From assembly GCF_000613865.1 (NCBI RefSeq), contig NZ_BAJU01000004.1, positions 62,001 through 126,000 on the forward strand: a stretch of 64,000 nucleotides of DNA, in the 5' to 3' direction. The notes under the pieces were generated by a model, which saw only the letters and a list, made by a program, of their open reading frames with translations, was not told the DNA's origin and searched no databases. Both the position numbers and the translations under genes were made by a program. Positions 1-64,000 of the stretch are shown piece after piece. Every line of letters begins with the position of its first letter. Position 1 is the stretch's first letter. The DNA is from Acetobacter okinawensis JCM 25146 (GTDB lineage Bacteria; Pseudomonadota; Alphaproteobacteria; Acetobacterales; Acetobacteraceae).

Positions 1-767
1 CAAATGCGACTTATGCGACAGGAAAGTCGACATCTGTCAGGGGTTATCCTGCCCGCACTTGCCCATATTTTTGTAGCCGGGGAATATGCGGACCCCACAC
101 TACTGGACTGGGCGCGTTCCTATTTCCGCAAACCTGTGGTCAATCACTGGTGGCAGACGGAAACCGGGTGGAGCATTACTGCGCATTTTTTGGTCTGGCT
201 GAGCAGGAACCCGCCTCACTCAAAAACGACATAGGACGACCCGCACCCGGGTTTGACCCGGTTATTGTGCCATGTCACCCGGACGAACCCTGCGGCGAAA
301 TTGTCCTGTCCCTGCCGCTGCCCCCCGGCTGCCTGGCAGGGATATGGAAGGATGGAGACATCCATGCACCTGCCGTATATCTTGATGAAACCGGTAGGTA
401 CTATCGCACCTTTGATGAAGGAATGATCGATGCCACCCGCGCTGTTCATATGCTCGGGCGCTCTGATGATGTGATCAAAGTTGCCGGGCGCCGGATTTCG
501 GGCGTACAGATTGAGAAGATCATTGCCTCCCATCCTGCAGTCCACTCCTGTGCTGTAGTTGCCGTTCCTGATGATCTGCGAGGGCAGCGACCTGTTGCTT
601 ATGTAGTCCCCCTTGACGCTGCCAGTCCTCCATCTTGCGAGGAAATTATTGGAGCGGTGAGCCTCGCACTTGGCAGATGGGTAGGGTTGCGGGAGGTACG
701 CTTTGTGGAGCACCTGCCAACCACAGTATCGGGGAAAATCAAACGGCGGCATCTGAGTACCTGCTAA
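1..767 (+). CDS. acyl-CoA synthetase (acetyl/propionyl-CoA synthetase-like), 3' part, frameshifted
   Basis: This is the C-terminal part of an AMP-forming acyl-CoA ligase, which activates a short-chain acid with ATP and CoA; the 5' end lies before the window. Visible are the HWWQTETGW motif of the acetate/propionate CoA-ligase group, the hinge region with LGRSDDVIKVAG, and the C-terminal SGKIKR containing the conserved catalytic lysine. The frame changes inside a T6 run at 186-191. One extra T would join ...SITAHF to FGLAEQEP and restore the family sequence, so a base appears to be missing. The neighbour at 783 is convergent, 15 bp away. It resembles PrpE more than Acs by its short linker, but the substrate cannot be told from this fragment. 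Confidence 0.85.
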   Translation, partial: NATYATGKSTSVRGYPARTCPYFCSRGICGPHTTGLGAFLFPQTCGQSLVADGNRVEHYCAFFGLAEQEPASLKNDIGRPAPGFDPVIVPCHPDEPCGEIVLSLPLPPGCLAGIWKDGDIHAPAVYLDETGRYYRTFDEGMIDATRAVHMLGRSDDVIKVAGRRISGVQIEKIIASHPAVHSCAVVAVPDDLRGQRPVAYVVPLDAASPPSCEEIIGAVSLALGRWVGLREVRFVEHLPTTVSGKIKRRHLSTC

Positions 768-782
768 GCAGGCAAAGGCAGG

Positions 783-1310
783 TTACTGATCTGTTTTTGA
801 ATTTTTTCTGGCATGCAACTCCGGCCAAGAAGAAGTCGCAATGCCCATTGCCGGAAAATAAAGTTTGGCTAACTGCCGCTCATCCACCGGCATGGGAGTA
901 TTGCTGGAAGGACGAACACCATTCTGGCGCAACAGAAATGCAACAAGAGCCACTGTATCTTGTGAAGATAGAGTGCCGGGGGCCATGAGGGGCATGGCGC
1001 GGGATATGTATCCGGTCAGTTGGGCTAATGGCGCATTGGCCCAGCGAGCAGTAAAATAACTCCCCAGATCAGGCACATCATGGCCGCCCTCAAGGCTCGT
1101 ACCATGGCACATGGCGCATGTTCCGGCGTAAACTTGGGCACCGTGCGATACCTGCTCGGCAGAAAAGGTAAGAGCCGCTCCATTGCTGCTTCGGTTGCTT
1201 GTGGCTGCTCGCTGTTGCGTATCGGCCCGTGCTGCTCCAGCAAAGTGCAGGCAGGCCACTGCCCATGCCATGAGGAGCGAACGCTGGAAGAAAAGAGGGC
1301 GGGAAAACAT
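783..1310 (-). CDS. exported c-type cytochrome, single haem
   Basis: The protein has about 175 residues, with an N-terminal signal peptide (hydrophobic run ending ARADT) and one CAMCH haem-binding motif near residue 66. A methionine-rich stretch (RAMPLMAPG) about 40 residues later probably supplies the axial ligand. The ATG at 1310 was chosen because AAGGA sits about 8 bases upstream; longer upstream starts would overlap the preceding gene. It lies 10 bp downstream of a Tat-exported flavoprotein on the same strand, so it is a plausible electron acceptor for that enzyme or for another periplasmic dehydrogenase. That partnership is inferred from proximity only. Confidence 0.85.
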   Translation of the reverse strand: MFSRPLFFQRSLLMAWAVACLHFAGAARADTQQRAATSNRSSNGAALTFSAEQVSHGAQVYAGTCAMCHGTSLEGGHDVPDLGSYFTARWANAPLAQLTGYISRAMPLMAPGTLSSQDTVALVAFLLRQNGVRPSSNTPMPVDERQLAKLYFPAMGIATSSWPELHARKNSKTDQ

Positions 1311-1320
1311 GGTACCGTCC

Positions 1321-2612
1321 TTATCCATTACGTGGCTGAAAACGGGTAAAAAGATCACCAATAATGGTAACGGCTTTTTCCGCCTCCGCACGGTCGGCAT
1401 GTTCAAAACTGTTACCAACCCCATCCATGTCTCCAAGGCCATACATGTCGTATCCTTGGATCATCACCCCATCGGATTTGGAGATCATGGCGACCCCTTT
1501 GTATTCCAGAGCATAAGGGGCATCAGGCTGAGGGGGGAGCCAGCTTGTCTGGCCGCGAACGGGAATGAGGGATTTATCATTCCACCATTCCCGCGCAGCA
1601 TAGCCGGGGCAGTTGATAACCACACGCTCGGGCAGGTCCGCCAGATCGGCCGGGCTATGGAACTCGCGGATAACAATCCGCCCCCCGGCCTGATGGAACT
1701 CCGAGAGCAGCAGATGGGAGTAAGCACCAAAATTATAGATCATGAGCGGTGTGCGCCGCGCATAGGCTACGGGAAAGGGGTTGTCCGCCCCGGCCAGCAG
1801 TTCGGGTGCGGGCGTTACGTCTGCAATCAGGCCCGCATATGAGGCAAACTCAGCACTGCTCTGGGGGGCACCTGTGGTGGCAAAGGTGCCTTTGCCCGCA
1901 TCGGTCGGGGCAGGGGCGTGGTCGGCGGCATCGAGCGGCGTGTCAGACAGGGTAAAGTTATCACGAAAATCAATCGGGTTGCCGGGCAGGCCCAAATAGT
2001 CGCGATAGGTCTGCAGGGAGTAACGGGCCATCTGCTCCCATGTTCGGGCAAAATTTGGGCTGGCCTGCGCACTCAGGGCAATGCGGGAGTCCGGGGTCCA
2101 GCTCCCGTTGGCCCGCACAGAACGCGTATGGGGCAAAAGATCGCGGGTATAGATGGTCACATCCAGCCCCGCGCGCAGTGCGGTCAGGGCCGATGTCAGG
2201 CCGATAATACCACAGCCAATAACCGCAACTCTGCGCTCCAGTGTTGCCGCCGCATGCCCGACCGCCAGATATGCTGCCCCCCAGGAGAGTGACCAGCACT
2301 GCCGCCGTGGCCGTAATTATGCACAACGGTTTTGCCTGCCACATGTTCCACGTCCATGCGTGGCCCCGCCGGGCGGAAGGGGCGGAGGCAGACCTTGATG
2401 TCCATGATCTGGTCGGCATGGGCGCGAATAGGCACCAGCCGGGGGATGGTGCCATGCAAGGCCGTGCGGCCAAGGGCCGCGGCTGCCTGGGGGGCGGTTC
2501 CGTCTGGTGTGGCACTCCAGCCACGGCGTGCAACCCCCATCATCCCGGCAGCCAGAGAGGCCGCAAACAGGTCTCTACGTTTCAAGCTGTATGTTCCTGA
2601 CGTGTGTTTCAT
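1321..2612 (-). CDS. Tat-exported, circularly permuted D-amino-acid-oxidase-like flavoprotein (frameshifted)
   Basis: About 430 residues once one missing G near 2296 is restored. Residues 8-25 form a twin-arginine leader (KRRDLFAAS...). Next comes a segment that in ordinary D-amino-acid oxidases is at the C-terminus: LRPFRP, then VVHNYGHGGSGWSLSWG. Only after it comes the Rossmann FAD motif VAVIGCGIIG, normally residue 1 onwards in DAAO, followed by the DAAO-like body with VINCPGYAA. The order of parts is therefore rotated relative to DAAO. Expected chemistry is oxidative deamination of an amino acid or amine in the periplasm. Tat export fits a protein folded around FAD. The start is ATG 2612 rather than the GTG at 2615. 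It is followed closely by a cytochrome c gene. The substrate is not determinable. Confidence 0.8.
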
Positions 2613-2717
2613 CACGCGCGGTCCTGTCTGTCTGGGCGGCTGGGCACGCCAAATCTGGCGATAAACAAGGGGAAGAGCTGGTCTTCCCCTCAGGTAACAT
2701 ACTGGTAGATATGGTTT

Positions 2718-3455
2718 TTAGTTTTTGTAGTCGGGCTGCTCCCTGTCCAGTTTACGGCGCAGGGCTTTCCAGATCATCTGCCCCTGATCGGGGTCTGTTT
2801 CAAACTGATTTTTTGCACGCAGAAGTTTTTCTTCTGAGGGAACGTGCAATGGCACGCCGGTAGCTTGGGCCGCAATCTGAATTTTGCAGGCCTGCTCCAT
2901 ATAATATATGCGGTAAAAAGCCTGTGCCACGGTGCTGCCAACAGTCAGCAAACCATGGTTTTGCAAAATAATGGCGTTGTGGTTGCCAAGGTCACGTACA
3001 AGACGCTCACGCTCACTCAGGTTATCATCAGCCGCAATACCTTCATAGGCATGGAAGGCCACCGAACCATAAAATTCGATATTGATCTGATTCAAAGGGA
3101 GAATACCCTTATCCTGCGCTGCAACCACCATGCCGGGTACAGTGTGAGTGTGGATGACGCAGGCGGCATCTGGCCTGTTGGCGTGGATGGCCGAGTGAAT
3201 AACAAAGCCGGCAGGGTTAATGGCCCAGCTTGTTTCTTGTTGCGGAATACCATCGGCATCTACAATGACCAGAGAACTGGCTGTAATTTCTTCAAACAGA
3301 AGGCCGTAAGGGTTCACCAGATAGCGGTGCCCACCACCGGGTAGGCGCAGGGAGAGATGGGTGTACACCATATCGGTCATCCCAAAATGGGCAATAAGCC
3401 GGTATGCTGCGGCAAGGTCTTCGCGCAGTTCCTGTTCGGACTGTTGGATGGTCAT
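2718..3455 (-). CDS. class II aldolase/adducin family protein
   Basis: This is a complete 245-residue protein of the class II aldolase (fuculose-1-phosphate aldolase, RhaD, AraD) fold. Zinc-ligand histidines are visible in CVIHTHTVPG and in the later ILQNHGLLTVG; the conserved NPYG loop is near residue 49. Family members cleave or epimerise sugar phosphates, or decarboxylate or cleave hydroxy-keto acids. The start ATG has AAGGATC upstream. It is 33 bp downstream of the 2OG-oxygenase on the same strand, and so part of the leftward operon. The exact substrate is unknown; a role in cleaving a hydroxylated intermediate made by the oxygenase is inference. Confidence 0.85.
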   Translation of the reverse strand: MTIQQSEQELREDLAAAYRLIAHFGMTDMVYTHLSLRLPGGGHRYLVNPYGLLFEEITASSLVIVDADGIPQQETSWAINPAGFVIHSAIHANRPDAACVIHTHTVPGMVVAAQDKGILPLNQINIEFYGSVAFHAYEGIAADDNLSERERLVRDLGNHNAIILQNHGLLTVGSTVAQAFYRIYYMEQACKIQIAAQATGVPLHVPSEEKLLRAKNQFETDPDQGQMIWKALRRKLDREQPDYKN

Positions 3456-3488
3456 GGCTTTATGATCCTTGAATATAAAATAACTATC

Positions 3489-4535
3489 TCAGGCAGAGGC
3501 AACGCGCTTGAAATGGCCGAATGTGGCAGTTTTGCGTGCTCCTTCGGGGAGTTTGAGATCGCCTTTTTCAACCTTGCGCACAAGATACTGGTACGTTTGC
3601 AGGGCTTGCGACCACATATGCTCCCCAATTGTAATGGTTTCGTATGATGCCTCATCGCCTTTTGCAAAGGCGGGCAGGGGGCGGATCTGGGTATGGTAAT
3701 CGCAGGCATAAAAAAGTGGGAAAGAGTAGCGTTCCTCCGCCACCTTGCGAACCCTGTGCGCTGTTGCCACAAATTCCCCCGCGGTCATGACTTCGAGCAT
3801 ATCGCCGATATTCACGACAAACGCACCGGGAATAGGGGGGGCGTCAATCCACTCCCCATGGCCGTTCATAACTTCCAGCCCCGGTTTATCAGCCAGAAGG
3901 ATTGTAAAGCATTCGTAATCGGTATGGGCGCCAATTCCGGGTGCGTCCTGCACATCGGCATCATACGGATAGTGAATCATGCGGAGTTTGGACGGCGGGA
4001 AGTTGGCAACGGTATCAAAATATTTTTCGTCCAGCCCCAGAGCCAGGGCGAACCCACGAAAAAGGGTGCGCCCCAGATCAAACACTGCACGGTAGTAGGC
4101 TTCCGCCTTTGTCCGAAAACCGGGAATATCCGGCCAGTTGTTTGGTCCCAGCAAAGGCGTGCCTGCTTGCACCAGAGGATGATTGGCGGGCACCTCGTAG
4201 CCAATATCAAAGGCTTCCTTATGGTCCGGGCGACCGGCGGAATAGACTTCTTCTCCTTCGGGCACAAAGCCTTTGTGGGTGGCGGACGCGCCGATGTAGT
4301 ACTCCATTTTTCTGTCAAAAGGCTGGGCAAAAAAATCCCGCGCAGCCTTGCGAACACCTTCAATCAACTCCGCACTAACCTGATGGCCGGAAATATAGAG
4401 GAAACCGACATTGCGTGCGGCCTCACCCAACTGTTCAGCAACAGCCTGACGCTGAGCAATGTCGTCGCTGTACAGGCCCTTGATGTCAATGACCGGGATG
4501 CGGGTAAAGGTGTCAGTGGTTTTGGAAACAGACAT
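3489..4535 (-). CDS. 2-oxoglutarate/Fe(II)-dependent oxygenase, isopenicillin N synthase-like
   Basis: A 348-residue enzyme with the N-terminal non-haem dioxygenase domain (IPVIDIKGL, about residue 15) and the C-terminal 2OG-Fe(II) domain. Iron ligands appear as HTD ([10 protein letters not shown], about residue 205) and the distal His in ATAHRV; the RYSFPLFY region holds the R-x-S that binds the 2-oxoglutarate carboxylate. It should couple oxidation of 2-oxoglutarate to hydroxylation or desaturation of a small molecule. The start is ATG 4535 (SD-like AAGGAA), not the TTG just before it. It lies 12 bp from the TIM-barrel gene upstream. Some relatives act on guanidino amino acids, but this specificity is only a hypothesis here. 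Confidence 0.88.
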
Positions 4536-4547
4536 CAACCCAGTTCC

Positions 4548-5402
4548 TTATTTGCTGCCAGTATCTGACAGAACATGTTGAAAGTGCGCGCGCTCGGTCT
4601 GGCCTGTCCAGATATTGAGTGACCACAGGTCGGCTACGGGCATGTTGGTAAACGGCAGGGTGTGCAGATAACCATCCGGCCCACATTCGGGCGTCATGGT
4701 GGTAGTGGTGTATCCACGTGCACGCTGGCTCAGCCATATCTGCTGCCAGATACTCTGGTGAAAGCGCAGTGCCGCTGCATATTCCGGTGCGCCGGGATGG
4801 GGCGCCTGTGGCCCCTGATCATAGCCAACCCGTGCCTGAATATGGTGCACACGTTCCACAAAAGTGGACAGGTCATCTGCCGGGTCATTCAGCAGGCGCT
4901 CACAGCACACAACCCAGTGGCTTATGTCGGCCGTAAACAACACGTCTGGCAGTTGCGCAATAACGTCCAGTGTTACCCATGGTGTTGCCAGAATGCGGGA
5001 GCGATGTGTCTCAAAACAGCAGAGCAGGCCAGCCGAATGGCAGATCGTCTGTGCCTGAGCCATAAATTCCACCTGCTGACTGGCTGGCCAGCGGTCGTTC
5101 CCCCCAAGAATGGTTACAAACTGGGGTTCCATGAGCAGAACGCGATCCACCGCATCTCGCAGGTCATTCAAGTGGTCCTGCACTGTGGCACTCTGGGCGG
5201 GAATAACGCCGCCGCCCGTCATGGCGATGGCAATATAGGGCGCACTCGCGTCTTGCAAAATTGTGGCGCACGCACGGGCTTGATCAGCAGTGGCTGGAAT
5301 ACGGGCTTCCAGCCCTTTAAAGCCTGCCGCGCGGGCTTCCGCCAGTGGATAGTCCCACCGGCGGTTGTCTCCCCATAAAGTCCGGAAAAGTTCAAGCTGC
5401 AT
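4548..5402 (-). CDS. sugar phosphate isomerase/epimerase-like TIM-barrel protein
   Basis: This 284-residue protein belongs to the AP-endonuclease-2/xylose-isomerase-like TIM barrel family. Candidate metal ligands occur at the expected strand ends: FETHRS, ADISHW, VHHIQARVG and TPECGPDGY. Members are divalent-metal isomerases, epimerases or dehydratases. AGGA precedes the ATG by about 8 bases. It lies between the TonB receptor (28 bp upstream) and the 2OG-oxygenase (12 bp downstream), so it is almost certainly co-transcribed with both. No specific reaction can be assigned. Confidence 0.8.
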   Translation of the reverse strand: MQLELFRTLWGDNRRWDYPLAEARAAGFKGLEARIPATADQARACATILQDASAPYIAIAMTGGGVIPAQSATVQDHLNDLRDAVDRVLLMEPQFVTILGGNDRWPASQQVEFMAQAQTICHSAGLLCCFETHRSRILATPWVTLDVIAQLPDVLFTADISHWVVCCERLLNDPADDLSTFVERVHHIQARVGYDQGPQAPHPGAPEYAAALRFHQSIWQQIWLSQRARGYTTTTMTPECGPDGYLHTLPFTNMPVADLWSLNIWTGQTERAHFQHVLSDTGSK

Positions 5403-5430
5403 TTACGCGTTCCTGATACAGGCCAGTCGT

Positions 5431-7716
5431 TCAGAAGTTGTAGTGCAAGTCACAACCAATCCAGCGGGGTGTCTGGATGTACTGTACGCGGTTGCCGTCA
5501 TTCCCGGTAAAGGAATAGTTGCTGCGGGCATTGTTCTGCAGGTTGTCTACATAAACTGCAGCGTTCCACTTGCCGGTTTTGGGGCCAAATTCCATACGCA
5601 GACCAAGGGAGCTGATTTTCCCGTTCTGTGCATTGGGGTCACCCAGAGCGGCCCACATGTTATCCTTCCATGTAAAGCTAGCTTGCAGGGTGGTGCGATA
5701 GCGGCTGATGTCTATGCCGTAACGCGCCACAGCACTCCATGAAAAACGCGGAGAGAACGGGAGAGAAGAGTTCTTGGTAACAAGAGCGTTGCCCCCATCA
5801 TCAAGCACGGTGCTTTTGGATTGTGCATCCAAATATGCAAAGGATCCGTGCAGATCAAGATTGGGAATAACATCATGGAACGTGCCGGAAATTTCGCCCC
5901 CACGTGTGCGTGCACGCGGAATGGTACCCAATGTGAGTGAGTTCAGGCTATTCACCGGGTCAAAAACTTCAAAGAACAGTGTCTGCCGGTTATGGTATTC
6001 ATAATCAAACAAAGAGCCTTCAAGCTGCACTTTATTATGCAGCAAGGAGGATTTAATACCAATTTCGTAGGCGATCAGGTTTTCAGGTTTAACGTAATCA
6101 AGTGCCTGCGGCAGCAGTACAGGGGCCACAAAATAGGATCCTGCTTTGTAGCCATTGGAGATTGTGCCATACGCATAGGTGTTCGGCACAATCTCGTAAC
6201 GCAGCCCAACACGCCCGGTAAAGCGATGGTAACTATGGGTTGTGTTCAGGTAGCTAAGCTGGGAGCTACTGGCAGAACCAACAGGATAGCTTCTGGTGCC
6301 ACCATTAAAGCCTCGTTCATCATAGGACAGGCGGCCACCAGCAAGGAAATCGAGCTTTTTGGTAATGTTGGTGACTGTATTGATGTACAGCCCGGTGGAC
6401 ACGTTCTGCTGGGAGAAATGGTTTGTAAAGTTTGCATGGGGGTCTCTGGTAGCCCCACGGTAGCTGGTGTATTCCCCATCGATCTTGTCGTAAGATTCGT
6501 AAACACCTACGGTCAGATGAAAGATTTTTGCCAGATTCATACGCAGGTGCATGTCATGCGACTGCGCGATCGCCGTGTCATTCCAGCGATAGTCGGCAAC
6601 CTGCGTGTCAAGCCCGTCGTAGTTATCCAGATCATTGCGACGGTAAAAATCGATCCCTGTCGTGGAAGAAAAAGTGCCAAAGTCAAACGCCTTGGTGTAA
6701 TTAACAGACACGCCACCGCCATTCTCGTTCCGGTGTGGAGGAGAGTTCCCCACATTAACGGAGTTGGCGTTGGGATGAAGACCAGCCCCGCCGTCGCTGG
6801 GGGATGAAATATCCTGCGGGGAGGTCGAACGGCCTTTGTCGCGCGTGTAGTGGATGTTAAGCAACACGGAAGATGTGTCATCCACCACAAATTTGGTCAG
6901 GTTGCGCAACGCCAGCAGGTCCTGCGAGCCGTAGCGATCTCCTGTATTGATGTCTTTTTGCCAGCCATCACCTTTGACGTAGTTGAAGGCAAAGCGGTTG
7001 AAGATTTTATTTGTAATGGGCGTATTAATAGCAAAGCGGCCATGGTTGGTATTATAGCTGCTGTAACCCCACTCTGCATAACCACCAAACTTGTCGGACG
7101 GCTTTACCGACTGGATGTTGATGCTGCCACCCGTCGTGCTGCGCCCCATGTCAAAGCCCTGAGGGCCTTTTTCTGTGGAGACACTCTCAATATCAAGCAT
7201 TTGTCCGGTGTAGAAAACCGGGAACGGGGCCAGCAGCCCATCCAGATAAATGCCAATGCCCCCCATGTTGGTGCCCACGTAGTCATCCAGCCCAACGCCA
7301 CGGATTGAAAAAATAGGAGCAGAGCCGGACACAGCATTAGAAGCAGTAACACCGGGAGTGAAGGAGGCAATATCCTTTGGGCTCTCAAGATGAAGAGCGC
7401 GCAGCTCCTGCCCGCTGATCACGTTAACTGTGGCAGGTTGAGACAGGTAGCGATGCGTGTGGGTCTGACTGACCTCGACTTCTTCAGTAGAACCATTGCG
7501 TGGTGCTGTGTTTTTACGTCTGGAAGGGGCAGAGGCATGTTTGCCGTTTGCGCTTACGTGGCTTTTTGCAACAGGCTGGCTACTGGCAACAGGTGTTGCG
7601 GCGGTTGCCAGTGTTGAGGTCGATGCCAGAAGCAGGCAGGGCAAAGCTGGCAGGCTTACATATCTTGGCACCGAAGCCAGAAGGCGGAAGGACCGACGTA
7701 AAAAATATGATTTCAT
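5431..7716 (-). CDS. TonB-dependent outer-membrane receptor
   Basis: A 761-residue receptor with a signal peptide (about residues 1-40, ending ATAATP), a linker rich in Ala/Lys/Ser, a TonB-box-like EEVEVSQTHTH, and a plug domain (VNVISGQELRAL, FSIRGVGLDDY). The large beta-barrel ends in a C-terminal aromatic, DLHYNF, as usual for outer-membrane proteins. The plug resembles the FecA/catecholate-receptor-like group expanded in alphaproteobacteria. It imports a bulky or scarce substrate across the outer membrane using TonB energy. It stands at the head of the leftward catabolic genes and directly downstream of an amino-acid-type ABC transporter, so its substrate is probably that of the pathway. 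Confidence 0.92.
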   Translation of the reverse strand: MKSYFLRRSFRLLASVPRYVSLPALPCLLLASTSTLATAATPVASSQPVAKSHVSANGKHASAPSRRKNTAPRNGSTEEVEVSQTHTHRYLSQPATVNVISGQELRALHLESPKDIASFTPGVTASNAVSGSAPIFSIRGVGLDDYVGTNMGGIGIYLDGLLAPFPVFYTGQMLDIESVSTEKGPQGFDMGRSTTGGSINIQSVKPSDKFGGYAEWGYSSYNTNHGRFAINTPITNKIFNRFAFNYVKGDGWQKDINTGDRYGSQDLLALRNLTKFVVDDTSSVLLNIHYTRDKGRSTSPQDISSPSDGGAGLHPNANSVNVGNSPPHRNENGGGVSVNYTKAFDFGTFSSTTGIDFYRRNDLDNYDGLDTQVADYRWNDTAIAQSHDMHLRMNLAKIFHLTVGVYESYDKIDGEYTSYRGATRDPHANFTNHFSQQNVSTGLYINTVTNITKKLDFLAGGRLSYDERGFNGGTRSYPVGSASSSQLSYLNTTHSYHRFTGRVGLRYEIVPNTYAYGTISNGYKAGSYFVAPVLLPQALDYVKPENLIAYEIGIKSSLLHNKVQLEGSLFDYEYHNRQTLFFEVFDPVNSLNSLTLGTIPRARTRGGEISGTFHDVIPNLDLHGSFAYLDAQSKSTVLDDGGNALVTKNSSLPFSPRFSWSAVARYGIDISRYRTTLQASFTWKDNMWAALGDPNAQNGKISSLGLRMEFGPKTGKWNAAVYVDNLQNNARSNYSFTGNDGNRVQYIQTPRWIGCDLHYNF

Positions 7717-7871
7717 GCCCGTTTTCCTGTTTCATTCCCGTTGGAACCGGCTCCTGGGGCGCAAAGATGACCGGTCTTTTCGTTTTTATTTCATAACGAA
7801 ATATCCCCTACATTCGTTTGAAAATGACTAAATCATACTTTTGTTGATTGGCATGCGGGAGATGCAGGCGT
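7717..7871. promoter_or_regulatory. intergenic region ahead of the TonB receptor
   Basis: This 155-bp AT-rich gap separates the ABC ATPase stop from the receptor start on the same strand. It is the only sizeable gap in the leftward gene run and probably carries the receptor promoter. I see no clear terminator or known riboswitch in it. Confidence 0.4.
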
Positions 7872-8624
7872 TCAATACCGGAGCATCTGGTTAAGAAAAT
7901 TCTGAGCACGGTCTGTTTTGGGGGTGGTGAAAAAAGTTTCAGGGGGAGTGATTTCAACTATTTTCCCTTGATCCATAAAAATAATACGATCTGCAATACG
8001 GCGGCTAAAAGCCATTTCATGCGTTACGCAAACAGTTGTAATGCCTTGTTCGGCCAGTTCATCCATAATACTGACTACGCCAACAATAGCCTCCGGGTCT
8101 AACGCTGCTGTAGGCTCATCAAACAGCATGACCTGTGGCTGCATGCACAGCGCGCGCGCAATAGCCACACGTTGCTGCTGCCCACCAGAAAGCTGGATGG
8201 GGTATTTGTCTGCCTGATCCGGGATACCCACCTGCTCAAGGTAACGGCGTGCAAGGGCCGTTGCTTCGATCCTGCTCATGTGTTTGACCCGCATGGGAGC
8301 AAGAATACAGTTTTCCAGAACACTCAGATGCGGGAACAGGTTATAGTTCTGGAAAACCATGCCCACCATGCAGCGGAGCTGAATAGGGTCTGTTTTCTCG
8401 TTGATCAGCTTGCCATTGATGGTCAACGTACCAATGTCGTGTGGTTCAATGCGGTTGAGGGTGCGGATCAGGGTTGATTTCCCTGACCCGGATGGTCCAA
8501 GGACCACAATTTTCTCACCACGACTGACATCAAAATCCACACGGTCGAGTGCGACAAATTCACCAAACAGTTTGCTCATACCCCTCACGGAAATCATGGG
8601 GAGGTCTGTGGTTTCATGCTGCAT
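7872..8624 (-). CDS. polar amino acid ABC transporter ATP-binding protein
   Basis: A 250-residue GlnQ/HisP-type ATPase. The Walker A is GPSGSGKST (about residue 38), the Q-loop is [10 protein letters not shown], the signature [15 protein letters not shown], the Walker [15 protein letters not shown], and the H-loop VTHEM. The start at 8624 overlaps the 3' end of the permease gene by 11 bp, indicating translational coupling. It energises uptake through the fused binding protein-permease encoded immediately upstream. The PAAT family (glutamine, histidine, arginine and similar solutes) fits the sequence; the exact solute is unknown. Confidence 0.93.
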
Positions 8625-10192
8625 TGGAAACAACCTTTTTACGGTCTGACCAGGCAAAACGTCGTTCGACCCGTTTTTGCAGGAAAAGAAAGAAAAATAC
8701 CATAACCAGATAATAAACAAGCGCCGCCGCATAATACTCAGTAAAAGCAAAAGTGCGTGCAACCTGTATCTGTGTCACAGCCAGAAGTTCCTGCAGTGAA
8801 ATAACAGACGCAAGAGAGGTAATTTTTAGCAAATTGATAAATTCGTTTGATGGTGGGCGGGAGGGCAATGCGGAAAGCTTGAGGAAAAATAACACGCCAG
8901 TAAATATCGCGCCGGCTCAACCCCAGAGCACTGGCGCCAAGCTCCTGACCAGGGTCCACAGCACTGAGTGCGGCCCGGTTGATTTCCACCTGATAGGCTG
9001 ATTCATTCACGGACAATGCAAGAATGGTGGCCAAAAACGGCGTAAACCACTGTTCCCGAAAAATGGGAAAGAACTGCGGTACGGCGTTCCATATAAAAAG
9101 AAGCTGAAGCAGGGTTGGTGCCGCACGAAAAAGGGAGACATAACCTTCCAGCACAATTTTAAGCACCGATTTCTGCGGGCTGTTCAGCACAATGGCAATC
9201 GGCACCGAGATGGTGATGGCGATGATGTGTGAAATCAGGGCCACGCTCAGCGTAATGAGTGCACCATGAAGAAAAGCGGTGGAGGTAAGGGCGGAAAAAA
9301 AGGCATTCCAGTCAAACATGGAACTGGCACTCACATTTGCCGCACCATTTTTTGTGGACTGGTCTGTAACAGACCATTTGGTACGAAGTGCTGACAGCGT
9401 GCCGTCTGTTTCCAGCGCACTGATCGCTGACTGAAGCTGCGTCTGATCCGCCGCATTCGGGCGCAGATAAATGGCAAAATGGTGATAATCAGGAATATCC
9501 GGGGTAATCAAAACATGGAGCTTGTCCCCCAGCTGGCGCATACGAAAGAAGAGCTCAACGTCCTGACTGACAAAGGCAAACACACGACCGATCAGGACCT
9601 GCTGCACCACCTGTTCTTCAGTCGGGTATTGCTGAATAATCATGGGGGGCTTGCCAGCCGCTACAAGAGTATCGTTGATAAGCCCCAGTCTGGTAATATA
9701 ACTGGTGCCGGATTCAACGGCGATACTTTTGCCTGCAAGTTCATCCATGCTGGTAAGGGAAGGGGTGCCCTTACGGCCAACAACAACCAGTGCGGTATCC
9801 TGATAAGTGACCGCATCAAAGCTTTTTTCCCGCGCGGGTGTGCGGATAATACCACTCATGACCAACCCGCACCGCTGGGCGGAAAGACTGGGGAACAGGC
9901 CAGTAAAATCCATGGTAATGACGGACAGGCGAGCCTGCCAGCGGTTGGCCAGAGCCTGCGCTACGTCAATATCGAACCCTTCCGGATGGCTGACATCCTG
10001 CCCTTTAACAAAGGTCATCGGCGGGAGTGTCGGGTTTGTACAAATGGTCAGTACGCCATTTTGCACGAACGAAGGAACCGGTTCGGCCTGAGCCAGTCCG
10101 TGCAGCCCAGCAGTTGCTACAAGGATGCCAGCAAGTGCCGCAGCAAGGCGAAAGTGCCGCGTGAGCGGCAAGAAGGAGAAAAAGCTGATCAT
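8614..10192 (-). CDS. fused amino acid binding protein-permease of an ABC transporter (frameshifted)
   Basis: About 525 residues after removing one extra base in the triplet T run at 8846-8848; with that change PPTIN joins EFINLLKITSL. Residues 1-36 are a signal peptide. About 45-265 are a solute-binding protein family 3 domain (GFDIDVAQALANRW, MSGIIRTPAREK). From about 300 a MetI-type permease follows, with the EAA-loop region GASALGLSRRDIYWRVI. Binding protein and permease in one chain is a known minor architecture of amino acid importers. The start ATG 10192 overlaps the regulator stop as TGATG. Specificity is unknown. Confidence 0.88.
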
Positions 10193-11144
10193 CAATAGGA
10201 AGCTTCCAGAAGGGAACGGAACGTTTCGACCATCAGACTGGTTTCGGGCGAGGTACGTGTCAGTAGGTGACAGCAGGTAATCAGGCGCAGGTTGTTGAAC
10301 GCAATCCGGCGCAGGAGCCTTGGGCCACAAGGGGGGCCGCAAAAACTTCGGGCAGAAAACCAATATAACTGCCAGAAAGAATAAGCAGTGCGCGGGCATC
10401 CAGTTTGTCGGCTTTGGCGCGGTAGGTAAAATGATGGCGTATGCTTTCCCACATATCGGATGTGGCCACTTCTCCAACACTCACCATGCTTTGGCTGGCC
10501 AGAACGTCCAGAGTGATTTCTTCTTCCGGGACATCGAACAGGGGATGCCTCGCGCCGCAGAAAAGATAGGATGCCTCAGCGACAAGTGGACGACAGCCCT
10601 GAGGAGCACGCCCCTGCGCGTAAAGGGCAATACCCGCCGTAGCCTGACCGTTCATCACTGCCACTTCCACTTCCTTGGTGGAAGCGGAATGCAGGTGCAT
10701 GAACACACCGGGGTGGCTTTGCGTAAAGGTGTGAATGGCTTTGACTAACGGCGTTTCACCATGGGTCTGTATATTGTCGGGCACGTACAGGGTAAATGTG
10801 CCGCTCAGCACGCCACTTGCCTGATTGATCTGCTGGCGGAAGTGCTCAAGATTTATAAAAAGCGAGCGCGTTGCCTCCAGCACTTCCCGTCCTTCATCAG
10901 TCAGCGCAAAGCCACTACGCCCACGCAGGCAGATTGTCAGGCCAAGGCGGGTTTCCAGTGCCGAGATGTCAAGGCTGATGGAGGATTTGCTTTTGCCTAG
11001 CGTAATTTCCGCAGCACTGAAGCCCCCCTGTTCGGCCACTGTGTGAAAGACGCGGAGCAGCCGCAGGTCAATCTCGGAAACATGCCCCTGAAAACCACGT
11101 GCTCTTTTTCTTGGGCGGGGTGTTTTGTGGCTGCTTCCCGTCAT
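10192..11144 (-). CDS. LysR-family transcriptional regulator of the cluster (frameshifted near 3' end)
   Basis: About 317 residues. An N-terminal winged helix-turn-helix (LRLLRVFHTVAEQGGFSAAE) is followed by a substrate-binding-like effector domain. One G is missing in the AAGG run near 10319; adding it joins APLVAQG to LLRRIAFNNL and extends the protein to 10192. The start ATG 11144 has AGGAG about 10 bases upstream. The gene sits exactly at the divergence point between the leftward transport/oxidation genes and the rightward amidinohydrolase operon, the classical position for a LysR activator controlling both. Its stop overlaps the transporter start. Confidence 0.88.
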
Positions 11145-11453
11145 GGTCTGAATGCTCCTGTAGAGTGGGGCGTCAAGGAGGGCAGGTTGCCCCAACCTCC
11201 TGTTTTTACGGGCAAACCGTTATTGTTCTTTTATCAAAATAATTATGGCGTGGAAAATATATGATGTGAAGGGCGAACTGTCTGCCCCATATAAACATGA
11301 GAGAGCACAAGAGCCGTAGAATGACGGTTTTCTGCGTTATTTGCACATAATTGCGAAAAAACTAAAGTAAACTCATGTCTGTTCGTATTGGGGTCGTAAC
11401 AAGCCTCGGATAGCTTGCAGGAGCAACTTAGATACCTTGAGGATTTTCAAGAC
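11145..11453. promoter_or_regulatory. divergent control region between LysR regulator and amidinohydrolase operon
   Basis: This 309-bp region has no convincing gene. It holds AT-rich stretches around 11230-11265 and 11325-11375. One imperfect dyad, TTTGC-N8-GCGAAA near 11338-11356, has the look of a LysR-type site. No canonical riboswitch (including guanidine classes) was recognised. Promoters for both directions are expected here. Confidence 0.45.
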
Positions 11454-12325
11454 ATGGCAGCGAACAGATGGTTTATTGATAGTGAAACCGGTGTGCTGAC
11501 AGATGTCCTTCTTTGCCCGCCAGATTATTACGAATGGATACCAAGCAATGACATCGCCATCCAGACAATGGCGAATGGTGGCAGCATAGACAGGACAATC
11601 CTGCACAGCCAGTTTGACGAGCTGGTATCAACCTTGAAGGGGGCTGATGTTTCCTGCCATTTTCTTGCACCGCACAAGGATATGCCTTACGAGGTTTATA
11701 CCCGTGACAGTTCGCAAACAACGCCTTTTGGCACGGTTGTTACCAGTCTGTCACGCTCGGAGCGGGTGGGGGAAGAAAAGGAAATCCGCACTTTTTACGC
11801 TCCGGACGAAATCTGGCGCACCTGCACCGCAGGGCGTATAGAAGGGGGGGATATTCATATTATCCGCCCCGGTCTGTTGGCTGTGGGGGTAAGCGGAGGA
11901 CGCACGGACACAAAAGGCGCGGCCGAGTTTATCAGCTGGTTTGAAGAGGCTGGGTGGACCTGCCGGATGATCCATTTTCCCGAGCATTTCCTGCATCTGG
12001 ACGTTATTTTCTGCATGGTGGCAGAAATCTGGCTATCGCTGCGGTGGACGTGCTGGATGAGGCTGATCTGGAGTGGTTCCGGGCGCAGGGCATTCGCATT
12101 CTGCCCGTAACCTACCGCGAAGCCATGCGTGATATGGGCTGCAACGTGCTGGCTCTGGGGCGGGACCGTGTGGTAAGCCCGCGCCATTCAACGCGGATCA
12201 ACGCAATGCTGCGGGCCGAAGGACTGAGTGTTCTGGACCCTGAGCTTAACCAGTTCTCCCGCGGCGGTGGTAGTATTCATTGCATGACCATGCCCCTGCG
12301 CCGTCAGTCTCTGCAGACCGCGTAA
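11454..12325 (+). CDS. amidinotransferase-superfamily hydrolase (DDAH/arginine-deiminase-like), frameshifted
   Basis: About 290 residues after adding one A to the AAA run at 12025-12027. Family signatures are an N-terminal DVLLCPPDYYEW, the RDSSQTTPFG segment, GRIEGGDIHI, the catalytic-histidine region FPEHFLHLDVIF, and the C-terminal catalytic cysteine in GGGSIHCMTMPL. Such enzymes attack a guanidino carbon with cysteine and release ammonia or an amine, leaving a ureido (carbamoyl) product. Start ATG 11454 is preferred (GAGG upstream) over a TTG further up. It is the first gene of a rightward operon with a 2-hydroxyacid dehydrogenase and a carbamoylase. Whether the substrate is arginine, methylarginine or another guanidino acid is unknown. 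Confidence 0.87.
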
Positions 12326-12351
12326 GACAGGTCTTATAAGGAGCAAGGTGG

Positions 12352-13295
12352 ATGCCAGCACGTATTGTTATCAGCGCAGACGGTAAAAAAGCGTTTGAAA
12401 GTTGGCGTCTGGCTTTTGCTTCGGTCGCTCCACAGGTCAGTGTATGCTCATGGTATGATCCGGCCTATACCGCCGGAGAAGATGATTATGCACTGGTCTG
12501 GAGCCCCCGGCCAGACCATATGGAACGCCTTGCGTGCATGAAGGGAATTGTGTGCACGGGGGCAGGGGTTGATCATCTTCTGGCACATGCAGACTTCCCA
12601 CGCCATGTGCCACTGGTACGGATGGGGGGAGAGCAGACCGCCCGCCTCATGGCCGATTATGTGCTGTGGGCCGTCATCGGTCTGCTGCGAGATGCGCGAA
12701 CATGGGCAATGCAACAGCAGCAGGGCCTGTGGCGCAACAATGTATGCAGTCGCACGTCCAATACGACCCGAGTAGGCATTATGGGGCTTGGGCACCTTGG
12801 AGCATATGTGGCTCAGGCGCTGGCCCACGTCGGTTTTTGCGTATCTGGCTGGAAACGAACGCCCGCGGAACTGGATGGCGTAACTGTATGGAGCGGCGTG
12901 GAGGCACTGCCTGATTTTTTGGGCGAACTGGACGTTCTGATTAACCTGCTGCCCGCAACCCCCGCAACAGACGGACTGATCGACACGTTCTGCTCAGCCA
13001 TCTGCCTAAAGGTGCAGGTTTTGTAAATGTCGGCCGGGGGCGCCACGTGGTGCAGAGTGATCTGCTCCGTGCATTGGATGATGGCACATTGTGTGGTGCG
13101 GTGCTGGATGTGGTAACCCCCGAGCCTTTGCCAGATGATAGTGCACTTTGGCACCACCCGCGTCTGACCATAACGCCACATGTGGCCTCCGAAGCGTCGC
13201 GCGAGGTGCAGGCCCGTTATGTGGCCGATGTCGTGGCCTCTCTGGAGCGGGGCGAAAAGCCTGCACTACTGTGTGACGTAACGCGTGGCTACTGA
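12352..13295 (+). CDS. D-2-hydroxyacid dehydrogenase, GhrA/glyoxylate reductase-like (frameshifted)
   Basis: About 314 residues once one missing base near 12984 is restored, joining ATDGLID to HVLLSHLPKGAGFVNVGRG. The NAD(P) Rossmann motif is VGIMGLGHLGAYVAQAL (about residue 140). The active-site arginine is in NVGRGRHVV, the glutamate in DVVTPEPLP and the histidine in ITPHVAS. It reduces a 2-oxo acid to the D-2-hydroxy acid, or the reverse. It starts 27 bp after the amidinohydrolase and ends 35 bp before the carbamoylase, so it is part of the same operon, possibly handling the oxo acid left after deamination. Confidence 0.88.
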
Positions 13296-13329
13296 AGACA
13301 AAACAGCTTGAACGGGAAATGGACAGGAT

Positions 13330-14574
13330 ATGAGCCAGTACGCCAACCTGACAATCAATGGGCAGGACCTGTGGCAGGATCTTGTGACAACCGCAGCTTT
13401 TGGCGGCACAGAAAAAGGTGGTATATGCCGCCTTGCCCTGTCACAAGAAGACAGGCAGGTTCGTGCTTGGTTTGAGCAGACATGCAAGGCACTAGGCTGC
13501 ACGGTAACCTATGATTCCATGGGCAACCAGTTTGCCCGCCGTGCTGGCACCCACAATGATCTCCCCCCTATTATGATGGGAAGCCATCTGGACACACAGG
13601 TAACTGGTGGCCGTTTTGATGGTATTCTGGGTGTTCTGGGTGGTATTGCCGTACTTCGGGCACTGCATGCAGCCAACATAAACACGGATCATCCACTTGA
13701 AGTCGTAAACTGGACAAACGAAGAAGGTGCCCGGTTTGCCCCTCCCATGCTGGCCTCTGGCGTTTTTGGTGGTGCTTTTACCGAAGAGTTTGCTGGCAGT
13801 CGGGCCGATACGGACGGCGTGACCTTGCGGCATGAGCTTGAACAAGGTGGTTTTGTTGGCCAAGAGCAATGTGGCCAGCACCCTGCGGCGGCGTATTTTG
13901 AACTGCACATCGAACAGGGGCCGGTTCTGGAGGCCGAAGAACGCACCATAGGCATTGTAACGGGCGTGCAGGGAATGCGCTGGTACGAGGTTATTGTGCG
14001 TGGTCGCTCAGCCCATGCCGGCACAACGCCTATGCCCATGCGCAAGGATGCACTCCTAGCTGCGGCCCGCATGATTGAACAGGTCAACGCTGTAGCACTT
14101 GCCCATGCGCCAGAAGGGTTAAGCACAATTGGTATTATTACCGCCCTTCCAGCCAGTAGCAACGTGGTGCCAAGGGAAGTGCGCTTTACTGTGGACCTGC
14201 GCAATCCGTCTGAATCGGTTTTGCAGGTTATGGAAGAAGATTTTTTACAGCGTATGCAGAGCTGTGCTGAAGCAAACGATGTACAGGTTGAAATTGTACC
14301 AACTTGGAATTCTCCCGCCGTACATTTTGACCCGAGATGTATTGATAGCGTTAAAGCAAGTGCAGGAGATTTTGGCTATACCATGCGCGAGATTGTTTCC
14401 GGTGCCGGGCATGACGCCGTATATGTCTCCCGGGTTGTCCCAACAGCTATGATCTTTGTGCCATGTCTGCATGGCATTAGCCATAATGAGGCAGAAAGTG
14501 CGACGCCAGAGGATGTGACAGCAGGCAGCAATGTGCTTTTACATGCAGTTCTAAAGGCTGATAAAATATTCTAG
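13330..14574 (+). CDS. M20-family N-carbamoyl amino acid/allantoate amidohydrolase
   Basis: A complete 414-residue Zn-dependent hydantoinase/carbamoylase-family amidase. Metal ligands are visible in GSHLDTQ, TNEEGARF, HIEQGP and the distal SGAGHDA; the dimerisation-domain substrate segment RGRSAHAGTTPM is present. It hydrolyses N-carbamoyl groups (N-carbamoyl amino acids, allantoate, ureidoglycolate or beta-ureidopropionate) to an amine, CO2 and NH3. After an amidinohydrolase, which makes a ureido product, this is the logical next step in one operon. A strong terminator follows immediately. Confidence 0.92.
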   Translation: MSQYANLTINGQDLWQDLVTTAAFGGTEKGGICRLALSQEDRQVRAWFEQTCKALGCTVTYDSMGNQFARRAGTHNDLPPIMMGSHLDTQVTGGRFDGILGVLGGIAVLRALHAANINTDHPLEVVNWTNEEGARFAPPMLASGVFGGAFTEEFAGSRADTDGVTLRHELEQGGFVGQEQCGQHPAAAYFELHIEQGPVLEAEERTIGIVTGVQGMRWYEVIVRGRSAHAGTTPMPMRKDALLAAARMIEQVNAVALAHAPEGLSTIGIITALPASSNVVPREVRFTVDLRNPSESVLQVMEEDFLQRMQSCAEANDVQVEIVPTWNSPAVHFDPRCIDSVKASAGDFGYTMREIVSGAGHDAVYVSRVVPTAMIFVPCLHGISHNEAESATPEDVTAGSNVLLHAVLKADKIF

Positions 14575-14583
14575 AAAAATTTT

Positions 14584-14655
14584 AAAACAGAAAATACTGT
14601 TTTTCGGGCCAATATTTTCCCGGACCCAAAAAGGGGGAGCGCACTCCCCCTTTTT
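14584..14655. terminator. tandem terminator hairpins, bidirectional
   Basis: The first hairpin is AAAACAG/CTGTTTT with a six-base loop (14584-14603), ending in T's. The second is a 12-bp perfect stem, AAAAAGGGGGAG/CTCCCCCTTTTT, with loop CGCA (14628-14655). Both lie between two convergent genes; the second stem ends with A- and T-tracts on both sides, so it can stop transcription from either direction. It overlaps the last bases of the aminotransferase stop codon at 14654-14656. Confidence 0.9.
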
Positions 14656-15835
14656 ATTTGAGCAATGGACCAACGCTCTCCATGGCTTTGCAGAAAAGCT
14701 GCACGTCATGGGCCGACCCAACGGTGATTCTGGAGCATGTTGGCCATATAGCCCAGCTACGCCCAATAATAACATTGTTTTGCGCAAGCTTTGCAACAAT
14801 TGGCTCTGGTGCCTTACGCCAATCAGCCATAAGCATATTGGCATCACTGGGAATGGTGCTGACACCATAATGGCTTAAACATGCCTGCATAACCTTACGG
14901 TTCTGCCTTGTTTCAAAACGGCGTTTTTCAATCTCTGTCCTGTCTTTCAGGCTATCAGTGCCAATGGCAACTGCCGGAACAGACAGCATGGTTGTCTGGT
15001 AAATACCATCATACCGCATCATTCTGTCATGCAGACTGGGGTGCGCAATACTGAACCCCAGACGAAGCCCCGCCATGGCAAATAATTTGGAGAATGTGCG
15101 CAATACAATCAGATTACGGCATGAACCAAGAAGGGAAACCGCAGACGGAGCATTGCTGAAATGTAAATACGCCTCATCCGCCACCAAAACGGCATTTTGG
15201 GGAATATGGCGTGATAGCCATGCAATATCTTCCAGTGGGGTAAGAGTGCCCGTCGGGTTGTTAGGGCTGCATATATAATACATTCCTGCATGTGGGTTAG
15301 CCTTGAGCATGGCCCGCACATCTGCCTTATAACCGTTGTCTGCCCGCAAAGGAACTTTGGCTAAGGGAATTTGCAGCCATTCCGCAACGCCCCAAACCGT
15401 TTCGTAAGTAGGGTCACAGGTCACAAGCCCCTGTGTTGGCGAGCAAAAAGAAATGACCGTTCTACACAGTGGGTCGCTGGAGCCGGGCCACGGGGTTATC
15501 AACTCTGGTGAAATATGGTCGTAGGCCGCGGCTGTTTCAACCAAAGTCTGCCGCTCTTGACCTGTCAGGTAGCGATTGCCATTCAGCAATGCCTTTTGCC
15601 CGGCTGGCAGAGCAGACGGGAAGGGACCAGTCCAGAACTCGTTACTGTTGAGCAAAATGGAACCTGGTGGGTAAATGCCGCCAACAGGCAGGGTATCGGC
15701 CCGACTTTTGTGCCATGGCATGCCTGCCATAAGGGAACCAACACCCAGCATAAGAGAAATGCGGCCGATTTGCCGGCGGGAAAAACCGCGCTCGTAAAGC
15801 TCTTGCTGAGCCTGTGCTGGCAAGGGTGCAACCAT
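14654..15835 (-). CDS. Tat-exported PLP aminotransferase, histidinol-phosphate aminotransferase-like
   Basis: A complete 393-residue class I/II aminotransferase. Residues 18-46 form a twin-arginine leader (FSRRQIGRISLMLG...), unusual for this cytosolic family. PLP motifs are intact: SPNNPTG (Asn), VADEAYLHF (Asp/Tyr), TFSKLFAMAGLRLG (Schiff-base Lys, phosphate-binding Arg). The C-terminal substrate Arg is probably in SRITVG. Because PLP is inserted in the cytoplasm, Tat is the expected route for an exported PLP enzyme. It converges on the amidinohydrolase operon and shares its terminator. Its role, transamination of a periplasmic amino acid, is inferred. Confidence 0.85.
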   Translation of the reverse strand: MVAPLPAQAQQELYERGFSRRQIGRISLMLGVGSLMAGMPWHKSRADTLPVGGIYPPGSILLNSNEFWTGPFPSALPAGQKALLNGNRYLTGQERQTLVETAAAYDHISPELITPWPGSSDPLCRTVISFCSPTQGLVTCDPTYETVWGVAEWLQIPLAKVPLRADNGYKADVRAMLKANPHAGMYYICSPNNPTGTLTPLEDIAWLSRHIPQNAVLVADEAYLHFSNAPSAVSLLGSCRNLIVLRTFSKLFAMAGLRLGFSIAHPSLHDRMMRYDGIYQTTMLSVPAVAIGTDSLKDRTEIEKRRFETRQNRKVMQACLSHYGVSTIPSDANMLMADWRKAPEPIVAKLAQNNVIIGRSWAIWPTCSRITVGSAHDVQLFCKAMESVGPLLK

Positions 15836-16023
15836 GGCTATCTCCTTTGAAACATCGTTACAGTCAGGATGTGGCTATGACCAGAATAAGAGGATCACCA
15901 AGGAGGGAGAAATAGGGGAAAGGGAAGTTCACTTTTGTTATAGCATTAAGCGAGAATGATGTTTTGATTGCATGCAAAAATACAATTACTCCAACATAAG
16001 AAAAATTTTAAATATATTGGAAA
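15836..16023. other. intergenic region upstream of the aminotransferase
   Basis: About 190 bp, AT-rich from 15930 on, with no gene seen. It should contain the leftward promoter of the aminotransferase; ATCTCCTTTG just ahead of the start gives a complementary AAAGGAGAT ribosome binding site. Confidence 0.4.
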
Positions 16024-16503
16024 TCATGGAAGCGGCACAGTAAGCGGACGAGGCTTTGGTTTTTGCGCCTTGACTGCCAGAGTGTCGAGTTCCGAGAGAA
16101 AACGGGACCGATCCGCTTTTCCAAATCCGCTGCCTCCCGGCGTTATCATGCCAGCGGAACGCAGGTCGGTCATCAGGTTCCTCATGGCCAGTGCCATGCC
16201 TATTGTGCTTTCATCCAGCAACCTTCCTTTTGGTTCCAGAACATAGGCTCCTTTTTCAACACAACGGGCCGCAAGTGGTATGTCTGATGTAATAATGATG
16301 TCTCTTTCCAATGTATGTTCGGCAATCCAGTCATCGGCAACATCAGGCCCATGTTCTACAACAATACGCTCAACAAGAAAGGTATCGGGGACGGCAATCA
16401 TACGGTTGGAGACGACAAAAACCTGTAGTTTATAACGTGCAGCAACACGGTATATTTCATCTTTTACGGGACATGCATCGGAATCAATAAATATACGGAC
16501 CAT
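16024..16503 (-). CDS. YaiI/YqxD family protein (DUF188)
   Basis: A complete 159-residue protein that begins IFIDSDACPVKDEIYRVA, the hallmark of the YaiI/YqxD family, and contains IITSDIPLAARCVEKGA. The family has a PIN-like nuclease fold with conserved aspartates; no substrate is established. It is a typical chromosomal housekeeping gene, with no operon partner visible here. Confidence 0.9.
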   Translation of the reverse strand: MVRIFIDSDACPVKDEIYRVAARYKLQVFVVSNRMIAVPDTFLVERIVVEHGPDVADDWIAEHTLERDIIITSDIPLAARCVEKGAYVLEPKGRLLDESTIGMALAMRNLMTDLRSAGMITPGGSGFGKADRSRFLSELDTLAVKAQKPKPRPLTVPLP

Positions 16504-16677
16504 ATTCCCACTCTACCGTAAGGTACGCAGCAAGTGCGAGAAAAGACGTCAACATGGCATGGAGTAAACTCTTCACTCCATGCCCCATGGGATATGTGGC
16601 CTAATCACAGCTCTTGTGTGCGCCTGTGATTGCCACGCAACCTCCACTACACACCCACGAAGATGCAAAACATGCAG

Positions 16678-18299
16678 TTATTCATGCAACCCTGGCGCTT
16701 CACGCCCTGTGCGGGCAACGTATTCTGTATACCCCCCATCGTAGCGCAGTAATCCCTGTGGAGTGAGTTCTAAAACACGGTTGGACAAAGCTGCCAGAAA
16801 ATGCCGGTCATGCGAGACAAACAGCATTGTGCCATCATAATCGGCCAGAGCAGCTATCAGCATTTCCTTTGTTGCGATGTCCAGATGGTTAGTCGGTTCA
16901 TCCAGCACTAGAAAATTTGGTGGGTCAAAAAGCATCATGGCCATGACAAGTCGGGCTTTTCCCCACCGGACAGGACCCGGCAGCTTTTATCCACATCATC
17001 GCCCGAAAAGCCGAACCCACCTGCCAGTGTGCGCAATGCGCCTTGAGCAGCAAGGGGAAAAGTATCGCTCAATGTTTCAAAAACAGTACGCTCTCCATCC
17101 AGCAGGTCCATGGCATGTTGGGCGAAGTAACCCATTTTAACGCTGCCACCCAGTGTTACGGTTCCGGCATCTGGTTCTGTCGTGCCCGTAACCAGCTTGA
17201 GAAGGGTGGATTTACCGGCCCCGTTCACGCCAAGTACGCAACAGCGTTCCTGGCGTCGGATAAGCAGATCAAGGCCTTTGTAAATAACGCGGCTTCCGTA
17301 ACTTTTGTCCACACCACGCAGATTAACCACGGAATCCCCAGAGCGTGGAGCCTGCGGGAAGGTAAAGGACAGGGCCTGCCTGCGCTTGGGTGGCTCCACC
17401 CGGTCAATTTTATCCAGCTTTTTAACCCGGCTCTGCACTTGTGCAGCATGAGATGCACGCGCCTTGAAGCGCTCAATAAATGCAACCTCCTTGGCAAGCA
17501 TAGCCTGTTGGCGGTCAAACTGGGCTTGCTGGTGTTTTTCGTTCAGTGCCCGCTGCTGCTCATAAAATTCATAATCACCCGAGAAACTGGTGAGTGTTCC
17601 GCCATCAATTTCAATCACCTTGTTGATGATGCGGTTCATAAAAGCCCGGTCATGGGATGTCATGAGCAAGGCACCATCGTACCCGGCTAAAAACTGCTCA
17701 AGCCAGATCAGGCTTTCAAGGTCCAGATGGTTGCTTGGTTCGTCCAGCAGCATGACATCGGGCTTCATGAGCAGGATGCGCGCCAGTGCGACACGCATTT
17801 TCCAACCACCGGACAGGCGCCCCACATCCCCGTCCATCATTTCCTGGCTAAAGCCCAGCCCATGGAGGACCTCACGCGCACGACCATCAAGCGCATAGCC
17901 TCCCAGTTCTTCAAAACGGGCCTGAATTTCGCCAAACTGCTCCAGTATGGTGTCCAGTTCATCCATACGCTCAGGGTCGGCCATAGCGGCTTCAAGCCTG
18001 CTTAGTTCTGCCCCCACTTCCGCCACGGGGCCAGCGCCATCCATAACCTCGGCCACGGCGCTGCGACCCGTCATTTCCCCCACATCCTGATTGAAAAAAC
18101 CCACAGTTATGCCGCGGTCAGTCAGAACATGGCCTTCATCTGGTTCTTCCTGCTTTGTAATCATCCGAAAAAGGGTGGTTTTGCCAGCACCATTGGGGCC
18201 AACCAATCCAATTTTTTCTCCCTTCTGCAAGGCTGCGGATGCCTCGATAAAGATCACGCGGTGACCATTATATTTGCTGATATTATCGAGACGGATCAT
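16678..18299 (-). CDS. ABC-F family ATPase (ribosome-associated), frameshifted
   Basis: About 540 residues with two ABC cassettes. Cassette 1 has GPNGAGKTT and LSGGWKMRVALARILL, with LLDEPSNHLDL. The interdomain linker (about 240-320) is rich in charged and Gln residues. Cassette 2 has GVNGAGKST and LSGGEK, then LVLDEPTNHLD. The join LSGGEK to ARLVMAMM needs one extra base in the run near 16963, so one is missing. Start ATG 18299 has GAGG five bases upstream; a longer upstream frame is rejected. ABC-F proteins act on the translating ribosome rather than as transporters. It resembles the YheS/Uup side of the family. Confidence 0.9.
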
Positions 18300-18512
18300 A
18301 GGACCTCGGAAAATGCAGGGAAGGGGATGTGGGCGACAGACTGCCTTATCGCCTAACATCGTAGCTTCGTAAACCGCTGGTCGCATGGTGGTCCGGGGAA
18401 TACGGGTCAGAACTTCTGACAAGGATGCCGGTCTGGGGCGGTATACCCCAGACCCGGCACCACCGTATCAAAACCTACCCTGAGCAGGAATGGGCTTGAA
18501 TATGGTAGGAAT

Positions 18513-19319
18513 TCAGGCCGAAGTGTAGTCGAGTGTTACCGTGGCTTCGCTGGTCAGCACCCGAAAAACAAAACTCTCCTGCAAATACAATTCAACGGTC
18601 TCGGCTGTATGGCTCAGATAACCGATTGAAAAGTCCTGACCAATATCAAGAGTAAAGTCTCCCCCGCGCATGGATACGACAAATGCGCCTTCCAGAGCGG
18701 GTGCCCAGATAATTTTGCCGTCAATCATGCTTTCAATGTGCTTTTTGACGGGGTACCCATCATCGTCCCCACTGCTGACGGCCAGATGAGCCTGCGCACC
18801 CAGCACGACTGAATAAGGACCATTAACCCCGGCCAGACGCAGAGCGTTCAGTGCTTCGGCAATGGCATGGGGGTAATCTTTCGCCATAGCAGGAAGTTTG
18901 AGGTGAGGGTTGGAGGTGCCTTTCCGCATACCGCAAATACCCGCTGCCTCAAAACCATTGAAAATGGCGTGGTCCTCGGCAAAGGCAATTTTCTGGGCAG
19001 CGTCTTTGACTGTTTGCCAGTCTGAATCAAGTGCCCCACGCTCCACCGCATCAATCTCATCGCGCGAGAGCGTGAAGGGGACGCGTAGCTCGACCAGAGG
19101 TAGCACTTCACGCTGTGTGGCCAATACCCCATTGTCGGACACATCTACTTTTTTGCCTCGCCCGGTTCCAACACCGGCAAACGCCGTACCCTTGGGCTCA
19201 GGTGTATCCACCACACGGCGGCCCGCAAGGTGGCGGCGAATGGTCCGGCTGGCCTCCTCCTCAATCTGAACCCATGCTTCGGCGGAAATGGGAGCAAGGT
19301 GTTTGTGCAGATTGTTCAT
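18513..19319 (-). CDS. encapsulin shell protein (family 1)
   Basis: A 268-residue encapsulin (linocin M18/HK97-like fold), matching the usual length of about 265. Recognisable parts are the N-terminal NNLHKHLAPISAEAW, RRVVDTPEPKG, the E-loop with REVLPLVELRVPFTL, and the P-domain AIFNGFEAAGICGM. It self-assembles into a proteinaceous nanocompartment. Its start lies one base after the stop of the DyP peroxidase gene, so the two are translationally coupled. The peroxidase carries a cargo-loading tail, making this a complete cargo-shell pair. Confidence 0.96.
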   Translation of the reverse strand: MNNLHKHLAPISAEAWVQIEEEASRTIRRHLAGRRVVDTPEPKGTAFAGVGTGRGKKVDVSDNGVLATQREVLPLVELRVPFTLSRDEIDAVERGALDSDWQTVKDAAQKIAFAEDHAIFNGFEAAGICGMRKGTSNPHLKLPAMAKDYPHAIAEALNALRLAGVNGPYSVVLGAQAHLAVSSGDDDGYPVKKHIESMIDGKIIWAPALEGAFVVSMRGGDFTLDIGQDFSIGYLSHTAETVELYLQESFVFRVLTSEATVTLDYTSA

Positions 19320-19320
19320 A

Positions 19321-20442
19321 TCAGGCGTCCTTATCTTTTAATGATCCAATGCCAAGGGAACCGTCGTGTGTATTGCGCGAGGGGTGGGCCTGCTCGCTCG
19401 CCAAGACGGCAGGCTGTGGCTCCTCGATTACCATGTCCGGTGCTGCGTCCAAAAACTCACTTGTCGGTGTAAAAAAGAGTGTTCCGGTCACTGCGGTGCT
19501 GACGTCAAGCAATCTGTCATAATTGCCGGGGGGCTTACCAATAAACATGTTCTGGAGCATCTGCTCCGTGCGGGCAGGGGAGCGGGCATAGCCAATAAAA
19601 TATGTGCCGAATTCCCCCTTACCCACAGTCCCAAACGGCATGTTTTCACGCACGATCTGAAGCTGCTCACCATTCTCTTCAATATTGGTGAGCACATTAT
19701 GAGCGTAGCTGGGTTTTTCTGCTTCTGGCAGTTCTATGTCCGAAACCTTTTTGCGACCGATGATATGCTCCTGCACCTCTGTTGGAATGGCATCCCATTT
19801 TTTAAGGTCATGCAGATATTTCTGGACGATCACATAGCTCCCGCCTGCAAAGGCAGGGTCTTCGTCCCCAACGATTGTCGCCTGTGTGGCAACTGCGCCA
19901 GAAGGGTTTTCCGTTCCATCGACAAATCCAAGGAGGTCTCGGGCATCAAAATATTTGAACCCATGTACCTCATCCACCACGCTGGCTACCCCCTCCAGCC
20001 GGGCAACAAGCGCTGTTGCAAGCTCAAAGCAAAGGTCCATTTGGGTCGCGCGGATATGGAAAAGCAGATCACCTGCGGTAGATGGCGCATGGTGCACACC
20101 CGTAATCTCACGGAAAGGGTGCAACTCCTTGGGGCGCGGATTACCAAAAAGCTGATCCCATGCCTGTGACCCAATGCCTGTGACACAGCTGAGCCTGCCA
20201 TCCGGAATCCGAAAGCCGATGCCACGGAGAAGGGAGGAGATATCCCCCAGCAGGTCCAGAACCTGAGGCGAGGCCGGGGTCTCTGTATTGAGGGTCAGAA
20301 CAAGGAAAACTGCGGCCTGTGTCAATCTTGGATCAACAAGTTGGGGTGTGGACGACAAACTGGAGCTCCTGACAAAATCACACGTGACAGCAACAGGAAC
20401 TAACATAGGCTTCTGCTCAGGCATGGCAAGGGCAGGGTGCAT
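19321..20442 (-). CDS. DyP-type haem peroxidase, encapsulin cargo
   Basis: A 373-residue dye-decolorising peroxidase. The GxxDG motif is GFVDGTENP, with the distal Asp; the haem region GTYFIGYARSP and the C-terminal FFTPTSEFLD are typical. The last 12 residues include DGSLGIGSLKD, which matches the encapsulin cargo-loading consensus at the very C-terminus after a flexible linker. It uses hydrogen peroxide to oxidise substrates inside the shell. The start is uncertain: ATG codons at 20442, 20424 and 20406 all lack a strong SD. Confidence 0.95.
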   Translation of the reverse strand: MHPALAMPEQKPMLVPVAVTCDFVRSSSLSSTPQLVDPRLTQAAVFLVLTLNTETPASPQVLDLLGDISSLLRGIGFRIPDGRLSCVTGIGSQAWDQLFGNPRPKELHPFREITGVHHAPSTAGDLLFHIRATQMDLCFELATALVARLEGVASVVDEVHGFKYFDARDLLGFVDGTENPSGAVATQATIVGDEDPAFAGGSYVIVQKYLHDLKKWDAIPTEVQEHIIGRKKVSDIELPEAEKPSYAHNVLTNIEENGEQLQIVRENMPFGTVGKGEFGTYFIGYARSPARTEQMLQNMFIGKPPGNYDRLLDVSTAVTGTLFFTPTSEFLDAAPDMVIEEPQPAVLASEQAHPSRNTHDGSLGIGSLKDKDA

Positions 20443-20693
20443 GCTGTGCGTCCGCAGGCATCATGAGCTGTTTGAGAGCTGCGCTCACTCAAGACTCGCA
20501 ATGCGGATCATTCTCAAAAAAATATTTCAAGAGTCGAGGTAGACAAACCCTGAACTCTGAAGGTTTGACGCATTAAGGCACTGCATTTTGTACGTGCGGA
20601 ATACTATATGTGGTGGTATGAACTTTAAATAAGCACAATATGAATGATTTTTGGCGGCAAATCACAGTGCGTGCCAAAAGATGGAGCCAGGGC
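20443..20693. other. divergent intergenic region between DyP-encapsulin and nrdJ
   Basis: About 250 bp holding the divergent promoters. It contains an AT-rich box near 20513-20530 and a TTTGAG-N11-CTCAAG dyad at about 20470-20493 that could be an operator. I found no match to a cobalamin riboswitch, which one might expect ahead of a B12-dependent reductase. Confidence 0.35.
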
Positions 20694-23105
20694 ATGAACG
20701 GGCATTTTTCACTTGCGGAGTCTCTTGTGACACAAACTATCCAAGCCCGTTTTCCGTTTGAAGGGGCCTATGGTGCACAATCAGGCATTGCTCGCCAGCT
20801 TGATCCGGGCATGGGGGAAGCCGTGGGGCGGCGCACCGTTTTCCGCCCATCAGACAACGAAGATTTTGGCGCAGTGGCCGACCGGGTTGCCCAAGGCAAC
20901 ACCGGGCTGCTGGCGGGAGTGGATAAGCGGGAGGTTATGCAACTGCGTAACGCCATAGCCTCGGGCGCGCTACTGACTTCTGGCCGCCACCTCCAGCATG
21001 GAGATTCAGAGCAGTCCACACGGAACATGGAAGTGTTCACCAACTGTGCGACTGCCATCTGCTCCTTTGCCAAATTCTATTTGCTGCTGAACGGTTCGGG
21101 CGTTGGTCGGGCTTATGATGATGAACTGTGCATTGTAGACTGGGCGCAGGTGCCGGAGTTACATTTTGTGCTGGACGTGCAGCACCCCGATTACCCACGC
21201 GACCGCGCAGCCCTGCTGCGTTTTGGGCTGGAAATGCAGATACTGCCATGGGGAACAATGCCAGATGCCTTCGACGCCGGGATGGAGGCACAGGTCACAC
21301 AGTTTCTGGAGCAGTCCCTTCTACCTCTAGTACCAGAGGTGCCGAACAAGATCGTGCATGTCATAGACGATAGCCGTGAAGGCTGGGCCAAAGCGGTGGA
21401 AGCTATCGAAGCCATGGCGTTTGCCCAAAATCGGGACTACCACCTTGTGTTGGACTTTAGCCGTATTCGCTGCGCGGGTAGCCCTATTACAGGCATGCAG
21501 GGGAGACCGGCAGCAGGCCCGGTTTCGCTTCTGCGTGGGTTGTTGAATGTCTATCGCAACGTTATTGAGCCAGCGCGCAGGAACGGTATGCCCCGCTGGG
21601 AGCAGGCACTGCGGGTGGATCACTATTTATCTGTTGAAGTGCAGGTTGGGGGTGCGCGCCGTGCGGCACGCATGGCCACCAAATCCTGGCGTGATGCAGA
21701 CGTGCTGCATTTTATTCGTGCAAAGGAGGAAGGCGGGTTATGGACCGCCAACCATTCGGTCATGGTCGATCAGGAATTCTGGGGGTATGTCAACGCCACC
21801 ACAGCTGCCAGTCCCTTGGCTGAGCATGCGCGGGCTGTTTTTGCAGAAGCGACCCGCTGCGCATGGATTAATGGTGAACCGGGCTTTATTAACGGTGACA
21901 GGCTGGAAGATAACCGCACAGGAAGTGCGCGTGACAAGCCTGTCTATACGGATGGTCGGGATTTTTGCTCCGCACGATACCGTGCAACACAGGCAGCAAC
22001 CCTGCTGGCAGAACTGGCGGAGTGCGCTGCAAGGGCCCATTTTCCCGTAACGACTAACCCATGCGGCGAAATTACATTGCATGTTACAGGTGGGTACTGC
22101 GTAATTGGTGACTTCGCTCCTTTGCTGGCCTGCCCGATACCATTAGACGCGGTTACACCGGGGCGTCATGCGCCGGAGCTCGCAGAACAATGGGATGCAC
22201 GTGTCCGGGATTCTGTGCGATTAGGCGTTCGTTTTTTGCTGCGAGCAAACCGGATGGATGCGTTGTACGGGCAGGAAGTCGCCCGTACAAACCGCATCGG
22301 CATTGGCCCGACAGGATTGCATGAATGGGCTTGGCTACGCTTTGGGCTGGACTTCCACGATATGCTGGATGAGGAGCACGCAGCACCGTTCTGGCAGGCC
22401 GTGTGTGAGCTTTCCACCATCGCCAAGGCAGAAGCCAATGCCTATGCGCAGGAAACAGGCACGGCCCGACCGGTAACGGTCACCACCGTTAAACCTGCGG
22501 GCACAACTTCCAAACTGTTTGGCCTGACAGAGGGCGCACATCTACCCGCCAGACGACAGTATTTGCGCTGGGTACAGTTTAAAGGTGTCCGGCGCGAAGA
22601 TGGTGTGTGGGAGCACGGTGCTGACCCGTTACTCCGCACTTATGAGAGCAAGGGATACCCTGTTCGCTCATTGCGCAGCTTCCCCGGCATGAGTGTTGTC
22701 GGCTTTCCTACGGTGCCGTTGATCCAACGTCTTGGTATGGGGGAGCGTGTTCTTACGGCCCCGGAAGCGACCCCGGAAGAGCAATATCGCTGGCTGAGCC
22801 TACTGGAAAAATACTGGATTGGCGCAGAACAAGGCAATCAGGTTTCTTACACGCTTAAAATTTATACAGATCGCCATGATCTGGAGAGTTTTCGTGCCAT
22901 GGTGGCGCAGAACCAGCCCAAAGTGCGGTGCTGTGCCGTGCTTCCAAGCCGTGCGGATTCTGATCTAGGATACGAATATCTACCGGAAGAAGAGGTCTCC
23001 CCCAGCAGATTTGCAGCCATTACGGCCAAAATCAAGGATGACAACGTGCGCGAAGTTGTAGATTGGGCGCATCTGCAATGCGCAAGTGGAGCCTGCCCAT
23101 TATAA
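20694..23105 (+). CDS. nrdJ: class II (adenosylcobalamin-dependent) ribonucleotide reductase, monomeric type
   Basis: About 803 residues. It reduces ribonucleotides to deoxyribonucleotides with a B12-derived thiyl radical and no oxygen requirement. Seen are FTNCATA (first redox Cys), TTNPCGEI (second redox/radical Cys region), TVKPAGTTSKL, and the C-terminal swinging-arm pair CASGACPL. The length and C-terminal CxxxxC fit the ribonucleoside-triphosphate reductase type rather than NrdE/NrdA. Start 20694 has GGAG 7 bases upstream; an in-frame ATG at 20640 lacks an SD. It is followed by the convergent lipocalin-like gene. Confidence 0.9.
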   Translation: MNGHFSLAESLVTQTIQARFPFEGAYGAQSGIARQLDPGMGEAVGRRTVFRPSDNEDFGAVADRVAQGNTGLLAGVDKREVMQLRNAIASGALLTSGRHLQHGDSEQSTRNMEVFTNCATAICSFAKFYLLLNGSGVGRAYDDELCIVDWAQVPELHFVLDVQHPDYPRDRAALLRFGLEMQILPWGTMPDAFDAGMEAQVTQFLEQSLLPLVPEVPNKIVHVIDDSREGWAKAVEAIEAMAFAQNRDYHLVLDFSRIRCAGSPITGMQGRPAAGPVSLLRGLLNVYRNVIEPARRNGMPRWEQALRVDHYLSVEVQVGGARRAARMATKSWRDADVLHFIRAKEEGGLWTANHSVMVDQEFWGYVNATTAASPLAEHARAVFAEATRCAWINGEPGFINGDRLEDNRTGSARDKPVYTDGRDFCSARYRATQAATLLAELAECAARAHFPVTTNPCGEITLHVTGGYCVIGDFAPLLACPIPLDAVTPGRHAPELAEQWDARVRDSVRLGVRFLLRANRMDALYGQEVARTNRIGIGPTGLHEWAWLRFGLDFHDMLDEEHAAPFWQAVCELSTIAKAEANAYAQETGTARPVTVTTVKPAGTTSKLFGLTEGAHLPARRQYLRWVQFKGVRREDGVWEHGADPLLRTYESKGYPVRSLRSFPGMSVVGFPTVPLIQRLGMGERVLTAPEATPEEQYRWLSLLEKYWIGAEQGNQVSYTLKIYTDRHDLESFRAMVAQNQPKVRCCAVLPSRADSDLGYEYLPEEEVSPSRFAAITAKIKDDNVREVVDWAHLQCASGACPL

Positions 23106-23206
23106 TAATTGCAGAAAGCATAAAGCCCTTACGAATTGTTATAACCATCCCCCCGTGCGGCTCTCGGACACGCGCGGGGTGTGGTTTAGTGCGCATATGG
23201 TCGCTA

Positions 23207-23705
23207 TCAGGCAGCCATCTGCGCACGACGAAAGCGAATAATGCTGCGTGAAAGCTTGCCTGCAGCCCAGTTAGGCATTTTGCGCCATGGGGTCACAACA
23301 TCAGCATATTGACCATCAACCGTGACTGTTCTGCGCTGTTCCGTGCCAACCCATTCTGGTGCCCAAGCGGTCTGCACGGTGGTAATCCACTGGTCCCCTT
23401 CCACACGATAGCGGCCAATATACGCGACCAGTGTTTTCATTAACTGGGCACGATCGGTATCAGTGGTTGCTGCCAGACGATTACTACCCTCAAGATTGAA
23501 AGCCACCCAGCCATCGGGGGTAAAAACAACACGACCACGCGGGGCAGCCCATGGCGTTAATAAAATTGCCGGTCTCTTTTTCTTCCACCTTGTAGGAGAC
23601 GAGTTCCCACGTGCCGATAAGGTTCTGCCTCAGAGCTTCTTCCTTCGTGCAGGGCAGCTCATTGTCATTATCCATAATCCGCTGGGCGGTCGCTTGCATT
23701 GGCAT
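23207..23705 (-). CDS. lipocalin-like domain protein (frameshifted)
   Basis: About 165 residues after deleting one extra base in the CCC run at 23548-23550. The N-terminal LIGTWELVSYKV and the later RVVFTPDGWVAF match the lipocalin-like domain of small hypothetical proteins; the conserved WVGTEQRR segment is near the C-terminus. No signal peptide is visible. The function is not known; a ligand-binding beta-barrel is expected. It is divergent from the LysR gene at 23902 with about 200 bp between. Confidence 0.75.
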
Positions 23706-23901
23706 AGTCTCATTCCGTTGCTAGTTCGTATCGTCTATCGGGGTTTTGACAGATCCGCAAAGGAGATTTTGCGCTTAATGTTGTTCGTTGGAACAAACAT
23801 GCCTTTCATTTCACTTCTTCGGTAGTGACAATTAAGGAAAAATAATATTACGCTAAACGCAAAGATAAGCATGCACCCGACACTCAGGGAGAACCTTACC
23901 C

Positions 23902-24813
23902 ATGCCCTATGATGAAACAGGGGATTTGCGTTTTTTCATCAGTCTGGTGGACGCCGGTAGTCTTTCTGCAGGCGCGCGTAGCTTGGGCACATCGCCCGCT
24001 GCCGCGTCACGCCGTCTGGCCCGGTTGGAAACACGGCTGGGAAGCACGTTGGTCATCCGCAATACGCGGCATTTTGGGCTGAGTGAGACGGGCAGGCTAT
24101 ATTACGAGCGCGCCCTGACCATTGTTGCTGATATTGACCAGTTGGAGGAGGAAATATCTTCCAGCACCAATGCGCCACGTGGCACATTGAGCATTGGCGC
24201 ACCGGTAGAACTGGGGCGTAGGCAGATTGCCCCTTTTATTGAGGAATTCAGTGCCAGACATCCTCGCCTGATGATCAACCTGGCTCTTGCGCCAGAAGGC
24301 AACTATGATTTTAACGATTATCTGGATGTGGTGCTCAGACTGGGCCTGCCAGAAACACCGGGAGCGGTTGTAACCCGCCTTGCCTCCACAATGCGTGTTT
24401 TATGCGCTTCTCCCGCTTATATCGCCCGCCGCTCCATGCCTACACATCCTCGGGACATTCCAAAACATGACTGTTTGTGCCTACGGAAAAACAAAACCAT
24501 GGCACTACTCAACAAATGGGTTATTGGGAACGAGACAGAAACCGACGTGGTTATGGTAGAGCCGCGCCTGTCTACAACCAATGCTGAAATCATTCATGAC
24601 TGGGCTCTCTCGGGGCAGGGCATCGCCTACAAACTACTATGCGACGTTTATCAGGATCTGGAAGAAGGCAAGCTGGTACGTATTCTACCTGATTTGCAGG
24701 GCGAAAAAATTGATCTGTACGCCGTTCTGCCAACACGGCAGCATACCCGTGCCAGTGTTAAAGCATTTCTGAGCGATTTGCGCCCCTATATCCGAACGGC
24801 CGGTTTTTTGTAA
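23902..24813 (+). CDS. LysR-family transcriptional regulator
   Basis: A complete 303-residue protein with an N-terminal HTH (LRFFISLVDAGSLSAGARSLGTSPAAASRRLARLE) and a substrate-binding effector domain of the DmlR/AaeR-like group (VEPRLSTTNAEIIHDWALSGQGIAY). SD GGGAGAA lies just upstream. It is divergent from the lipocalin-like gene and convergent with a second LysR gene 9 bp away. The target is unknown; the lipocalin-like gene is a candidate by position. Confidence 0.92.
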   Translation: MPYDETGDLRFFISLVDAGSLSAGARSLGTSPAAASRRLARLETRLGSTLVIRNTRHFGLSETGRLYYERALTIVADIDQLEEEISSSTNAPRGTLSIGAPVELGRRQIAPFIEEFSARHPRLMINLALAPEGNYDFNDYLDVVLRLGLPETPGAVVTRLASTMRVLCASPAYIARRSMPTHPRDIPKHDCLCLRKNKTMALLNKWVIGNETETDVVMVEPRLSTTNAEIIHDWALSGQGIAYKLLCDVYQDLEEGKLVRILPDLQGEKIDLYAVLPTRQHTRASVKAFLSDLRPYIRTAGFL

Positions 24814-24822
24814 GCTCTCTTA

Positions 24823-25746
24823 CTAGGCAGCCTTATTTCCCAAAACACGATGCGAAACACGAAAAAGAGTCTCCCGCAGCCATCGGTGCACCGGGTCCGT
24901 ATCACGCCGGGGATGCCATGCCTGAAACGCATCTATACTGGGCAGTGGGAATGGAAACCGAAAAGTCGCCAACCCCAGCGCCTTGACCGATATATGGTCT
25001 ATGACAATACCGGGGAGTGGCAGAATAAGGTCAGAATCCTTCAGGCTTTCCACCATGCAATGGTAATTGGGAACCACCATGGCTATGCGCCGGGCAAGGC
25101 CGTACTGGGCCCGCAGAACCCAGTCAATCGGCCCCTGCGCCCGCCCCCGACGGGATACGCTGATGTAATCGTACAACACCATGTTCTGCGGTGTCACAGG
25201 CGTTGACAGTATGGGGTGATCCTTGCGAACAACACCTTGCATATGATCGCGAAAAAGGGTTTGCCGCCTGATTTCAGGCTTCATCACATCTGTCGCACCA
25301 ATATACAGGTCAACGCGCCCATGCCTTAGTGGGTCAGAAGCCGGGTCATCCACTTCTGGCGCCCAGATAACCTCACATCGTGGACATTCTTTTTTAAGGG
25401 CCTGCAAAAGAGGCAGAGCAAGAGCTGCCACAACCAGATCATTTGCGCGGATGGTAAAAGTCGGGGCCATGTTGGCCAGATTGGCGAGCGCGCGTGTTTC
25501 TATCAGGCTGTCAGCGTTACGGACCAGTTCCTGCACACGGTCAAGAATGCCCAAAGCAAAAACGGAAGCACTCATCCGCCTGCCTGACTGCACCAGAATA
25601 GGGTCCGCAAAAGCCACGCGTAGCTTGGCCAGATGGCGGCTCATGGCGGGTTCACTCACCTTCAGTCGTCTTGCGGCGAGCGAGACACTCTCCTCCTCAA
25701 TAAGAACCTGAAGGTAGCGTAACAGATCTAGGTCGTAGCCTCTCAT
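24823..25746 (-). CDS. LysR-family transcriptional regulator of the efflux operon
   Basis: A complete 307-residue regulator, NodD/PcaQ-like, with HTH LDLLRYLQVLIEEESVSLAARRLKVSEPAMSRHL and an effector domain. It is divergent from the MFS/HlyD/NodT efflux operon with only about 78 bp between the starts, which strongly suggests that it controls that operon in response to an exported aromatic or other toxic compound (inference from arrangement). Confidence 0.92.
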   Translation of the reverse strand: MRGYDLDLLRYLQVLIEEESVSLAARRLKVSEPAMSRHLAKLRVAFADPILVQSGRRMSASVFALGILDRVQELVRNADSLIETRALANLANMAPTFTIRANDLVVAALALPLLQALKKECPRCEVIWAPEVDDPASDPLRHGRVDLYIGATDVMKPEIRRQTLFRDHMQGVVRKDHPILSTPVTPQNMVLYDYISVSRRGRAQGPIDWVLRAQYGLARRIAMVVPNYHCMVESLKDSDLILPLPGIVIDHISVKALGLATFRFPFPLPSIDAFQAWHPRRDTDPVHRWLRETLFRVSHRVLGNKAA

Positions 25747-25823
25747 CCTTACAGAAATAGACTTTATCTGGCGCAGGCACCATCATTTATCATTCCAGAA
25801 AGTGGAATCGTTGCTTACGGTTA

Positions 25824-27503
25824 ATGAGGGTTGTCTCTACATCCCGGATCGTCAACATGCCGGGTATGACAAATGCCGTTCCTGCACTAGCGGCGGGGGA
25901 GCCTGTTATCCATGCTTCACCGCCGCTGCCCTCTTATATTCCTCCGTTTGGTCTACGCACGGTTGTTGGCTGCCTTGGCATGCTTTTGGCTGTGCATGTC
26001 GCTGGGTTTAACGAGCACGTAACGGAAATCGGTCTTTCCGACATACGTGGCGCCATGCACATAGGGCATGATGAAGGCACGTGGGTCATCGCCATTTACG
26101 AAGCGTTCAATATTGCTGCCATGGCTTTTACGCCGTGGTTCTACATGACGTTCTCGATCTATCGTTTTTCCATTTTCATGACAGCAGTTCTGGCACTGCT
26201 CTCCATTCCAGCACCTTTTATGCCTGATGTTGTTTCGTTGTGTATTTTACGGGCATTTCAGGGACTTGCCGGGGGATGCCTGCCGCCAGTGCTCATGACC
26301 GTCATGCTCAAATATCTACCTCCGCAGATCCGTGTATTCGGTATTGGTGGTTATGCCATGAGCGCGACCTTTGGCCCTAATCTGGGCCTACCACTGGAAG
26401 CATTCTGGTTCGAACACATGGGCTGGCATTGGCTGTATTGGGAAATCATACCAACCGCGGCACTTGCAATTGGCATGATGGCATATGGCCTGCCTCGTGA
26501 TCCCATGCATTTTGAACGGTTTGAAAAATTCAACTGGCTGGGCATTCTTGTGGGCCTGCCTGCCATCTGCTCGCTTGTTATTGTGCTGTATCAGGGGGAC
26601 CGGCTGGACTGGTTCCGATCATCCATCATTACCAATCTGACATTCTGGGGTATTGCCGCCTTTATTGTGTTTGTTATTAACGAGGCGTTCCATCCCAGCC
26701 CGTATTTTAGAATTCAGTACTGGCGTTCACGCAACATTCAGGCCGCGCTGCTGTCTCTGGTAGGTATTCTGGCCATCTGCTCCATTATGGGGGAAATTCC
26801 AGCGACCTATCTGGAGGCCATACGTGGCTACAGACCCATACAGGCTGCCCCCGTATCGCTGGTAGTCGCCTTGCCACAACTGCTTATGCTGCCCCTGATC
26901 GCGTGGATATGTAACAACCGCAAGGTGGACTGCCGTCTTGTGCTGGCAGGCGGCATGGTATGCCTTGCCGTATCCTCGTGGCTAGGCACATGGCTTACGG
27001 TCGACTGGGTCCGCGACAATTTTTACCTGCTGCAGATATTGCAGGTTTTTGGCCAGCCCATGACGGTTATTCCAACCCTCATGCTCGCAACCATGGCCAT
27101 GGGCCCGGCGGATGGTCCCTTTATTTCCGGCATGGTCAACATGCTTAAGGGGCTGGCCAATGCTGTGGCGTTTGCTCTGTTTTCCGCCGCCACCCGCAGG
27201 CGAGAACAATACCACTCCACCATGCTGCTGGACCAGCATGGTACACATCAACTGGCGTTGGGGGGGATGGACAACCCCATTACACAGCAGCTTGGCGGCA
27301 CCTCCCCCGATGGTGCGCATGTCGCATGGAACGGGTTGCAGGTTTTTCATACCTTTGTGCATGAGCAATCGCTCGTTCTGGCATTGGCCGACATCTACTA
27401 CGCGCTGATCTGGGTCTGCCTTGGGTATGCAGTCATGAATCTTGTGCTGCCACACCGTGTGTATCCGCCCCGTGCGCCATCCCCCAACATTTCTGCCCGC
27501 TAA
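25824..27503 (+). CDS. MFS efflux pump, DHA2/EmrB-like
   Basis: About 559 residues with around 14 predicted membrane segments. It shows the DHA2 pattern: TWVIAIYEAFNIAAMAF near helix 2, ILRAFQGLAGGCLPPVLMT in helix 4 (motif C-like GGYAMSATFGPNLGLP in helix 5). It is the inner-membrane proton-driven component of a tripartite pump with the HlyD and NodT genes that follow. In-frame starts at 25857 and 25866 are possible. Substrate is unknown; EmrB-type pumps export hydrophobic drugs, weak acids or siderophores. Confidence 0.9.
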   Translation: MRVVSTSRIVNMPGMTNAVPALAAGEPVIHASPPLPSYIPPFGLRTVVGCLGMLLAVHVAGFNEHVTEIGLSDIRGAMHIGHDEGTWVIAIYEAFNIAAMAFTPWFYMTFSIYRFSIFMTAVLALLSIPAPFMPDVVSLCILRAFQGLAGGCLPPVLMTVMLKYLPPQIRVFGIGGYAMSATFGPNLGLPLEAFWFEHMGWHWLYWEIIPTAALAIGMMAYGLPRDPMHFERFEKFNWLGILVGLPAICSLVIVLYQGDRLDWFRSSIITNLTFWGIAAFIVFVINEAFHPSPYFRIQYWRSRNIQAALLSLVGILAICSIMGEIPATYLEAIRGYRPIQAAPVSLVVALPQLLMLPLIAWICNNRKVDCRLVLAGGMVCLAVSSWLGTWLTVDWVRDNFYLLQILQVFGQPMTVIPTLMLATMAMGPADGPFISGMVNMLKGLANAVAFALFSAATRRREQYHSTMLLDQHGTHQLALGGMDNPITQQLGGTSPDGAHVAWNGLQVFHTFVHEQSLVLALADIYYALIWVCLGYAVMNLVLPHRVYPPRAPSPNISAR

Positions 27504-27520
27504 ACCGGAACAACAAGACC

Positions 27521-28597
27521 ATGATTTACAAAAAACCGCTGCTTTATGCAGGATGCGCTGCAGGCGCGCTTGCCCTTGTCGCATGGGGCGGGGCGCGTCT
27601 GGTTAATGGAGATGGTGTGCACCAGTACACCAATGATGCCTATATTACGGCCGATTTTACCACCGTAGCTCCCAAGGTGGCTGGCCGTATAGACCGCGTG
27701 ACTGCGCAGGATAACGAACGCGTACACGCAGGTGAGGAACTCGCACATATTGAAGATGATGATTACAAGGCTGCTCTGGACGTTGCCAAAGGGAACATGC
27801 TGGCCGCTCAGGGCGATGTTGCCAACCTAAGTGCGGAACTTGCGCGCCAGGATGCCCTTATTGCACAGGCGCGCGCGGCGGTAATGGCGGATCAGGCCGA
27901 ACTCCTGTTCGCGCGCCAGAACACCACCCGCTATCGTAATCTTTCCTCCGGTGGTGCGGGCACTATTGAGCAGAAGCAGTCGTCCGAAGCGCATGAAAAA
28001 GAGGCGCAGGCCGCTATCGCCCGCGACCAGGCCGGTGTGGAGGCTGCCACCAGACAGGTTGCGGTTATTCAGGCCCGGCTGGAGCGGGCTCGTGGCGCTC
28101 TGCTGCATGCTCAGGGGGATGCCAGACAGGCGGAACTCAACCTTTCCTACTGCTCCATTCCGGCACCAGTAGATGGTGTTGTCGGGGAGCGCGGCGTGCG
28201 CGTTGGGGCATATGTCCACCCAGGCACGGGTATTCTTGCCGTCGTTCCCACACAGGCCGCTTACGTGCTGGCCAATTTTCAGGAAACACAGCTAACTCAC
28301 GTACAGGCTGGCCAGCGTGCAACCGTATGGGTAGATACATTCCCCGGTCACCCGCTGGCCGCGCACGTGGACTCACTGGCCCCAGCGACAGGGGTCGCCT
28401 TCGCTCCTATTCAGCCCGATAACGCTACTGGCAATTTTACCAAGGTGGTGCAGCGCATCCCGGTCAAGCTGATATTTGATCCGGGCCAACCTCTGGCTGA
28501 CAAGGTGAGGGTTGGCATGTCCGTAGAAGCGAAAATTGACACAGCCTCCCAACCGGAAGGAGCGCATGCTCATGATGCACGCTATCTCTGGCAGTAA
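27521..28597 (+). CDS. HlyD/EmrA-type membrane fusion protein
   Basis: This 358-residue periplasmic adaptor has one N-terminal membrane anchor (about 6-24), a lipoyl half (VAPKVAGRIDRVTAQDNERV), a long alpha-helical hairpin rich in Ala/Gln/Glu (about 85-200), then the second lipoyl half SIPAPVDGVVGERGVRVGAYV and a beta-barrel domain (NFQETQLTHVQAGQRATV). It bridges the MFS pump and the outer-membrane channel. It starts 17 bp after the MFS stop and overlaps the NodT gene. Confidence 0.93.
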   Translation: MIYKKPLLYAGCAAGALALVAWGGARLVNGDGVHQYTNDAYITADFTTVAPKVAGRIDRVTAQDNERVHAGEELAHIEDDDYKAALDVAKGNMLAAQGDVANLSAELARQDALIAQARAAVMADQAELLFARQNTTRYRNLSSGGAGTIEQKQSSEAHEKEAQAAIARDQAGVEAATRQVAVIQARLERARGALLHAQGDARQAELNLSYCSIPAPVDGVVGERGVRVGAYVHPGTGILAVVPTQAAYVLANFQETQLTHVQAGQRATVWVDTFPGHPLAAHVDSLAPATGVAFAPIQPDNATGNFTKVVQRIPVKLIFDPGQPLADKVRVGMSVEAKIDTASQPEGAHAHDARYLWQ

Positions 28598-30125
28598 TGG
28601 CATGAGGCAATTTTTTCTTGCGGGCCTTGGACTTTCTATTCTGGCTGGCTGCACAGTAGGGCCGGATTATCATCCGCCACAGGTCAAGGCTCCCGCAACA
28701 TGGCGCGTCACCCAACCGCCCGCACAAAGCCGTGTCAGTACCGCCTCAACTGATCCTGCATGGTGGACCCTGTTCCATGATCCCCTCCTGACCCATCTGG
28801 AGCAGGAGGTTGCAAGCTCCAATCTGGACCTGCGAGCAGCCAGCCTGCGGCTGATGCAAAGCCGGGCTGAGCGACGTATTGCCAGCGCGGCGCAACTCCC
28901 GCACATGGAGGCCAATGCGTCTTATGCACGCGAACGTGCCAGCAGCAACGGTATTCTGGGGCTTATGGGTAGCATGGAGCAAGCTGGAGCGGGGAGTATT
29001 GCCAATGGCACGCAGGGGTTTGGTCCTGCGGCCCTGCCGGGAAATGTGGGGAACCCCTCCTTCAACCTGCCGCAATACGGCATGAACGCATCGTGGGAAG
29101 TGGACCTGTGGGGACATGTCAGACGACAGGTGGAGGCGGCAACAGCCGCTGTAAGAGCCACGGAAGACATGCAACGTGATATTCTTGTCTCCCTCATGGC
29201 CGAAACGGCGCAGACCTATATAGACCTGCGCGCAACACAGGCACAGATTGGCATTCTGGACCACAACATAGCCATTGCCCGCCACAGTGTGCAGTTGACG
29301 GCCATGCGTCTGGAGCAGGGTGCGGCGACCCGTTTGGATGTTGCAGAAGCAACGGGGCAGTTACACCTGTTTGAATCCCGCTCGGCTCCCTTACATGCAC
29401 AGGCCACACATCTGCTGAACAGCCTGAGTTTTCTGGTCGCGCGTGAACCCGGCGCGCTGGACGCTGAACTGGGACAACCACAAGCTTTGCCGCCCATACC
29501 TGAATTTGTACCCATGGGCCTGCCGTCAGAACTGGCGCAGCGACGGCCTGATATTCGTATGGCTGCGGACAGGTTACATGCCGCCACAGCCAGCATAGGG
29601 GTTGCTGTGGCTGACTTTTTCCCACGTGTCACATTATCTGGAAGTTTGGATGTACAGGCGCTTCAGTTCAGTGGTCTTGGGTCATGGGCATCCCGCCAGT
29701 ATGGTTTTGGCCCGACAGCGACCTTGCCAATTTTTGAAGGCGGCCGACTGACAGGGCAGCTTCACTTACGCAAGGCCCAGCAGCAGGAAGCATCCGTCCT
29801 GTTCCAGCGTACAGTACTTAAGGCCTGGCAGGAAATTGATGACGCAATGGCCGACTTCACGGCTGCACAAAATAGGCGAGATGCTCTAGCTCTGGCCGTG
29901 AAGGAGAACGAGACAGCACTCACTGTCGCCAAAGCACAGTATGTGCAAGGGGCATCAGATTTTTTGAATGTGCTGACTGTGCAGAATGCCCTGCTTGCCT
30001 CACAAAGCGCCTTGGTGGAGGCGACGGCCAATGTGGCTGGGTCCATTACACATCTGTACCGTGCCATTGGTGGAGGGTGGGAAACGCTTTACCCTGAAAC
30101 CGAAGGAAGAAAAACGCATGCCTGA
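28572..30125 (+). CDS. NodT/OprM-family outer-membrane efflux lipoprotein
   Basis: About 517 residues. Lipobox LAGC lies near residue 26 after a short signal sequence (FLAGLGLSILAGC), followed by TVGPDYHPP, the usual start of the mature RND/MFS outer-membrane factors. Two repeats of the TolC-like domain are recognisable by ALRLMQSRAERR-type helices and the conserved SELAQRRPDIRMAADRLHAATASIG. Start 28572 has AAGGAG at 9 bases; ATG 28566 is only 3 bases from it. It overlaps the HlyD gene by 26 bp and the pirin-like gene by 8 bp. Confidence 0.92.
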   Translation: MMHAISGSNGMRQFFLAGLGLSILAGCTVGPDYHPPQVKAPATWRVTQPPAQSRVSTASTDPAWWTLFHDPLLTHLEQEVASSNLDLRAASLRLMQSRAERRIASAAQLPHMEANASYARERASSNGILGLMGSMEQAGAGSIANGTQGFGPAALPGNVGNPSFNLPQYGMNASWEVDLWGHVRRQVEAATAAVRATEDMQRDILVSLMAETAQTYIDLRATQAQIGILDHNIAIARHSVQLTAMRLEQGAATRLDVAEATGQLHLFESRSAPLHAQATHLLNSLSFLVAREPGALDAELGQPQALPPIPEFVPMGLPSELAQRRPDIRMAADRLHAATASIGVAVADFFPRVTLSGSLDVQALQFSGLGSWASRQYGFGPTATLPIFEGGRLTGQLHLRKAQQQEASVLFQRTVLKAWQEIDDAMADFTAAQNRRDALALAVKENETALTVAKAQYVQGASDFLNVLTVQNALLASQSALVEATANVAGSITHLYRAIGGGWETLYPETEGRKTHA

Positions 30126-30867
30126 GAACAACCACGCAATGACTGTCCGGCGAGCGGACGGTCTGGGGCAAGCGCATTCGGATACATTGATACTGCGCTG
30201 CCATTTTGCCTTCGCAGATTATAAAACCCCAGAATATGGGCACGAAGGACGGCTGAGAGCGATCAATCTGGGCTCTCTCCCCCCCAATGGGTCTTATGCG
30301 CTAGGAGCTCAGGCCAATGTGGATATTATCACATGGCTACAGGCAGGGAGCGTGCAGGCCGAAGCTGAAGGTTTTGTACCCGAGACCATACACGCAGGCG
30401 GCCTGCACCTGTTATGTGCGGGGACAGGGGTAAACGCCACGACGTGGCAGGCTGGGCAGAACGGTGCCTCCTTTATCCAGTTCTGGCTGCTGGCCGACAC
30501 AGAAGGAGACAGCCCTAAACAGGAAAGCCGTGAGGAATTTCCACAAATGGAGGATGGTGGCTTTCGTATTATTGCCTCAGGATTCCCCGAGGATGACCCC
30601 GAGGCAATGGAGAGTATTGCAGATGGAGCACCCGTTGCCTTGAGTGGCCGCAACCGCCTGTTACATGCACAGATTCCCAAAGGGCAGGGAGCGGCCTACC
30701 AGACAACGCAGGGGCGGGACCTGCATATTCTGGTTGTATCGGGGGAGGTTGCGCTGTCCGGCACGGTTCTGTCGTGCGGTGATGGTGCCATGCTTGAACA
30801 GGCCAGCAATGTAGTGGTGCTGGCTACACAGGATTCCATAGTTCTGCTGACAGACATAGCCGCATAA
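30118..30867 (+). CDS. pirin-like bicupin protein
   Basis: A 249-residue protein with bicupin/pirin (YhaK/YhhW) features: RCHFAFADYKTPEYGHEGRLRAINL near the start, where DIITW replaces the usual HRGFETVTY metal region. The usual H-x-H metal pair of pirins is not obvious, so catalytic activity such as quercetinase is doubtful. The start overlaps the NodT stop, with SD AAGGAAG. It is the last gene of the efflux operon; its role there is unknown. Confidence 0.7.
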   Translation: MPENNHAMTVRRADGLGQAHSDTLILRCHFAFADYKTPEYGHEGRLRAINLGSLPPNGSYALGAQANVDIITWLQAGSVQAEAEGFVPETIHAGGLHLLCAGTGVNATTWQAGQNGASFIQFWLLADTEGDSPKQESREEFPQMEDGGFRIIASGFPEDDPEAMESIADGAPVALSGRNRLLHAQIPKGQGAAYQTTQGRDLHILVVSGEVALSGTVLSCGDGAMLEQASNVVVLATQDSIVLLTDIAA

Positions 30868-30877
30868 CGTCAGGTGT

Positions 30878-32627
30878 TCAGCCAGTATAGTGCAATGGAC
30901 TGCTCAGTCTGGGTTCGTCTTTATAGTCCAGATGACGCGGCAATGCTCTGGCACTCCCTGAAAGCACGGTTTCCTCCATATCCAGATCATGGGTCAGCAA
31001 GCGCTCGGTTTCGTCGCTCACCAGTCCTTCATGCCGCATGCGGGTCAGGGCTTTGCGTTCGGTTCGGAGCAGGTGGAGGCGCAGGGCCGCTTCAAACCGC
31101 CGTCTGGCCAGAGCCGTCTCCCGGTGTGCTGCATCATGCGTGGTGGATGTATCCTCATCATGTCGTTTTTCGTCCTGCGTATCTTCCAGTAACCTGAGCC
31201 GGAAGCGATACTCAGCAATCAGGGCCGCAGTGACTTCCGCACGCTGCTGTGCTGCCGTTTCATCCAGCTGTTTTGTAACAAGGGCGGACTGGCGCTCCAT
31301 TTCAGCAATGGCCTCAAGAGCCAGTAGGCGGCGCACCTCATCTGCCTCCCTGTTTACCGGATCGCCCCCATCATGCCGGAGCGAGCGGCTCAGGGCAGGC
31401 AAAAGCACGGCGGCCAGCAAAAGGGAGGTAATAATGACCCCCGCAGCAAACGTAACTAACAGGTCCCTCATGGGGAATTCCGGCATGCGTCCTGCGCAAT
31501 GGGGAGGGAGAGAATACCCGCCAGTGTTACTGCGCCACGTACGCCGCCTATGGTCATGGCCGCTGTCTCCATAAACGGAACCGGGACAGGTTTGTGGCCA
31601 CGGGCTTTTGCAATCAGTTCGCGCCCGCCACCAAGAAGAAATATCCATACCAGCCGCAGCAGAAGCAAAACGCAGGTCAGCAGCACAATAGTGCTGATCA
31701 GGGACCATGTGCTGTCCCCTGCCTTGTTGGCCATGTAAATGCCCTGCTTGGCAATATCGGGCAGTTGCAAGCCCAGAAGCAAAAAAACCAGACCATTAAA
31801 AACAAAGGTAATCATTTCCCACACTGCACTACCACGCAGGCGTGTCGCGGTTTGTGCTGCCCCAAAAACGCGGCTCTGGTTCAGGCTCAACCCGGCACTG
31901 ACCGCAGCGAGAATGCCCGACAGCTCCATGTGTTCTGCCAGCAGGTAGGCGGCAAACGGCAACAGGGTCATCAGAGTGATCTGTGTTGTCGGCTCATCAA
32001 AACCATGGCGGGAAAGAATACGATTGACGAAATTAAAGCCAAAGGTGAGCACGATGCCCACAACAATGCCCCCCACAGAAACCAGCACAAACCCCACAGA
32101 CGCATTAAGAACAGAAAACGTGCCGGTTATGGCTGCGGCAACTGCAAATTTAAAACAGACAAGCCCCGATGCATCATTAAGCAGAGCCTCGCCATGCAGG
32201 ATATGTAAAAAACGTCGCGGAACATTGTCGCGTCTATCATGCCCCCTACTGCTACAGGATCGGTGGGAGAAAGAATGGCGGCCAGTGCAAATGCCGCAGC
32301 AAGAGGCACAACAGGCAAAAGCCAGTGAATAAAATAACCACCGACGAGCGTACTAAAAATAACCAGCCCAACAGCCAGTAATAGAATAGGCCAGCGCAAC
32401 TCCCGAAAATCACGCAGGGGCATCAGATAAGCATCTGAAAAAAGGAGTGGCGGAATAAACAGTAAAAGAAAAGTTTCAGGCTCGAACTCTATGTGCAACC
32501 CAAGGAGTGATGCCACAACACCGCAGGTAATAAGCAGAAGTGGTAGGGGAACTCGCAACAGCCGTGCGACTGGCCCAGATACGGCAGTAACAAGTAGCAG
32601 CAGAAGAACGACTGAAGTTATATGCAT
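30878..32627 (-). CDS. Na+/H+ antiporter, NhaP/CPA1 type with long cytoplasmic tail (two frameshifts)
   Basis: About 583 residues if two missing bases are restored: one T in the run at 32207-32212 (joining MFRDVF to LHILHGEALLNDASGLV) and one G near 31488 (joining LPIAQD to GMPEFPMRDL). About 12 membrane helices, the ND motif in ALLNDASGL, and TIGGVRGAVTLAG identify the CPA1 sodium/proton antiporters. After the membrane part comes a charged helical C-terminal tail of around 180 residues. It exchanges cytoplasmic Na+ or K+ for protons. ATG 32627 is the likely start. It is convergent with the pirin-like gene. Confidence 0.85.
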
Positions 32628-32829
32628 TATTGGGCTCGGCCTGCTTGATCTTGTTTTGTTGATGATCTTCTTTCCAAAAAATATGTTTGTCCATATAATT
32701 CGACCCATCAAAACCAGTTTTCATGAGAAAAATATCAATTTTTTGTTGGTATTTTACGAACTGAACTGGTTTCAGACCTGCCAAGAATTTGATCATTTTG
32801 TGACAAAAGCTGTAAGCCAGAATACTGGC
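32628..32829. other. intergenic region upstream of the antiporter
   Basis: About 200 AT-rich bases upstream of the antiporter on its strand. It contains promoter-like A/T runs (32670-32760). No gene is supported here. Confidence 0.35.
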
Positions 32830-33005
32830 TGATAAAGACAGCGGGAACTCATGCTCAACACGCTGCGTTCGTGCCTTATCAGTCACGACAAGAAGGTGCG
32901 CCTGACTTGGCGTATGGTGAACAGGTGCGCTATGGTTTAGGGTCTCAAACTAATGCGCAATCAGAGCCTGCGGATCAGTTTTTTCCATTCTTCCGTGGCG
33001 CATGA
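32830..33005 (+). other. open frame resembling the C-terminal part of a small protein, no start
   Basis: This frame ends at the TGA 33003-33005, directly before the sodC ATG. It reads ...THAQHAAFVPYQSRQEG and ends QFFPFFRGA. The composition looks protein-like, but there is no ATG in frame, so it is either a remnant of a small gene, a frameshifted gene or chance. No family was recognised. Confidence 0.3.
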
Positions 33006-33571
33006 ATGATTATGAGTGTTTATTTTATAAGGACATGCACAGTGGTTATAGCTCGCAGCAAGCGTTTTGTTCTCCTCTCATGCGCAATGGCTTTGCTTCC
33101 GTCTCTGGCACATGCGGCCGACACGGCTTCTAGCACCCTTGTCGGTACAGATGGAGCAACCCATGGCACAGTCACGATTACCGATGCCCCTAAAGGCGTT
33201 ATCCTAAGGGTGGAGGCAAAAGGCCTGACACCGGCTGGCATGGCATGCATTTCCACGAGAAAGCAGCATGTGATGCCCCCAAATTTACAAGTGCAGGGCC
33301 ACATGTCCATGCCAGCACACCGGTCGTTCACGGTCTGCTCAACGCAAATGCGAACGATGCAGGCGATTTGACCAATGTGTTCGTCGGGCCAGACGGCACC
33401 GCTACGGTCGAACTGTTCTCACCCCTCGTGTCCCTCAAGGCAGGGAAGGGGAAACCTGCATTGCTTGATGCGGATGGCTCTTCGCTTGTCATCCACGCCC
33501 ACCCTGACGATTATCAAAGCCAGCCTATTGGTGGGGCAGGGGACCGTGTGGCCTGCGCGGTCATCAAATAA
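33006..33571 (+). CDS. sodC: Cu/Zn superoxide dismutase family protein, exported (frameshifted)
   Basis: About 188 residues when one missing base near 33238 is added, joining GLTPAG to HGMHFHEKAACDAP. There is a signal peptide (about 1-38, ending AHAADT). Copper ligands are in MHFHEK, the bridging His in AGPHVH, a zinc His in VVHGLL, and the distal copper His in SLVIHAHPDD. The C-terminal GGAGDRVACAVIK carries the disulfide Cys. The position of the usual third zinc His (RHVGDL/GHLGDL) reads NDAGDL, an Asp. It would remove superoxide in the periplasm. Confidence 0.88.
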
Positions 33572-33598
33572 TAACTGCACATACCTAGCAAGCATGAG

Positions 33599-33646
33599 CC
33601 TCAGTGGGTCTGCCGCCTTACATGGCGGTGGTCAGGCCCACTGAGG
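33599..33646 (+). terminator. large hairpin downstream of sodC
   Basis: Perfect 10-bp outer arms CCTCAGTGGG/CCCACTGAGG (33599-33608 and 33637-33646) enclose a second GC-rich stem, TGCCGCC/GGCGGTG. There is no long T-tract after it, but the strength and position, 28 bp after the sodC stop, fit a terminator. Confidence 0.6.
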
Positions 33647-33761
33647 TCAAGAAAAATACACGCTCCCCTCATATATCCGAAGGAAGTCGGTTGTCTCATG
33701 TCAGGCTGTGCGGCATGAGAAGGCTTACAAACGCGTATCTTCAGTTTTGCAGGTAGTCATA

Positions 33762-34787
33762 ATGTCAGAATACACCCCTATCGGCCTTGGTCATGAGGCC
33801 ACAACCACAACGGCCTTGACCCACTCGGGCAACTTCCATGTTGACGAGACACTGGGTTACGTTGTGTTGCATTATGCGCTTGCCCCGATGGGAGATTTGC
33901 GTGCCCGTATTCTTGATGGCACATCAGATGACTGCCTGAAATTCTATCGCTCCCGCAACCCTGAGCAAATTCAGGCCGCAGATATCGTTTTTGACGTCGG
34001 TGGCATTTATGACCCCACCAAGGGGCGTTACGACCATCATATGAAAAACAAGCCCCTGCGCGATGATGGCACCCCATACAGTGCAGCAGGACTGCTGTGG
34101 AAAGACTATGGGAAGGCTGCCGTGCGCAACCTTGTTAGAACACAGGTTGATGACGCTACGATTGCAGCAATCTGGCAGAGCATTGACAAATCATTGGTCG
34201 TGCCAATCGATCAGGATGACAACGGCGTCGCCAAAATGGGCAAATTGTCTTTAGCTGATATTGTCTCCGCTTGCAGTCCGCCGTGGGATACGGCAGAGCT
34301 CCACGGACCAGAAGAAGCCAAACGGCGTGAAACATTGGGTTTCGCCAATGCAGCCACTGCGGTTGCTTCCCATCTGGTCAACACCATTGACCGTGTCCGT
34401 GCCAGCTTAAAGGCCATGGATCGCGTTCTCTCTTCTTACGCTGCGGCAGAAGATAAACGTATTCTGCTTATGGACACGGGCATGCCCACCGAAAAAGTTA
34501 TTTTCGAGCATGACCTGCCTGTAATTTATGTTGTCTCTCCTACGGGGGGAGGGCAATGGAATGTCAAAGCTGTGCCACCAGAACGTGGAGCTTTTGGTCA
34601 ACGCATCTCCCTGCCAGAAGCGTGGGCTGGGCTGGATGGGGCAAAACTGGCCGAAGCGTGTGGTGTCAGTGATGCAGTATTCGCCCATCCTGCGCGTTTT
34701 ATTTGTGGGGCAGCCAGCCGGGAAGGCGCTTTGACCATGGCAAAACGCGCGCTGGAAATTGATGCGGCCCTAAAGCAACAAGGCTAA
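33762..34787 (+). CDS. MYG1 family protein (UPF0160, DHH-like metal-dependent hydrolase)
   Basis: About 341 residues, full length for the family. Motifs are LTHSGNFHVDETLGYVVLHYA near the start (His/Asp metal site), DVGGIYDPTKGRYDHHMKNK, and the C-terminal HPARFICGAASREGAL. Eukaryotic MYG1 is an exonuclease of mitochondria and nucleus; bacterial members are uncharacterised. Start 33762 has AGGTA upstream; the longer reading from 33708 lacks support. It is an unusual standalone gene here. Confidence 0.88.
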   Translation: MSEYTPIGLGHEATTTTALTHSGNFHVDETLGYVVLHYALAPMGDLRARILDGTSDDCLKFYRSRNPEQIQAADIVFDVGGIYDPTKGRYDHHMKNKPLRDDGTPYSAAGLLWKDYGKAAVRNLVRTQVDDATIAAIWQSIDKSLVVPIDQDDNGVAKMGKLSLADIVSACSPPWDTAELHGPEEAKRRETLGFANAATAVASHLVNTIDRVRASLKAMDRVLSSYAAAEDKRILLMDTGMPTEKVIFEHDLPVIYVVSPTGGGQWNVKAVPPERGAFGQRISLPEAWAGLDGAKLAEACGVSDAVFAHPARFICGAASREGALTMAKRALEIDAALKQQG

Positions 34788-34808
34788 GCTATTACGCGCT
34801 CCTCCTGC

Positions 34809-34869
34809 CTCAGGCTTTAAATGCTATGGAATGCCGTTGTTGTTCTCCTCCCGGCATTTAGCGCCTGAG
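34809..34869. repeat. imperfect inverted repeat between MYG1-like and metallo-hydrolase genes
   Basis: CTCAGGCTTTAAATGC (34809-34824) pairs with GCATTTAGCGCCTGAG (34854-34869) apart from two central mismatches; the 29-base loop is pyrimidine-rich. This could be a terminator or processing hairpin. No T-tract follows. Confidence 0.45.
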
Positions 34870-34886
34870 CAATAGTAAAGCTGAGC

Positions 34887-35867
34887 ATGACCCGTAACCG
34901 CTACTACACCGGACCTGTTACCGACCATTTTAACGGGTCTCGGTTTTTTAACCCCGATCAGGTGTCCACCGATCGCTCTTTACGCGACATCTGGCAATGG
35001 CGGAGGACTTCCCAGCCCGCACAATGGCCAACATCCGTGGCTATTAACTCTGTTGTACCAGAAAAAAATGTAGCTGGGCTGCGTGTCACCATGGTTGGTC
35101 ATGCAACTGTGCTTATTCAACTGGCAGGGGTGAACGTTCTGACCGACCCTGTCTGGTCAGAGCGGGCTAGTCCCGTGGCATGGGCAGGCCCAAGGCGGGT
35201 TACTGCTCCGGGCGTGGATTTTGAGCACCTTCCCCCCATTGATGTTATTCTCATCAGTCATAACCATTATGATCACCTTGATCGCACAACGCTCCAGCGC
35301 CTTCATGCGAGCCATGATCCGCTGATAATTGTACCGTTGGGGAACGATCATATTATCAGAAAAATTCTGCCTCACGCACGGATCATAACAGGAGACTGGC
35401 ACGATCAGGTGGAGGTCAATACGACACTCAAAGTTACGTTGACACCAGCATACCATTGGTCTGCCAGAGGCATTTTTGATAGGCGCATGGCCCTGTGGGC
35501 TGGCTTTTGGCTGGATACACCAGAACAAAAACTCTGGTTTGCGGGAGATACAGCCTATGGGGATGGAGCGATCTTCCGCGATCTCCACACCCGGTATGGC
35601 GCGCCGGACGTCGCCCTGATTCCCATAGGTGCATACGAACCGCGCTGGTTTATGTCCGGGCAGCACGTTAATCCACACGAAGCCGTGCGAATATATAAGG
35701 ACATACATGCCACGCAGGCGCTGGGTGTTCATTGGGGCACATTTCAGCTGACAGACGAGGCCATACAAGCCCCCAAAGAAGCCCTTATGGCTGCACTTCT
35801 GGCAGAAAAATGCAGTTTGGATCAGTTCAAGGCGGCTGAACCGGGAGGGGTTTATCCATTTGCCTGA
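34887..35867 (+). CDS. metallo-beta-lactamase-fold hydrolase, NAPE-PLD/UlaG-like
   Basis: A complete 326-residue protein. The metal-binding motif is SHNHYDHLD, with further ligands at AYHWSARG, FAGDTAYGD and GVHWGTF. The N-terminal DHFNGSRFFNPD is typical of the bacterial relatives of N-acyl-phosphatidylethanolamine phospholipase D. No signal peptide is seen. Reaction unknown; phosphodiester or lactone hydrolysis is likely from the fold. Confidence 0.88.
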   Translation: MTRNRYYTGPVTDHFNGSRFFNPDQVSTDRSLRDIWQWRRTSQPAQWPTSVAINSVVPEKNVAGLRVTMVGHATVLIQLAGVNVLTDPVWSERASPVAWAGPRRVTAPGVDFEHLPPIDVILISHNHYDHLDRTTLQRLHASHDPLIIVPLGNDHIIRKILPHARIITGDWHDQVEVNTTLKVTLTPAYHWSARGIFDRRMALWAGFWLDTPEQKLWFAGDTAYGDGAIFRDLHTRYGAPDVALIPIGAYEPRWFMSGQHVNPHEAVRIYKDIHATQALGVHWGTFQLTDEAIQAPKEALMAALLAEKCSLDQFKAAEPGGVYPFA

Positions 35868-35955
35868 TCAGGATATCCGGGCATAAATAACAACATTTAT
35901 CGTGATATAAAAAAACAACGATTTTCAGAATTATATAATTGACTAGCGTGGAAAT

Positions 35956-36078
35956 ATGGGTGATACAAAACCACACGTTAACAGCGTGGCAAGCAAGGAA
36001 CTTAGCAAGATGTCAAACCCGTTTGGTCGAATGTGTCGGCTTGGCCGATGTAGTGATGTTGCCAATACCAACACCTGA
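35956..36078 (+). CDS. possible 40-residue small protein
   Basis: An ATG-to-TGA frame of 40 codons beginning GDTKPHVNSV and ending ANTNT lies in an otherwise empty 240-bp gap. The SD is poor (TGGAAAT). No family was recognised; it could be chance. Confidence 0.2.
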   Translation: MGDTKPHVNSVASKELSKMSNPFGRMCRLGRCSDVANTNT

Positions 36079-36094
36079 CCAGTGGGTTTAATTG

Positions 36095-36122
36095 CCTTCT
36101 GGGTCAGATATTGCCCAGAAGG
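36095..36122 (+). promoter_or_regulatory. hairpin that buries the ribosome binding site of the next gene
   Basis: CCTTCTGGG (36095-36103) is a perfect 9-bp complement of CCCAGAAGG (36114-36122) across a 10-base loop. The second arm contains the SD AGAAGG that lies 7 bases before ATG 36129. In the folded mRNA the SD would be closed, which points to translational control such as a thermosensor or protein-binding hairpin. Confidence 0.6.
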
Positions 36123-36128
36123 ATTAAA

Positions 36129-36341
36129 ATGATGTTTGAATCACGTATTATTGAAATCAATGGCACGTTTGTTGGTGCGATTATTCTTGAAGAAGACCGC
36201 CGTACCCGTCGCTTTTATGCTGCCCATGAAAGCGTTCAAAGCCTGCATAACAAGCGCTATCCCAGCGGGCAGGACCTGCGGACTTCTGTTATCCGTAAAT
36301 TCAAAACCACTCTTGAACAGTATAACCAGAACATAGCCTGA
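36129..36341 (+). CDS. small hypothetical protein, 70 residues
   Basis: It begins MMFESRIIEINGTFVGAIIL and is rich in Arg and charged residues (EEDRRTRRFYAAH); there is no signal peptide or membrane segment. SD AGAAGG lies 7 bases upstream of ATG 36129, inside a hairpin. I do not recognise the family; it has the codon use of its neighbours and looks like a real short gene. Confidence 0.65.
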   Translation: MMFESRIIEINGTFVGAIILEEDRRTRRFYAAHESVQSLHNKRYPSGQDLRTSVIRKFKTTLEQYNQNIA

Positions 36342-36537
36342 GCAGGTGGTGCGTTCCGCAAGCTCTGTGCCTGCGGTATACGCCGTGCTTTTCCCATAAC
36401 CATTTCATGTGCTCTTTAGGTAAATTTGGATAATGGTGTGTTTCTCATGTTTTGAATGATGCGATTCCAAAACAAGGTATTCTGTTTTGTCGAATTAAAG
36501 TATGTCCAAATGAAAATTTTAAGTTCTGGGGGAACTT
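36342..36537. other. intergenic region upstream of the porin
   Basis: About 195 bp, AT-rich in the second half (36420-36520). It probably contains the porin promoter; AAAGTATGTCCAAAT and nearby boxes are loosely promoter-like, with GGGGGAACTT just ahead of the start. Nothing else was recognised. Confidence 0.3.
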
Positions 36538-38217
36538 ATGGCTGTGTCTGTCCGGGCGAGTATTCTGTTAACAACAACGGTTTCTAGCCTTTTTTTGCCT
36601 TCCGTCGCCATGGCTGCATCATCAGACGCTGAAAATGCAGCCCTAAGGCGCGAAATTGCCGCAATGCATCGTGAGATGATGGGAGAAATCCATCGTCTGC
36701 AGGCGCGTGTCGACAAATATGAACATGCCTCAGCACAGCAAAGCCATAGGGTTACCCGTAAGCCCCATACGCTGATAGCCGGGAATGAGGATGATGCTCA
36801 GCCCCGGTTCAGGGAAGACCCGGTGGTGCCTGCGCGCACTGGGCCGCGTAGCCCCAACGAAAGCCGCATAGCCCTGCCGGAAAGCCCCGTACAGTCATGG
36901 GGTGCATTCAAGGCCGCTTCTGCTCGGGACGAAAGTGTGGATGTGGGCGGAATCAAGATCGGGTTCCCCAAAGGTCGCCCAACCATTGCGTCTGACGATA
37001 AAGCCTATGCTTTTTCCATTGGTCTTCTGGCGCAGGAAGATTTTGGTGGCTTTATGGGCGTTGGCCAGCGTGGACATGAAACAGCAGGGAATTTTAACAA
37101 ATTTACCGAAAATGCCCGTCGTCTTCGCCTTTATCTATCCTGGCGCTATAAAGACTGGGTTGTTAACGTAACGCCAGACTTTGGTGCTAATAACAGTGAT
37201 GGTAACGTAAGCCTTTTCGAGGCCAACCTGAACTACACGGGATTGCATAACACCACCCTGACTGTCGGGTATTTTCAGCCACGTATGGAAGAAGACAGCG
37301 CAGAGCGCTCCGGTGCGTTTGAGTTTTTGGAACGCCCGACTATTGTTGATCTGGTGCGCAACATTGCCGGTGGTGTTGGGCGGTTTAGTGTTGGTGGTGA
37401 ACATTACGAAAAACGCTGGCTGGTTGCGGGATATTTTACCGGACAGAAGTATGGTGATCGCACCAACACAACCTCAATCACAGACAGCCAGACAGGCGGT
37501 GTGTTCCGAGCCACAGGTCGGCCTTATGTGTCCAAGAATATTGATGTGCATGTTGGTGTTGGTGCAACAGCAGCCTTTAAGGTCAACCAGACAAGCAGTG
37601 GCAGAAATTATACGGGACTGAAGGACAACCCCGAGGTGCCGCTGGGCGAAACCCAGTTGCTGACATCTGGTGCCTTAACCAATATTTCCCAGGTCTGGGC
37701 AGCGGGGCCACAGTTTGGCTTCCGGTATAAAAAATTCCTGCTCAAGGGTGAATATTATCACATTGGTGTGCAGCATGATAACGTCGCAGGGAATGCGACC
37801 CTGCCATCCCTCAACTTCGATGGCTGGTACGTGGCTGCCAACTATACACTCCTCGGCCATGGACGAGGATATAATGAAAAAATCGGTGCCTTTACGACCC
37901 CTGGCGTCGAATATGACTTTGACCCGGCAAAAGGACACTGGGGAGCGCTGGAAATCAGCGGGCGTTGGAGCGTAACAGACCTGCGCACATCAGGTGCCAC
38001 GATTAACAGCGCTGGCACCCTTGTGGCAGCTGACGGCAAAACGGCTGGGAATAAACAGACTGTCTGGCAAGGTGGGCTGAACTGGTACCCCAACCAGCAC
38101 ATTAAAATCATGCTTGATTACACGCATTTCAGTGTTTCAAGCGCAGCAGGTGTCAGCACGGACCTGCTGGGACGGAGTGGCAATGCGGTTGTCGGTCGTG
38201 TGCAGGCCGCTTTCTAA
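36538..38217 (+). CDS. OprO/OprP-family anion-selective porin
   Basis: A 559-residue outer-membrane porin. It has a signal peptide (residues 1-27, ending AMAASS), then a periplasmic coiled coil (ENAALRREIAAMHREMMGEIHRLQARVD) and a linker, then a beta-barrel with phosphate-selective-porin features and the C-terminal VGRVQAAF. It is directly upstream of a sulfate-binding protein gene (28 bp), so it may admit sulfate or another oxyanion rather than phosphate; this is inference. Confidence 0.88.
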   Translation: MAVSVRASILLTTTVSSLFLPSVAMAASSDAENAALRREIAAMHREMMGEIHRLQARVDKYEHASAQQSHRVTRKPHTLIAGNEDDAQPRFREDPVVPARTGPRSPNESRIALPESPVQSWGAFKAASARDESVDVGGIKIGFPKGRPTIASDDKAYAFSIGLLAQEDFGGFMGVGQRGHETAGNFNKFTENARRLRLYLSWRYKDWVVNVTPDFGANNSDGNVSLFEANLNYTGLHNTTLTVGYFQPRMEEDSAERSGAFEFLERPTIVDLVRNIAGGVGRFSVGGEHYEKRWLVAGYFTGQKYGDRTNTTSITDSQTGGVFRATGRPYVSKNIDVHVGVGATAAFKVNQTSSGRNYTGLKDNPEVPLGETQLLTSGALTNISQVWAAGPQFGFRYKKFLLKGEYYHIGVQHDNVAGNATLPSLNFDGWYVAANYTLLGHGRGYNEKIGAFTTPGVEYDFDPAKGHWGALEISGRWSVTDLRTSGATINSAGTLVAADGKTAGNKQTVWQGGLNWYPNQHIKIMLDYTHFSVSSAAGVSTDLLGRSGNAVVGRVQAAF

Positions 38218-38245
38218 TTTGATGGTATTATCAAGGAACAGGCTT

Positions 38246-39280
38246 ATGAAACAGAATAGCTTTTCTCAGATCCGCCGCGCCGTTCTTAAAACAACGGCTG
38301 TTTTGGGTGCTTCTCTTCTTGTCGGGCTTCAGGCTTCGGCCAGCTACGCAGAATCTTATCATCTGCTGAATGTGTCCTATGATCCAACGCGTGAACTTTA
38401 TGCCGATGTAAACAAGGCATTTGGCGCCCAATGGCACAAGGAACACCCTGCGGATACCGTGAGCGTCAAGTCCGCGCATGGTGGTTCGGGTGCGCAGGCA
38501 CGCTCCGTGCTTGAAGGGGCTCCGGCAGATGTCGTAACCCTTGGACTGGCTTATGATATTGATCTGCTGGCCCAGCATGGCCTGATCGCGGCAGATTGGC
38601 AGAGCCGACTGCCTCACAATGCAACACCATACACCAGCACCATTGTGTTTTTGGTCCGCAAGGGTAATCCCAAGAACATTCATGACTGGCCCGATCTGAT
38701 CCGTGATGGGGTGCAGGTCATTACTCCCAACCCCAAAACCTCGGGCGGGGCACGTTGGAACTATCTTGCTGCATGGGGTTGGGCGCTGCATCAGAAAGAT
38801 GGTACGCCAGAAACAGCCAAAGCTTACCTTAAAAACCTGTTCAAGCACGTGCCTGTGCTGGATACGGGTGCCAGAGGTGCGACAAACAGCTTTGTACAGC
38901 GTAATCTGGGCGACGTGCTACTGGCATGGGAGGACGAAGCCCTGCTCGCTGCGCGGGATATAGGGCCAGACAAATTTGAAATTGTTGTTCCCTCCCAGAC
39001 CATTCTGGCAGAGCCCCCGGCTTCGGTGGTGGACAAAAACGTTAAAGCTCATGGCACAGAAGAAGTCGCCAAAGCATATCTGGATTTTCTGTTCACCCCC
39101 GAAGGCCAGAGAATTGGTGTAAAGCATTACTTCCGCCCGGTTGACCCTGCCATTCTGGAAGAAAGCAAAGCATTGTTCCCCAAAGTGGACACATTTGATG
39201 TTAAAAGCCTTGGCGGCTGGACCACGTTGCAAAAAGAGCATTTTTCCGACGGCGGCGTTTTTGACAGCCTCTACAAGTAA
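38246..39280 (+). CDS. sbp: sulfate ABC transporter substrate-binding protein
   Basis: A 344-residue periplasmic sulfate/thiosulfate-binding protein. Signal peptide about 1-33 (SASYAES). Family motifs are LLNVSYDPTRELY, KSAHGGSGAQARSVLEG, ITPNPKTSGGARWNYLAAW, GARGATNSF and LLAWEDEA. SD AAGGAA is upstream. It follows a porin, with no CysT/W/A genes here, so the permease must be encoded elsewhere or the protein acts as an orphan receptor. A terminator follows. Confidence 0.93.
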   Translation: MKQNSFSQIRRAVLKTTAVLGASLLVGLQASASYAESYHLLNVSYDPTRELYADVNKAFGAQWHKEHPADTVSVKSAHGGSGAQARSVLEGAPADVVTLGLAYDIDLLAQHGLIAADWQSRLPHNATPYTSTIVFLVRKGNPKNIHDWPDLIRDGVQVITPNPKTSGGARWNYLAAWGWALHQKDGTPETAKAYLKNLFKHVPVLDTGARGATNSFVQRNLGDVLLAWEDEALLAARDIGPDKFEIVVPSQTILAEPPASVVDKNVKAHGTEEVAKAYLDFLFTPEGQRIGVKHYFRPVDPAILEESKALFPKVDTFDVKSLGGWTTLQKEHFSDGGVFDSLYK

Positions 39281-39292
39281 AACAGGCTCATG

Positions 39293-39320
39293 CGCCGCAC
39301 CTAATGGTGCGGCGTTTTTT
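39293..39320 (+). terminator. rho-independent terminator after sbp
   Basis: Stem CGCCGCACC/GGTGCGGCG (9 bp) with loop TAAT, followed by six T's, 12 bp after the sbp stop. It is also placed to close the convergent lactonase gene. Confidence 0.92.
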
Positions 39321-39328
39321 ATTTGTGT

Positions 39329-40632
39329 TTATTCAGAATCAAGAACGGTAAATACAAAGGATGTTGGCGTGCCTATGGGCACAAAATGCCATGTAAATTC
39401 GAGTGACCCTGTGTCCGCATTAACATGAAAAGACGTAATGCAATCACTGCGCTGATTGGCCACAAATACGAACTGACCAGACGGGTCAAAGCTTAACGCG
39501 CGTCCATAATCTGCATGTGCCCAGACCTCATCAAACAAGGTAATGGAACCATCTTCATGCACCTTAAAGCAGGCTATGGCATTACCCAGCCTGTTGGTCA
39601 CATATAAAAATTTGCCATTTGGATGCAAAATAATTTCAGCCGCAAGTGTGCTGCCGCGGAACTGGGCTGTCACTGTTGATGCTGTCTGTTTAACCTGCAT
39701 GCCCCCTGTCTGGACGTCATAATCAGCCACAACAACACGAGAGTCCTGCTCACCCAGAATGTAAATAACTTTTCCATCATGGCTAAAGCAGAAATGACGG
39801 GGAGCAGAGCCAGGCTCCATGGCCAACCATGGTTTTGCTGCAGGTTTTAAGGTGCCGCTCTGCATATCAAACGACCACACATAAACCCTGTCCAGCCCAG
39901 CATCACAGGCCAGAACAAATTTTCCGCTTACATCTGACTGAACCATATGCACATGAGAGGCTGAATGATCGCTGACCGCATAATTACCGGGAGGATTATC
40001 TGCTGCCCGCTCAGGCATTTTAGGCCCGGTGTTATGCACAAGATCAGTCAGTAGGCCCAGACTGCCATCTGGCTGGATGCGCATAACAGCAGCACTGCCA
40101 CCAGTATAATTGGCAATAAACAGATATCGCCCGGATGGATGGACACTTAGATGTGCCGGGTCCGCTCCACCGCTACTCATGACATTTAGTTTTGTAAGAA
40201 CACCTGTGTGGCGGTCAACCCTGAAGCTGTAACGGAGCCCGTATGGCCGCCTTCAAAATCACTCATTTCGTTTACTGTGTACAAAGTGTTCTGGTCAGGC
40301 GACAAGGCCAGAAAAGACGGGTTATCTGCAGGAGTTACATGCCCCAACTGCGTTAGAATGCCATTTTGGGCATTCATTTCAAACAGCGTAATACCTGTGG
40401 CATTACTTTCAGCCGGACCGGAACGGGTATAACCACCAACATAGCATAGAATGCGTGGTCCCGATTTTTTTGCCGCCTTATCCGGGTTAGCCCGAGGCAA
40501 AGCGGCCTTGGGAATGGGCGCAGGCGGTGGCGCGCTGTCGGCCAGCACTTTGTCAAAGGAAGACGACAGACCAATACCCACAAGCGAAAAGCCAAAAATC
40601 CGGCGGCTAATCATGTTCTGTTTATGCTTCAT
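39329..40632 (-). CDS. 6-phosphogluconolactonase-like beta-propeller protein with Tat-type leader (frameshifted)
   Basis: About 434 residues after restoring one base near 40232 (joining GHTGSVT to SFRVDRHTGVLTKLN). Leader SRRIFGFSLVG has a twin-arginine look. Repeated blades show ADPAHLSVHPSGRYLFIANY, CFSHDGKVIYILGE, LHPNGKFLYVTNR and LSFDPSGQFVFVANQ, typical of the seven-bladed lactonase family (PF10282; YbhE/Pgl, muconate-cycloisomerase-like). An exported member could hydrolyse gluconolactone formed by periplasmic glucose oxidation, but that link is inference. Confidence 0.85.
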
Positions 40633-40730
40633 GGGGCTTATAGTAAGAGGTCACGCGCATTTTTCCAATATCTATTGGAGCTGAGCATTGAGCGACCCAT
40701 ATGCAGCATGACCTTTTGGGCAGAAAAGTG

Positions 40731-41315
40731 TTATTTCTGCGTTGTATTGTTATGCCACTTTTTTAAAGCATCCAGAGTTTCTGTTACGTGCTGCTCTGGA
40801 TTATTGCTGGTAAAGCTCAGCAAAATAGTGCCATCAGGCGCGATAACATAAGACGTGCGCTGCGAAAGCAAAGTCTGATGCGCGGTATTGACCGAGTGAT
40901 ACAACACAGCCGTAAGAGCCCCAGGGTCAGCCAGCACAGCAAAACGGTCCCGACATTCAACTTTTGAAAACTCGGCAACCCTGTCGGTGTTACCAGCCGT
41001 TATACCCACCAATGTTGCGCCCTGAGCTTTGAACTGATCTGCTGCCGCAGCAAAATCATGTGCCTCCTGTGTGCAACCTGCCGTGAAGGCGGCTGGAAAA
41101 AAATAAAGAACGACTGGGCCTTTAGACAAAGCGGCCCTTAGGGAAAAGGTCATGCTTTTCCCCGCTAGCGCTCCTTCAAGTGTAAAATTTGGTGCTTTTG
41201 CCCCCTCAGCCAAAGCCGCACAAGCCGGTCGGCTCAGAGAGGGCAGGCTGGTTATGCAAAAACCGGCGGCCAAAACAGGTATGAAAACTTTTGGATAAAA
41301 GAGTTTTCCAATCAT
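40731..41315 (-). CDS. exported peroxiredoxin, AhpC/TSA family (Bcp-like)
   Basis: About 194 residues with an N-terminal signal/anchor (about 1-34, ending ACAALAEG). The peroxidatic motif is FFPAAFTAGCTQEA; a second Cys in KVECRDRFAVL could resolve. The thioredoxin fold continues through YVIAPDGTILLSF. It reduces peroxides in the periplasm with an unknown thiol donor. ATG 41315 was chosen because it precedes the hydrophobic segment; the frame upstream is not protein-like. Confidence 0.87.
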   Translation of the reverse strand: MIGKLFYPKVFIPVLAAGFCITSLPSLSRPACAALAEGAKAPNFTLEGALAGKSMTFSLRAALSKGPVVLYFFPAAFTAGCTQEAHDFAAAADQFKAQGATLVGITAGNTDRVAEFSKVECRDRFAVLADPGALTAVLYHSVNTAHQTLLSQRTSYVIAPDGTILLSFTSNNPEQHVTETLDALKKWHNNTTQK

Positions 41316-41368
41316 GATGTCTGTGCTCCGCCCATGCATTCCAACGGCAGTTCTCAGCCTGCCCTGAT

Positions 41369-42385
41369 TTAACTCTGCTCCTGATCTGCCATAGCTGTTG
41401 AGGCAACATCGGGATAAACAGGTGCAGGCCAGAATGTTGCTGCTATGGCGTTTTGTAAATGGCTGATCTGGTTTTGTATCCAACTCATATAATCATGCAG
41501 ACCACGGATAATAATCTCTTCCGCAGTCTGGTCCTGTAAGCTTGCGCGGAGTTCTGCCACACATTCCCGCAAGGGCGAACAAATCTGACGCAGGTTATCA
41601 TGAACTGCCAGTAAGGCCAGCGTCTCATCTATCTGTCGTAAATTTGTACTGAGCGAACGTGGGAAACCATCATTTTTAAGCAAAAAACCAACAATATTGG
41701 CCGGAGTCAGTGTTACAGGGCGCAAGCGCCGGAAAGCATGGTACGCAGCGGCCGAACGCAGGACAGATGTCCACTGCGTCAGATCAATATCTGACCCCGG
41801 CGCTTCGGAGCGGGGGAGAAGCATATGGTAGCGAATATCAATCAGTCGCGTAATCTGGTCACTCCGTTCCAGTGCTTTGCCAAGCCGGTAAAACAGCCAT
41901 GCCTGATCGCGGTAGAGTGTGCCTTCGGCAATACCAAAATGAGTTTGGCAGTCCTGCCGAACACGTGTGCACAACTCAGCAAGGTTATGCTCTGTCATGT
42001 CTCCGTTTTTGAGATTGAGCAAATTGCGTGAAAAAACATTAAGCTGCGTCCACAATTCAATGGACACAAGAGGACGTAAGGCCCGCGCATTTTCGCGCAC
42101 AGCCTGAGCGAGCGAAACCAGCGAGGACGGGTTGCGGCTTTCTGTTACGTAAAACGGTACAATTTCAGCATGCTGCGCAGAGGTATGAAGCTGCTCGAAT
42201 AAGCACTCGTCCGAGTTGATCGCCAGAATGGAATCCCAAGCGGTCTGCCCTTCCGCATTACGGACAAATGTTTCCGTAACTTCCAGAAGTCGGGCCAGAT
42301 TTTCCATGCGCTCCATATAGCGCGCCAACCACATCATACATTCCGCATAACGGGACAGGAGAGGAGTGGGGGAAACGATCATCAT
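41369..42385 (-). CDS. alpha-E domain protein (DUF403)
   Basis: About 338 residues, almost entirely alpha-helical. It begins with the family hallmark [28 protein letters not shown] and contains [33 protein letters not shown]. Alpha-E proteins accompany circularly permuted ATP-grasp enzymes; they are thought to bind or position the peptide substrate, but no activity is proved. The start codon ATG 42385 overlaps the stop of the ATP-grasp gene (TGA 42384-42382), so the two are translationally coupled. Confidence 0.92.
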
Positions 42386-43865
42386 GATGCCATGACCCAT
42401 GTATCTTTGGAGCCGCCCCCTTGGGACGAATTGACCACCAGAGAACCCTTGCGCAGGGCAACACGCGACAAACCACCAGGCAGAACCCATACGGACCGCC
42501 CGGTTACAGCAAAAGGTCTGAGGTCAACGTGGCGCGCTTCCACCGAGTTACCGCACAGTGTTGGCGTTACAGACAGGCCAATTGTGGGTTGGCTGATATA
42601 GTTGGCAGGATTGTCCTGTAATTTCCGGGCAAAGTCATCCAGCTCGGCCCGAGTTGCCTGTGGGCCTATAAGCAGCCCATATCCGCCCGACTCACCCACG
42701 GGTTTAACAACCAGCTTATCGAGGTTTTCCAAAGTATAGGCCAGCCCTTCCGGTTCAGCACATATATGGGTTTCCACGCTGTCCAGTATGGGGTCTTCAT
42801 TAAGGTAATAACGGATAATGCGCGGCATATAGGCATAAACGGCCTTGTCATCCGCAACGCCCGTACCCAGTGCGTTGGCCAGCGTGACATTGCCGCGGCG
42901 ATACGCTTCTACAAGTCCGGGTACACCAAGCAGGCTATCCGCATTGAATGCAAGAGGGTCCAGAAATTCGTCATTAAGACGTCGGTAGATGGCGTGAACT
43001 GGTTTTGGCCCCATGACCGTACGCATGAACACCTTATGGTCATGCACAAACAGATCTTTACCTTCCACCAGAGGAACACCCATCTCCCGCGATAAAAAAA
43101 CATGTTCAAAATATGCGGAATTGTAAATTCCGGGGGAAAGGAGAACAACCTGCGGGTCATCAACCCTTCCGGCGCAACCTCACACAGTGCATTGTGCAGC
43201 CGTGGTCCGTATTCCTCAACAGATCGGATTGGTAGCCCTGATGCCAGATCAGGCATGAGCCTGAGCATCATATGCCTGTTTTCTATAACGTAGGATACAC
43301 CGGAGGGTGTGCGGGCATTATCCTCCAGCACCAAAAAACGGCCTTGCTGGTCACGAATAAGGTCGGTGCCATTAATATGAACGTACACTCCGCCGGGAAC
43401 ATCCAGCCCGACCATAGCCGGGCAGTAATTGGCATTTTGCAGCACCAGTTCGGCTGGGACCACACCATCATTCAGGATATGCCGGTCATGGTAAATATCA
43501 TGCAAAAAAAGATTGATGGCCCGAATACGTTGCTGAACACCACGCTCGATATGCTGCCATTCATCCCCGGTAATAATACGGGGAATGGCATCAAACGGCA
43601 AAATACGATCAATAGCCTCGCGGTCAGTATAAACGGTAAAGGTAATACCCATTCTATAAAGCTGAGCTTCAGCAGATGCTGTACGGTTCTGGAGTTCCTG
43701 TATCTGTAGTGTTGAAAGCCGTTTTTTGATGCAGTCAATAATGGGAGGGGCGGGCGTTTGCGGTTCATCAGTTCGCAAAAAAATCGGGAAGTAATGTAGT
43801 CGTCCAGCAATCCATGCGTTGGGGGAGGGGCAAGGTGTAAAGCATTCGTCATAAAGGCCTCCCAT
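42382..43865 (-). CDS. circularly permuted ATP-grasp amidoligase (DUF404/407), frameshifted
   Basis: About 494 residues once one G is added to the run at 43164-43166, joining EVAPEG to [21 protein letters not shown]. Signature segments are [82 protein letters not shown] and [10 protein letters not shown]. Family members are predicted to form peptide (amide) bonds with ATP. Partners are the alpha-E gene and the divergent transglutaminase/peptidase pair. Confidence 0.9.
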
Positions 43866-44119
43866 CTGGCGTGGTGGACTGAATCTGGAGACAGGTTCCG
43901 CGCGCCAAAACGTTTCGATTATGCATTAACGGAGCAGGATTCAGAGCGTTTGCCAAGCACAAAATACGTGCTCGCATTTTGTTTGGACAAACCTGCATGG
44001 GTCCCTTGCACGCGGTGCAGAGAGTGCTATGGTTTTGCACTAAATTATTGTTCTGATACCACAACAGATATCAGCCGTGCAGTGCGTTAGGTCACAAAAA
44101 GGGCAGGACCGTATTTCTG
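43866..44119. promoter_or_regulatory. divergent promoter region of the ATP-grasp/transglutaminase system
   Basis: This 254-bp gap separates the two divergent halves of the system and should hold both promoters. AT-rich boxes occur near 44035-44065. No riboswitch or known operator was recognised. Confidence 0.4.
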
Positions 44120-44959
44120 ATGAGTTCACACGTCACGCTTCTGCATCGGACCTGCTACCGTTATGACCGCCCTGTGAGCATGGGGCCACAGACCATCCGC
44201 CTACGTCCCATGCAAGCCAGCCGCACGCCCATTGAATCCTACGGGCTACACATCAGCCCCAAGGGGAGTCAGCTCCGCTGGGAGCGTGATTCCTGCGGTA
44301 ATGATGTAGCTTGTGTCGGCTTTTCCAACCGTCTGACGCATTTTGATATCGAAGTCTCTCTGGTCGCGGATATGACGGTCTACGACCCATTACTCCAAAC
44401 CTCTTCAGATGATGCATGTGAGGACTTACCTTTGGCGCATTACCTGAACCAAGCGGATTGTGCACCGGAAGTTATGGATTTTCTGGCCGACTGCCCCAAA
44501 AGCGCGGGGGAAGACGCGCTGGAGGACATGATGGCCCTTAATGAGGCCATTGCCAGCCGGGTTGCGTATCAGCGACGTCTGGAACCGGGCATTTGGTCTC
44601 CAGAGCAAACATTACGCAACGGTACCGGCTCCTGCCGCGACAGCGCTTGGCTCTTTGTCAATATGGCGCGGTGCAGGGGATATGCTGCCAGATTTGTATC
44701 TGGTTATCTTATTCAAAGTGCTCCAACGGCCGAAGGAGCAGAGCTTCTTACTGGGGATCTGCATGCATGGACCCAGATTTTTATACCCCAGCGGGGCTGG
44801 ATGGGGTTTGACACGACCTCTGGACTACTGGCGTGTGAAGGACATATTCCTCTGGCTGTTGCTGCCATGCCGGAAAATGCAGCACCTGTGTCTGGCCTAC
44901 TGGACCGCTGCGAGGCAACATTTGATGTATCCATGCAGGTTGAACGCCTGTTTACATAA
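44120..44959 (+). CDS. transglutaminase-like cysteine protease-fold protein
   Basis: A 279-residue protein with the bacterial transglutaminase N-terminal region (LLHRTCYRYDRPVSMGPQTIRLRPMQ) and the papain-like core. The catalytic triad is visible: Cys in NGTGSCRDSAWLF, His in GDLHAWTQIF, Asp in MGFDTTSG. Members hydrolyse or transfer amides. It is part of the predicted peptide-modification set with alpha-E and ATP-grasp across the divergent promoter, and with the zinc peptidase 39 bp downstream. Confidence 0.92.
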   Translation: MSSHVTLLHRTCYRYDRPVSMGPQTIRLRPMQASRTPIESYGLHISPKGSQLRWERDSCGNDVACVGFSNRLTHFDIEVSLVADMTVYDPLLQTSSDDACEDLPLAHYLNQADCAPEVMDFLADCPKSAGEDALEDMMALNEAIASRVAYQRRLEPGIWSPEQTLRNGTGSCRDSAWLFVNMARCRGYAARFVSGYLIQSAPTAEGAELLTGDLHAWTQIFIPQRGWMGFDTTSGLLACEGHIPLAVAAMPENAAPVSGLLDRCEATFDVSMQVERLFT

Positions 44960-44998
44960 GACCCGTAAGAACCGCTGAACAGACAAGGAGAGGGCGGG

Positions 44999-46075
44999 AT
45001 GAAGCGCTTTACCTGCCAGTCTTGCGGACAACTACTTTTTTTTGAAAATACCCGCTGTGACCAGTGTAACTCTCCACTGGGCTATATGCCCGAAACGGCA
45101 AATCTTGCGGCACTCGTGCCAGTAGGGCAGGGAGCCTGGCGCGCGGTGGGGTGTAATAATAGCGCGGAAAACCACGTCTTCTGTGCCAACCATGCTTATG
45201 ACGTATGTAACTGGATGAGCCCCAGCGCACAGGATACAGGCGCGTTTTGTTTTGCTTGTCAGTTCAATCGGGTAATACCCAACCTGAACATACCGGGGAA
45301 CATGGAACGCTGGCGCAAGCTGGAAAATGCCAAACACCGCCTTTTTTATACCATTTTACGACTGAAACTGCCTGTTAAAACCCGTCAGCAGGACCCGCAA
45401 GAGGGGCTTGTCTTTGACTTTCTGGATGATTCAGCCGATGGCTGCCTCCCAATCATGACAGGGCATAGCCATGGCGTGATTACCATAGCTGCCAAGGAGG
45501 CAGATGACGCATACCGCGAACGCATGCGCGTGAAAATGGGCGAGTACTACCGCACGCTCCTTGGGCATTTCCGGCACGAAATAGGGCATTATTACTGGAA
45601 CATGCTCATCCGCGATGGCGGCCGACTGGAGCGGTGTCGTGCGGTATTTGGTGATGAGCGACTGGATTATCAGGCCGCTTTACAAAACCATTATGCGCGT
45701 CTGCCACCAGATAACTGGCGTGAAAATTATGTCAGCCATTATGCCATGTCCCACCCATGGGAGGATTTTGCAGAAACCTGGGCGCATTACTTTCATATTG
45801 TCTCCACATTCGAAACAGCCTTGTCCTACGACATGACCATTGGCGCCCCCCCTAATAATGCACAAGCCATTCCTGCCTCTGGGCGTGATCCCTACCTACA
45901 TATGCCGTTTGATGAGATCATTCGGGCATGGCTACCCCTGACCTACGCAGTGAACAGCCTCAACCGCTCCATGGGGTTAGCCGACTTTTATCCTTTTGTC
46001 CTGACCACGGGGGTCCGCGCAAAGCTGCGATTTGTTCATGACATTGTGCGCGAGGTGCAGCGAACTGGGGATTAA
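44999..46075 (+). CDS. zinc-ribbon/zincin metallopeptidase family protein
   Basis: A 358-residue protein. An N-terminal zinc ribbon (FTCQSCGQLLFFENTRCDQCNSPLG split as CxxC...CxxC) is followed by a zincin-type catalytic domain with FRHEIGHYYW (HExxH), and downstream WEDFAETWAHYFH, probably the third ligand region. Homologues occur beside transglutaminase/alpha-E/ATP-grasp genes. It probably trims or releases the peptide product, or controls the system proteolytically (inference). SD AAGGAGAGG precedes the ATG. Confidence 0.88.
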   Translation: MKRFTCQSCGQLLFFENTRCDQCNSPLGYMPETANLAALVPVGQGAWRAVGCNNSAENHVFCANHAYDVCNWMSPSAQDTGAFCFACQFNRVIPNLNIPGNMERWRKLENAKHRLFYTILRLKLPVKTRQQDPQEGLVFDFLDDSADGCLPIMTGHSHGVITIAAKEADDAYRERMRVKMGEYYRTLLGHFRHEIGHYYWNMLIRDGGRLERCRAVFGDERLDYQAALQNHYARLPPDNWRENYVSHYAMSHPWEDFAETWAHYFHIVSTFETALSYDMTIGAPPNNAQAIPASGRDPYLHMPFDEIIRAWLPLTYAVNSLNRSMGLADFYPFVLTTGVRAKLRFVHDIVREVQRTGD

Positions 46076-46085
46076 TCTAGCAGTT

Positions 46086-47776
46086 TTAGTGGAGCTGGAT
46101 TTGAGAATAGAGGATTTCATCGTTCAAGGTGACGACAATGTTTTTTGCCCGGCGGGAGAACATGACAACGCGTTGTGTCTGGGTCAGGGGTACAAAAGGG
46201 GCCTGCTGCATGATCTGCCGGTCAACATCAGCCCAAACGTGATTGCTGGCAGATCTGTCCGTCAGCGCCAGCGTGGCGGCCTTGTGCATCAACTGGTCAA
46301 TTTGTGGGTCACAGAACCCTGAGTAATTGGGGGAATTGTCAGAGTTGGGGTGGAACGTCTCGCACGAGAACAGAGTTTGCAGGAAGCTGGAGGCCGAGGG
46401 ATAATCCGCATTCCACCCGGCAAGGGCAATCTGATAATGGTTCCGAGTGTTCTGGATGTAAGTAAAGGCTATGGCCGGGCTAATACTGCGTACTGTTGCC
46501 TTGAATCCAAGTGTGTCCAGAGTATAACGTATGTCTTCCGCAGTGGCGCTTCCGTGTTGTTCGGATGGTACAATAATAGTCACTTTTTGCCCTGCCATCC
46601 CGCTTTCTTTAACCAAGCGCCGGGCGGCATCCATGTCGGGCTTGACCCATTTTTCCGCAGGGTGCGTAGGCGATGCCCCCAGAGTGTAAAAACAGAATGG
46701 TTGATACTCGGGCATACCGCTGGGCAAAATCTGGCATAGAGGAGAAGCAACAGCAGGCCCCCACGATAAATAATCATGGCATGCCGGTTTACCGCATAAT
46801 TCAACGCCTGACGCACTTTAAGAGAGGTAAAAGGGGGTTCATGCACGTTCAGCATGGCAAAGTAGGACAGAAGTGGCGTGAATATCCGCACCTGTCCAGC
46901 ATAGCGCCCACCGACTTCTCCCAGACGGTCGAGGGGAATATTGTCATACATCCAGTCGGCCTGCCCATTTTCCACGGCGGTTACGGCTGATTCGGCATCC
47001 ATACCAAACAAAATACGCACTTCGTCAGAATACGCGGCGGGCTGCGCATCATGCGACCATTCATGGAAAAAAGGGTTTCGCTCCAGGCGCAACATTGTCG
47101 TCGGGTCATATTCCGCAATACGATAAGGCCCAGTACCAGCTATGGACGTATTGCCCATATCGGTCGCAGGTGTGTCTGCTGGCAAAATGGCTGCATGCAT
47201 CCATGCTAGACGGTCCAGAAACTCGGGATCGGGAGTGCTGAGGTGGAATGTAACCTGCCGTGTCTGCGCATTGGTTTCCACCCCACCGGCCAATGTGCAC
47301 GCTGCTGGCTTTTCCAGGCAGGCCTGTGCGCCAATAATGGCCCCGTAATATGGCCCGGCAGTTGGACTGCCAACCTTGAACAGACGCCGGAAGGATGCCG
47401 CCACATCCTCAACTGTTACAGGCTTGCCGTTGGAGAAAAACAACCCGTCGCGCAGGGTCAGCCGGTAAGTACGCCCCCCGTCTTCTGGCGCGGGAACAGC
47501 CTCGGCCAGATTGGCAATCACGGGATGCGCAGTTGCCCCAGCGAATTTTGGGTATGCCAGCAGGGTATCATAAACAGGTGTTTCAATCATTTTAGTCAGG
47601 GCGGTATAGGATATCTGCGGGTCAAGTGTGCCTGAATCACTTTGCGCCAGAATGCGCAACGTACCCCCTGCATGCCCATCGGCCGGAGCCTCTCCGGCCT
47701 GCGCTGCGATCGCAAAATTCAGCATCAAGCCAAGCATAGCAGAACAGGACAGAATAAATGGCAGGCGATGGATCAT
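46086..47776 (-). CDS. peptide/nickel-type ABC transporter substrate-binding protein (family 5), frameshifted
   Basis: About 563 residues when one G is added to the run at 46758-46762, joining AMIIYRGG to PAVASPLCQILP. Signal peptide about 1-28. Family 5 features include GTLRILAQSDSGTLDPQISY, YRLTLRDGLFFSNGKPVTVEDVAASF, VRQALNYAVNR and the C-terminal FVPLTQTQRVVMFS. It binds oligopeptides or similar solutes for an ABC importer not encoded here. Start 47776 begins the signal peptide. It converges on the peptidase gene with an 10-bp gap, but is not obviously part of that system. Confidence 0.88.
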
Positions 47777-47966
47777 GCACCCAGTATGCCGCGCTTTCTC
47801 TCCACGTTCAAAGTGGAAATATTCCCACACCTAAGTTGGCGGTTTTCCAGTCCGGGCATGACGGGTGATGATAGCAGCGGGAAAAGCAAAGACAGATCAT
47901 AAAACGGTCACACCCGAGCCGTGCGCTTTACGTATAGGGTGGGTAGCACAGCAAGAGGAGGCGAAC
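47777..47966. other. intergenic region between binding protein and small gene
   Basis: About 190 bp with two divergent promoters expected. Beyond a strong SD at its right end (AGGAGG) I see nothing specific. Confidence 0.3.
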
Positions 47967-48176
47967 ATGTCTGTTCATCAGGTGGTGCCAACTGCACAGG
48001 CGCAAACCCCCGACCGTTGGCGCGAAGCTATTCGGGAAAGGTGGCGCATGACATTGCTGAGTGCATGGGAGCGGGAAGAAAATGCTGAGGGTACCGTGCT
48101 GGTGGCCTGCGCAAGGAAGGTCGCTTTTGTGCGACAGAAGCCACGCAGGCTCAGGAACAATGCCGGGTGTGAATGA
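47967..48176 (+). CDS. small hypothetical protein, 69 residues
   Basis: It begins MSVHQVVPTAQAQTP and contains DRWREAIRERWRMTLLSAWEREENAEGT, a basic amphipathic helix. The very strong SD AGGAGG lies 6 bases upstream. I do not recognise the family. The C-terminus is very basic (RQKPRRLRNN), which suggests nucleic acid or ribosome contact; this is a guess. Confidence 0.6.
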   Translation: MSVHQVVPTAQAQTPDRWREAIRERWRMTLLSAWEREENAEGTVLVACARKVAFVRQKPRRLRNNAGCE

Positions 48177-48177
48177 T

Positions 48178-48205
48178 TTGCTTAAGGCGTTTATCCCGCT
48201 ATAAT
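48178..48205 (+). promoter_or_regulatory. sigma70-type promoter, probably for guaB
   Basis: TTGCTT at 48178-48183 and a perfect TATAAT at 48200-48205, spacer 16. It is the best promoter match ahead of guaB and leaves a leader of about 165 bases. The leader has GGTCGGGTGACC-type dyads near 48300-48311 but no recognised purine riboswitch. Confidence 0.7.
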
Positions 48206-48354
48206 TCTATATTGAAAAAACACTTTCATAAAAAACATGGGCAATAATGCGCTTGAGTGCTTGCGTTTACCCGACCAAAGTCATAAGAGGAAGCGCCAAA
48301 GGTCGGGTGACCTGAGGCAAGGCTTTGCTACTGGGTTAACCCGCCACGTTGTAA

Positions 48355-49853
<1,499 letters not shown>

Positions 49854-49862
49854 TCAGCTTTT

Positions 49863-51160
49863 ATGACACCTACTGCCAGACTTGCCGCCAGCATTGACCT
49901 GCTGGTGGCTATGGAGGCGGCACCACGCAAACCTGCGGATGCCGTTGCCAACAGCTTTTTCAGGGAAAGACGCTATATTGGCGGCGGCGACCGGCGTGCT
50001 ATTTCCGGCCTTGTGTGGGACATCATGCGCAACTGGCGCAGACTGGGGTGGTGGCTGGAGCAGAACGGAAGTGCCGCCAGCCCCCGCATGCTCGCCGGTG
50101 CCCAATTGGTGTTTGACCGCACCCCCATGGAAAAGCTGGTCTCTATCTACGGCGGAGGACGTTTTGCCGCAGGTGCACTCAGTGACGCCGAACGGGGTGT
50201 GCTGGAAGCACTGGTCGATAAAAATCTTGCGTGTGATGACATGCCGCGCGCAGTCCGGCTGGAGGTGCCAGACTGGCTGCTCCCACGGTTGGAAGAAACA
50301 TTCGGCGATAACCTCGAAGCCGAAATACAGGCCATGGCGGACCCTGCATCGCTGGACCTGCGGATCAACATGCTTCGCACCACCCGCTCTGAGGCCATGC
50401 ATGCGCTTGCGCGTGAGGGGCTGCATGCGGAAGAGACAAAACTCTCCCCATGGGGCCTCAGGCTTGAAGGGCGTCAGCCCGTAACAGCCAGCAAGCCTTT
50501 TCGGGATGGGCTGGTCGAAATTCAGGATGAAGGCAGCCAGCTCGTCGCGGCCATGGCAGGGGTCGATCCCAGCATGCGCGTGCTGGATTACTGCGCTGGC
50601 GCAGGGGGCAAAACACTTGCCTTGGCCATGATGATGGAAAACAAAGGCCATATTGTTGCCTGCGATGTTTCTGTCGTTCGGCTGGAAGGGGCAGTGAAAA
50701 GACTGCGCAGGGCCGGTGTGCACAATGTGGAGCGCCACCTGCTGACCGAAGGTGATAAATGGGCCAAACGACGCGCGGCTTCTTTTGACCGTGTGCTGGT
50801 GGATGCACCATGCAGCGGTACTGGCACGTGGCGCCGTAACCCGGATGCGCGTTTTCGTACCACGCAGGTCGATCTGGAGGAGTTGCTGGTCAAGCAGGCA
50901 GCCATCATGGACCGTGCCGCCAATCTGGTTAAGCCGGGTGGGCGCATGATCTACGCAACCTGTTCTCTGCTCCGGGCTGAAAATGCAGGCAGGTAGAGCA
51001 GTTCCTGACCCGCCACCCCGATTTTTCTCTTGTGCCATCCGGGTCGGCATCATTACCCGACAGCCTGCGCGATCAGTCCATGATCAGCCTGACACCGGCA
51101 CGGGATGAAACAGATGGTTTTTTTGCCGCGGTTCTGGAACGCAACCTGCCACAAAGCTAA
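49863..51160 (+). CDS. rsmB: 16S rRNA (cytosine-967-C5)-methyltransferase (frameshifted near 3' end)
   Basis: About 432 residues if one base near 50985 is added, joining SLLRAEN to RQVEQFLTRHPDF and extending the frame to TAA 51158-51160. An N-terminal NusB-like helical region is followed by a SAM-binding methyltransferase domain: LDYCAGAGGKTLALAM, VDAPCSGTGTWRRNPD (PCSGTG catalytic Cys) and YATCSLLRAEN (second Cys). It methylates C967 of 16S rRNA. It forms an operon with guaB. Confidence 0.92.
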
Positions 51161-51292
51161 TCATTTTCCGTAAACAAAGCGTTTTTCAGGTTTCCATGCG
51201 GTCTATCCTCATGGTTTGATGTATAACTGCCATGCCTTTCTGCCTTGCGCACAAAAGAACATGGATCACATCTGACCACGAGATAGACCCGC
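51161..51292. other. intergenic region upstream of the cation/proton antiporter
   Basis: About 130 bp with AT-rich boxes near 51170-51240. It probably carries the antiporter promoter. No terminator is clear. Confidence 0.3.
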
Positions 51293-53110
51293 ATGACCGA
51301 TAGTGTAATTCTTTTCGTCTTCTTTGTGCTGGGTGGCAGTATGCTCGCGCAATGGACGGCATGGCGCTTTCGGTTACCCGCGATTGTTCTGCTCTTTTCG
51401 CTGGGCCTGCTTTATGGGCCGGTGTTGCAGATTATGCACCCGTCAGAAATGATCGGCTCGGCCTTTCATCCTCTTGTCTCCCTTGCAGTGGCCCTCATCG
51501 TCTTTGAAGGGGGGCTGGCGCTTGATTTCCGCCAACTCAAAGAGGCGGGGGAAGGGGTCCTGCGTCTGACGCTGGTTGCTCTTCCCATCAACTTTCTACT
51601 CGGTGGTCTGGCAGCCCATTATATTGGCGGTATGGGCTGGGGGCCTGCTTTCCTGTTTGGCTCCATCGTGGTTGTCACTGGCCCAACAGTGGTGCTGCCA
51701 CTTTTGCGGCACGCCAAACTCAAACCCCGCATTGCCGCTTTTTTACGCTGGGAAGCCATTTTAAACGACCCGGTTGGTGCCATTCTGGCCACTTTGGTGC
51801 TTGAGGTCCTACTGATGCACCCGGGAGAAGGATCGGGTACGTTCTTTACCGCGATCATTCCCCATATGCTCATTAGTGCCATTCTGATGATTGGTCTTGG
51901 CGTGGGAACAGCGTGGTGTGTCCGCTGGGTCTGTGTACGTGATCTACTGCCCGAAATCATGAAGATGCCACTCTTCATTACGCTTGCCCTCATGCTGTAT
52001 GTGGTGGGCACACTGAGCATGGACGGTGCAGGGCTGATTGCATCCACCGTCTTTGGCATGGGGCTGGCCAACCTGCGCATTCCCGGCATGGGTGAACTCC
52101 AGCGTATGAAGGAAGCGCTGGTTGTGCTGATTGTTTCTGTTCTGTTTGTGCTTTTGGCAGCAGACCTGCAACGCCATGAGCTCGCCAGCATTTCCTGGTC
52201 AATTGGTGGGCTTACTCTGGCGGTCCTGTTTCTGGTGCGTCCTTTGGGCATCGGCTTGGCCACCATGGGGTCCAGCCTGAGTTGGCGGGAGCGGTTCTTT
52301 GTCGGCTGGATTGCCCCCCGCGGCATTGTTGCCGCAGCCGTTGCTGGTATTGCAGGCGTAAGGCTGGAAGACGCAGGCTACCCCGGAGCAGGTCTGGTCA
52401 TGCCAGCAGTTTTTGCCGTGATTGCCTCAACCATGATTCTCCATGGTTTTTCTCTTATTCCGCTGGGTCGCAAACTGCATTTAACTCTCTCCAACCAGCC
52501 TGCACTCGCTATTGTCGGTGCCAGTGACTGGTCCAGCCAACTGGCACAGATCGTGCACGATGTGGGCGCGCCCGTACTGCTGGTAGACAGTTCCGCGAAA
52601 GACCTGAAAAACGCACAAAACGCAGGAGTGCCCGTTTTGTGCGCAGAAGTTCTCTCCGAAGAAGGAGCTGAAAGTCTGGAGGAGCGTCCGGCGGATTACC
52701 TGATCGCCGCCACACCAGACGCCATTTACAACGGGCTGGTCTGTGCACATCTGGCCCCTCATTTCGGGCACCAGCGTGTTTATCAGGTTAGCCCCGGCAT
52801 TGCCCGGCTGGATCAGTACCGAGGGCTCAGCCGCGATGCACGGGGGAAGGTGCTTGGTCAGCCCGGGTGGAATTTTACTCTACTGGAAACACTCATCAAA
52901 CAGGGCTGGCGCTTTGTTGCCAAGGACGTTACCGAAGAAAACAAGGAACGTCTGCTTATGGAAAACAGTGACTTCCTGATTTTTCTGGTCATCCAGAAAG
53001 GTGCTGCCATTACCGTAGTCTCTTTGGAAGATGATGCGGCTCCTCCCTTCTGGCCTGGCCTGGTCGCTATTGGCCTCATGCCTCCTCCCGCAACCGGGCA
53101 GGCATCCTAA
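51293..53110 (+). CDS. CPA1-family cation:proton antiporter with C-terminal regulatory domain
   Basis: A complete 605-residue protein with about 12 membrane helices (residues 1-395), including FEGGLALDF, GPTVVLPLLRHA and WEAILNDPVGAILA (ND motif), and WIAPRGIVAAAVAGI. The C-terminal soluble part (about 405-605) has a Rossmann-like AIVGASDWSSQLAQIVHDVG, resembling RCK/TrkA-N nucleotide-binding regulatory domains. It exchanges monovalent cations for protons and may be gated by a nucleotide. The convergent transpeptidase gene overlaps its 3' end by 4 bp. Confidence 0.92.
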   Translation: MTDSVILFVFFVLGGSMLAQWTAWRFRLPAIVLLFSLGLLYGPVLQIMHPSEMIGSAFHPLVSLAVALIVFEGGLALDFRQLKEAGEGVLRLTLVALPINFLLGGLAAHYIGGMGWGPAFLFGSIVVVTGPTVVLPLLRHAKLKPRIAAFLRWEAILNDPVGAILATLVLEVLLMHPGEGSGTFFTAIIPHMLISAILMIGLGVGTAWCVRWVCVRDLLPEIMKMPLFITLALMLYVVGTLSMDGAGLIASTVFGMGLANLRIPGMGELQRMKEALVVLIVSVLFVLLAADLQRHELASISWSIGGLTLAVLFLVRPLGIGLATMGSSLSWRERFFVGWIAPRGIVAAAVAGIAGVRLEDAGYPGAGLVMPAVFAVIASTMILHGFSLIPLGRKLHLTLSNQPALAIVGASDWSSQLAQIVHDVGAPVLLVDSSAKDLKNAQNAGVPVLCAEVLSEEGAESLEERPADYLIAATPDAIYNGLVCAHLAPHFGHQRVYQVSPGIARLDQYRGLSRDARGKVLGQPGWNFTLLETLIKQGWRFVAKDVTEENKERLLMENSDFLIFLVIQKGAAITVVSLEDDAAPPFWPGLVAIGLMPPPATGQAS

Positions 53111-53634
53111 CCCGGAGTATCTGCTGCGGCATGGATGGTTATGGCTGTGGCACCAGACGCCAGAACCTCCAGCAGGTCGTGCTCGCTCAGGGCCACACAT
53201 CCTTCTGTAGGAGTCAGGTCTGGACGTTGCAGATGCATGAAAATGGCAGAACCTTTACCCGGCACTGCGGGTGAATCGTTATAACCTATGACCACCACAA
53301 TGTTGTAAACTGCGTCCTCTCTCCACAGCATCTCGTGCCGGGCAGGGTGGGGGTGTATCAGAAAATGATTATAAAGCTCGGAGCCGGGGTCATCGCACCA
53401 CCCATCCTGTGACGTGATGGGCGCAAGCGGCAGACAGGTCTGTGGGGGCTCGACCCGATCGGCACGATAATACACTTTTCTGAGAGTGAAATGGCCGACC
53501 GGCGTGCACATGTCGCCTTCGCGCTTGCGGCTGGTCACGCCATTTTTGCCAATGACGGCTGACATTATTGTTTGCCCGCAATGCAGTTTTGCATCGCTAT
53601 GGCTGTCAGATGCAGGCCACACGTGTATTATCAT
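53107..53634 (-). CDS. L,D-transpeptidase (YkuD/ErfK-like) family protein
   Basis: A 175-residue protein carrying the YkuD signature FMHLQRPDLTPTEGCVALSE (HxxxxxxxxxxGCVAL, with catalytic Cys). The N-terminal SAVIGKNGVTSRKREGDMCTPVG matches the strands before the catalytic loop. No signal peptide or LysM domain is seen. Members cross-link peptidoglycan 3-3 or attach lipoprotein; a cytoplasmic version is uncertain. Its 3' end overlaps the antiporter stop on the other strand. Confidence 0.88.
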   Translation of the reverse strand: MIIHVWPASDSHSDAKLHCGQTIMSAVIGKNGVTSRKREGDMCTPVGHFTLRKVYYRADRVEPPQTCLPLAPITSQDGWCDDPGSELYNHFLIHPHPARHEMLWREDAVYNIVVVIGYNDSPAVPGKGSAIFMHLQRPDLTPTEGCVALSEHDLLEVLASGATAITIHAAADTPG

Positions 53635-53781
53635 TTAACAATCCTGCCTCTGTTCATGGCCTGCCATGCGGCTCACGTATCATGTCGGTTCTTACGTTGC
53701 GTGATGTTTCGTGGCACGGTAGCAAAAGAATAGGTCAGGCAGCCACATACTTATACGGCTGACACAAGGAGATGGAACCAC

Positions 53782-54489
53782 ATGACGGGTGCACGCCCCA
53801 TTTTGGTTGTTGACGACGATCAGGTCATCCGCAGCGCTTTGACGGAACAGTTGCAGGTGGATGGCGAGTTTCTGGTTCTGGAAGCCGCAACTCTTGCCGA
53901 AGCACGCGAAAAAATGAAGGGCCCGGATGCCCGGTGTGATGCCATCTTGCTTGATGTCTCATTACCGGACGGTGATGGTCGGGATTTTTGCGTTGAATTA
54001 CGCAAGGAAGGCCTGCGTATGCCGGTTATCATGCTGACCGGCTCGGATGACGAAGCAGACATTGTACGCGGGCTGGATGCAGGCGCGAACGACTACGTCG
54101 CAAAGCCATTCCGTATTGCGGAGCTTCTTGCTCGGCTGCGTGCGCAGTTACGCCTGTTTGAAAACAGCGAGGACGCGGTCTTTTCGATCGGGCCGTATAC
54201 CTTCCGCCCCTCTGCCAAGCTGTTGCTAGAACCCGTTAAAAACCGCCGTATCCGGTTGACGGAAAAAGAAACAGCCATTCTGAAGTTTCTGTACCGCGCG
54301 GGAACACGCCCCGTGCCACGTCAGGTTCTGCTGAATGAGGTCTGGGGCTACAATGCCGCAGTCACAACCCATACGCTGGAAACTCACATTTACCGCTTGC
54401 GGCAGAAAATCGAGCCCGATCCGGCCCATGCATCTTTGCTGGTGACCGAAGGCGGTGGCTATCGGCTTAACCCCGAAGTGCTTGCCTGA
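53782..54489 (+). CDS. OmpR-family response regulator
   Basis: A 235-residue two-component regulator. The receiver domain has VVDDDQ, phospho-acceptor Asp in AILLDVSLPDGDG, Thr in MLTGSDDE and Lys in YVAKPF. The winged-helix DNA-binding domain has LTEKETAILKFLYRAG and THTLETHIYRLRQKIE. No histidine kinase is next to it, so it is an orphan in this window. SD AAGGAGA is upstream. Confidence 0.93.
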   Translation: MTGARPILVVDDDQVIRSALTEQLQVDGEFLVLEAATLAEAREKMKGPDARCDAILLDVSLPDGDGRDFCVELRKEGLRMPVIMLTGSDDEADIVRGLDAGANDYVAKPFRIAELLARLRAQLRLFENSEDAVFSIGPYTFRPSAKLLLEPVKNRRIRLTEKETAILKFLYRAGTRPVPRQVLLNEVWGYNAAVTTHTLETHIYRLRQKIEPDPAHASLLVTEGGGYRLNPEVLA

Positions 54490-54499
54490 AAACGCCCCG

Positions 54500-54548
54500 C
54501 ATCGGCCTGAACAGACATACTGCATAGTAGTTGCTGGTCAGGCCGATG
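54500..54548. repeat. 11-bp inverted repeat after the response regulator
   Basis: CATCGGCCTGA (54500-54510) and TCAGGCCGATG (54538-54548) are perfectly complementary across 27 bases. It lies just after the regulator stop and may be a weak terminator or a binding site. There is no T-tract. Confidence 0.5.
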
Positions 54549-54618
54549 GGGCCGGAACCTGACTTCATTCCGACAATGAAGTCTCATATACAAAATATTT
54601 GATTTTTTTGATTTTAAT

Positions 54619-54644
54619 GATGGTTTGCCTCTTGCCAAACCATC
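54619..54644. repeat. 9-bp inverted repeat upstream of tRNA-Val
   Basis: GATGGTTTG (54619-54627) pairs with CAAACCATC (54636-54644) across an 8-base loop, about 30 bp before the tRNA. It is probably a terminator-like or operator dyad within the tRNA leader region. Confidence 0.45.
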
Positions 54645-54674
54645 CAAAATAGATGTATTTAGCCATCACAAACC

Positions 54675-54749
54675 GGGTGCGTAGCTCAGCGGTAGAGCAT
54701 CGCCTTCACACGGCGGGGGTCACAGGTTCAATCCCTGTCGCACCCACCA
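54675..54749 (+). tRNA. tRNA-Val (anticodon CAC)
   Basis: A full cloverleaf: acceptor GGGTGCG/CGCACCC, D-arm GCTC...GAGC, anticodon stem TCGCC/GGCGG with loop TTCACAC (anticodon CAC), T-arm ACAGG-TTCAATC-CCTGT, discriminator A and encoded CCA. The 3' half is repeated at 59490, marking it as the integration site of a genomic island. Confidence 0.95.
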
Positions 54750-54799
54750 CGGTTTGCCCTAGTTTTCTGCGGGTTACAGAAAACAATCCACAAAATAAT
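54702..54799 (+). repeat. 98-bp direct repeat, left copy (attL within tRNA-Val)
   Basis: This stretch, from GCCTTCACAC in the anticodon arm through the 3' end of tRNA-Val and 50 bp beyond, is identical to 59490-59587. Past it similarity continues at roughly 90 percent by eye through umuD (to about 55310 and 60085). Such a repeat of a tRNA 3' end is the classical footprint of integrase-mediated insertion. Confidence 0.92.
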
Positions 54800-54862
54800 A
54801 AGCGCGCTATCGGTTTATATCGGTCCATATTGGACCATATCGACCCATATTAAACCACATCA

Positions 54863-54889
54863 ATCCGTGCCAAATCCGTGCCACTTTTT
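54863..54889. repeat. arm-site-like tandem repeat, left end of island
   Basis: ATCCGTGCCA is repeated immediately (ATCCGTGCCAA twice) and followed by CTTTTT. Equivalent repeats stand at 59410-59431 and 59641-59667. Placement just inside both ends of the island fits integrase arm-binding sites (inference). Confidence 0.5.
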
Positions 54890-54891
54890 CA

Positions 54892-54923
54892 TTGACTTTG
54901 AGTGTCGCGTTCTCATTATGTTC
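54892..54923 (+). promoter_or_regulatory. SOS-regulated promoter of umuDC (LexA box)
   Basis: TTGACT (54892-54897) and CATTAT (54914-54919) form the promoter, spacer 16. Overlapping the -10 is GTTC-TCATTAT-GTTC at 54909-54923, a perfect match to the alphaproteobacterial LexA consensus GTTC-N7-GTTC. LexA bound here would block transcription of umuD-umuC until DNA damage. The same arrangement is kept in the second copy (59687-59701). Confidence 0.9.
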
Positions 54924-54942
54924 TCTCGCCGGAGGGAAGCAG

Positions 54943-55326
54943 ATGAATGCACGCTATGCGGGGGATCGCACGACCGGATTTGCTAGTCCGGCATCCGATT
55001 CTGTTGAGGGACCGATTGACCTTTCCCAGACTCTGGATCTGGCGAATCCCAGCCGTTACCCGGTGCGTGTGCGCGGAGCGACCTTCGCCGCGCGGGGCAT
55101 TCTGGACGGGGATATTCTCATAGCGGATACAGCCGGCTCCCCCCAGGCAGGCCAACTGGTCATTGCCTGGGCTTCAGGGCGTGTACTGCTGGCAGAATTG
55201 CAGAAGCGGGGCAACGCCTGGTGGCTTGTGTCAGGCGATAACACGCATCCACCCCTTGAGGTTGATCCTGCGCGGGATGTGGAAATCTGGGCCAATGTTG
55301 CCAGTGTGGTGCGCGAGAAAGCCTGA
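54943..55326 (+). CDS. umuD: UmuD-like subunit of DNA polymerase V, lacking the catalytic dyad
   Basis: About 127 residues. It starts 10-12 residues before GFASPASDSVEGPIDLSQTL, which corresponds to the start of processed UmuD' in E. coli. So the N-terminal 24 residues normally removed by RecA-stimulated cleavage are absent. The active serine region (GDSM in E. coli) reads GATF, and the catalytic lysine position (VKKL) reads LAEL. Self-cleavage is therefore neither possible nor needed. SD GGAGGGAAG precedes ATG 54943. The stop overlaps the umuC start as TGATG. Confidence 0.85.
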   Translation: MNARYAGDRTTGFASPASDSVEGPIDLSQTLDLANPSRYPVRVRGATFAARGILDGDILIADTAGSPQAGQLVIAWASGRVLLAELQKRGNAWWLVSGDNTHPPLEVDPARDVEIWANVASVVREKA

Positions 55327-56588
55327 TGCTGTACGGCCTGATCGACTGCAACAGCTTCTACTGCTCCTGTCAGCGGGCCTTTGACCCAGACCTGAAGCAC
55401 CGACCTGTTGTCGTCCTGTCCAACAATGATGGCTGCGCCATTGCCCGCACGGCAGAAGCCAAGCAGCTCGGCATCAAAATGGGGGAGGCGTGGCATCTGG
55501 TCCGTAATGAGCGGAAGCTGTCGGACGTGCGCTGGTTCTCCAGTAACTACCCGCTTTATGCGGATATGAGCCGCAGGGTCTATCAGGTTCTTCTGGATTA
55601 CAGCCCAAGAGTGGAGCCGTATTCCATTGATGAGATGTTCCTCGACCTGTCCGGTTTTTCAGACAGCCTACATGCCCATTGTGGAGCCATGCGTCAGGCT
55701 GTCCAGCAGATCACCAAGGTACCAACCTGCGTTGGCTGGGGGCCAACCAAAACCATTGCCAAGCTGGCCAACGGGCTGGCCAAGGACAGGCCGGAACTGG
55801 AAGGGCTATGCGACCTGACAGACCCACAAATGCGCCAGAGATTTTACCGCAACGTCTCCGTGGGGGAGGTTTGGGGCGTGGGTCGAAGGCTACTCCCAAA
55901 ACTGCACGATGCGGGTATCCGCACGATAGAGCAGTTTGTAGAGGCCAAACCTGCGCAGATCCGCAAGATCATGGCCATTACGGGGTTACGGCTTCAGGCT
56001 GAATTACAAGGGGAAAGCTGCCTACAGATAGCGGAAATGGCAGAGGCTCGGAAAGGCATGGCCTGTACCCGGTCTTTTGGGCGTCCCATTACGACCTATG
56101 ATGAGATGCATGAGGCCATAACCGGCTTTGCAACCAGAGCGGCCGAGAAGCTCAGGGCCGAGGACTTGGATGCAGCCCATATCGCTGTGTTCATCCAGAC
56201 CAACCGGCACAAGCGGGATGATGGCTGGTACGCCAACCAGTTCAGCATCAGTTGCGAGCCGACCAACGATACCTTTACCATCTGCAGGCATGCGTCCCGC
56301 CTGCTGAAACAGATATGGCTCAAAGGGTACCGCTACGCCAAAGCTGGCGTCATGCTGAATGATCTGGCACCCCACGGGCAGCAAAGCACCCTGTTCAGCA
56401 TGGCCAGCACGAAACCAGCTCATGAGAACCTTCTGGCCGCCATGGATGGGATCAACCAGAAATTTGGAAGCGGCACACTCTTTCCGCTCTCAGCAGGTAT
56501 CAAACGGGACTGGAAACCACGGCAGGCCATGCTTTCAGCGCGTTACACGACAAGGCTGAAAGAAATTATGGAAGTAAATTGCTATTAA
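55326..56588 (+). CDS. umuC: Y-family error-prone DNA polymerase V catalytic subunit
   Basis: A complete 420-residue Y-family polymerase. The palm carboxylates are in YGLIDCNSFYCS and YSIDEMFLDLSG; VGWGPTKTIAKLAN is the helix-hairpin region, and the little-finger domain follows. The C-terminal TLFPLSAGIKRDWKPRQAMLS is the UmuC-specific tail. It copies past lesions at the price of mutation, with UmuD' and RecA. Co-transcribed from the LexA-controlled promoter with umuD. Confidence 0.95.
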   Translation: MLYGLIDCNSFYCSCQRAFDPDLKHRPVVVLSNNDGCAIARTAEAKQLGIKMGEAWHLVRNERKLSDVRWFSSNYPLYADMSRRVYQVLLDYSPRVEPYSIDEMFLDLSGFSDSLHAHCGAMRQAVQQITKVPTCVGWGPTKTIAKLANGLAKDRPELEGLCDLTDPQMRQRFYRNVSVGEVWGVGRRLLPKLHDAGIRTIEQFVEAKPAQIRKIMAITGLRLQAELQGESCLQIAEMAEARKGMACTRSFGRPITTYDEMHEAITGFATRAAEKLRAEDLDAAHIAVFIQTNRHKRDDGWYANQFSISCEPTNDTFTICRHASRLLKQIWLKGYRYAKAGVMLNDLAPHGQQSTLFSMASTKPAHENLLAAMDGINQKFGSGTLFPLSAGIKRDWKPRQAMLSARYTTRLKEIMEVNCY

Positions 56589-56607
56589 TTATAAATATAG
56601 TTTTCAA

Positions 56608-57810
56608 TTAAAAATATACTTGGAACATTGATAAAATACTATCAAAATCTTTATAATTCCCTTTCTCGTAATATTTTGTGTGAGAGTAATCCAAAGAAAC
56701 TCGTATAATATCTAATGGATACCAGTTTATATTTGCACTCCATATATTTTGTCTTCCTCCAGATACGTCACTGCTTTCTAAATCCATTTGAGAAAACCTT
56801 GTAGCCAGTTCAATGACTCCCGTGCCATGACAAAAGGTTGAGATTTTCTGATCACATGATGGAGAAGCGAAACTTGCAGATGTGGATTTCCATGCCCGCG
56901 GTTTTCCAACCAATGTGTATGCCGCAGTAATATACCATCCATAAAAATTTTGACGGTTTATTCTAGAGTTTGTCTTCGTATTAAAAATTAAGTTGTAGTA
57001 TTCACTGGTTAGCAATAGTTTCTTCCATGCAACAGCCCCTTCTAAACCGAAGGCACCAGCATTTTTTGCTGGAATATTACCTGTCTTTATATATTTATCG
57101 TTTAATCCATCACCATTTTCAGGTGTATCTGAAAATGATACACCACCTGCCATAGAACTTTTATGAGACGGCTGAAAAACCCACTCGCCTGATATGCCTA
57201 TATGCATAAGAAATGATTGGGTATGTATCGGTAGAATGACAGATCTGAAAACAATTGCTCTTTGATTCCCGTCTTTTCCCGGGCCAGCTGTCCCCGCCGT
57301 TCCAGAAATAGCTAAATGATAGTAATTTCCATAAAATAACGCTTGCACCGCCTGACGATTTGCGCCGGCGGCAAGCCCACGGGTAATTGTTGCAACGCTT
57401 GCCCGTTCAGGAAAAATGCTATCACCTCTGGGCTGCATTGATGACAGTCCAAAACTTGGATTAAACACCCCGACAGAAAATTGAAAATGTTTTAAACCAG
57501 TATAGCTTGCAGCACCTTCAAATAGACGCATTTGTCCACCAGGAGCCGGCCCAAAGTCCCAAATGGCACCAATCTTGACCTGGTTAGCTATATTAATTCG
57601 CACCCCGTTACGGATGTGAGGGCCACTGGCAGATGGAGAAGAGTGTTGACTGCCACGTATATTACTACCCACCTCGAGCTGATCTTGAGCAAAAGGATGA
57701 ATAATAACTTTCCCCACAACAATGTCTTTAACAGTTTTAGCAAAAGACTCGGAAGAAGAAAAATTCGAAACAAACAGAATATAGAAAATAAATTTCTTAT
57801 TTTTCCACAT
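56608..57810 (-). CDS. OprO/OprP-like porin, AT-rich island cargo
   Basis: A 400-residue outer-membrane protein with a signal peptide (1-25) and beta-barrel features of the phosphate-selective porin family (NFYGWYITAAYTLVGKPRAW, WSANINWYPLDIIRVSLDYSHTKY). It ends in FQVYF, an outer-membrane sorting aromatic. Base composition is clearly more AT-rich than the flanking genes, suggesting separate acquisition. It is shorter than the chromosomal porin at 36538 and lacks its coiled coil. Its promoter would be shared with the 99-residue gene upstream. Confidence 0.8.
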   Translation of the reverse strand: MWKNKKFIFYILFVSNFSSSESFAKTVKDIVVGKVIIHPFAQDQLEVGSNIRGSQHSSPSASGPHIRNGVRINIANQVKIGAIWDFGPAPGGQMRLFEGAASYTGLKHFQFSVGVFNPSFGLSSMQPRGDSIFPERASVATITRGLAAGANRQAVQALFYGNYYHLAISGTAGTAGPGKDGNQRAIVFRSVILPIHTQSFLMHIGISGEWVFQPSHKSSMAGGVSFSDTPENGDGLNDKYIKTGNIPAKNAGAFGLEGAVAWKKLLLTSEYYNLIFNTKTNSRINRQNFYGWYITAAYTLVGKPRAWKSTSASFASPSCDQKISTFCHGTGVIELATRFSQMDLESSDVSGGRQNIWSANINWYPLDIIRVSLDYSHTKYYEKGNYKDFDSILSMFQVYF

Positions 57811-58096
57811 AATTTTTCATATATTTCATATCATTTTCTTGCGGAACTGAGTTTATCAACATATCTTTTTCTGTAAGATCAAGGTATTTTTTAGTTCCAG
57901 AACGAACAATAGATAACCCAATATTAACAAAATCCTTTTGTTTCCAAGGCTTTTCTTTTCCTAAAGACAAACATACAGCATAAGCTGCGCCAGCTAAGTA
58001 CGAATCTAATTCTTGTACAGTACGGTTTTCTTCAAAACATAATTGTCCGATTTGTTCTCCAACATACTCAGGATCAAATCTGACTCGTAATGACAT
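57797..58096 (-). CDS. hypothetical 99-residue protein
   Basis: It begins SLRVRFDPEYVGEQIGQLCF; soluble, no signal peptide, charged C-terminus (MKYMKNYVEK). AT-rich. It overlaps the porin start by 14 bp, so the two are probably one transcript. I do not recognise it. Confidence 0.6.
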   Translation of the reverse strand: MSLRVRFDPEYVGEQIGQLCFEENRTVQELDSYLAGAAYAVCLSLGKEKPWKQKDFVNIGLSIVRSGTKKYLDLTEKDMLINSVPQENDMKYMKNYVEK

Positions 58097-58256
58097 GACG
58101 TAAGACCCTCACTTGCTTCCATATGCTCACACTATCTAACGTGTTTTTTTTGTTACAAAAAGCCATTTTAAATTACAAATATTTTTTATGTTATTATAAT
58201 ACATGAAATATGACAAAATATACTGTAGATATAAAATTATACAATTGATTTTAGTG
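58097..58256. other. very AT-rich intergenic region in the island
   Basis: About 160 bp, mostly A/T from 58145 on. It holds promoter-like boxes for the leftward hypothetical/porin pair and nothing else I can name. Confidence 0.35.
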
Positions 58257-58655
58257 TTATTTATTATTATGCAAGCATGCATTTATTAACGAAGTGCACG
58301 CGGCATATTTCCCCAGAAAAGTATTGCTCGGGCCGGTATATTCGACCTGAATAACAAGCCCATGTCTGATCCGTGCTACAAAATGACAGGTGCCGTGCCC
58401 AGATAGGTCCAGTTCCAGACTAAACGGCCCCTTGAGGGTTAGTGGCCCTTGCACCTGCTGGTCCTGCCGCCATTGCAGCACCTCACCATCGGGCAGGGTA
58501 GCTACGTTGTCCGGCACCCCAGCACAGGCAATGAGGTCCGAGCGGTCCACGCCGATCAGGTCATGCTTGGCCCGCATGGGCAGGCTGGAGCAGGCGGATA
58601 TCAGCAGCAGCAACCCAAAACTTGCGAATTTGCGCAAGTTCGCAAACCGGGTCAT
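58257..58655 (-). CDS. small lipoprotein of the island cassette
   Basis: A 132-residue protein with a signal peptide and lipobox (LLLLISACSS, Cys about residue 22), then a domain starting KHDLIGVDRSDLIACAGVPD. A decayed copy of the same gene lies at 62555-62800. It is the last gene of a four-gene overlapping series, in prophage-like style. Function unknown; a spanin or exclusion lipoprotein is possible. Confidence 0.65.
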   Translation of the reverse strand: MTRFANLRKFASFGLLLLISACSSLPMRAKHDLIGVDRSDLIACAGVPDNVATLPDGEVLQWRQDQQVQGPLTLKGPFSLELDLSGHGTCHFVARIRHGLVIQVEYTGPSNTFLGKYAACTSLINACLHNNK

Positions 58656-58774
58656 AGATCATCTTCCTTATCCGCACGGGTTCTGAGCCAGCGCACGGTT
58701 GCGGCAAACAGGACAAAGGCGAGGCCAACGGCCCCGCCTCCCAAGATCAGAAAGAACTCGTTATCGGGCGTCAT
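58652..58774 (-). CDS. 40-residue single-span membrane protein
   Basis: The short frame begins MTPDNEFFLILGGGAVGLAF and has one hydrophobic helix then a basic-acidic tail (RTRADKEDDL). Its start overlaps the preceding gene's stop (ATGA) and its stop overlaps the lipoprotein start (ATGA), so it is clearly translated in the series. It looks like a holin-type or small accessory membrane protein of a phage lysis unit, but this is only suggestive. Confidence 0.65.
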   Translation of the reverse strand: MTPDNEFFLILGGGAVGLAFVLFAATVRWLRTRADKEDDL

Positions 58775-58995
58775 GCGCTTTGGATCGCGGCGTTATCGGC
58801 CACGCACCTGGCAATGATCGCCTGAATATCCGCATCGGTCGGGCCGGTGCCGGATTTGCTCTGCTCGATTGCGGCAATGATGGTGGCGTAGATCTCCGGC
58901 CCGTATTTTTCGGCCAACGCCACCACTTCCCCCACAACGCCAAGGATCGCGCCAGAGGCGGCGGCAATGCCCTCAATGGTTTCGGCTGTACTCAT
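58771..58995 (-). CDS. 74-residue island/prophage-type small protein
   Basis: It begins MSTAETIEGIAAASGAILGV and is Ala/Ile-rich with a weak amphipathic or membrane-like segment (AAASGAILGVVGEVVALAEKY). It overlaps the upstream gene by 23 bp and the downstream one by 4 bp. Small proteins of this kind accompany lysis genes in Acetobacteraceae prophages as far as I recall; not certain. Confidence 0.6.
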   Translation of the reverse strand: MSTAETIEGIAAASGAILGVVGEVVALAEKYGPEIYATIIAAIEQSKSGTGPTDADIQAIIARCVADNAAIQSA

Positions 58996-59455
58996 TTGCT
59001 GGTGTCTCCTGTCTTGCAGGCATCCGGATGGTGCCCGCCTTCACACCTGCCCAGCAGGTCTGGAACGAAAGCAGCGCCGACTGGAGGCCGGACACGCTGG
59101 TCTGGGTCAGGGTGTTGTTGTTCTGGATGACCGTCTCCAGCACCGTCAGCTCGTTCACCACGGTCTGGCTGGATTTTTTGACCAGGGTTTTCTGCTCATC
59201 GCTGAGATGCACCCCCGGCACCTTGCCCGCCATCACATCAGGCATGGGGGTGGCGGCCACATGATAAACACTGGCCGCGTCAAACACGGTCTGTCGGAGT
59301 TTGGCCTGTGGCGTATCCCCGCAGGCTGTCAGGCCAAAGCCCAGAACACCCACCAGCAGGACCGGCACAACACTGGAGCCGATGCTTTTACCCGTATCTG
59401 GCCTCTGATTTGGTGCAAAATCCGTGCAATTCTGATGTGAAATAAGAATAAACAA
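58973..59455 (-). CDS. 160-residue hypothetical protein, possible lipoprotein
   Basis: First gene of the overlapping series. A hydrophobic stretch (SSVVPVLLVGVLGFGLTAC) with a possible lipobox at Cys about residue 45 suggests export; the rest is helical (KKSSQTVVNELTVLETVIQNNN). A shorter start within the frame may be the real one, since the residues before the hydrophobic part look untypical. No family recognised. Confidence 0.55.
   Translation of the reverse strand: MFILISHQNCTDFAPNQRPDTGKSIGSSVVPVLLVGVLGFGLTACGDTPQAKLRQTVFDAASVYHVAATPMPDVMAGKVPGVHLSDEQKTLVKKSSQTVVNELTVLETVIQNNNTLTQTSVSGLQSALLSFQTCWAGVKAGTIRMPARQETPANEYSRNH
59410..59431. repeat. arm-site-like repeat, right end of island
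   Basis: TTGGTGCAAAATCCGTGCAATT contains the same TGCAAAATCCGTGCA element found inside the second copy at 59641-59667 and, with CC for AA, at 54863-54889. It overlaps the 5' end of the first gene of the cassette. Confidence 0.5.
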
Positions 59456-59489
59456 TTAGAAATCAATACGTTAGGATATTATCATTTCG

Positions 59490-59587
59490 GCCTTCACACG
59501 GCGGGGGTCACAGGTTCAATCCCTGTCGCACCCACCACGGTTTGCCCTAGTTTTCTGCGGGTTACAGAAAACAATCCACAAAATAAT
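59490..59587 (+). repeat. 98-bp direct repeat, right copy (partial tRNA-Val 3' half)
   Basis: Identical to 54702-54799, including the anticodon loop, T-arm and CCA end of tRNA-Val (to 59537). There is no 5' half, so it is not a working tRNA. It is both the right end of the first island and the left end of the second, related segment. Confidence 0.92.
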
Positions 59588-59686
59588 GAGCGTGCTATAG
59601 GTTTATATCGGTCCATATTGGACCATCTAAACCCACATCAATCCGTGCAAAATCCGTGCACCTTTTTAATTGACTTTGAGTATCGT

Positions 59687-59701
59687 GTTCTCATTGTGTT
59701 C
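59687..59701 (+). promoter_or_regulatory. LexA box of the second umuD copy
   Basis: GTTC-TCATTGT-GTTC, the same GTTC-N7-GTTC arrangement at the same distance from the start codon as in the first copy. It is kept even though the gene it serves is broken. Confidence 0.85.
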
Positions 59702-59720
59702 CCATACCGGAGGGAAGCAG

Positions 59721-60092
59721 ATGACTACACGCTATGCGAGGGATCGCACGACCGGCTTTGCTAGCCCGGCATCCAATCCTGTTGAAGGGCCGATTGACCT
59801 TTCACAGACTCTGGATCTGACGAATCCCAGCCGTTACCCGGTGCGTGTGCGCGGAGCGACCTTCGTCGCACGGGGCATTCTGGATGGAGATATTCTGATA
59901 GCCGACACAGCAGGCCCTCCACAGGCAGGCCAACTGGTCATTGCATGGGCCGCAGGGCGTGCTCTGCTGACGGAATTGCAGAATCGGGGCAAGACATGAT
60001 GGCTTGTGTCAGGCGACAATACGCATCCAGCACTTGAGGTTAATCCCGCACGGGATGTGGACATCTGGGCTAATGTCGCCAGTATGTGCCTC
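59721..60092 (+). pseudogene. umuD: second umuD copy, broken by a nonsense codon
   Basis: It starts MTTRYARDRTTGFASPASNP and follows the first copy closely, but at 59998 a Trp codon (TGG) has become TGA. Similarity then resumes (SGDNTHPALEVNPARDVD) until about 60085, where a deletion and an IS fragment end it. No umuC follows. Like the first copy it lacks the Ser/Lys dyad. Confidence 0.85.
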
Positions 60093-60475
60093 AGAAAACC
60101 TGATTTTATTGCAGTCATAAGTGTGGTCCCCGATGGCCTCTTTTGTTTCATCTGGCAAATCCACCAGCAGCATATCAGCGCCCTGGAAGTCACTGACCTG
60201 TCCTGCGGTCAGGTGAAGACGGACAGGACGACCTTTACCATCACACGCAGTGCGCAACTTTGAGTTCAGACCTTCTTTTGTCCGTCCGATATAGCGGGGA
60301 AAAGCTCCCTTTTAAGCCGCGAAGCTGCCGCTCTATGTGCTTTGAAATGTGCTGCATCAATCATTAGGCGCTTTGGAACGACCGGCCTGATCAGTCAAGG
60401 CTGTGAATATCCGGTCGAAGATGCTCAGGCGGCTCCAGCGGATAAGCCGATTGTATAAGGTCTTATGCGACCCTA
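60093..60475 (-). mobile_element. IS5-family transposase remnant
   Basis: On the minus strand one can read TACDGKGRPVRLHLTAGQVS and DMLLVDLPDETKEAIGD, typical of the IS5 family DDE transposases (IS1031/IS12528-like, common in acetic acid bacteria). Upstream in other frames are RSKRLMIDAAHFKAHRAAA and NRLIRWSRLSIFDRIF. It is truncated at both ends and frame-broken. It directly abuts the umuD pseudogene. Confidence 0.85.
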
Positions 60476-60572
60476 ATTATTAAAATAAATTAGAACAAAG
60501 CACGACTTTTTTGACTTCAAAAACGTTGCGATAACGCATAGAAATATAAGTCTTATCTAAGCATGCAGGAAC

Positions 60573-61130
60573 ATGATGCAGCAATATCACTCACCTTCGA
60601 CATACCCTGTCATAATGCGTATTTCCCATTGGATAAGAGCAGGCCTTATTATTGGTTTAATTGCGCTGGGATGGTGGATGACATCCCTACCTGATGGAAA
60701 CAGTATAAAGTTTGAAAGATTATTCCCACTACATAAATCATTTGGAATGTTAGTTTTATTTTTTTCTATTTTTCAACTATTTGTTCGATATTATTCAACA
60801 CTCCCAGAAAGCCCTGAAAATTTAGCGTTATGGGAAAAACGGCTATCAAACCTTGTACAACGTGCTATGATTGCTCTTACTCTAATTGTACCCATCATGG
60901 GTTATGTCATGTCGAGCACCTATTTACAAAGCGATGGAGTTCCCTTTTTTATTTTTGATATTCCAGAAATTTTACCAAAAAATGAGAATGCTTTTGTATT
61001 GTTTAATTTATTACATAAAATTTCCGCATATACTCTAATGGTTCTCGTTATATTGCATATTTGCGGTGTTATAAAACATCGTCTTTTCGACAGAACAAAA
61101 GAGAACGATGTGCTGTCACGTATGCTCTAA
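60573..61130 (+). CDS. cytochrome b561 family protein
   Basis: A 185-residue four-helix membrane protein. Haem-ligand histidines: MRISHWIRAGLI, FPLHKSFGM, NLLHKISAY and VILHICGVIKHRL. It is AT-rich compared with its surroundings, suggesting import with the island. Such proteins pass electrons between quinones and periplasmic partners. Start is ATG 60573 or 60576. Confidence 0.88.
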   Translation: MMQQYHSPSTYPVIMRISHWIRAGLIIGLIALGWWMTSLPDGNSIKFERLFPLHKSFGMLVLFFSIFQLFVRYYSTLPESPENLALWEKRLSNLVQRAMIALTLIVPIMGYVMSSTYLQSDGVPFFIFDIPEILPKNENAFVLFNLLHKISAYTLMVLVILHICGVIKHRLFDRTKENDVLSRML

Positions 61131-61401
61131 TCCATTTTATTCACGGGTCTTTTAGGCATTTGGTGGCGGGTATCGCGTAAGATTCTAAAAGTGTTTGCAA
61201 ATTGGGTATCCACCTGAGTTACGCGCGCTGACCGATGCTAATGCTACAGCTATTGCCGACCGCCAGATGCGGTGACACTAGATATCGACGATAACGTTCT
61301 GTGATCTCAAACGGTCTACCGCGCAGCAGCCGTCATGTCTTGGCTATGCGAATTGAACCCCTAACAGTATTCTGATCTCCTGACGTCCTTCTGGAGTTTT
61401 T
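61131..61401. other. non-coding stretch after cytochrome b561
   Basis: About 270 bp of mixed composition with no convincing frame on either strand; it probably consists of degraded mobile DNA. The last bases carry CTGGAGTTTTT, the SD of the next gene. Confidence 0.35.
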
Positions 61402-62294
61402 ATGCGCTTTCTTTCCGCAAACGAGACACGACAGGTTCTCCCTTTCCAGCCGCTGATTGCAACACTCAGGACGGCCATTGAGGAATACCGGGACAAGATC
61501 ATCATTTGTCCGGAACGTCTTGTGGTGCCATCTACCGACCACACCGGGACAGTGCTGTCGATGGTAGCCTGCGGGCCGGACATTATCACCCACAAGCTGT
61601 TGAGCATTTTCCCCGGGAATACAGCTTTACCGACGCTTCAGGGACAGGTGACGTGCCTCGATGCTAGTGACGGACGTTTTCTATTCGCTATGGACGGCAT
61701 TACCGCAACCGAACGACGTGCTGCCGCGATTTCAATGCTCGGCCTGTCCTGTTTTTGTCCAACGCACCTTGAGCATGTTCTACTTATTGGGACTGGCGCA
61801 CAGGCACGTGTCCATCTTGAAGCGCTGAATGAGCTTTATCCGGGCCTTTCCGTTACGATACGAGGCAGGAACGCAGAGCGTGTCCAGTCACTCATTGACA
61901 ACCGTTATCACGCCCTCTGCCTCAGAGCCGAGAGTAATAATTCGGCAGACCACTATGACGCTGTCATTTCTGTCACCAGCAGCCGAGGAATCTTGTTTAA
62001 TCAAGAGGCTTCGCCGAACACACTGGTCATCGGTGTCGGTGCATACCGCCCGGATATGATCGAGATAGGCCCCAAGATTGTCCTGAATAGTCTCTGCGTC
62101 GTCGATGATCCCATTGGCGCTCCCCATGAGGCGGGGGATATTCTGCAGGCCGGAAAAAAATGGTCAGACGTCTGCGCTCTTGCCGATTTTTTCTGAAAAG
62201 ACCCGCTCAAAACCAGCCAGTCTTTTTCAAAAGTGTTGGCTGTGCCGCATGGGATCTGGCCGCCTGCCGGCTTGCTATGCAATCACTGCCATAA
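61402..62294 (+). CDS. ornithine cyclodeaminase/mu-crystallin family protein (two frameshifts)
   Basis: About 296 residues if two extra T's are removed, in the T6 run near 62175 and the T5 run near 62222; this yields DFSEKTRSKPASLFKSVGCAAWDLAACRLA, the expected C-terminus. The NAD-binding motif is VLLIGTGAQARVHLEAL; substrate-binding Lys/Arg features are in THKLLSIFPGN and GITATERRAAAISMLG. Family enzymes deaminate ornithine to proline or reduce cyclic imines (P2C/Pyr2C reductase). Being in a decayed island, it may be a true pseudogene. Confidence 0.78.
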
Positions 62295-62554
62295 TCCGCG
62301 TAGCAGGCCTTTGATACTACCTTGGTTGCAAAACTAAGATCCTAGCCCAGCACTCAAAACCAGAACATGACGGTTGCTGCAGGCAGACAGCCGAGAAGGG
62401 GACGGTTCTGACCATTTGAAAGAAAGCCCGCTGCAAAAGAGGTAATGGTAGCTTTGTCATATTTTTCAGCAGATAGTCGCCAGTCTGCCCCCCCCATTTC
62501 AGACAATGGCAAAGAGCGGCAGTTCATTGTCTGATTTATAAGCGGGTTTGCCCC
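62295..62554. other. non-coding degraded region
   Basis: About 260 bp with no supported gene on either strand. Short repeated-looking pieces suggest remnants of mobile elements, but I cannot name them. Confidence 0.3.
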
Positions 62555-62800
62555 TCACTCGCCTGTACCAAAGGCACACAAGCTGCATATCGCCCCAATA
62601 GAGTATCGCTGGGATCGGTATATGCCACTTGATCGACTCGCCCATTCCTTACCCATGCTACAAAATGGCAGGTGCCATGGGCCGGATAGGTCTACCTCCA
62701 GACTAAAACGATCCCTTAAGTATGAGCGGCCTCTACACCTGCTTGTCCTACCGCCATTGCAGCACCTCTCCACCGGGCGTCACCATACACACCCCAACCG
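62555..62800 (-). pseudogene. decayed copy of the island lipoprotein gene
   Basis: Reading leftward, RFSLEVDLSGPWHLPFC corresponds to PFSLELDLSGHGTCHFV of the gene at 58257-58655, and nucleotide similarity runs across about 240 bp with several indels. The N-terminal part and start are missing. It marks the second island segment as a relative of the first. Confidence 0.7.
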
Positions 62801-63249
62801 ACAAGAACGCCTACTAATCAGAATTTTTTCTCACCCCATCAACGGAAGCAGTTTGATCTCAAGAATCATGAAGCGCCCTCGCATACTCTTAAAGCGGGGG
62901 GCATGTGCTACAAAAACAATCCGAGGGCCGAATATGACGCATATATTTGGGCGCGTCAGTTGGGCTGTGCTCGCTATAAACCCCGCCGTTGCCCCTGAGG
63001 AACCGCCGAATTAGGGCAGCTTTTCAAACCTGTGGGCACTCTGGTCAGCCGTTCTGCATGCCTTTGAAAACGGCCCCGAGGTGTTATCGGGAAGGGAGAC
63101 TAACCCGATTGCCACGTAAGAGCGCGACAACTGATAAAGCGACGCAGAACACTTTATAAGGTCTTTCCCTGTTTTTTTATTAGATAAGATGATATGGGTG
63201 TCTAACAGACTGGTGCTCCATCATTTTTCCGGATCGCCAGACAAAATGT
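62801..63249. other. non-coding region before the CAT tRNA
   Basis: About 450 bp without a convincing gene. Composition returns toward chromosomal values near 63050. It probably contains the end of the second island and the tRNA promoter; AT-rich boxes are at 63150-63195. A repeat of this tRNA was not seen. Confidence 0.3.
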
Positions 63250-63326
63250 GCGCTGGTAGCTCAGTTGGTTAGAGCGGGCCGCTCATAACGGCTTGGTCGC
63301 GGGTTCAAGTCCTGCCCGGCGCACCA
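63250..63326 (+). tRNA. tRNA with anticodon CAT, probably tRNA-Ile2
   Basis: Cloverleaf: acceptor GCGCTGG/CCGGCGC, D-arm GCTC...GAGC, anticodon stem GGCCG/CGGCT, loop CTCATAA (CAT), T-arm GCGGG-TTCAAGT-CCTGC, discriminator A and encoded CCA. The variable loop and T-arm sequence (TTGGTCGC..GTTCAAGTCC) resemble the tRNA-Ile(k2CAU) type more than elongator Met, but this is not certain. It is not initiator Met (no 5' mismatch). Confidence 0.88.
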
Positions 63327-63371
63327 CTTTCTCCATGACATTTTACGGTTCATGTAGCGAAGGTATGGCGC

Positions 63372-63389
63372 CATATCTGACCAGATATG
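63372..63389. promoter_or_regulatory. 18-bp palindrome upstream of gcd
   Basis: CATATCTG-AC-CAGATATG is a perfect inverted repeat, about 180 bp before the gcd start. It is the most likely operator of the region between the tRNA and gcd, which otherwise holds no gene. Confidence 0.55.
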
Positions 63390-63569
63390 TCTCAAATCTG
63401 AAACAGGTTAGGTTTTTTGCTACAAACATATGTGATCATGGTTGTGTCAACAGTGGCAATTTCTGGGCGGTTCCTGTTCATCAGACCAAATTGGTCATGT
63501 ATCAGGGCGTACTGTTAACGCTTTACGCAATGTTCTGGCTGACTGAACACATTCAGAAAGAAACACAAC

Positions 63570-64000
63570 ATGCGAGAGAGCAATAAGAGGTTATTTTCAA
63601 TTATAACCTCAGCCTTACTGGCTCTTATCGGACTTTTCCTGTTTTTGGGCGGAGCAGAACTGCTCGTCCTTGGTGGGTCCTGGTTTTACATCCTTGCCGG
63701 TGGTGTTCTGCTGGCTTCGGCGTTTAGCGGCTTCAAAAACCCCAAACTGGCAACCCGCCTGTATGCAGGCCTGTTGCTGCTGGCAACGCTCTGGTCGTTG
63801 CTTGAAGTCGGGTTTAACATCTGGGGGCTGGAAGTCCGGCTATTCACCCTCATCGGGCTTGGCGCATGGCTGCTACTGCCATGGGTCTGGCGGACAGGTG
63901 CAGACTGGCTGACTGACAAGCGCGAGGTACTGGGCGCTGTTGGTGTTTCCCTGCTTGTGGTTATCGCCAGTTGCTTTGCCTCCTATTCCATCAATGGCAC
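63570..64000 (+). CDS. gcd: membrane-bound PQQ-dependent glucose dehydrogenase, 5' part
   Basis: The first 143 residues only; the gene runs past the window. It starts MRESNKRLFS and has five hydrophobic helices (GLFLFLGGAELLVLGGSWFY, LYAGLLLLATLWSLLEVGFN and following), the membrane-anchoring domain characteristic of quinoprotein glucose dehydrogenases. The PQQ propeller lies beyond the edge. The enzyme oxidises glucose to gluconolactone in the periplasm and feeds ubiquinone. Quinate dehydrogenase has a similar anchor and cannot be excluded. Confidence 0.85.
   Translation, partial: MRESNKRLFSIITSALLALIGLFLFLGGAELLVLGGSWFYILAGGVLLASAFSGFKNPKLATRLYAGLLLLATLWSLLEVGFNIWGLEVRLFTLIGLGAWLLLPWVWRTGADWLTDKREVLGAVGVSLLVVIASCFASYSING

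Follow-up and report, generated by a model that had tools for sequence, protein, structure and literature searches.

The window, i.e. the whole stretch of 64,000 nt that was analysed, belongs to Acetobacter okinawensis JCM 25146 (GCF_000613865.1, contig NZ_BAJU01000004.1, positions 62,001-126,000 of the forward strand). It contains two divergent gene runs and adjacent genes with the following features:

783..1442, minus strand: cytochrome c (PF13442), adjacent, outside the conserved unit
1321..2588, minus strand: Tat-type FAD oxidoreductase of the DAO family, outside the conserved unit, frame-broken near 2295 (PF01266 on the L056 copy)
2718..3455, minus strand: class II aldolase/adducin-type metalloenzyme, PRK07044 subfamily (PF00596, 4.2e-48; NF005451 over cut-off)
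3489..4538, minus strand: Fe(II)/2OG oxygenase of an MgdH-like family (DIOX_N and 2OG-FeII_Oxy), putative N-dealkylating hydroxylase of a guanidino acid, as suggested by its tree and by relatives in guanidine-carboxylase operons
4548..5402, minus strand: TIM-barrel protein (xylose-isomerase-like, PF01261), partner of the oxygenase
5431..7716, minus strand: TonB-dependent outer-membrane receptor (PF00593, PF07715)
7872..8762, minus strand: amino-acid-type ABC ATPase (PF00005), unbroken against A. okinawensis
8617..10192, minus strand: SBP-permease fusion of the ABC importer (PF00497 and PF00528), frame-broken near 8849, in two frames against A. okinawensis
10195..11144, minus strand: LysR regulator (PF00126 and PF03466), first gene of the leftward run, start at 11144, frame-broken near 10320
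11145..11453, no strand: divergent intergenic region with conserved blocks and putative LysR-controlled promoters
11454..12325, plus strand: arginine-deiminase/DDAH-like deiminase (PF02274), frame-broken near 12028
12352..13295, plus strand: GhrA-like D-2-hydroxyacid dehydrogenase (PF02826; best match NF012013, below cut-off), frame-broken near 12985
13330..14574, plus strand: M20 carbamoylase, a predicted ureido-acid hydrolase (TIGR01879 and NF006769 over cut-off)
14654..15835, minus strand: convergent HisC-like aminotransferase (PF00155), adjacent in close relatives only

The ten genes from the aldolase to the carbamoylase (2718-14574) form the core, and 11 of 20 Acetobacter stretches have all of them. 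This is a real and conserved cluster; the gene block occurs in Acetobacter, Komagataeibacter, Gluconacetobacter, Pseudomonas (there in part), Klebsiella and Burkholderiaceae. Conserved synteny had been set beforehand as a check in a preliminary description made from the DNA letters, and since the neighbourhood was found again, the cluster was not refuted. Its view that a single compound is taken up and degraded under the control of one LysR regulator finds good support in this synteny. Pfam and NCBIfam bore out the basic type of each gene listed above; the TIM-barrel protein matches AP_endonuc_2, and the convergent aminotransferase is of class I/II. The flavoprotein, cytochrome c and aminotransferase had also been counted as members, but they are lineage-specific and lie outside the conserved unit (1, 1 and 5 of the 20 stretches, respectively; one contig, L032, stops before the place of the former two). 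The flavoprotein was present in 2 of 84 loci; it also occurs in L056 of A. lovaniensis, and the DAO family was seen on this intact copy. Among these 84 loci, 83 of which were fetched by similarity to the oxygenase and one by similarity to the deiminase, TIM-barrel protein and oxygenase occurred together in 82, a gene company far beyond chance. A literature search, judged on titles and abstract openings, found no description of this gene set.

LysR had been thought to divide the two runs. The arms are indeed divergent, but the lysR-type gene itself opens the leftward run and abuts the SBP-permease gene, and the actual divide is the region 11145-11453. Conserved blocks were seen there in an alignment of six Acetobacter regions including that of the window, together with two sigma-70-like matches on the minus strand.

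Five genes are frame-broken: those of the flavoprotein (~2295), the SBP-permease fusion (~8849), LysR (~10320), the deiminase (~12028) and the GhrA-like enzyme (~12985). Five broken genes in one interval could point to real pseudogene mutations and a loss of the cluster in this strain. However, a count against A. okinawensis gave breaks in 4 of the 10 genes of the cluster as compared to 8 of 31 elsewhere in the window (Fisher p = 0.44; the flavoprotein, which lies beyond the A. okinawensis contig, is left out), and the rpoB gene of this genome is likewise split. Moreover, A. okinawensis has intact copies of all these genes but that of the flavoprotein, which is intact in A. lovaniensis. Decay was rejected on the spread of the breaks and the split rpoB and is considered very improbable; the breaks are most likely sequence errors, as they are not enriched in the cluster.

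The importer had been described as fused, which applies to SBP and permease, while the ATPase is a separate gene. In LAO-type SBPs, an Asp binds the alpha-ammonium group and an Arg the carboxylate of the ligand. The SBP of the window kept the carboxylate-binding Arg, but the Asp is not at the aligned position, and thus an omega-guanidino acid would be as likely a ligand as an amino acid. The 'amino acid-like' nature originally proposed for the compound is supported in part only.

HxD...H is the motif of 2OG/Fe(II) oxygenases, with an Arg for 2OG. H205, D207, H261 and R270 are near-invariant in the 100 oxygenase rows counted, in keeping with the MgdH family, and so are E96, E97 and HTDYECF (205-211) in both family branches (the row of Pseudomonas sprentiae, L137, was included in both groups; L178, L144 and two rows of L189 in neither). 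Three residues that mark the rest of its branch (K89, K184 and Y99) are missing from the P. sprentiae oxygenase. The best PDB match was 9ovh (229.4 bits, residues 11-294), a chain named ethylene/succinate-forming enzyme and not a guanidine demethylase. Ethylene-forming enzyme (EFE) shares the DIOX_N 2OG oxygenase family with the window protein, but 5v2t, 5lsq and others, which we take to be the much-studied EFE chains, reached only about 77 bits, in pieces. Where the window oxygenase has E209-C210 within HTDYECF, 9ovh and 6jyv have G-L. Oxygenase and TIM-barrel protein so far carry generic names only.

Among 19 loci that have relatives of the oxygenase, a guanidine carboxylase is present in eight (L142, L179, L180, L182, L183, L184, L188 and L191) and an MgdL-like neighbour in six (L141, L143, L177, L179, L180 and L182). 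In P. sprentiae, TIM-barrel protein, oxygenase and guanidine carboxylase come together, the pair directly preceding an operon that contains the carboxylase and guanidine aptamers. When five sequences were scanned at the gathering threshold, guanidine-I/II aptamers were present in L137, L179 and L180, but none was detected in L143 or in the window, where control by a guanidine riboswitch was rejected on this ground. In the tree, the window oxygenase falls within an Acetobacteraceae clade whose sister is a Pseudomonas clade linked to guanidinobutyrase (GbuA), and the P. sprentiae pair is basal. This branch is separate from the oxygenases beside MgdL-like proteins or guanidine carboxylase (support 97/82 with L137, 100/100 without), in a tree built from sequences other than MgdH itself. 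On the basis of these relatives rather than of the MgdH and MgdL sequences, the window oxygenase appears to share a wider family with MgdH.

According to PMC12508155, the methylguanidine hydroxylase MgdH N-demethylates guanidines, its genes show the arrangement with guanidine aptamers seen in L137, L179 and L180, and a figure legend gives no turnover of N-methylarginine (NMMA) or dimethylarginine (ADMA). The mgdH-mgdL operon for methylguanidine demethylation of Vreelandella boliviensis, with its guanidine carboxylase, resembles the window locus in the apparent 2OG family, a dedicated partner gene and an operon for a guanidine compound. It differs in that the window has a TIM-barrel partner instead of an MgdL-like one and deiminase plus carbamoylase instead of guanidine carboxylase; the window adds the amino-acid-type importer, TonB receptor, aldolase and GhrA-like enzyme and is devoid of a guanidine riboswitch.

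E131, D159, H162, H186, H187 and E239 of the TIM-barrel protein are invariant in an alignment of 22 sequences; as to hydroxypyruvate isomerase, no solved relative was found by sequence at E 0.001. The aldolase is present in 49 of the 84 loci.

The deiminase shares the catalytic Cys, His and Glu/Asp motifs of the arginine deiminase/DDAH/ArgZ superfamily, and E130, H181, C277 and D85 are conserved in its relatives. All seven NCBIfam matches were far below cut-off (best 70.3 vs. 414 bits), and the arcA equivalog was not reached (64.8 vs. 489.1 bits). Asp85, found in 31 of 31 deiminase rows, aligns with Asn71 of the arginine dihydrolase ArgZ, the key residue of ArgZ-type dihydrolases. ArgZ identity was rejected on this ground; the protein is rather a deiminase than a dihydrolase, so that a carbamoylase would be needed. 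The M20 protein of the window passed the hydantoinase/carbamoylase family amidase model TIGR01879 with 436.4 bits (cut-off 204), whereas allantoate-named models were passed at subfamily level only (NF006769, NF006771) and equivalogs such as AllC were not reached (257.7 vs. 597.75). It is similar in family and length to N-carbamoyl-beta-alanine and N-carbamoyl-L-amino-acid hydrolases, names that it reaches at subfamily level only; their PDB scores were 403 and 369 bits compared to 180 bits for allantoate amidohydrolase. An allantoin/allantoate route is thought unlikely from this comparison and the neighbours. The carbamoylase accompanies the deiminase in 15 or more of the 25 loci that have the latter, some of which end next to the deiminase; it is absent within the longer stretches L044 and L049. 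In other operons (L139, L146, L192 and L196), a relative of the deiminase is again accompanied by a Zn-dependent hydrolase, while 7 of 12 plasmid loci examined have the relative without such a hydrolase in the run.

In Pseudomonas and Klebsiella, the same core adjoins guanidinobutyrase, where Acetobacteraceae have the deiminase instead. The Pseudomonas gbuA locus has the same TIM-barrel/oxygenase/importer core, and a GbuA-type ureohydrolase is nearby in 33 of the 84 loci, most with their own LysR. A deiminase is found in 25 loci, all from Acetobacteraceae, both enzymes in none, and 26 loci have no guanidine remover inside the stretch. Compared to the gbuA locus, the deiminase loci often have the carbamoylase, a different type of LysR (33-37% to that of Pseudomonas) and mostly the TonB receptor (23 of 25 vs. 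0 of 33 GbuA loci). An enzyme of the 5-guanidino-2-oxopentanoate decarboxylase type was present in 30 of the 33 GbuA loci; no TPP decarboxylase was found in the 25 deiminase loci. The window locus has the transport/oxygenase core of gbu-type loci, and no ureohydrolase match was obtained in its genome (92% complete).

We favour, with a probability of about 0.55, the reading that the LysR-controlled operon pair imports and degrades an N-substituted guanidino acid (derived from 4-guanidinobutyrate, arginine or the like). A guanidino compound was among the original guesses and is supported by the neighbours (GbuA and guanidine carboxylase) and the 2OG family. TonB receptor and ABC importer would bring in the acid, and the oxygenase, judging from the MgdH-like family, would hydroxylate the carbon bonded to the guanidine nitrogen. 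The TIM-barrel partner, in place of the lyase MgdL, might then split or rearrange the hydroxylated product, which is guesswork from gene position. From families and motifs, the deiminase would turn the remaining unsubstituted guanidino acid into a ureido acid with release of NH3, which the carbamoylase would cut to amino acid, CO2 and NH3; the two would thus replace the guanidinobutyrase of Pseudomonas and the ureohydrolase and urease of other Acetobacter. The carbon fragment may be left to GhrA-like dehydrogenase and aldolase, the least certain step. Speaking against this reading are the inactivity of MgdH on the methylated arginines, the missing riboswitch in the window, the deiminase loci that have no carbamoylase, the 26 loci devoid of a guanidine remover and the best PDB match of the oxygenase.

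Alternatively, the oxygenase could act like EFE or plant homoarginine-6-hydroxylases, hydroxylating the chain carbon that adjoins the guanidino N of arginine, homoarginine or 4-guanidinobutyrate and thereby setting free guanidine, with deiminase and carbamoylase as a parallel route. Its PDB relatives named ethylene/succinate-forming enzyme, with 9ovh as the best, and the P. sprentiae arrangement would fit; still, a guanidine carboxylase occurs in 1 of 84 loci as opposed to GbuA or deiminase in 58, and the P. sprentiae oxygenase is devoid of its branch's marker residues, so we regard this as unlikely. Somewhat less probable again is N-methylated arginine catabolism, a special case of the favoured reading in which demethylation would give arginine and formaldehyde, followed by arginine breakdown. 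The demethylation by MgdH, the amino-acid-type importer and the decarboxylase-type enzyme of the GbuA loci are consistent with it, but it is opposed by the reported inactivity on NMMA and ADMA, by 0 of 10 core genes of a formaldehyde-handling type and by aldolase and GhrA-like enzyme, which it leaves unexplained. An ordinary arginine or purine-type ureido-compound operon, in which the carbamoylase would be an allantoate amidohydrolase and the oxygenase would act on a hydroxy- or sugar-like acid, draws on the best NCBIfam name of the carbamoylase (subfamily level) and on the likeness of TIM-barrel protein, aldolase and GhrA-like enzyme to hydroxy-acid enzymes; given the PDB scores and the guanidine-related neighbours in several families, it is hardly probable.

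The favoured reading would provide the gene block of the six groups named above with a function open to testing and connect guanidino acids with the methylguanidine-oxygenase family, which was described only recently. The exchange of ureohydrolase plus urease and deiminase plus carbamoylase would be an example of non-homologous replacement, for which growth tests could serve as a check. A more far-reaching version, which we put forward only tentatively, is a widespread and hitherto undescribed N-substituted guanidino-acid pathway in which the TIM-barrel protein would act as a novel type of N-(hydroxyalkyl)guanidine lyase replacing MgdL. Deiminase plus carbamoylase would have been exchanged with ureohydrolase plus urease, in either direction, about three times within Acetobacter, and the deiminase lineages would regain the nitrogen without forming urea. 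The favoured reading itself also draws on the mutual exclusion of the guanidine removers, among the 84 loci as well as within the genus. In a search of 37 genomes of the genus (oxygenase at least 74%, deiminase at least 75% and ureohydrolase at least 43% identity), 22 had the oxygenase, 15 of them with the deiminase and seven with ureohydrolase and urease, but none with both or neither. Urease was also found in one of these 15 and in 4 of 21 deiminase genomes overall. On supported branches of the Acetobacter tree, deiminase and ureohydrolase changed on three separate occasions, each time in opposite directions, a number too small for significance (sign test p = 0.25). Below the thresholds, a ureohydrolase match of 31% was seen in one deiminase genome (G010) and a deiminase match of 30% in one ureohydrolase genome (G032).

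The preliminary description had proposed a LysR-centred divergent cluster at 783-15835 for the uptake and breakdown of one amino acid-like compound. It was largely right and its gene list was borne out by domain searches, but neither the boundaries nor the term 'amino acid' held. Stretches of the 20-kb class around the 2OG oxygenase were taken from 20 of the 21 other Acetobacter genomes with an oxygenase of at least 74% identity, the omitted one having a 5-kb contig. All ten core genes (aldolase, 2OG oxygenase, TIM-barrel, TonB receptor, ABC ATPase, SBP-permease, LysR, deiminase, GhrA-like and carbamoylase) were present in 11 of the 20 stretches. The carbamoylase was the sole core gene missing in one, deiminase and carbamoylase were missing in five and three were more reduced. 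The aminotransferase was adjacent in five stretches, flavoprotein and cytochrome c in one (one stretch stops short of that place), and the flavoprotein was found in one further species among a wider set of 84 loci. As these edge genes are seldom adjacent, the conserved unit extends from the aldolase to the carbamoylase (2718-14574). Its central gene limits were set by mapping genes of intact relatives onto the window:

10195-11144, LysR, first gene of the leftward run
8617-10192, SBP-permease fusion, adjoining LysR
start at 11454, deiminase
309 bases, divergent region between LysR and deiminase, with several blocks conserved in an alignment of six Acetobacter sequences

Beside the cluster, an encapsulin shell gene is directly followed by a DyP-type peroxidase, a usual encapsulin cargo (18513-20442, minus strand).

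Five genes of the originally reported interval are split between frames. The genome (3.16 Mb, 127 contigs, 92% complete; the window lies in contig C124) has A. okinawensis DsW_060 as closest named relative, with a 96% identical oxygenase. Gene by gene against A. okinawensis, splits affect 12 of 41 ORFs, 4/10 in the cluster and 8/31 elsewhere (p = 0.44); the flavoprotein lies outside the A. okinawensis contig and its break was judged against A. lovaniensis. Since the cluster showed no significant excess and rpoB of the same genome is also split (G000:C116:46628-50748), the breaks were treated as sequence errors, and intact copies from relatives were used downstream. With small indels this frequent, frame-based calls from the assembly need care.

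The cluster is a variant of guanidine-compound catabolism with a putative substrate, for which a guanidino acid carrying a substituent on a guanidine nitrogen is the best fit. No prior description of this gene set was found in the literature searched. Independent lines of evidence support a guanidino compound. The deiminase retains the catalytic-motif residues E130, H181 and C277 (the latter in 29/29 rows with a letter there), and its Asp85 is aligned at Asn71 of ArgZ-type dihydrolases. The product would be a ureido acid, which fits the adjoining M20 carbamoylase; for that enzyme, allantoate amidohydrolase is a more distant relative than the solved N-carbamoyl-beta-alanine and N-carbamoyl-amino-acid hydrolases. 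Of 22 plasmid records that contain a relative of the deiminase, twelve were examined (H31, H33, H34, H40-H43, H45, H47, H49, H50, H52). In H34, H40, H49 and H50 the run also includes an annotated Zn-dependent hydrolase gene, and in H31 an M20-named fragment; the other seven list none, and gene tables of the plasmids are incomplete. The SBP retains the Arg of the carboxylate site. The Asp that would bind an alpha-ammonium group is absent from the aligned place in Acetobacter and Pseudomonas SBPs, so an alpha-amino acid ligand is not claimed.

Deiminase relatives also occur in other settings. Rhizobial plasmid operons (L139:4627-13449, L140:4606-12194, L192:1-8434) combine one of about 44% identity with an amidase, an amino-acid ABC importer, a class III aminotransferase and a 3-keto-5-aminohexanoate-cleavage-type enzyme. 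L139 and L192 also contain a Zn-dependent hydrolase. These operons perhaps encode another guanidino-acid pathway. Rhodobacterales plasmids (L146:6935-15832, L196:3935-10585) carry LysR, a deiminase relative, a Zn-dependent hydrolase and a betaine-type ABC importer, and L146 additionally two tandem arginase/agmatinase-type genes.

The 84 loci comprise 80 from the species-genome collection (best 80 of 145 relatives) and four from the plasmid collection. The TIM-barrel accompanies the oxygenase in 82 of them, and 81 contain an SBP. Thirty-three loci have a GbuA-type (guanidinobutyrase) ureohydrolase nearby and 25 the deiminase; none has both and 26 have neither. As most loci span 10 kb on each side, genes further off are missed. 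The Pseudomonas ureohydrolase gave a full-length match to guanidinobutyrase 3nio (641.6 bits). A nearby TPP enzyme that passes the threshold for the 5-guanidino-2-oxopentanoate decarboxylase subfamily occurs in 30 of the 33 GbuA loci and in no deiminase locus.

The same exclusion holds for whole genomes. Among 49 Acetobacter genomes, 21 have the deiminase (at least 75% identity), 11 a GbuA-like ureohydrolase (at least 43%) and none both, leaving out weak matches to the ureohydrolase (29-37%; G003, G010, G025, G072) and the deiminase (G032, 30%; G030, 36%, short). Urease was above the cut-off in 18 genomes, including 11/11 with ureohydrolase and 4/21 with deiminase. The 22 genomes with an oxygenase of at least 74% (of 37 same-genus) divide at these thresholds into 15 with deiminase and seven with ureohydrolase and urease, with none having both or neither; weak matches occur in G010 (among the 15) and G032 (among the seven). 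No ureohydrolase or urease match was found in the window's own genome (92% complete). On the oxygenase tree, the distribution of deiminase and ureohydrolase requires three changes. Each lies on a supported branch and all are opposed, a suggestive pattern, but three are not enough for significance (p = 0.25). Several Acetobacter genomes without deiminase contain a tandem pair of different ureohydrolases (G024:C13:46738-48575, G027:C4:53375-55218, G032:C1:2250061-2251910 and others) and a third ureohydrolase, in some near urease genes.

The oxygenase family likewise points to guanidine compounds. With an Acinetobacter relative as query, matches at E ≤1e-40 were obtained in 26 of 398 genomes across the phylum. 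In 19 family loci (15 stretches with the best matches and four plasmid loci), a guanidine carboxylase occurs in eight, an MgdL-like neighbour in six (three of these with carboxylase), the TIM-barrel in six, both partners in none and neither in seven. We infer from its genomic place that the MgdL-like protein, which had no match in a Pfam search, is MgdL, the partner lyase of methylguanidine hydroxylase MgdH. Two MgdL-type loci have guanidine-I aptamers, plus a guanidine-II aptamer right before the carboxylase gene, an arrangement also reported for Vreelandella boliviensis mgdH (PMC12508155); none was found in the third one scanned (L143). On a Paraburkholderia sprentiae plasmid, the TIM-barrel/oxygenase pair itself precedes a urea/guanidine-carboxylase operon with guanidine-I and -II aptamers.

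The best PDB match of the oxygenase was 9ovh, a chain named ethylene/succinate-forming enzyme (229.4 bits); the much-studied EFE chains reached about 77 bits. E96, E97, H88, Y81, HTDYECF (205-211) and Y281 are near-invariant in the alignment, and the TIM-barrel branch is distinguished by K89, K184 and Y99. K89 and K184 may, judging from the alignment, hold the acid's carboxylate; the P. sprentiae oxygenase has R, Q and F at the three places. In the tree, which has several long branches and a midpoint root only, the window protein belongs to a clade of Acetobacteraceae (100/97) whose sister clade is made up of GbuA-linked Pseudomonas (91/90). The base of the branch is taken by P. sprentiae (97/82), with the MgdL/guanidine-carboxylase rows outside. 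The TIM-barrel protein keeps E, D, H and E of the usual metal site in all 22 aligned rows. As a guess, it would act on the hydroxylated product, and the aldolase and GhrA-like enzyme on the released carbon fragment.

A 42% oxygenase relative on a Shinella plasmid (L144:7932-16392) has a LysR gene on one side and an amidase/BMP-type ABC/amidohydrolase run on the other, and this stretch contains no guanidine carboxylase. In the window, an ornithine-cyclodeaminase-like gene is located about 46 kb from the cluster (61402-62196, plus strand).
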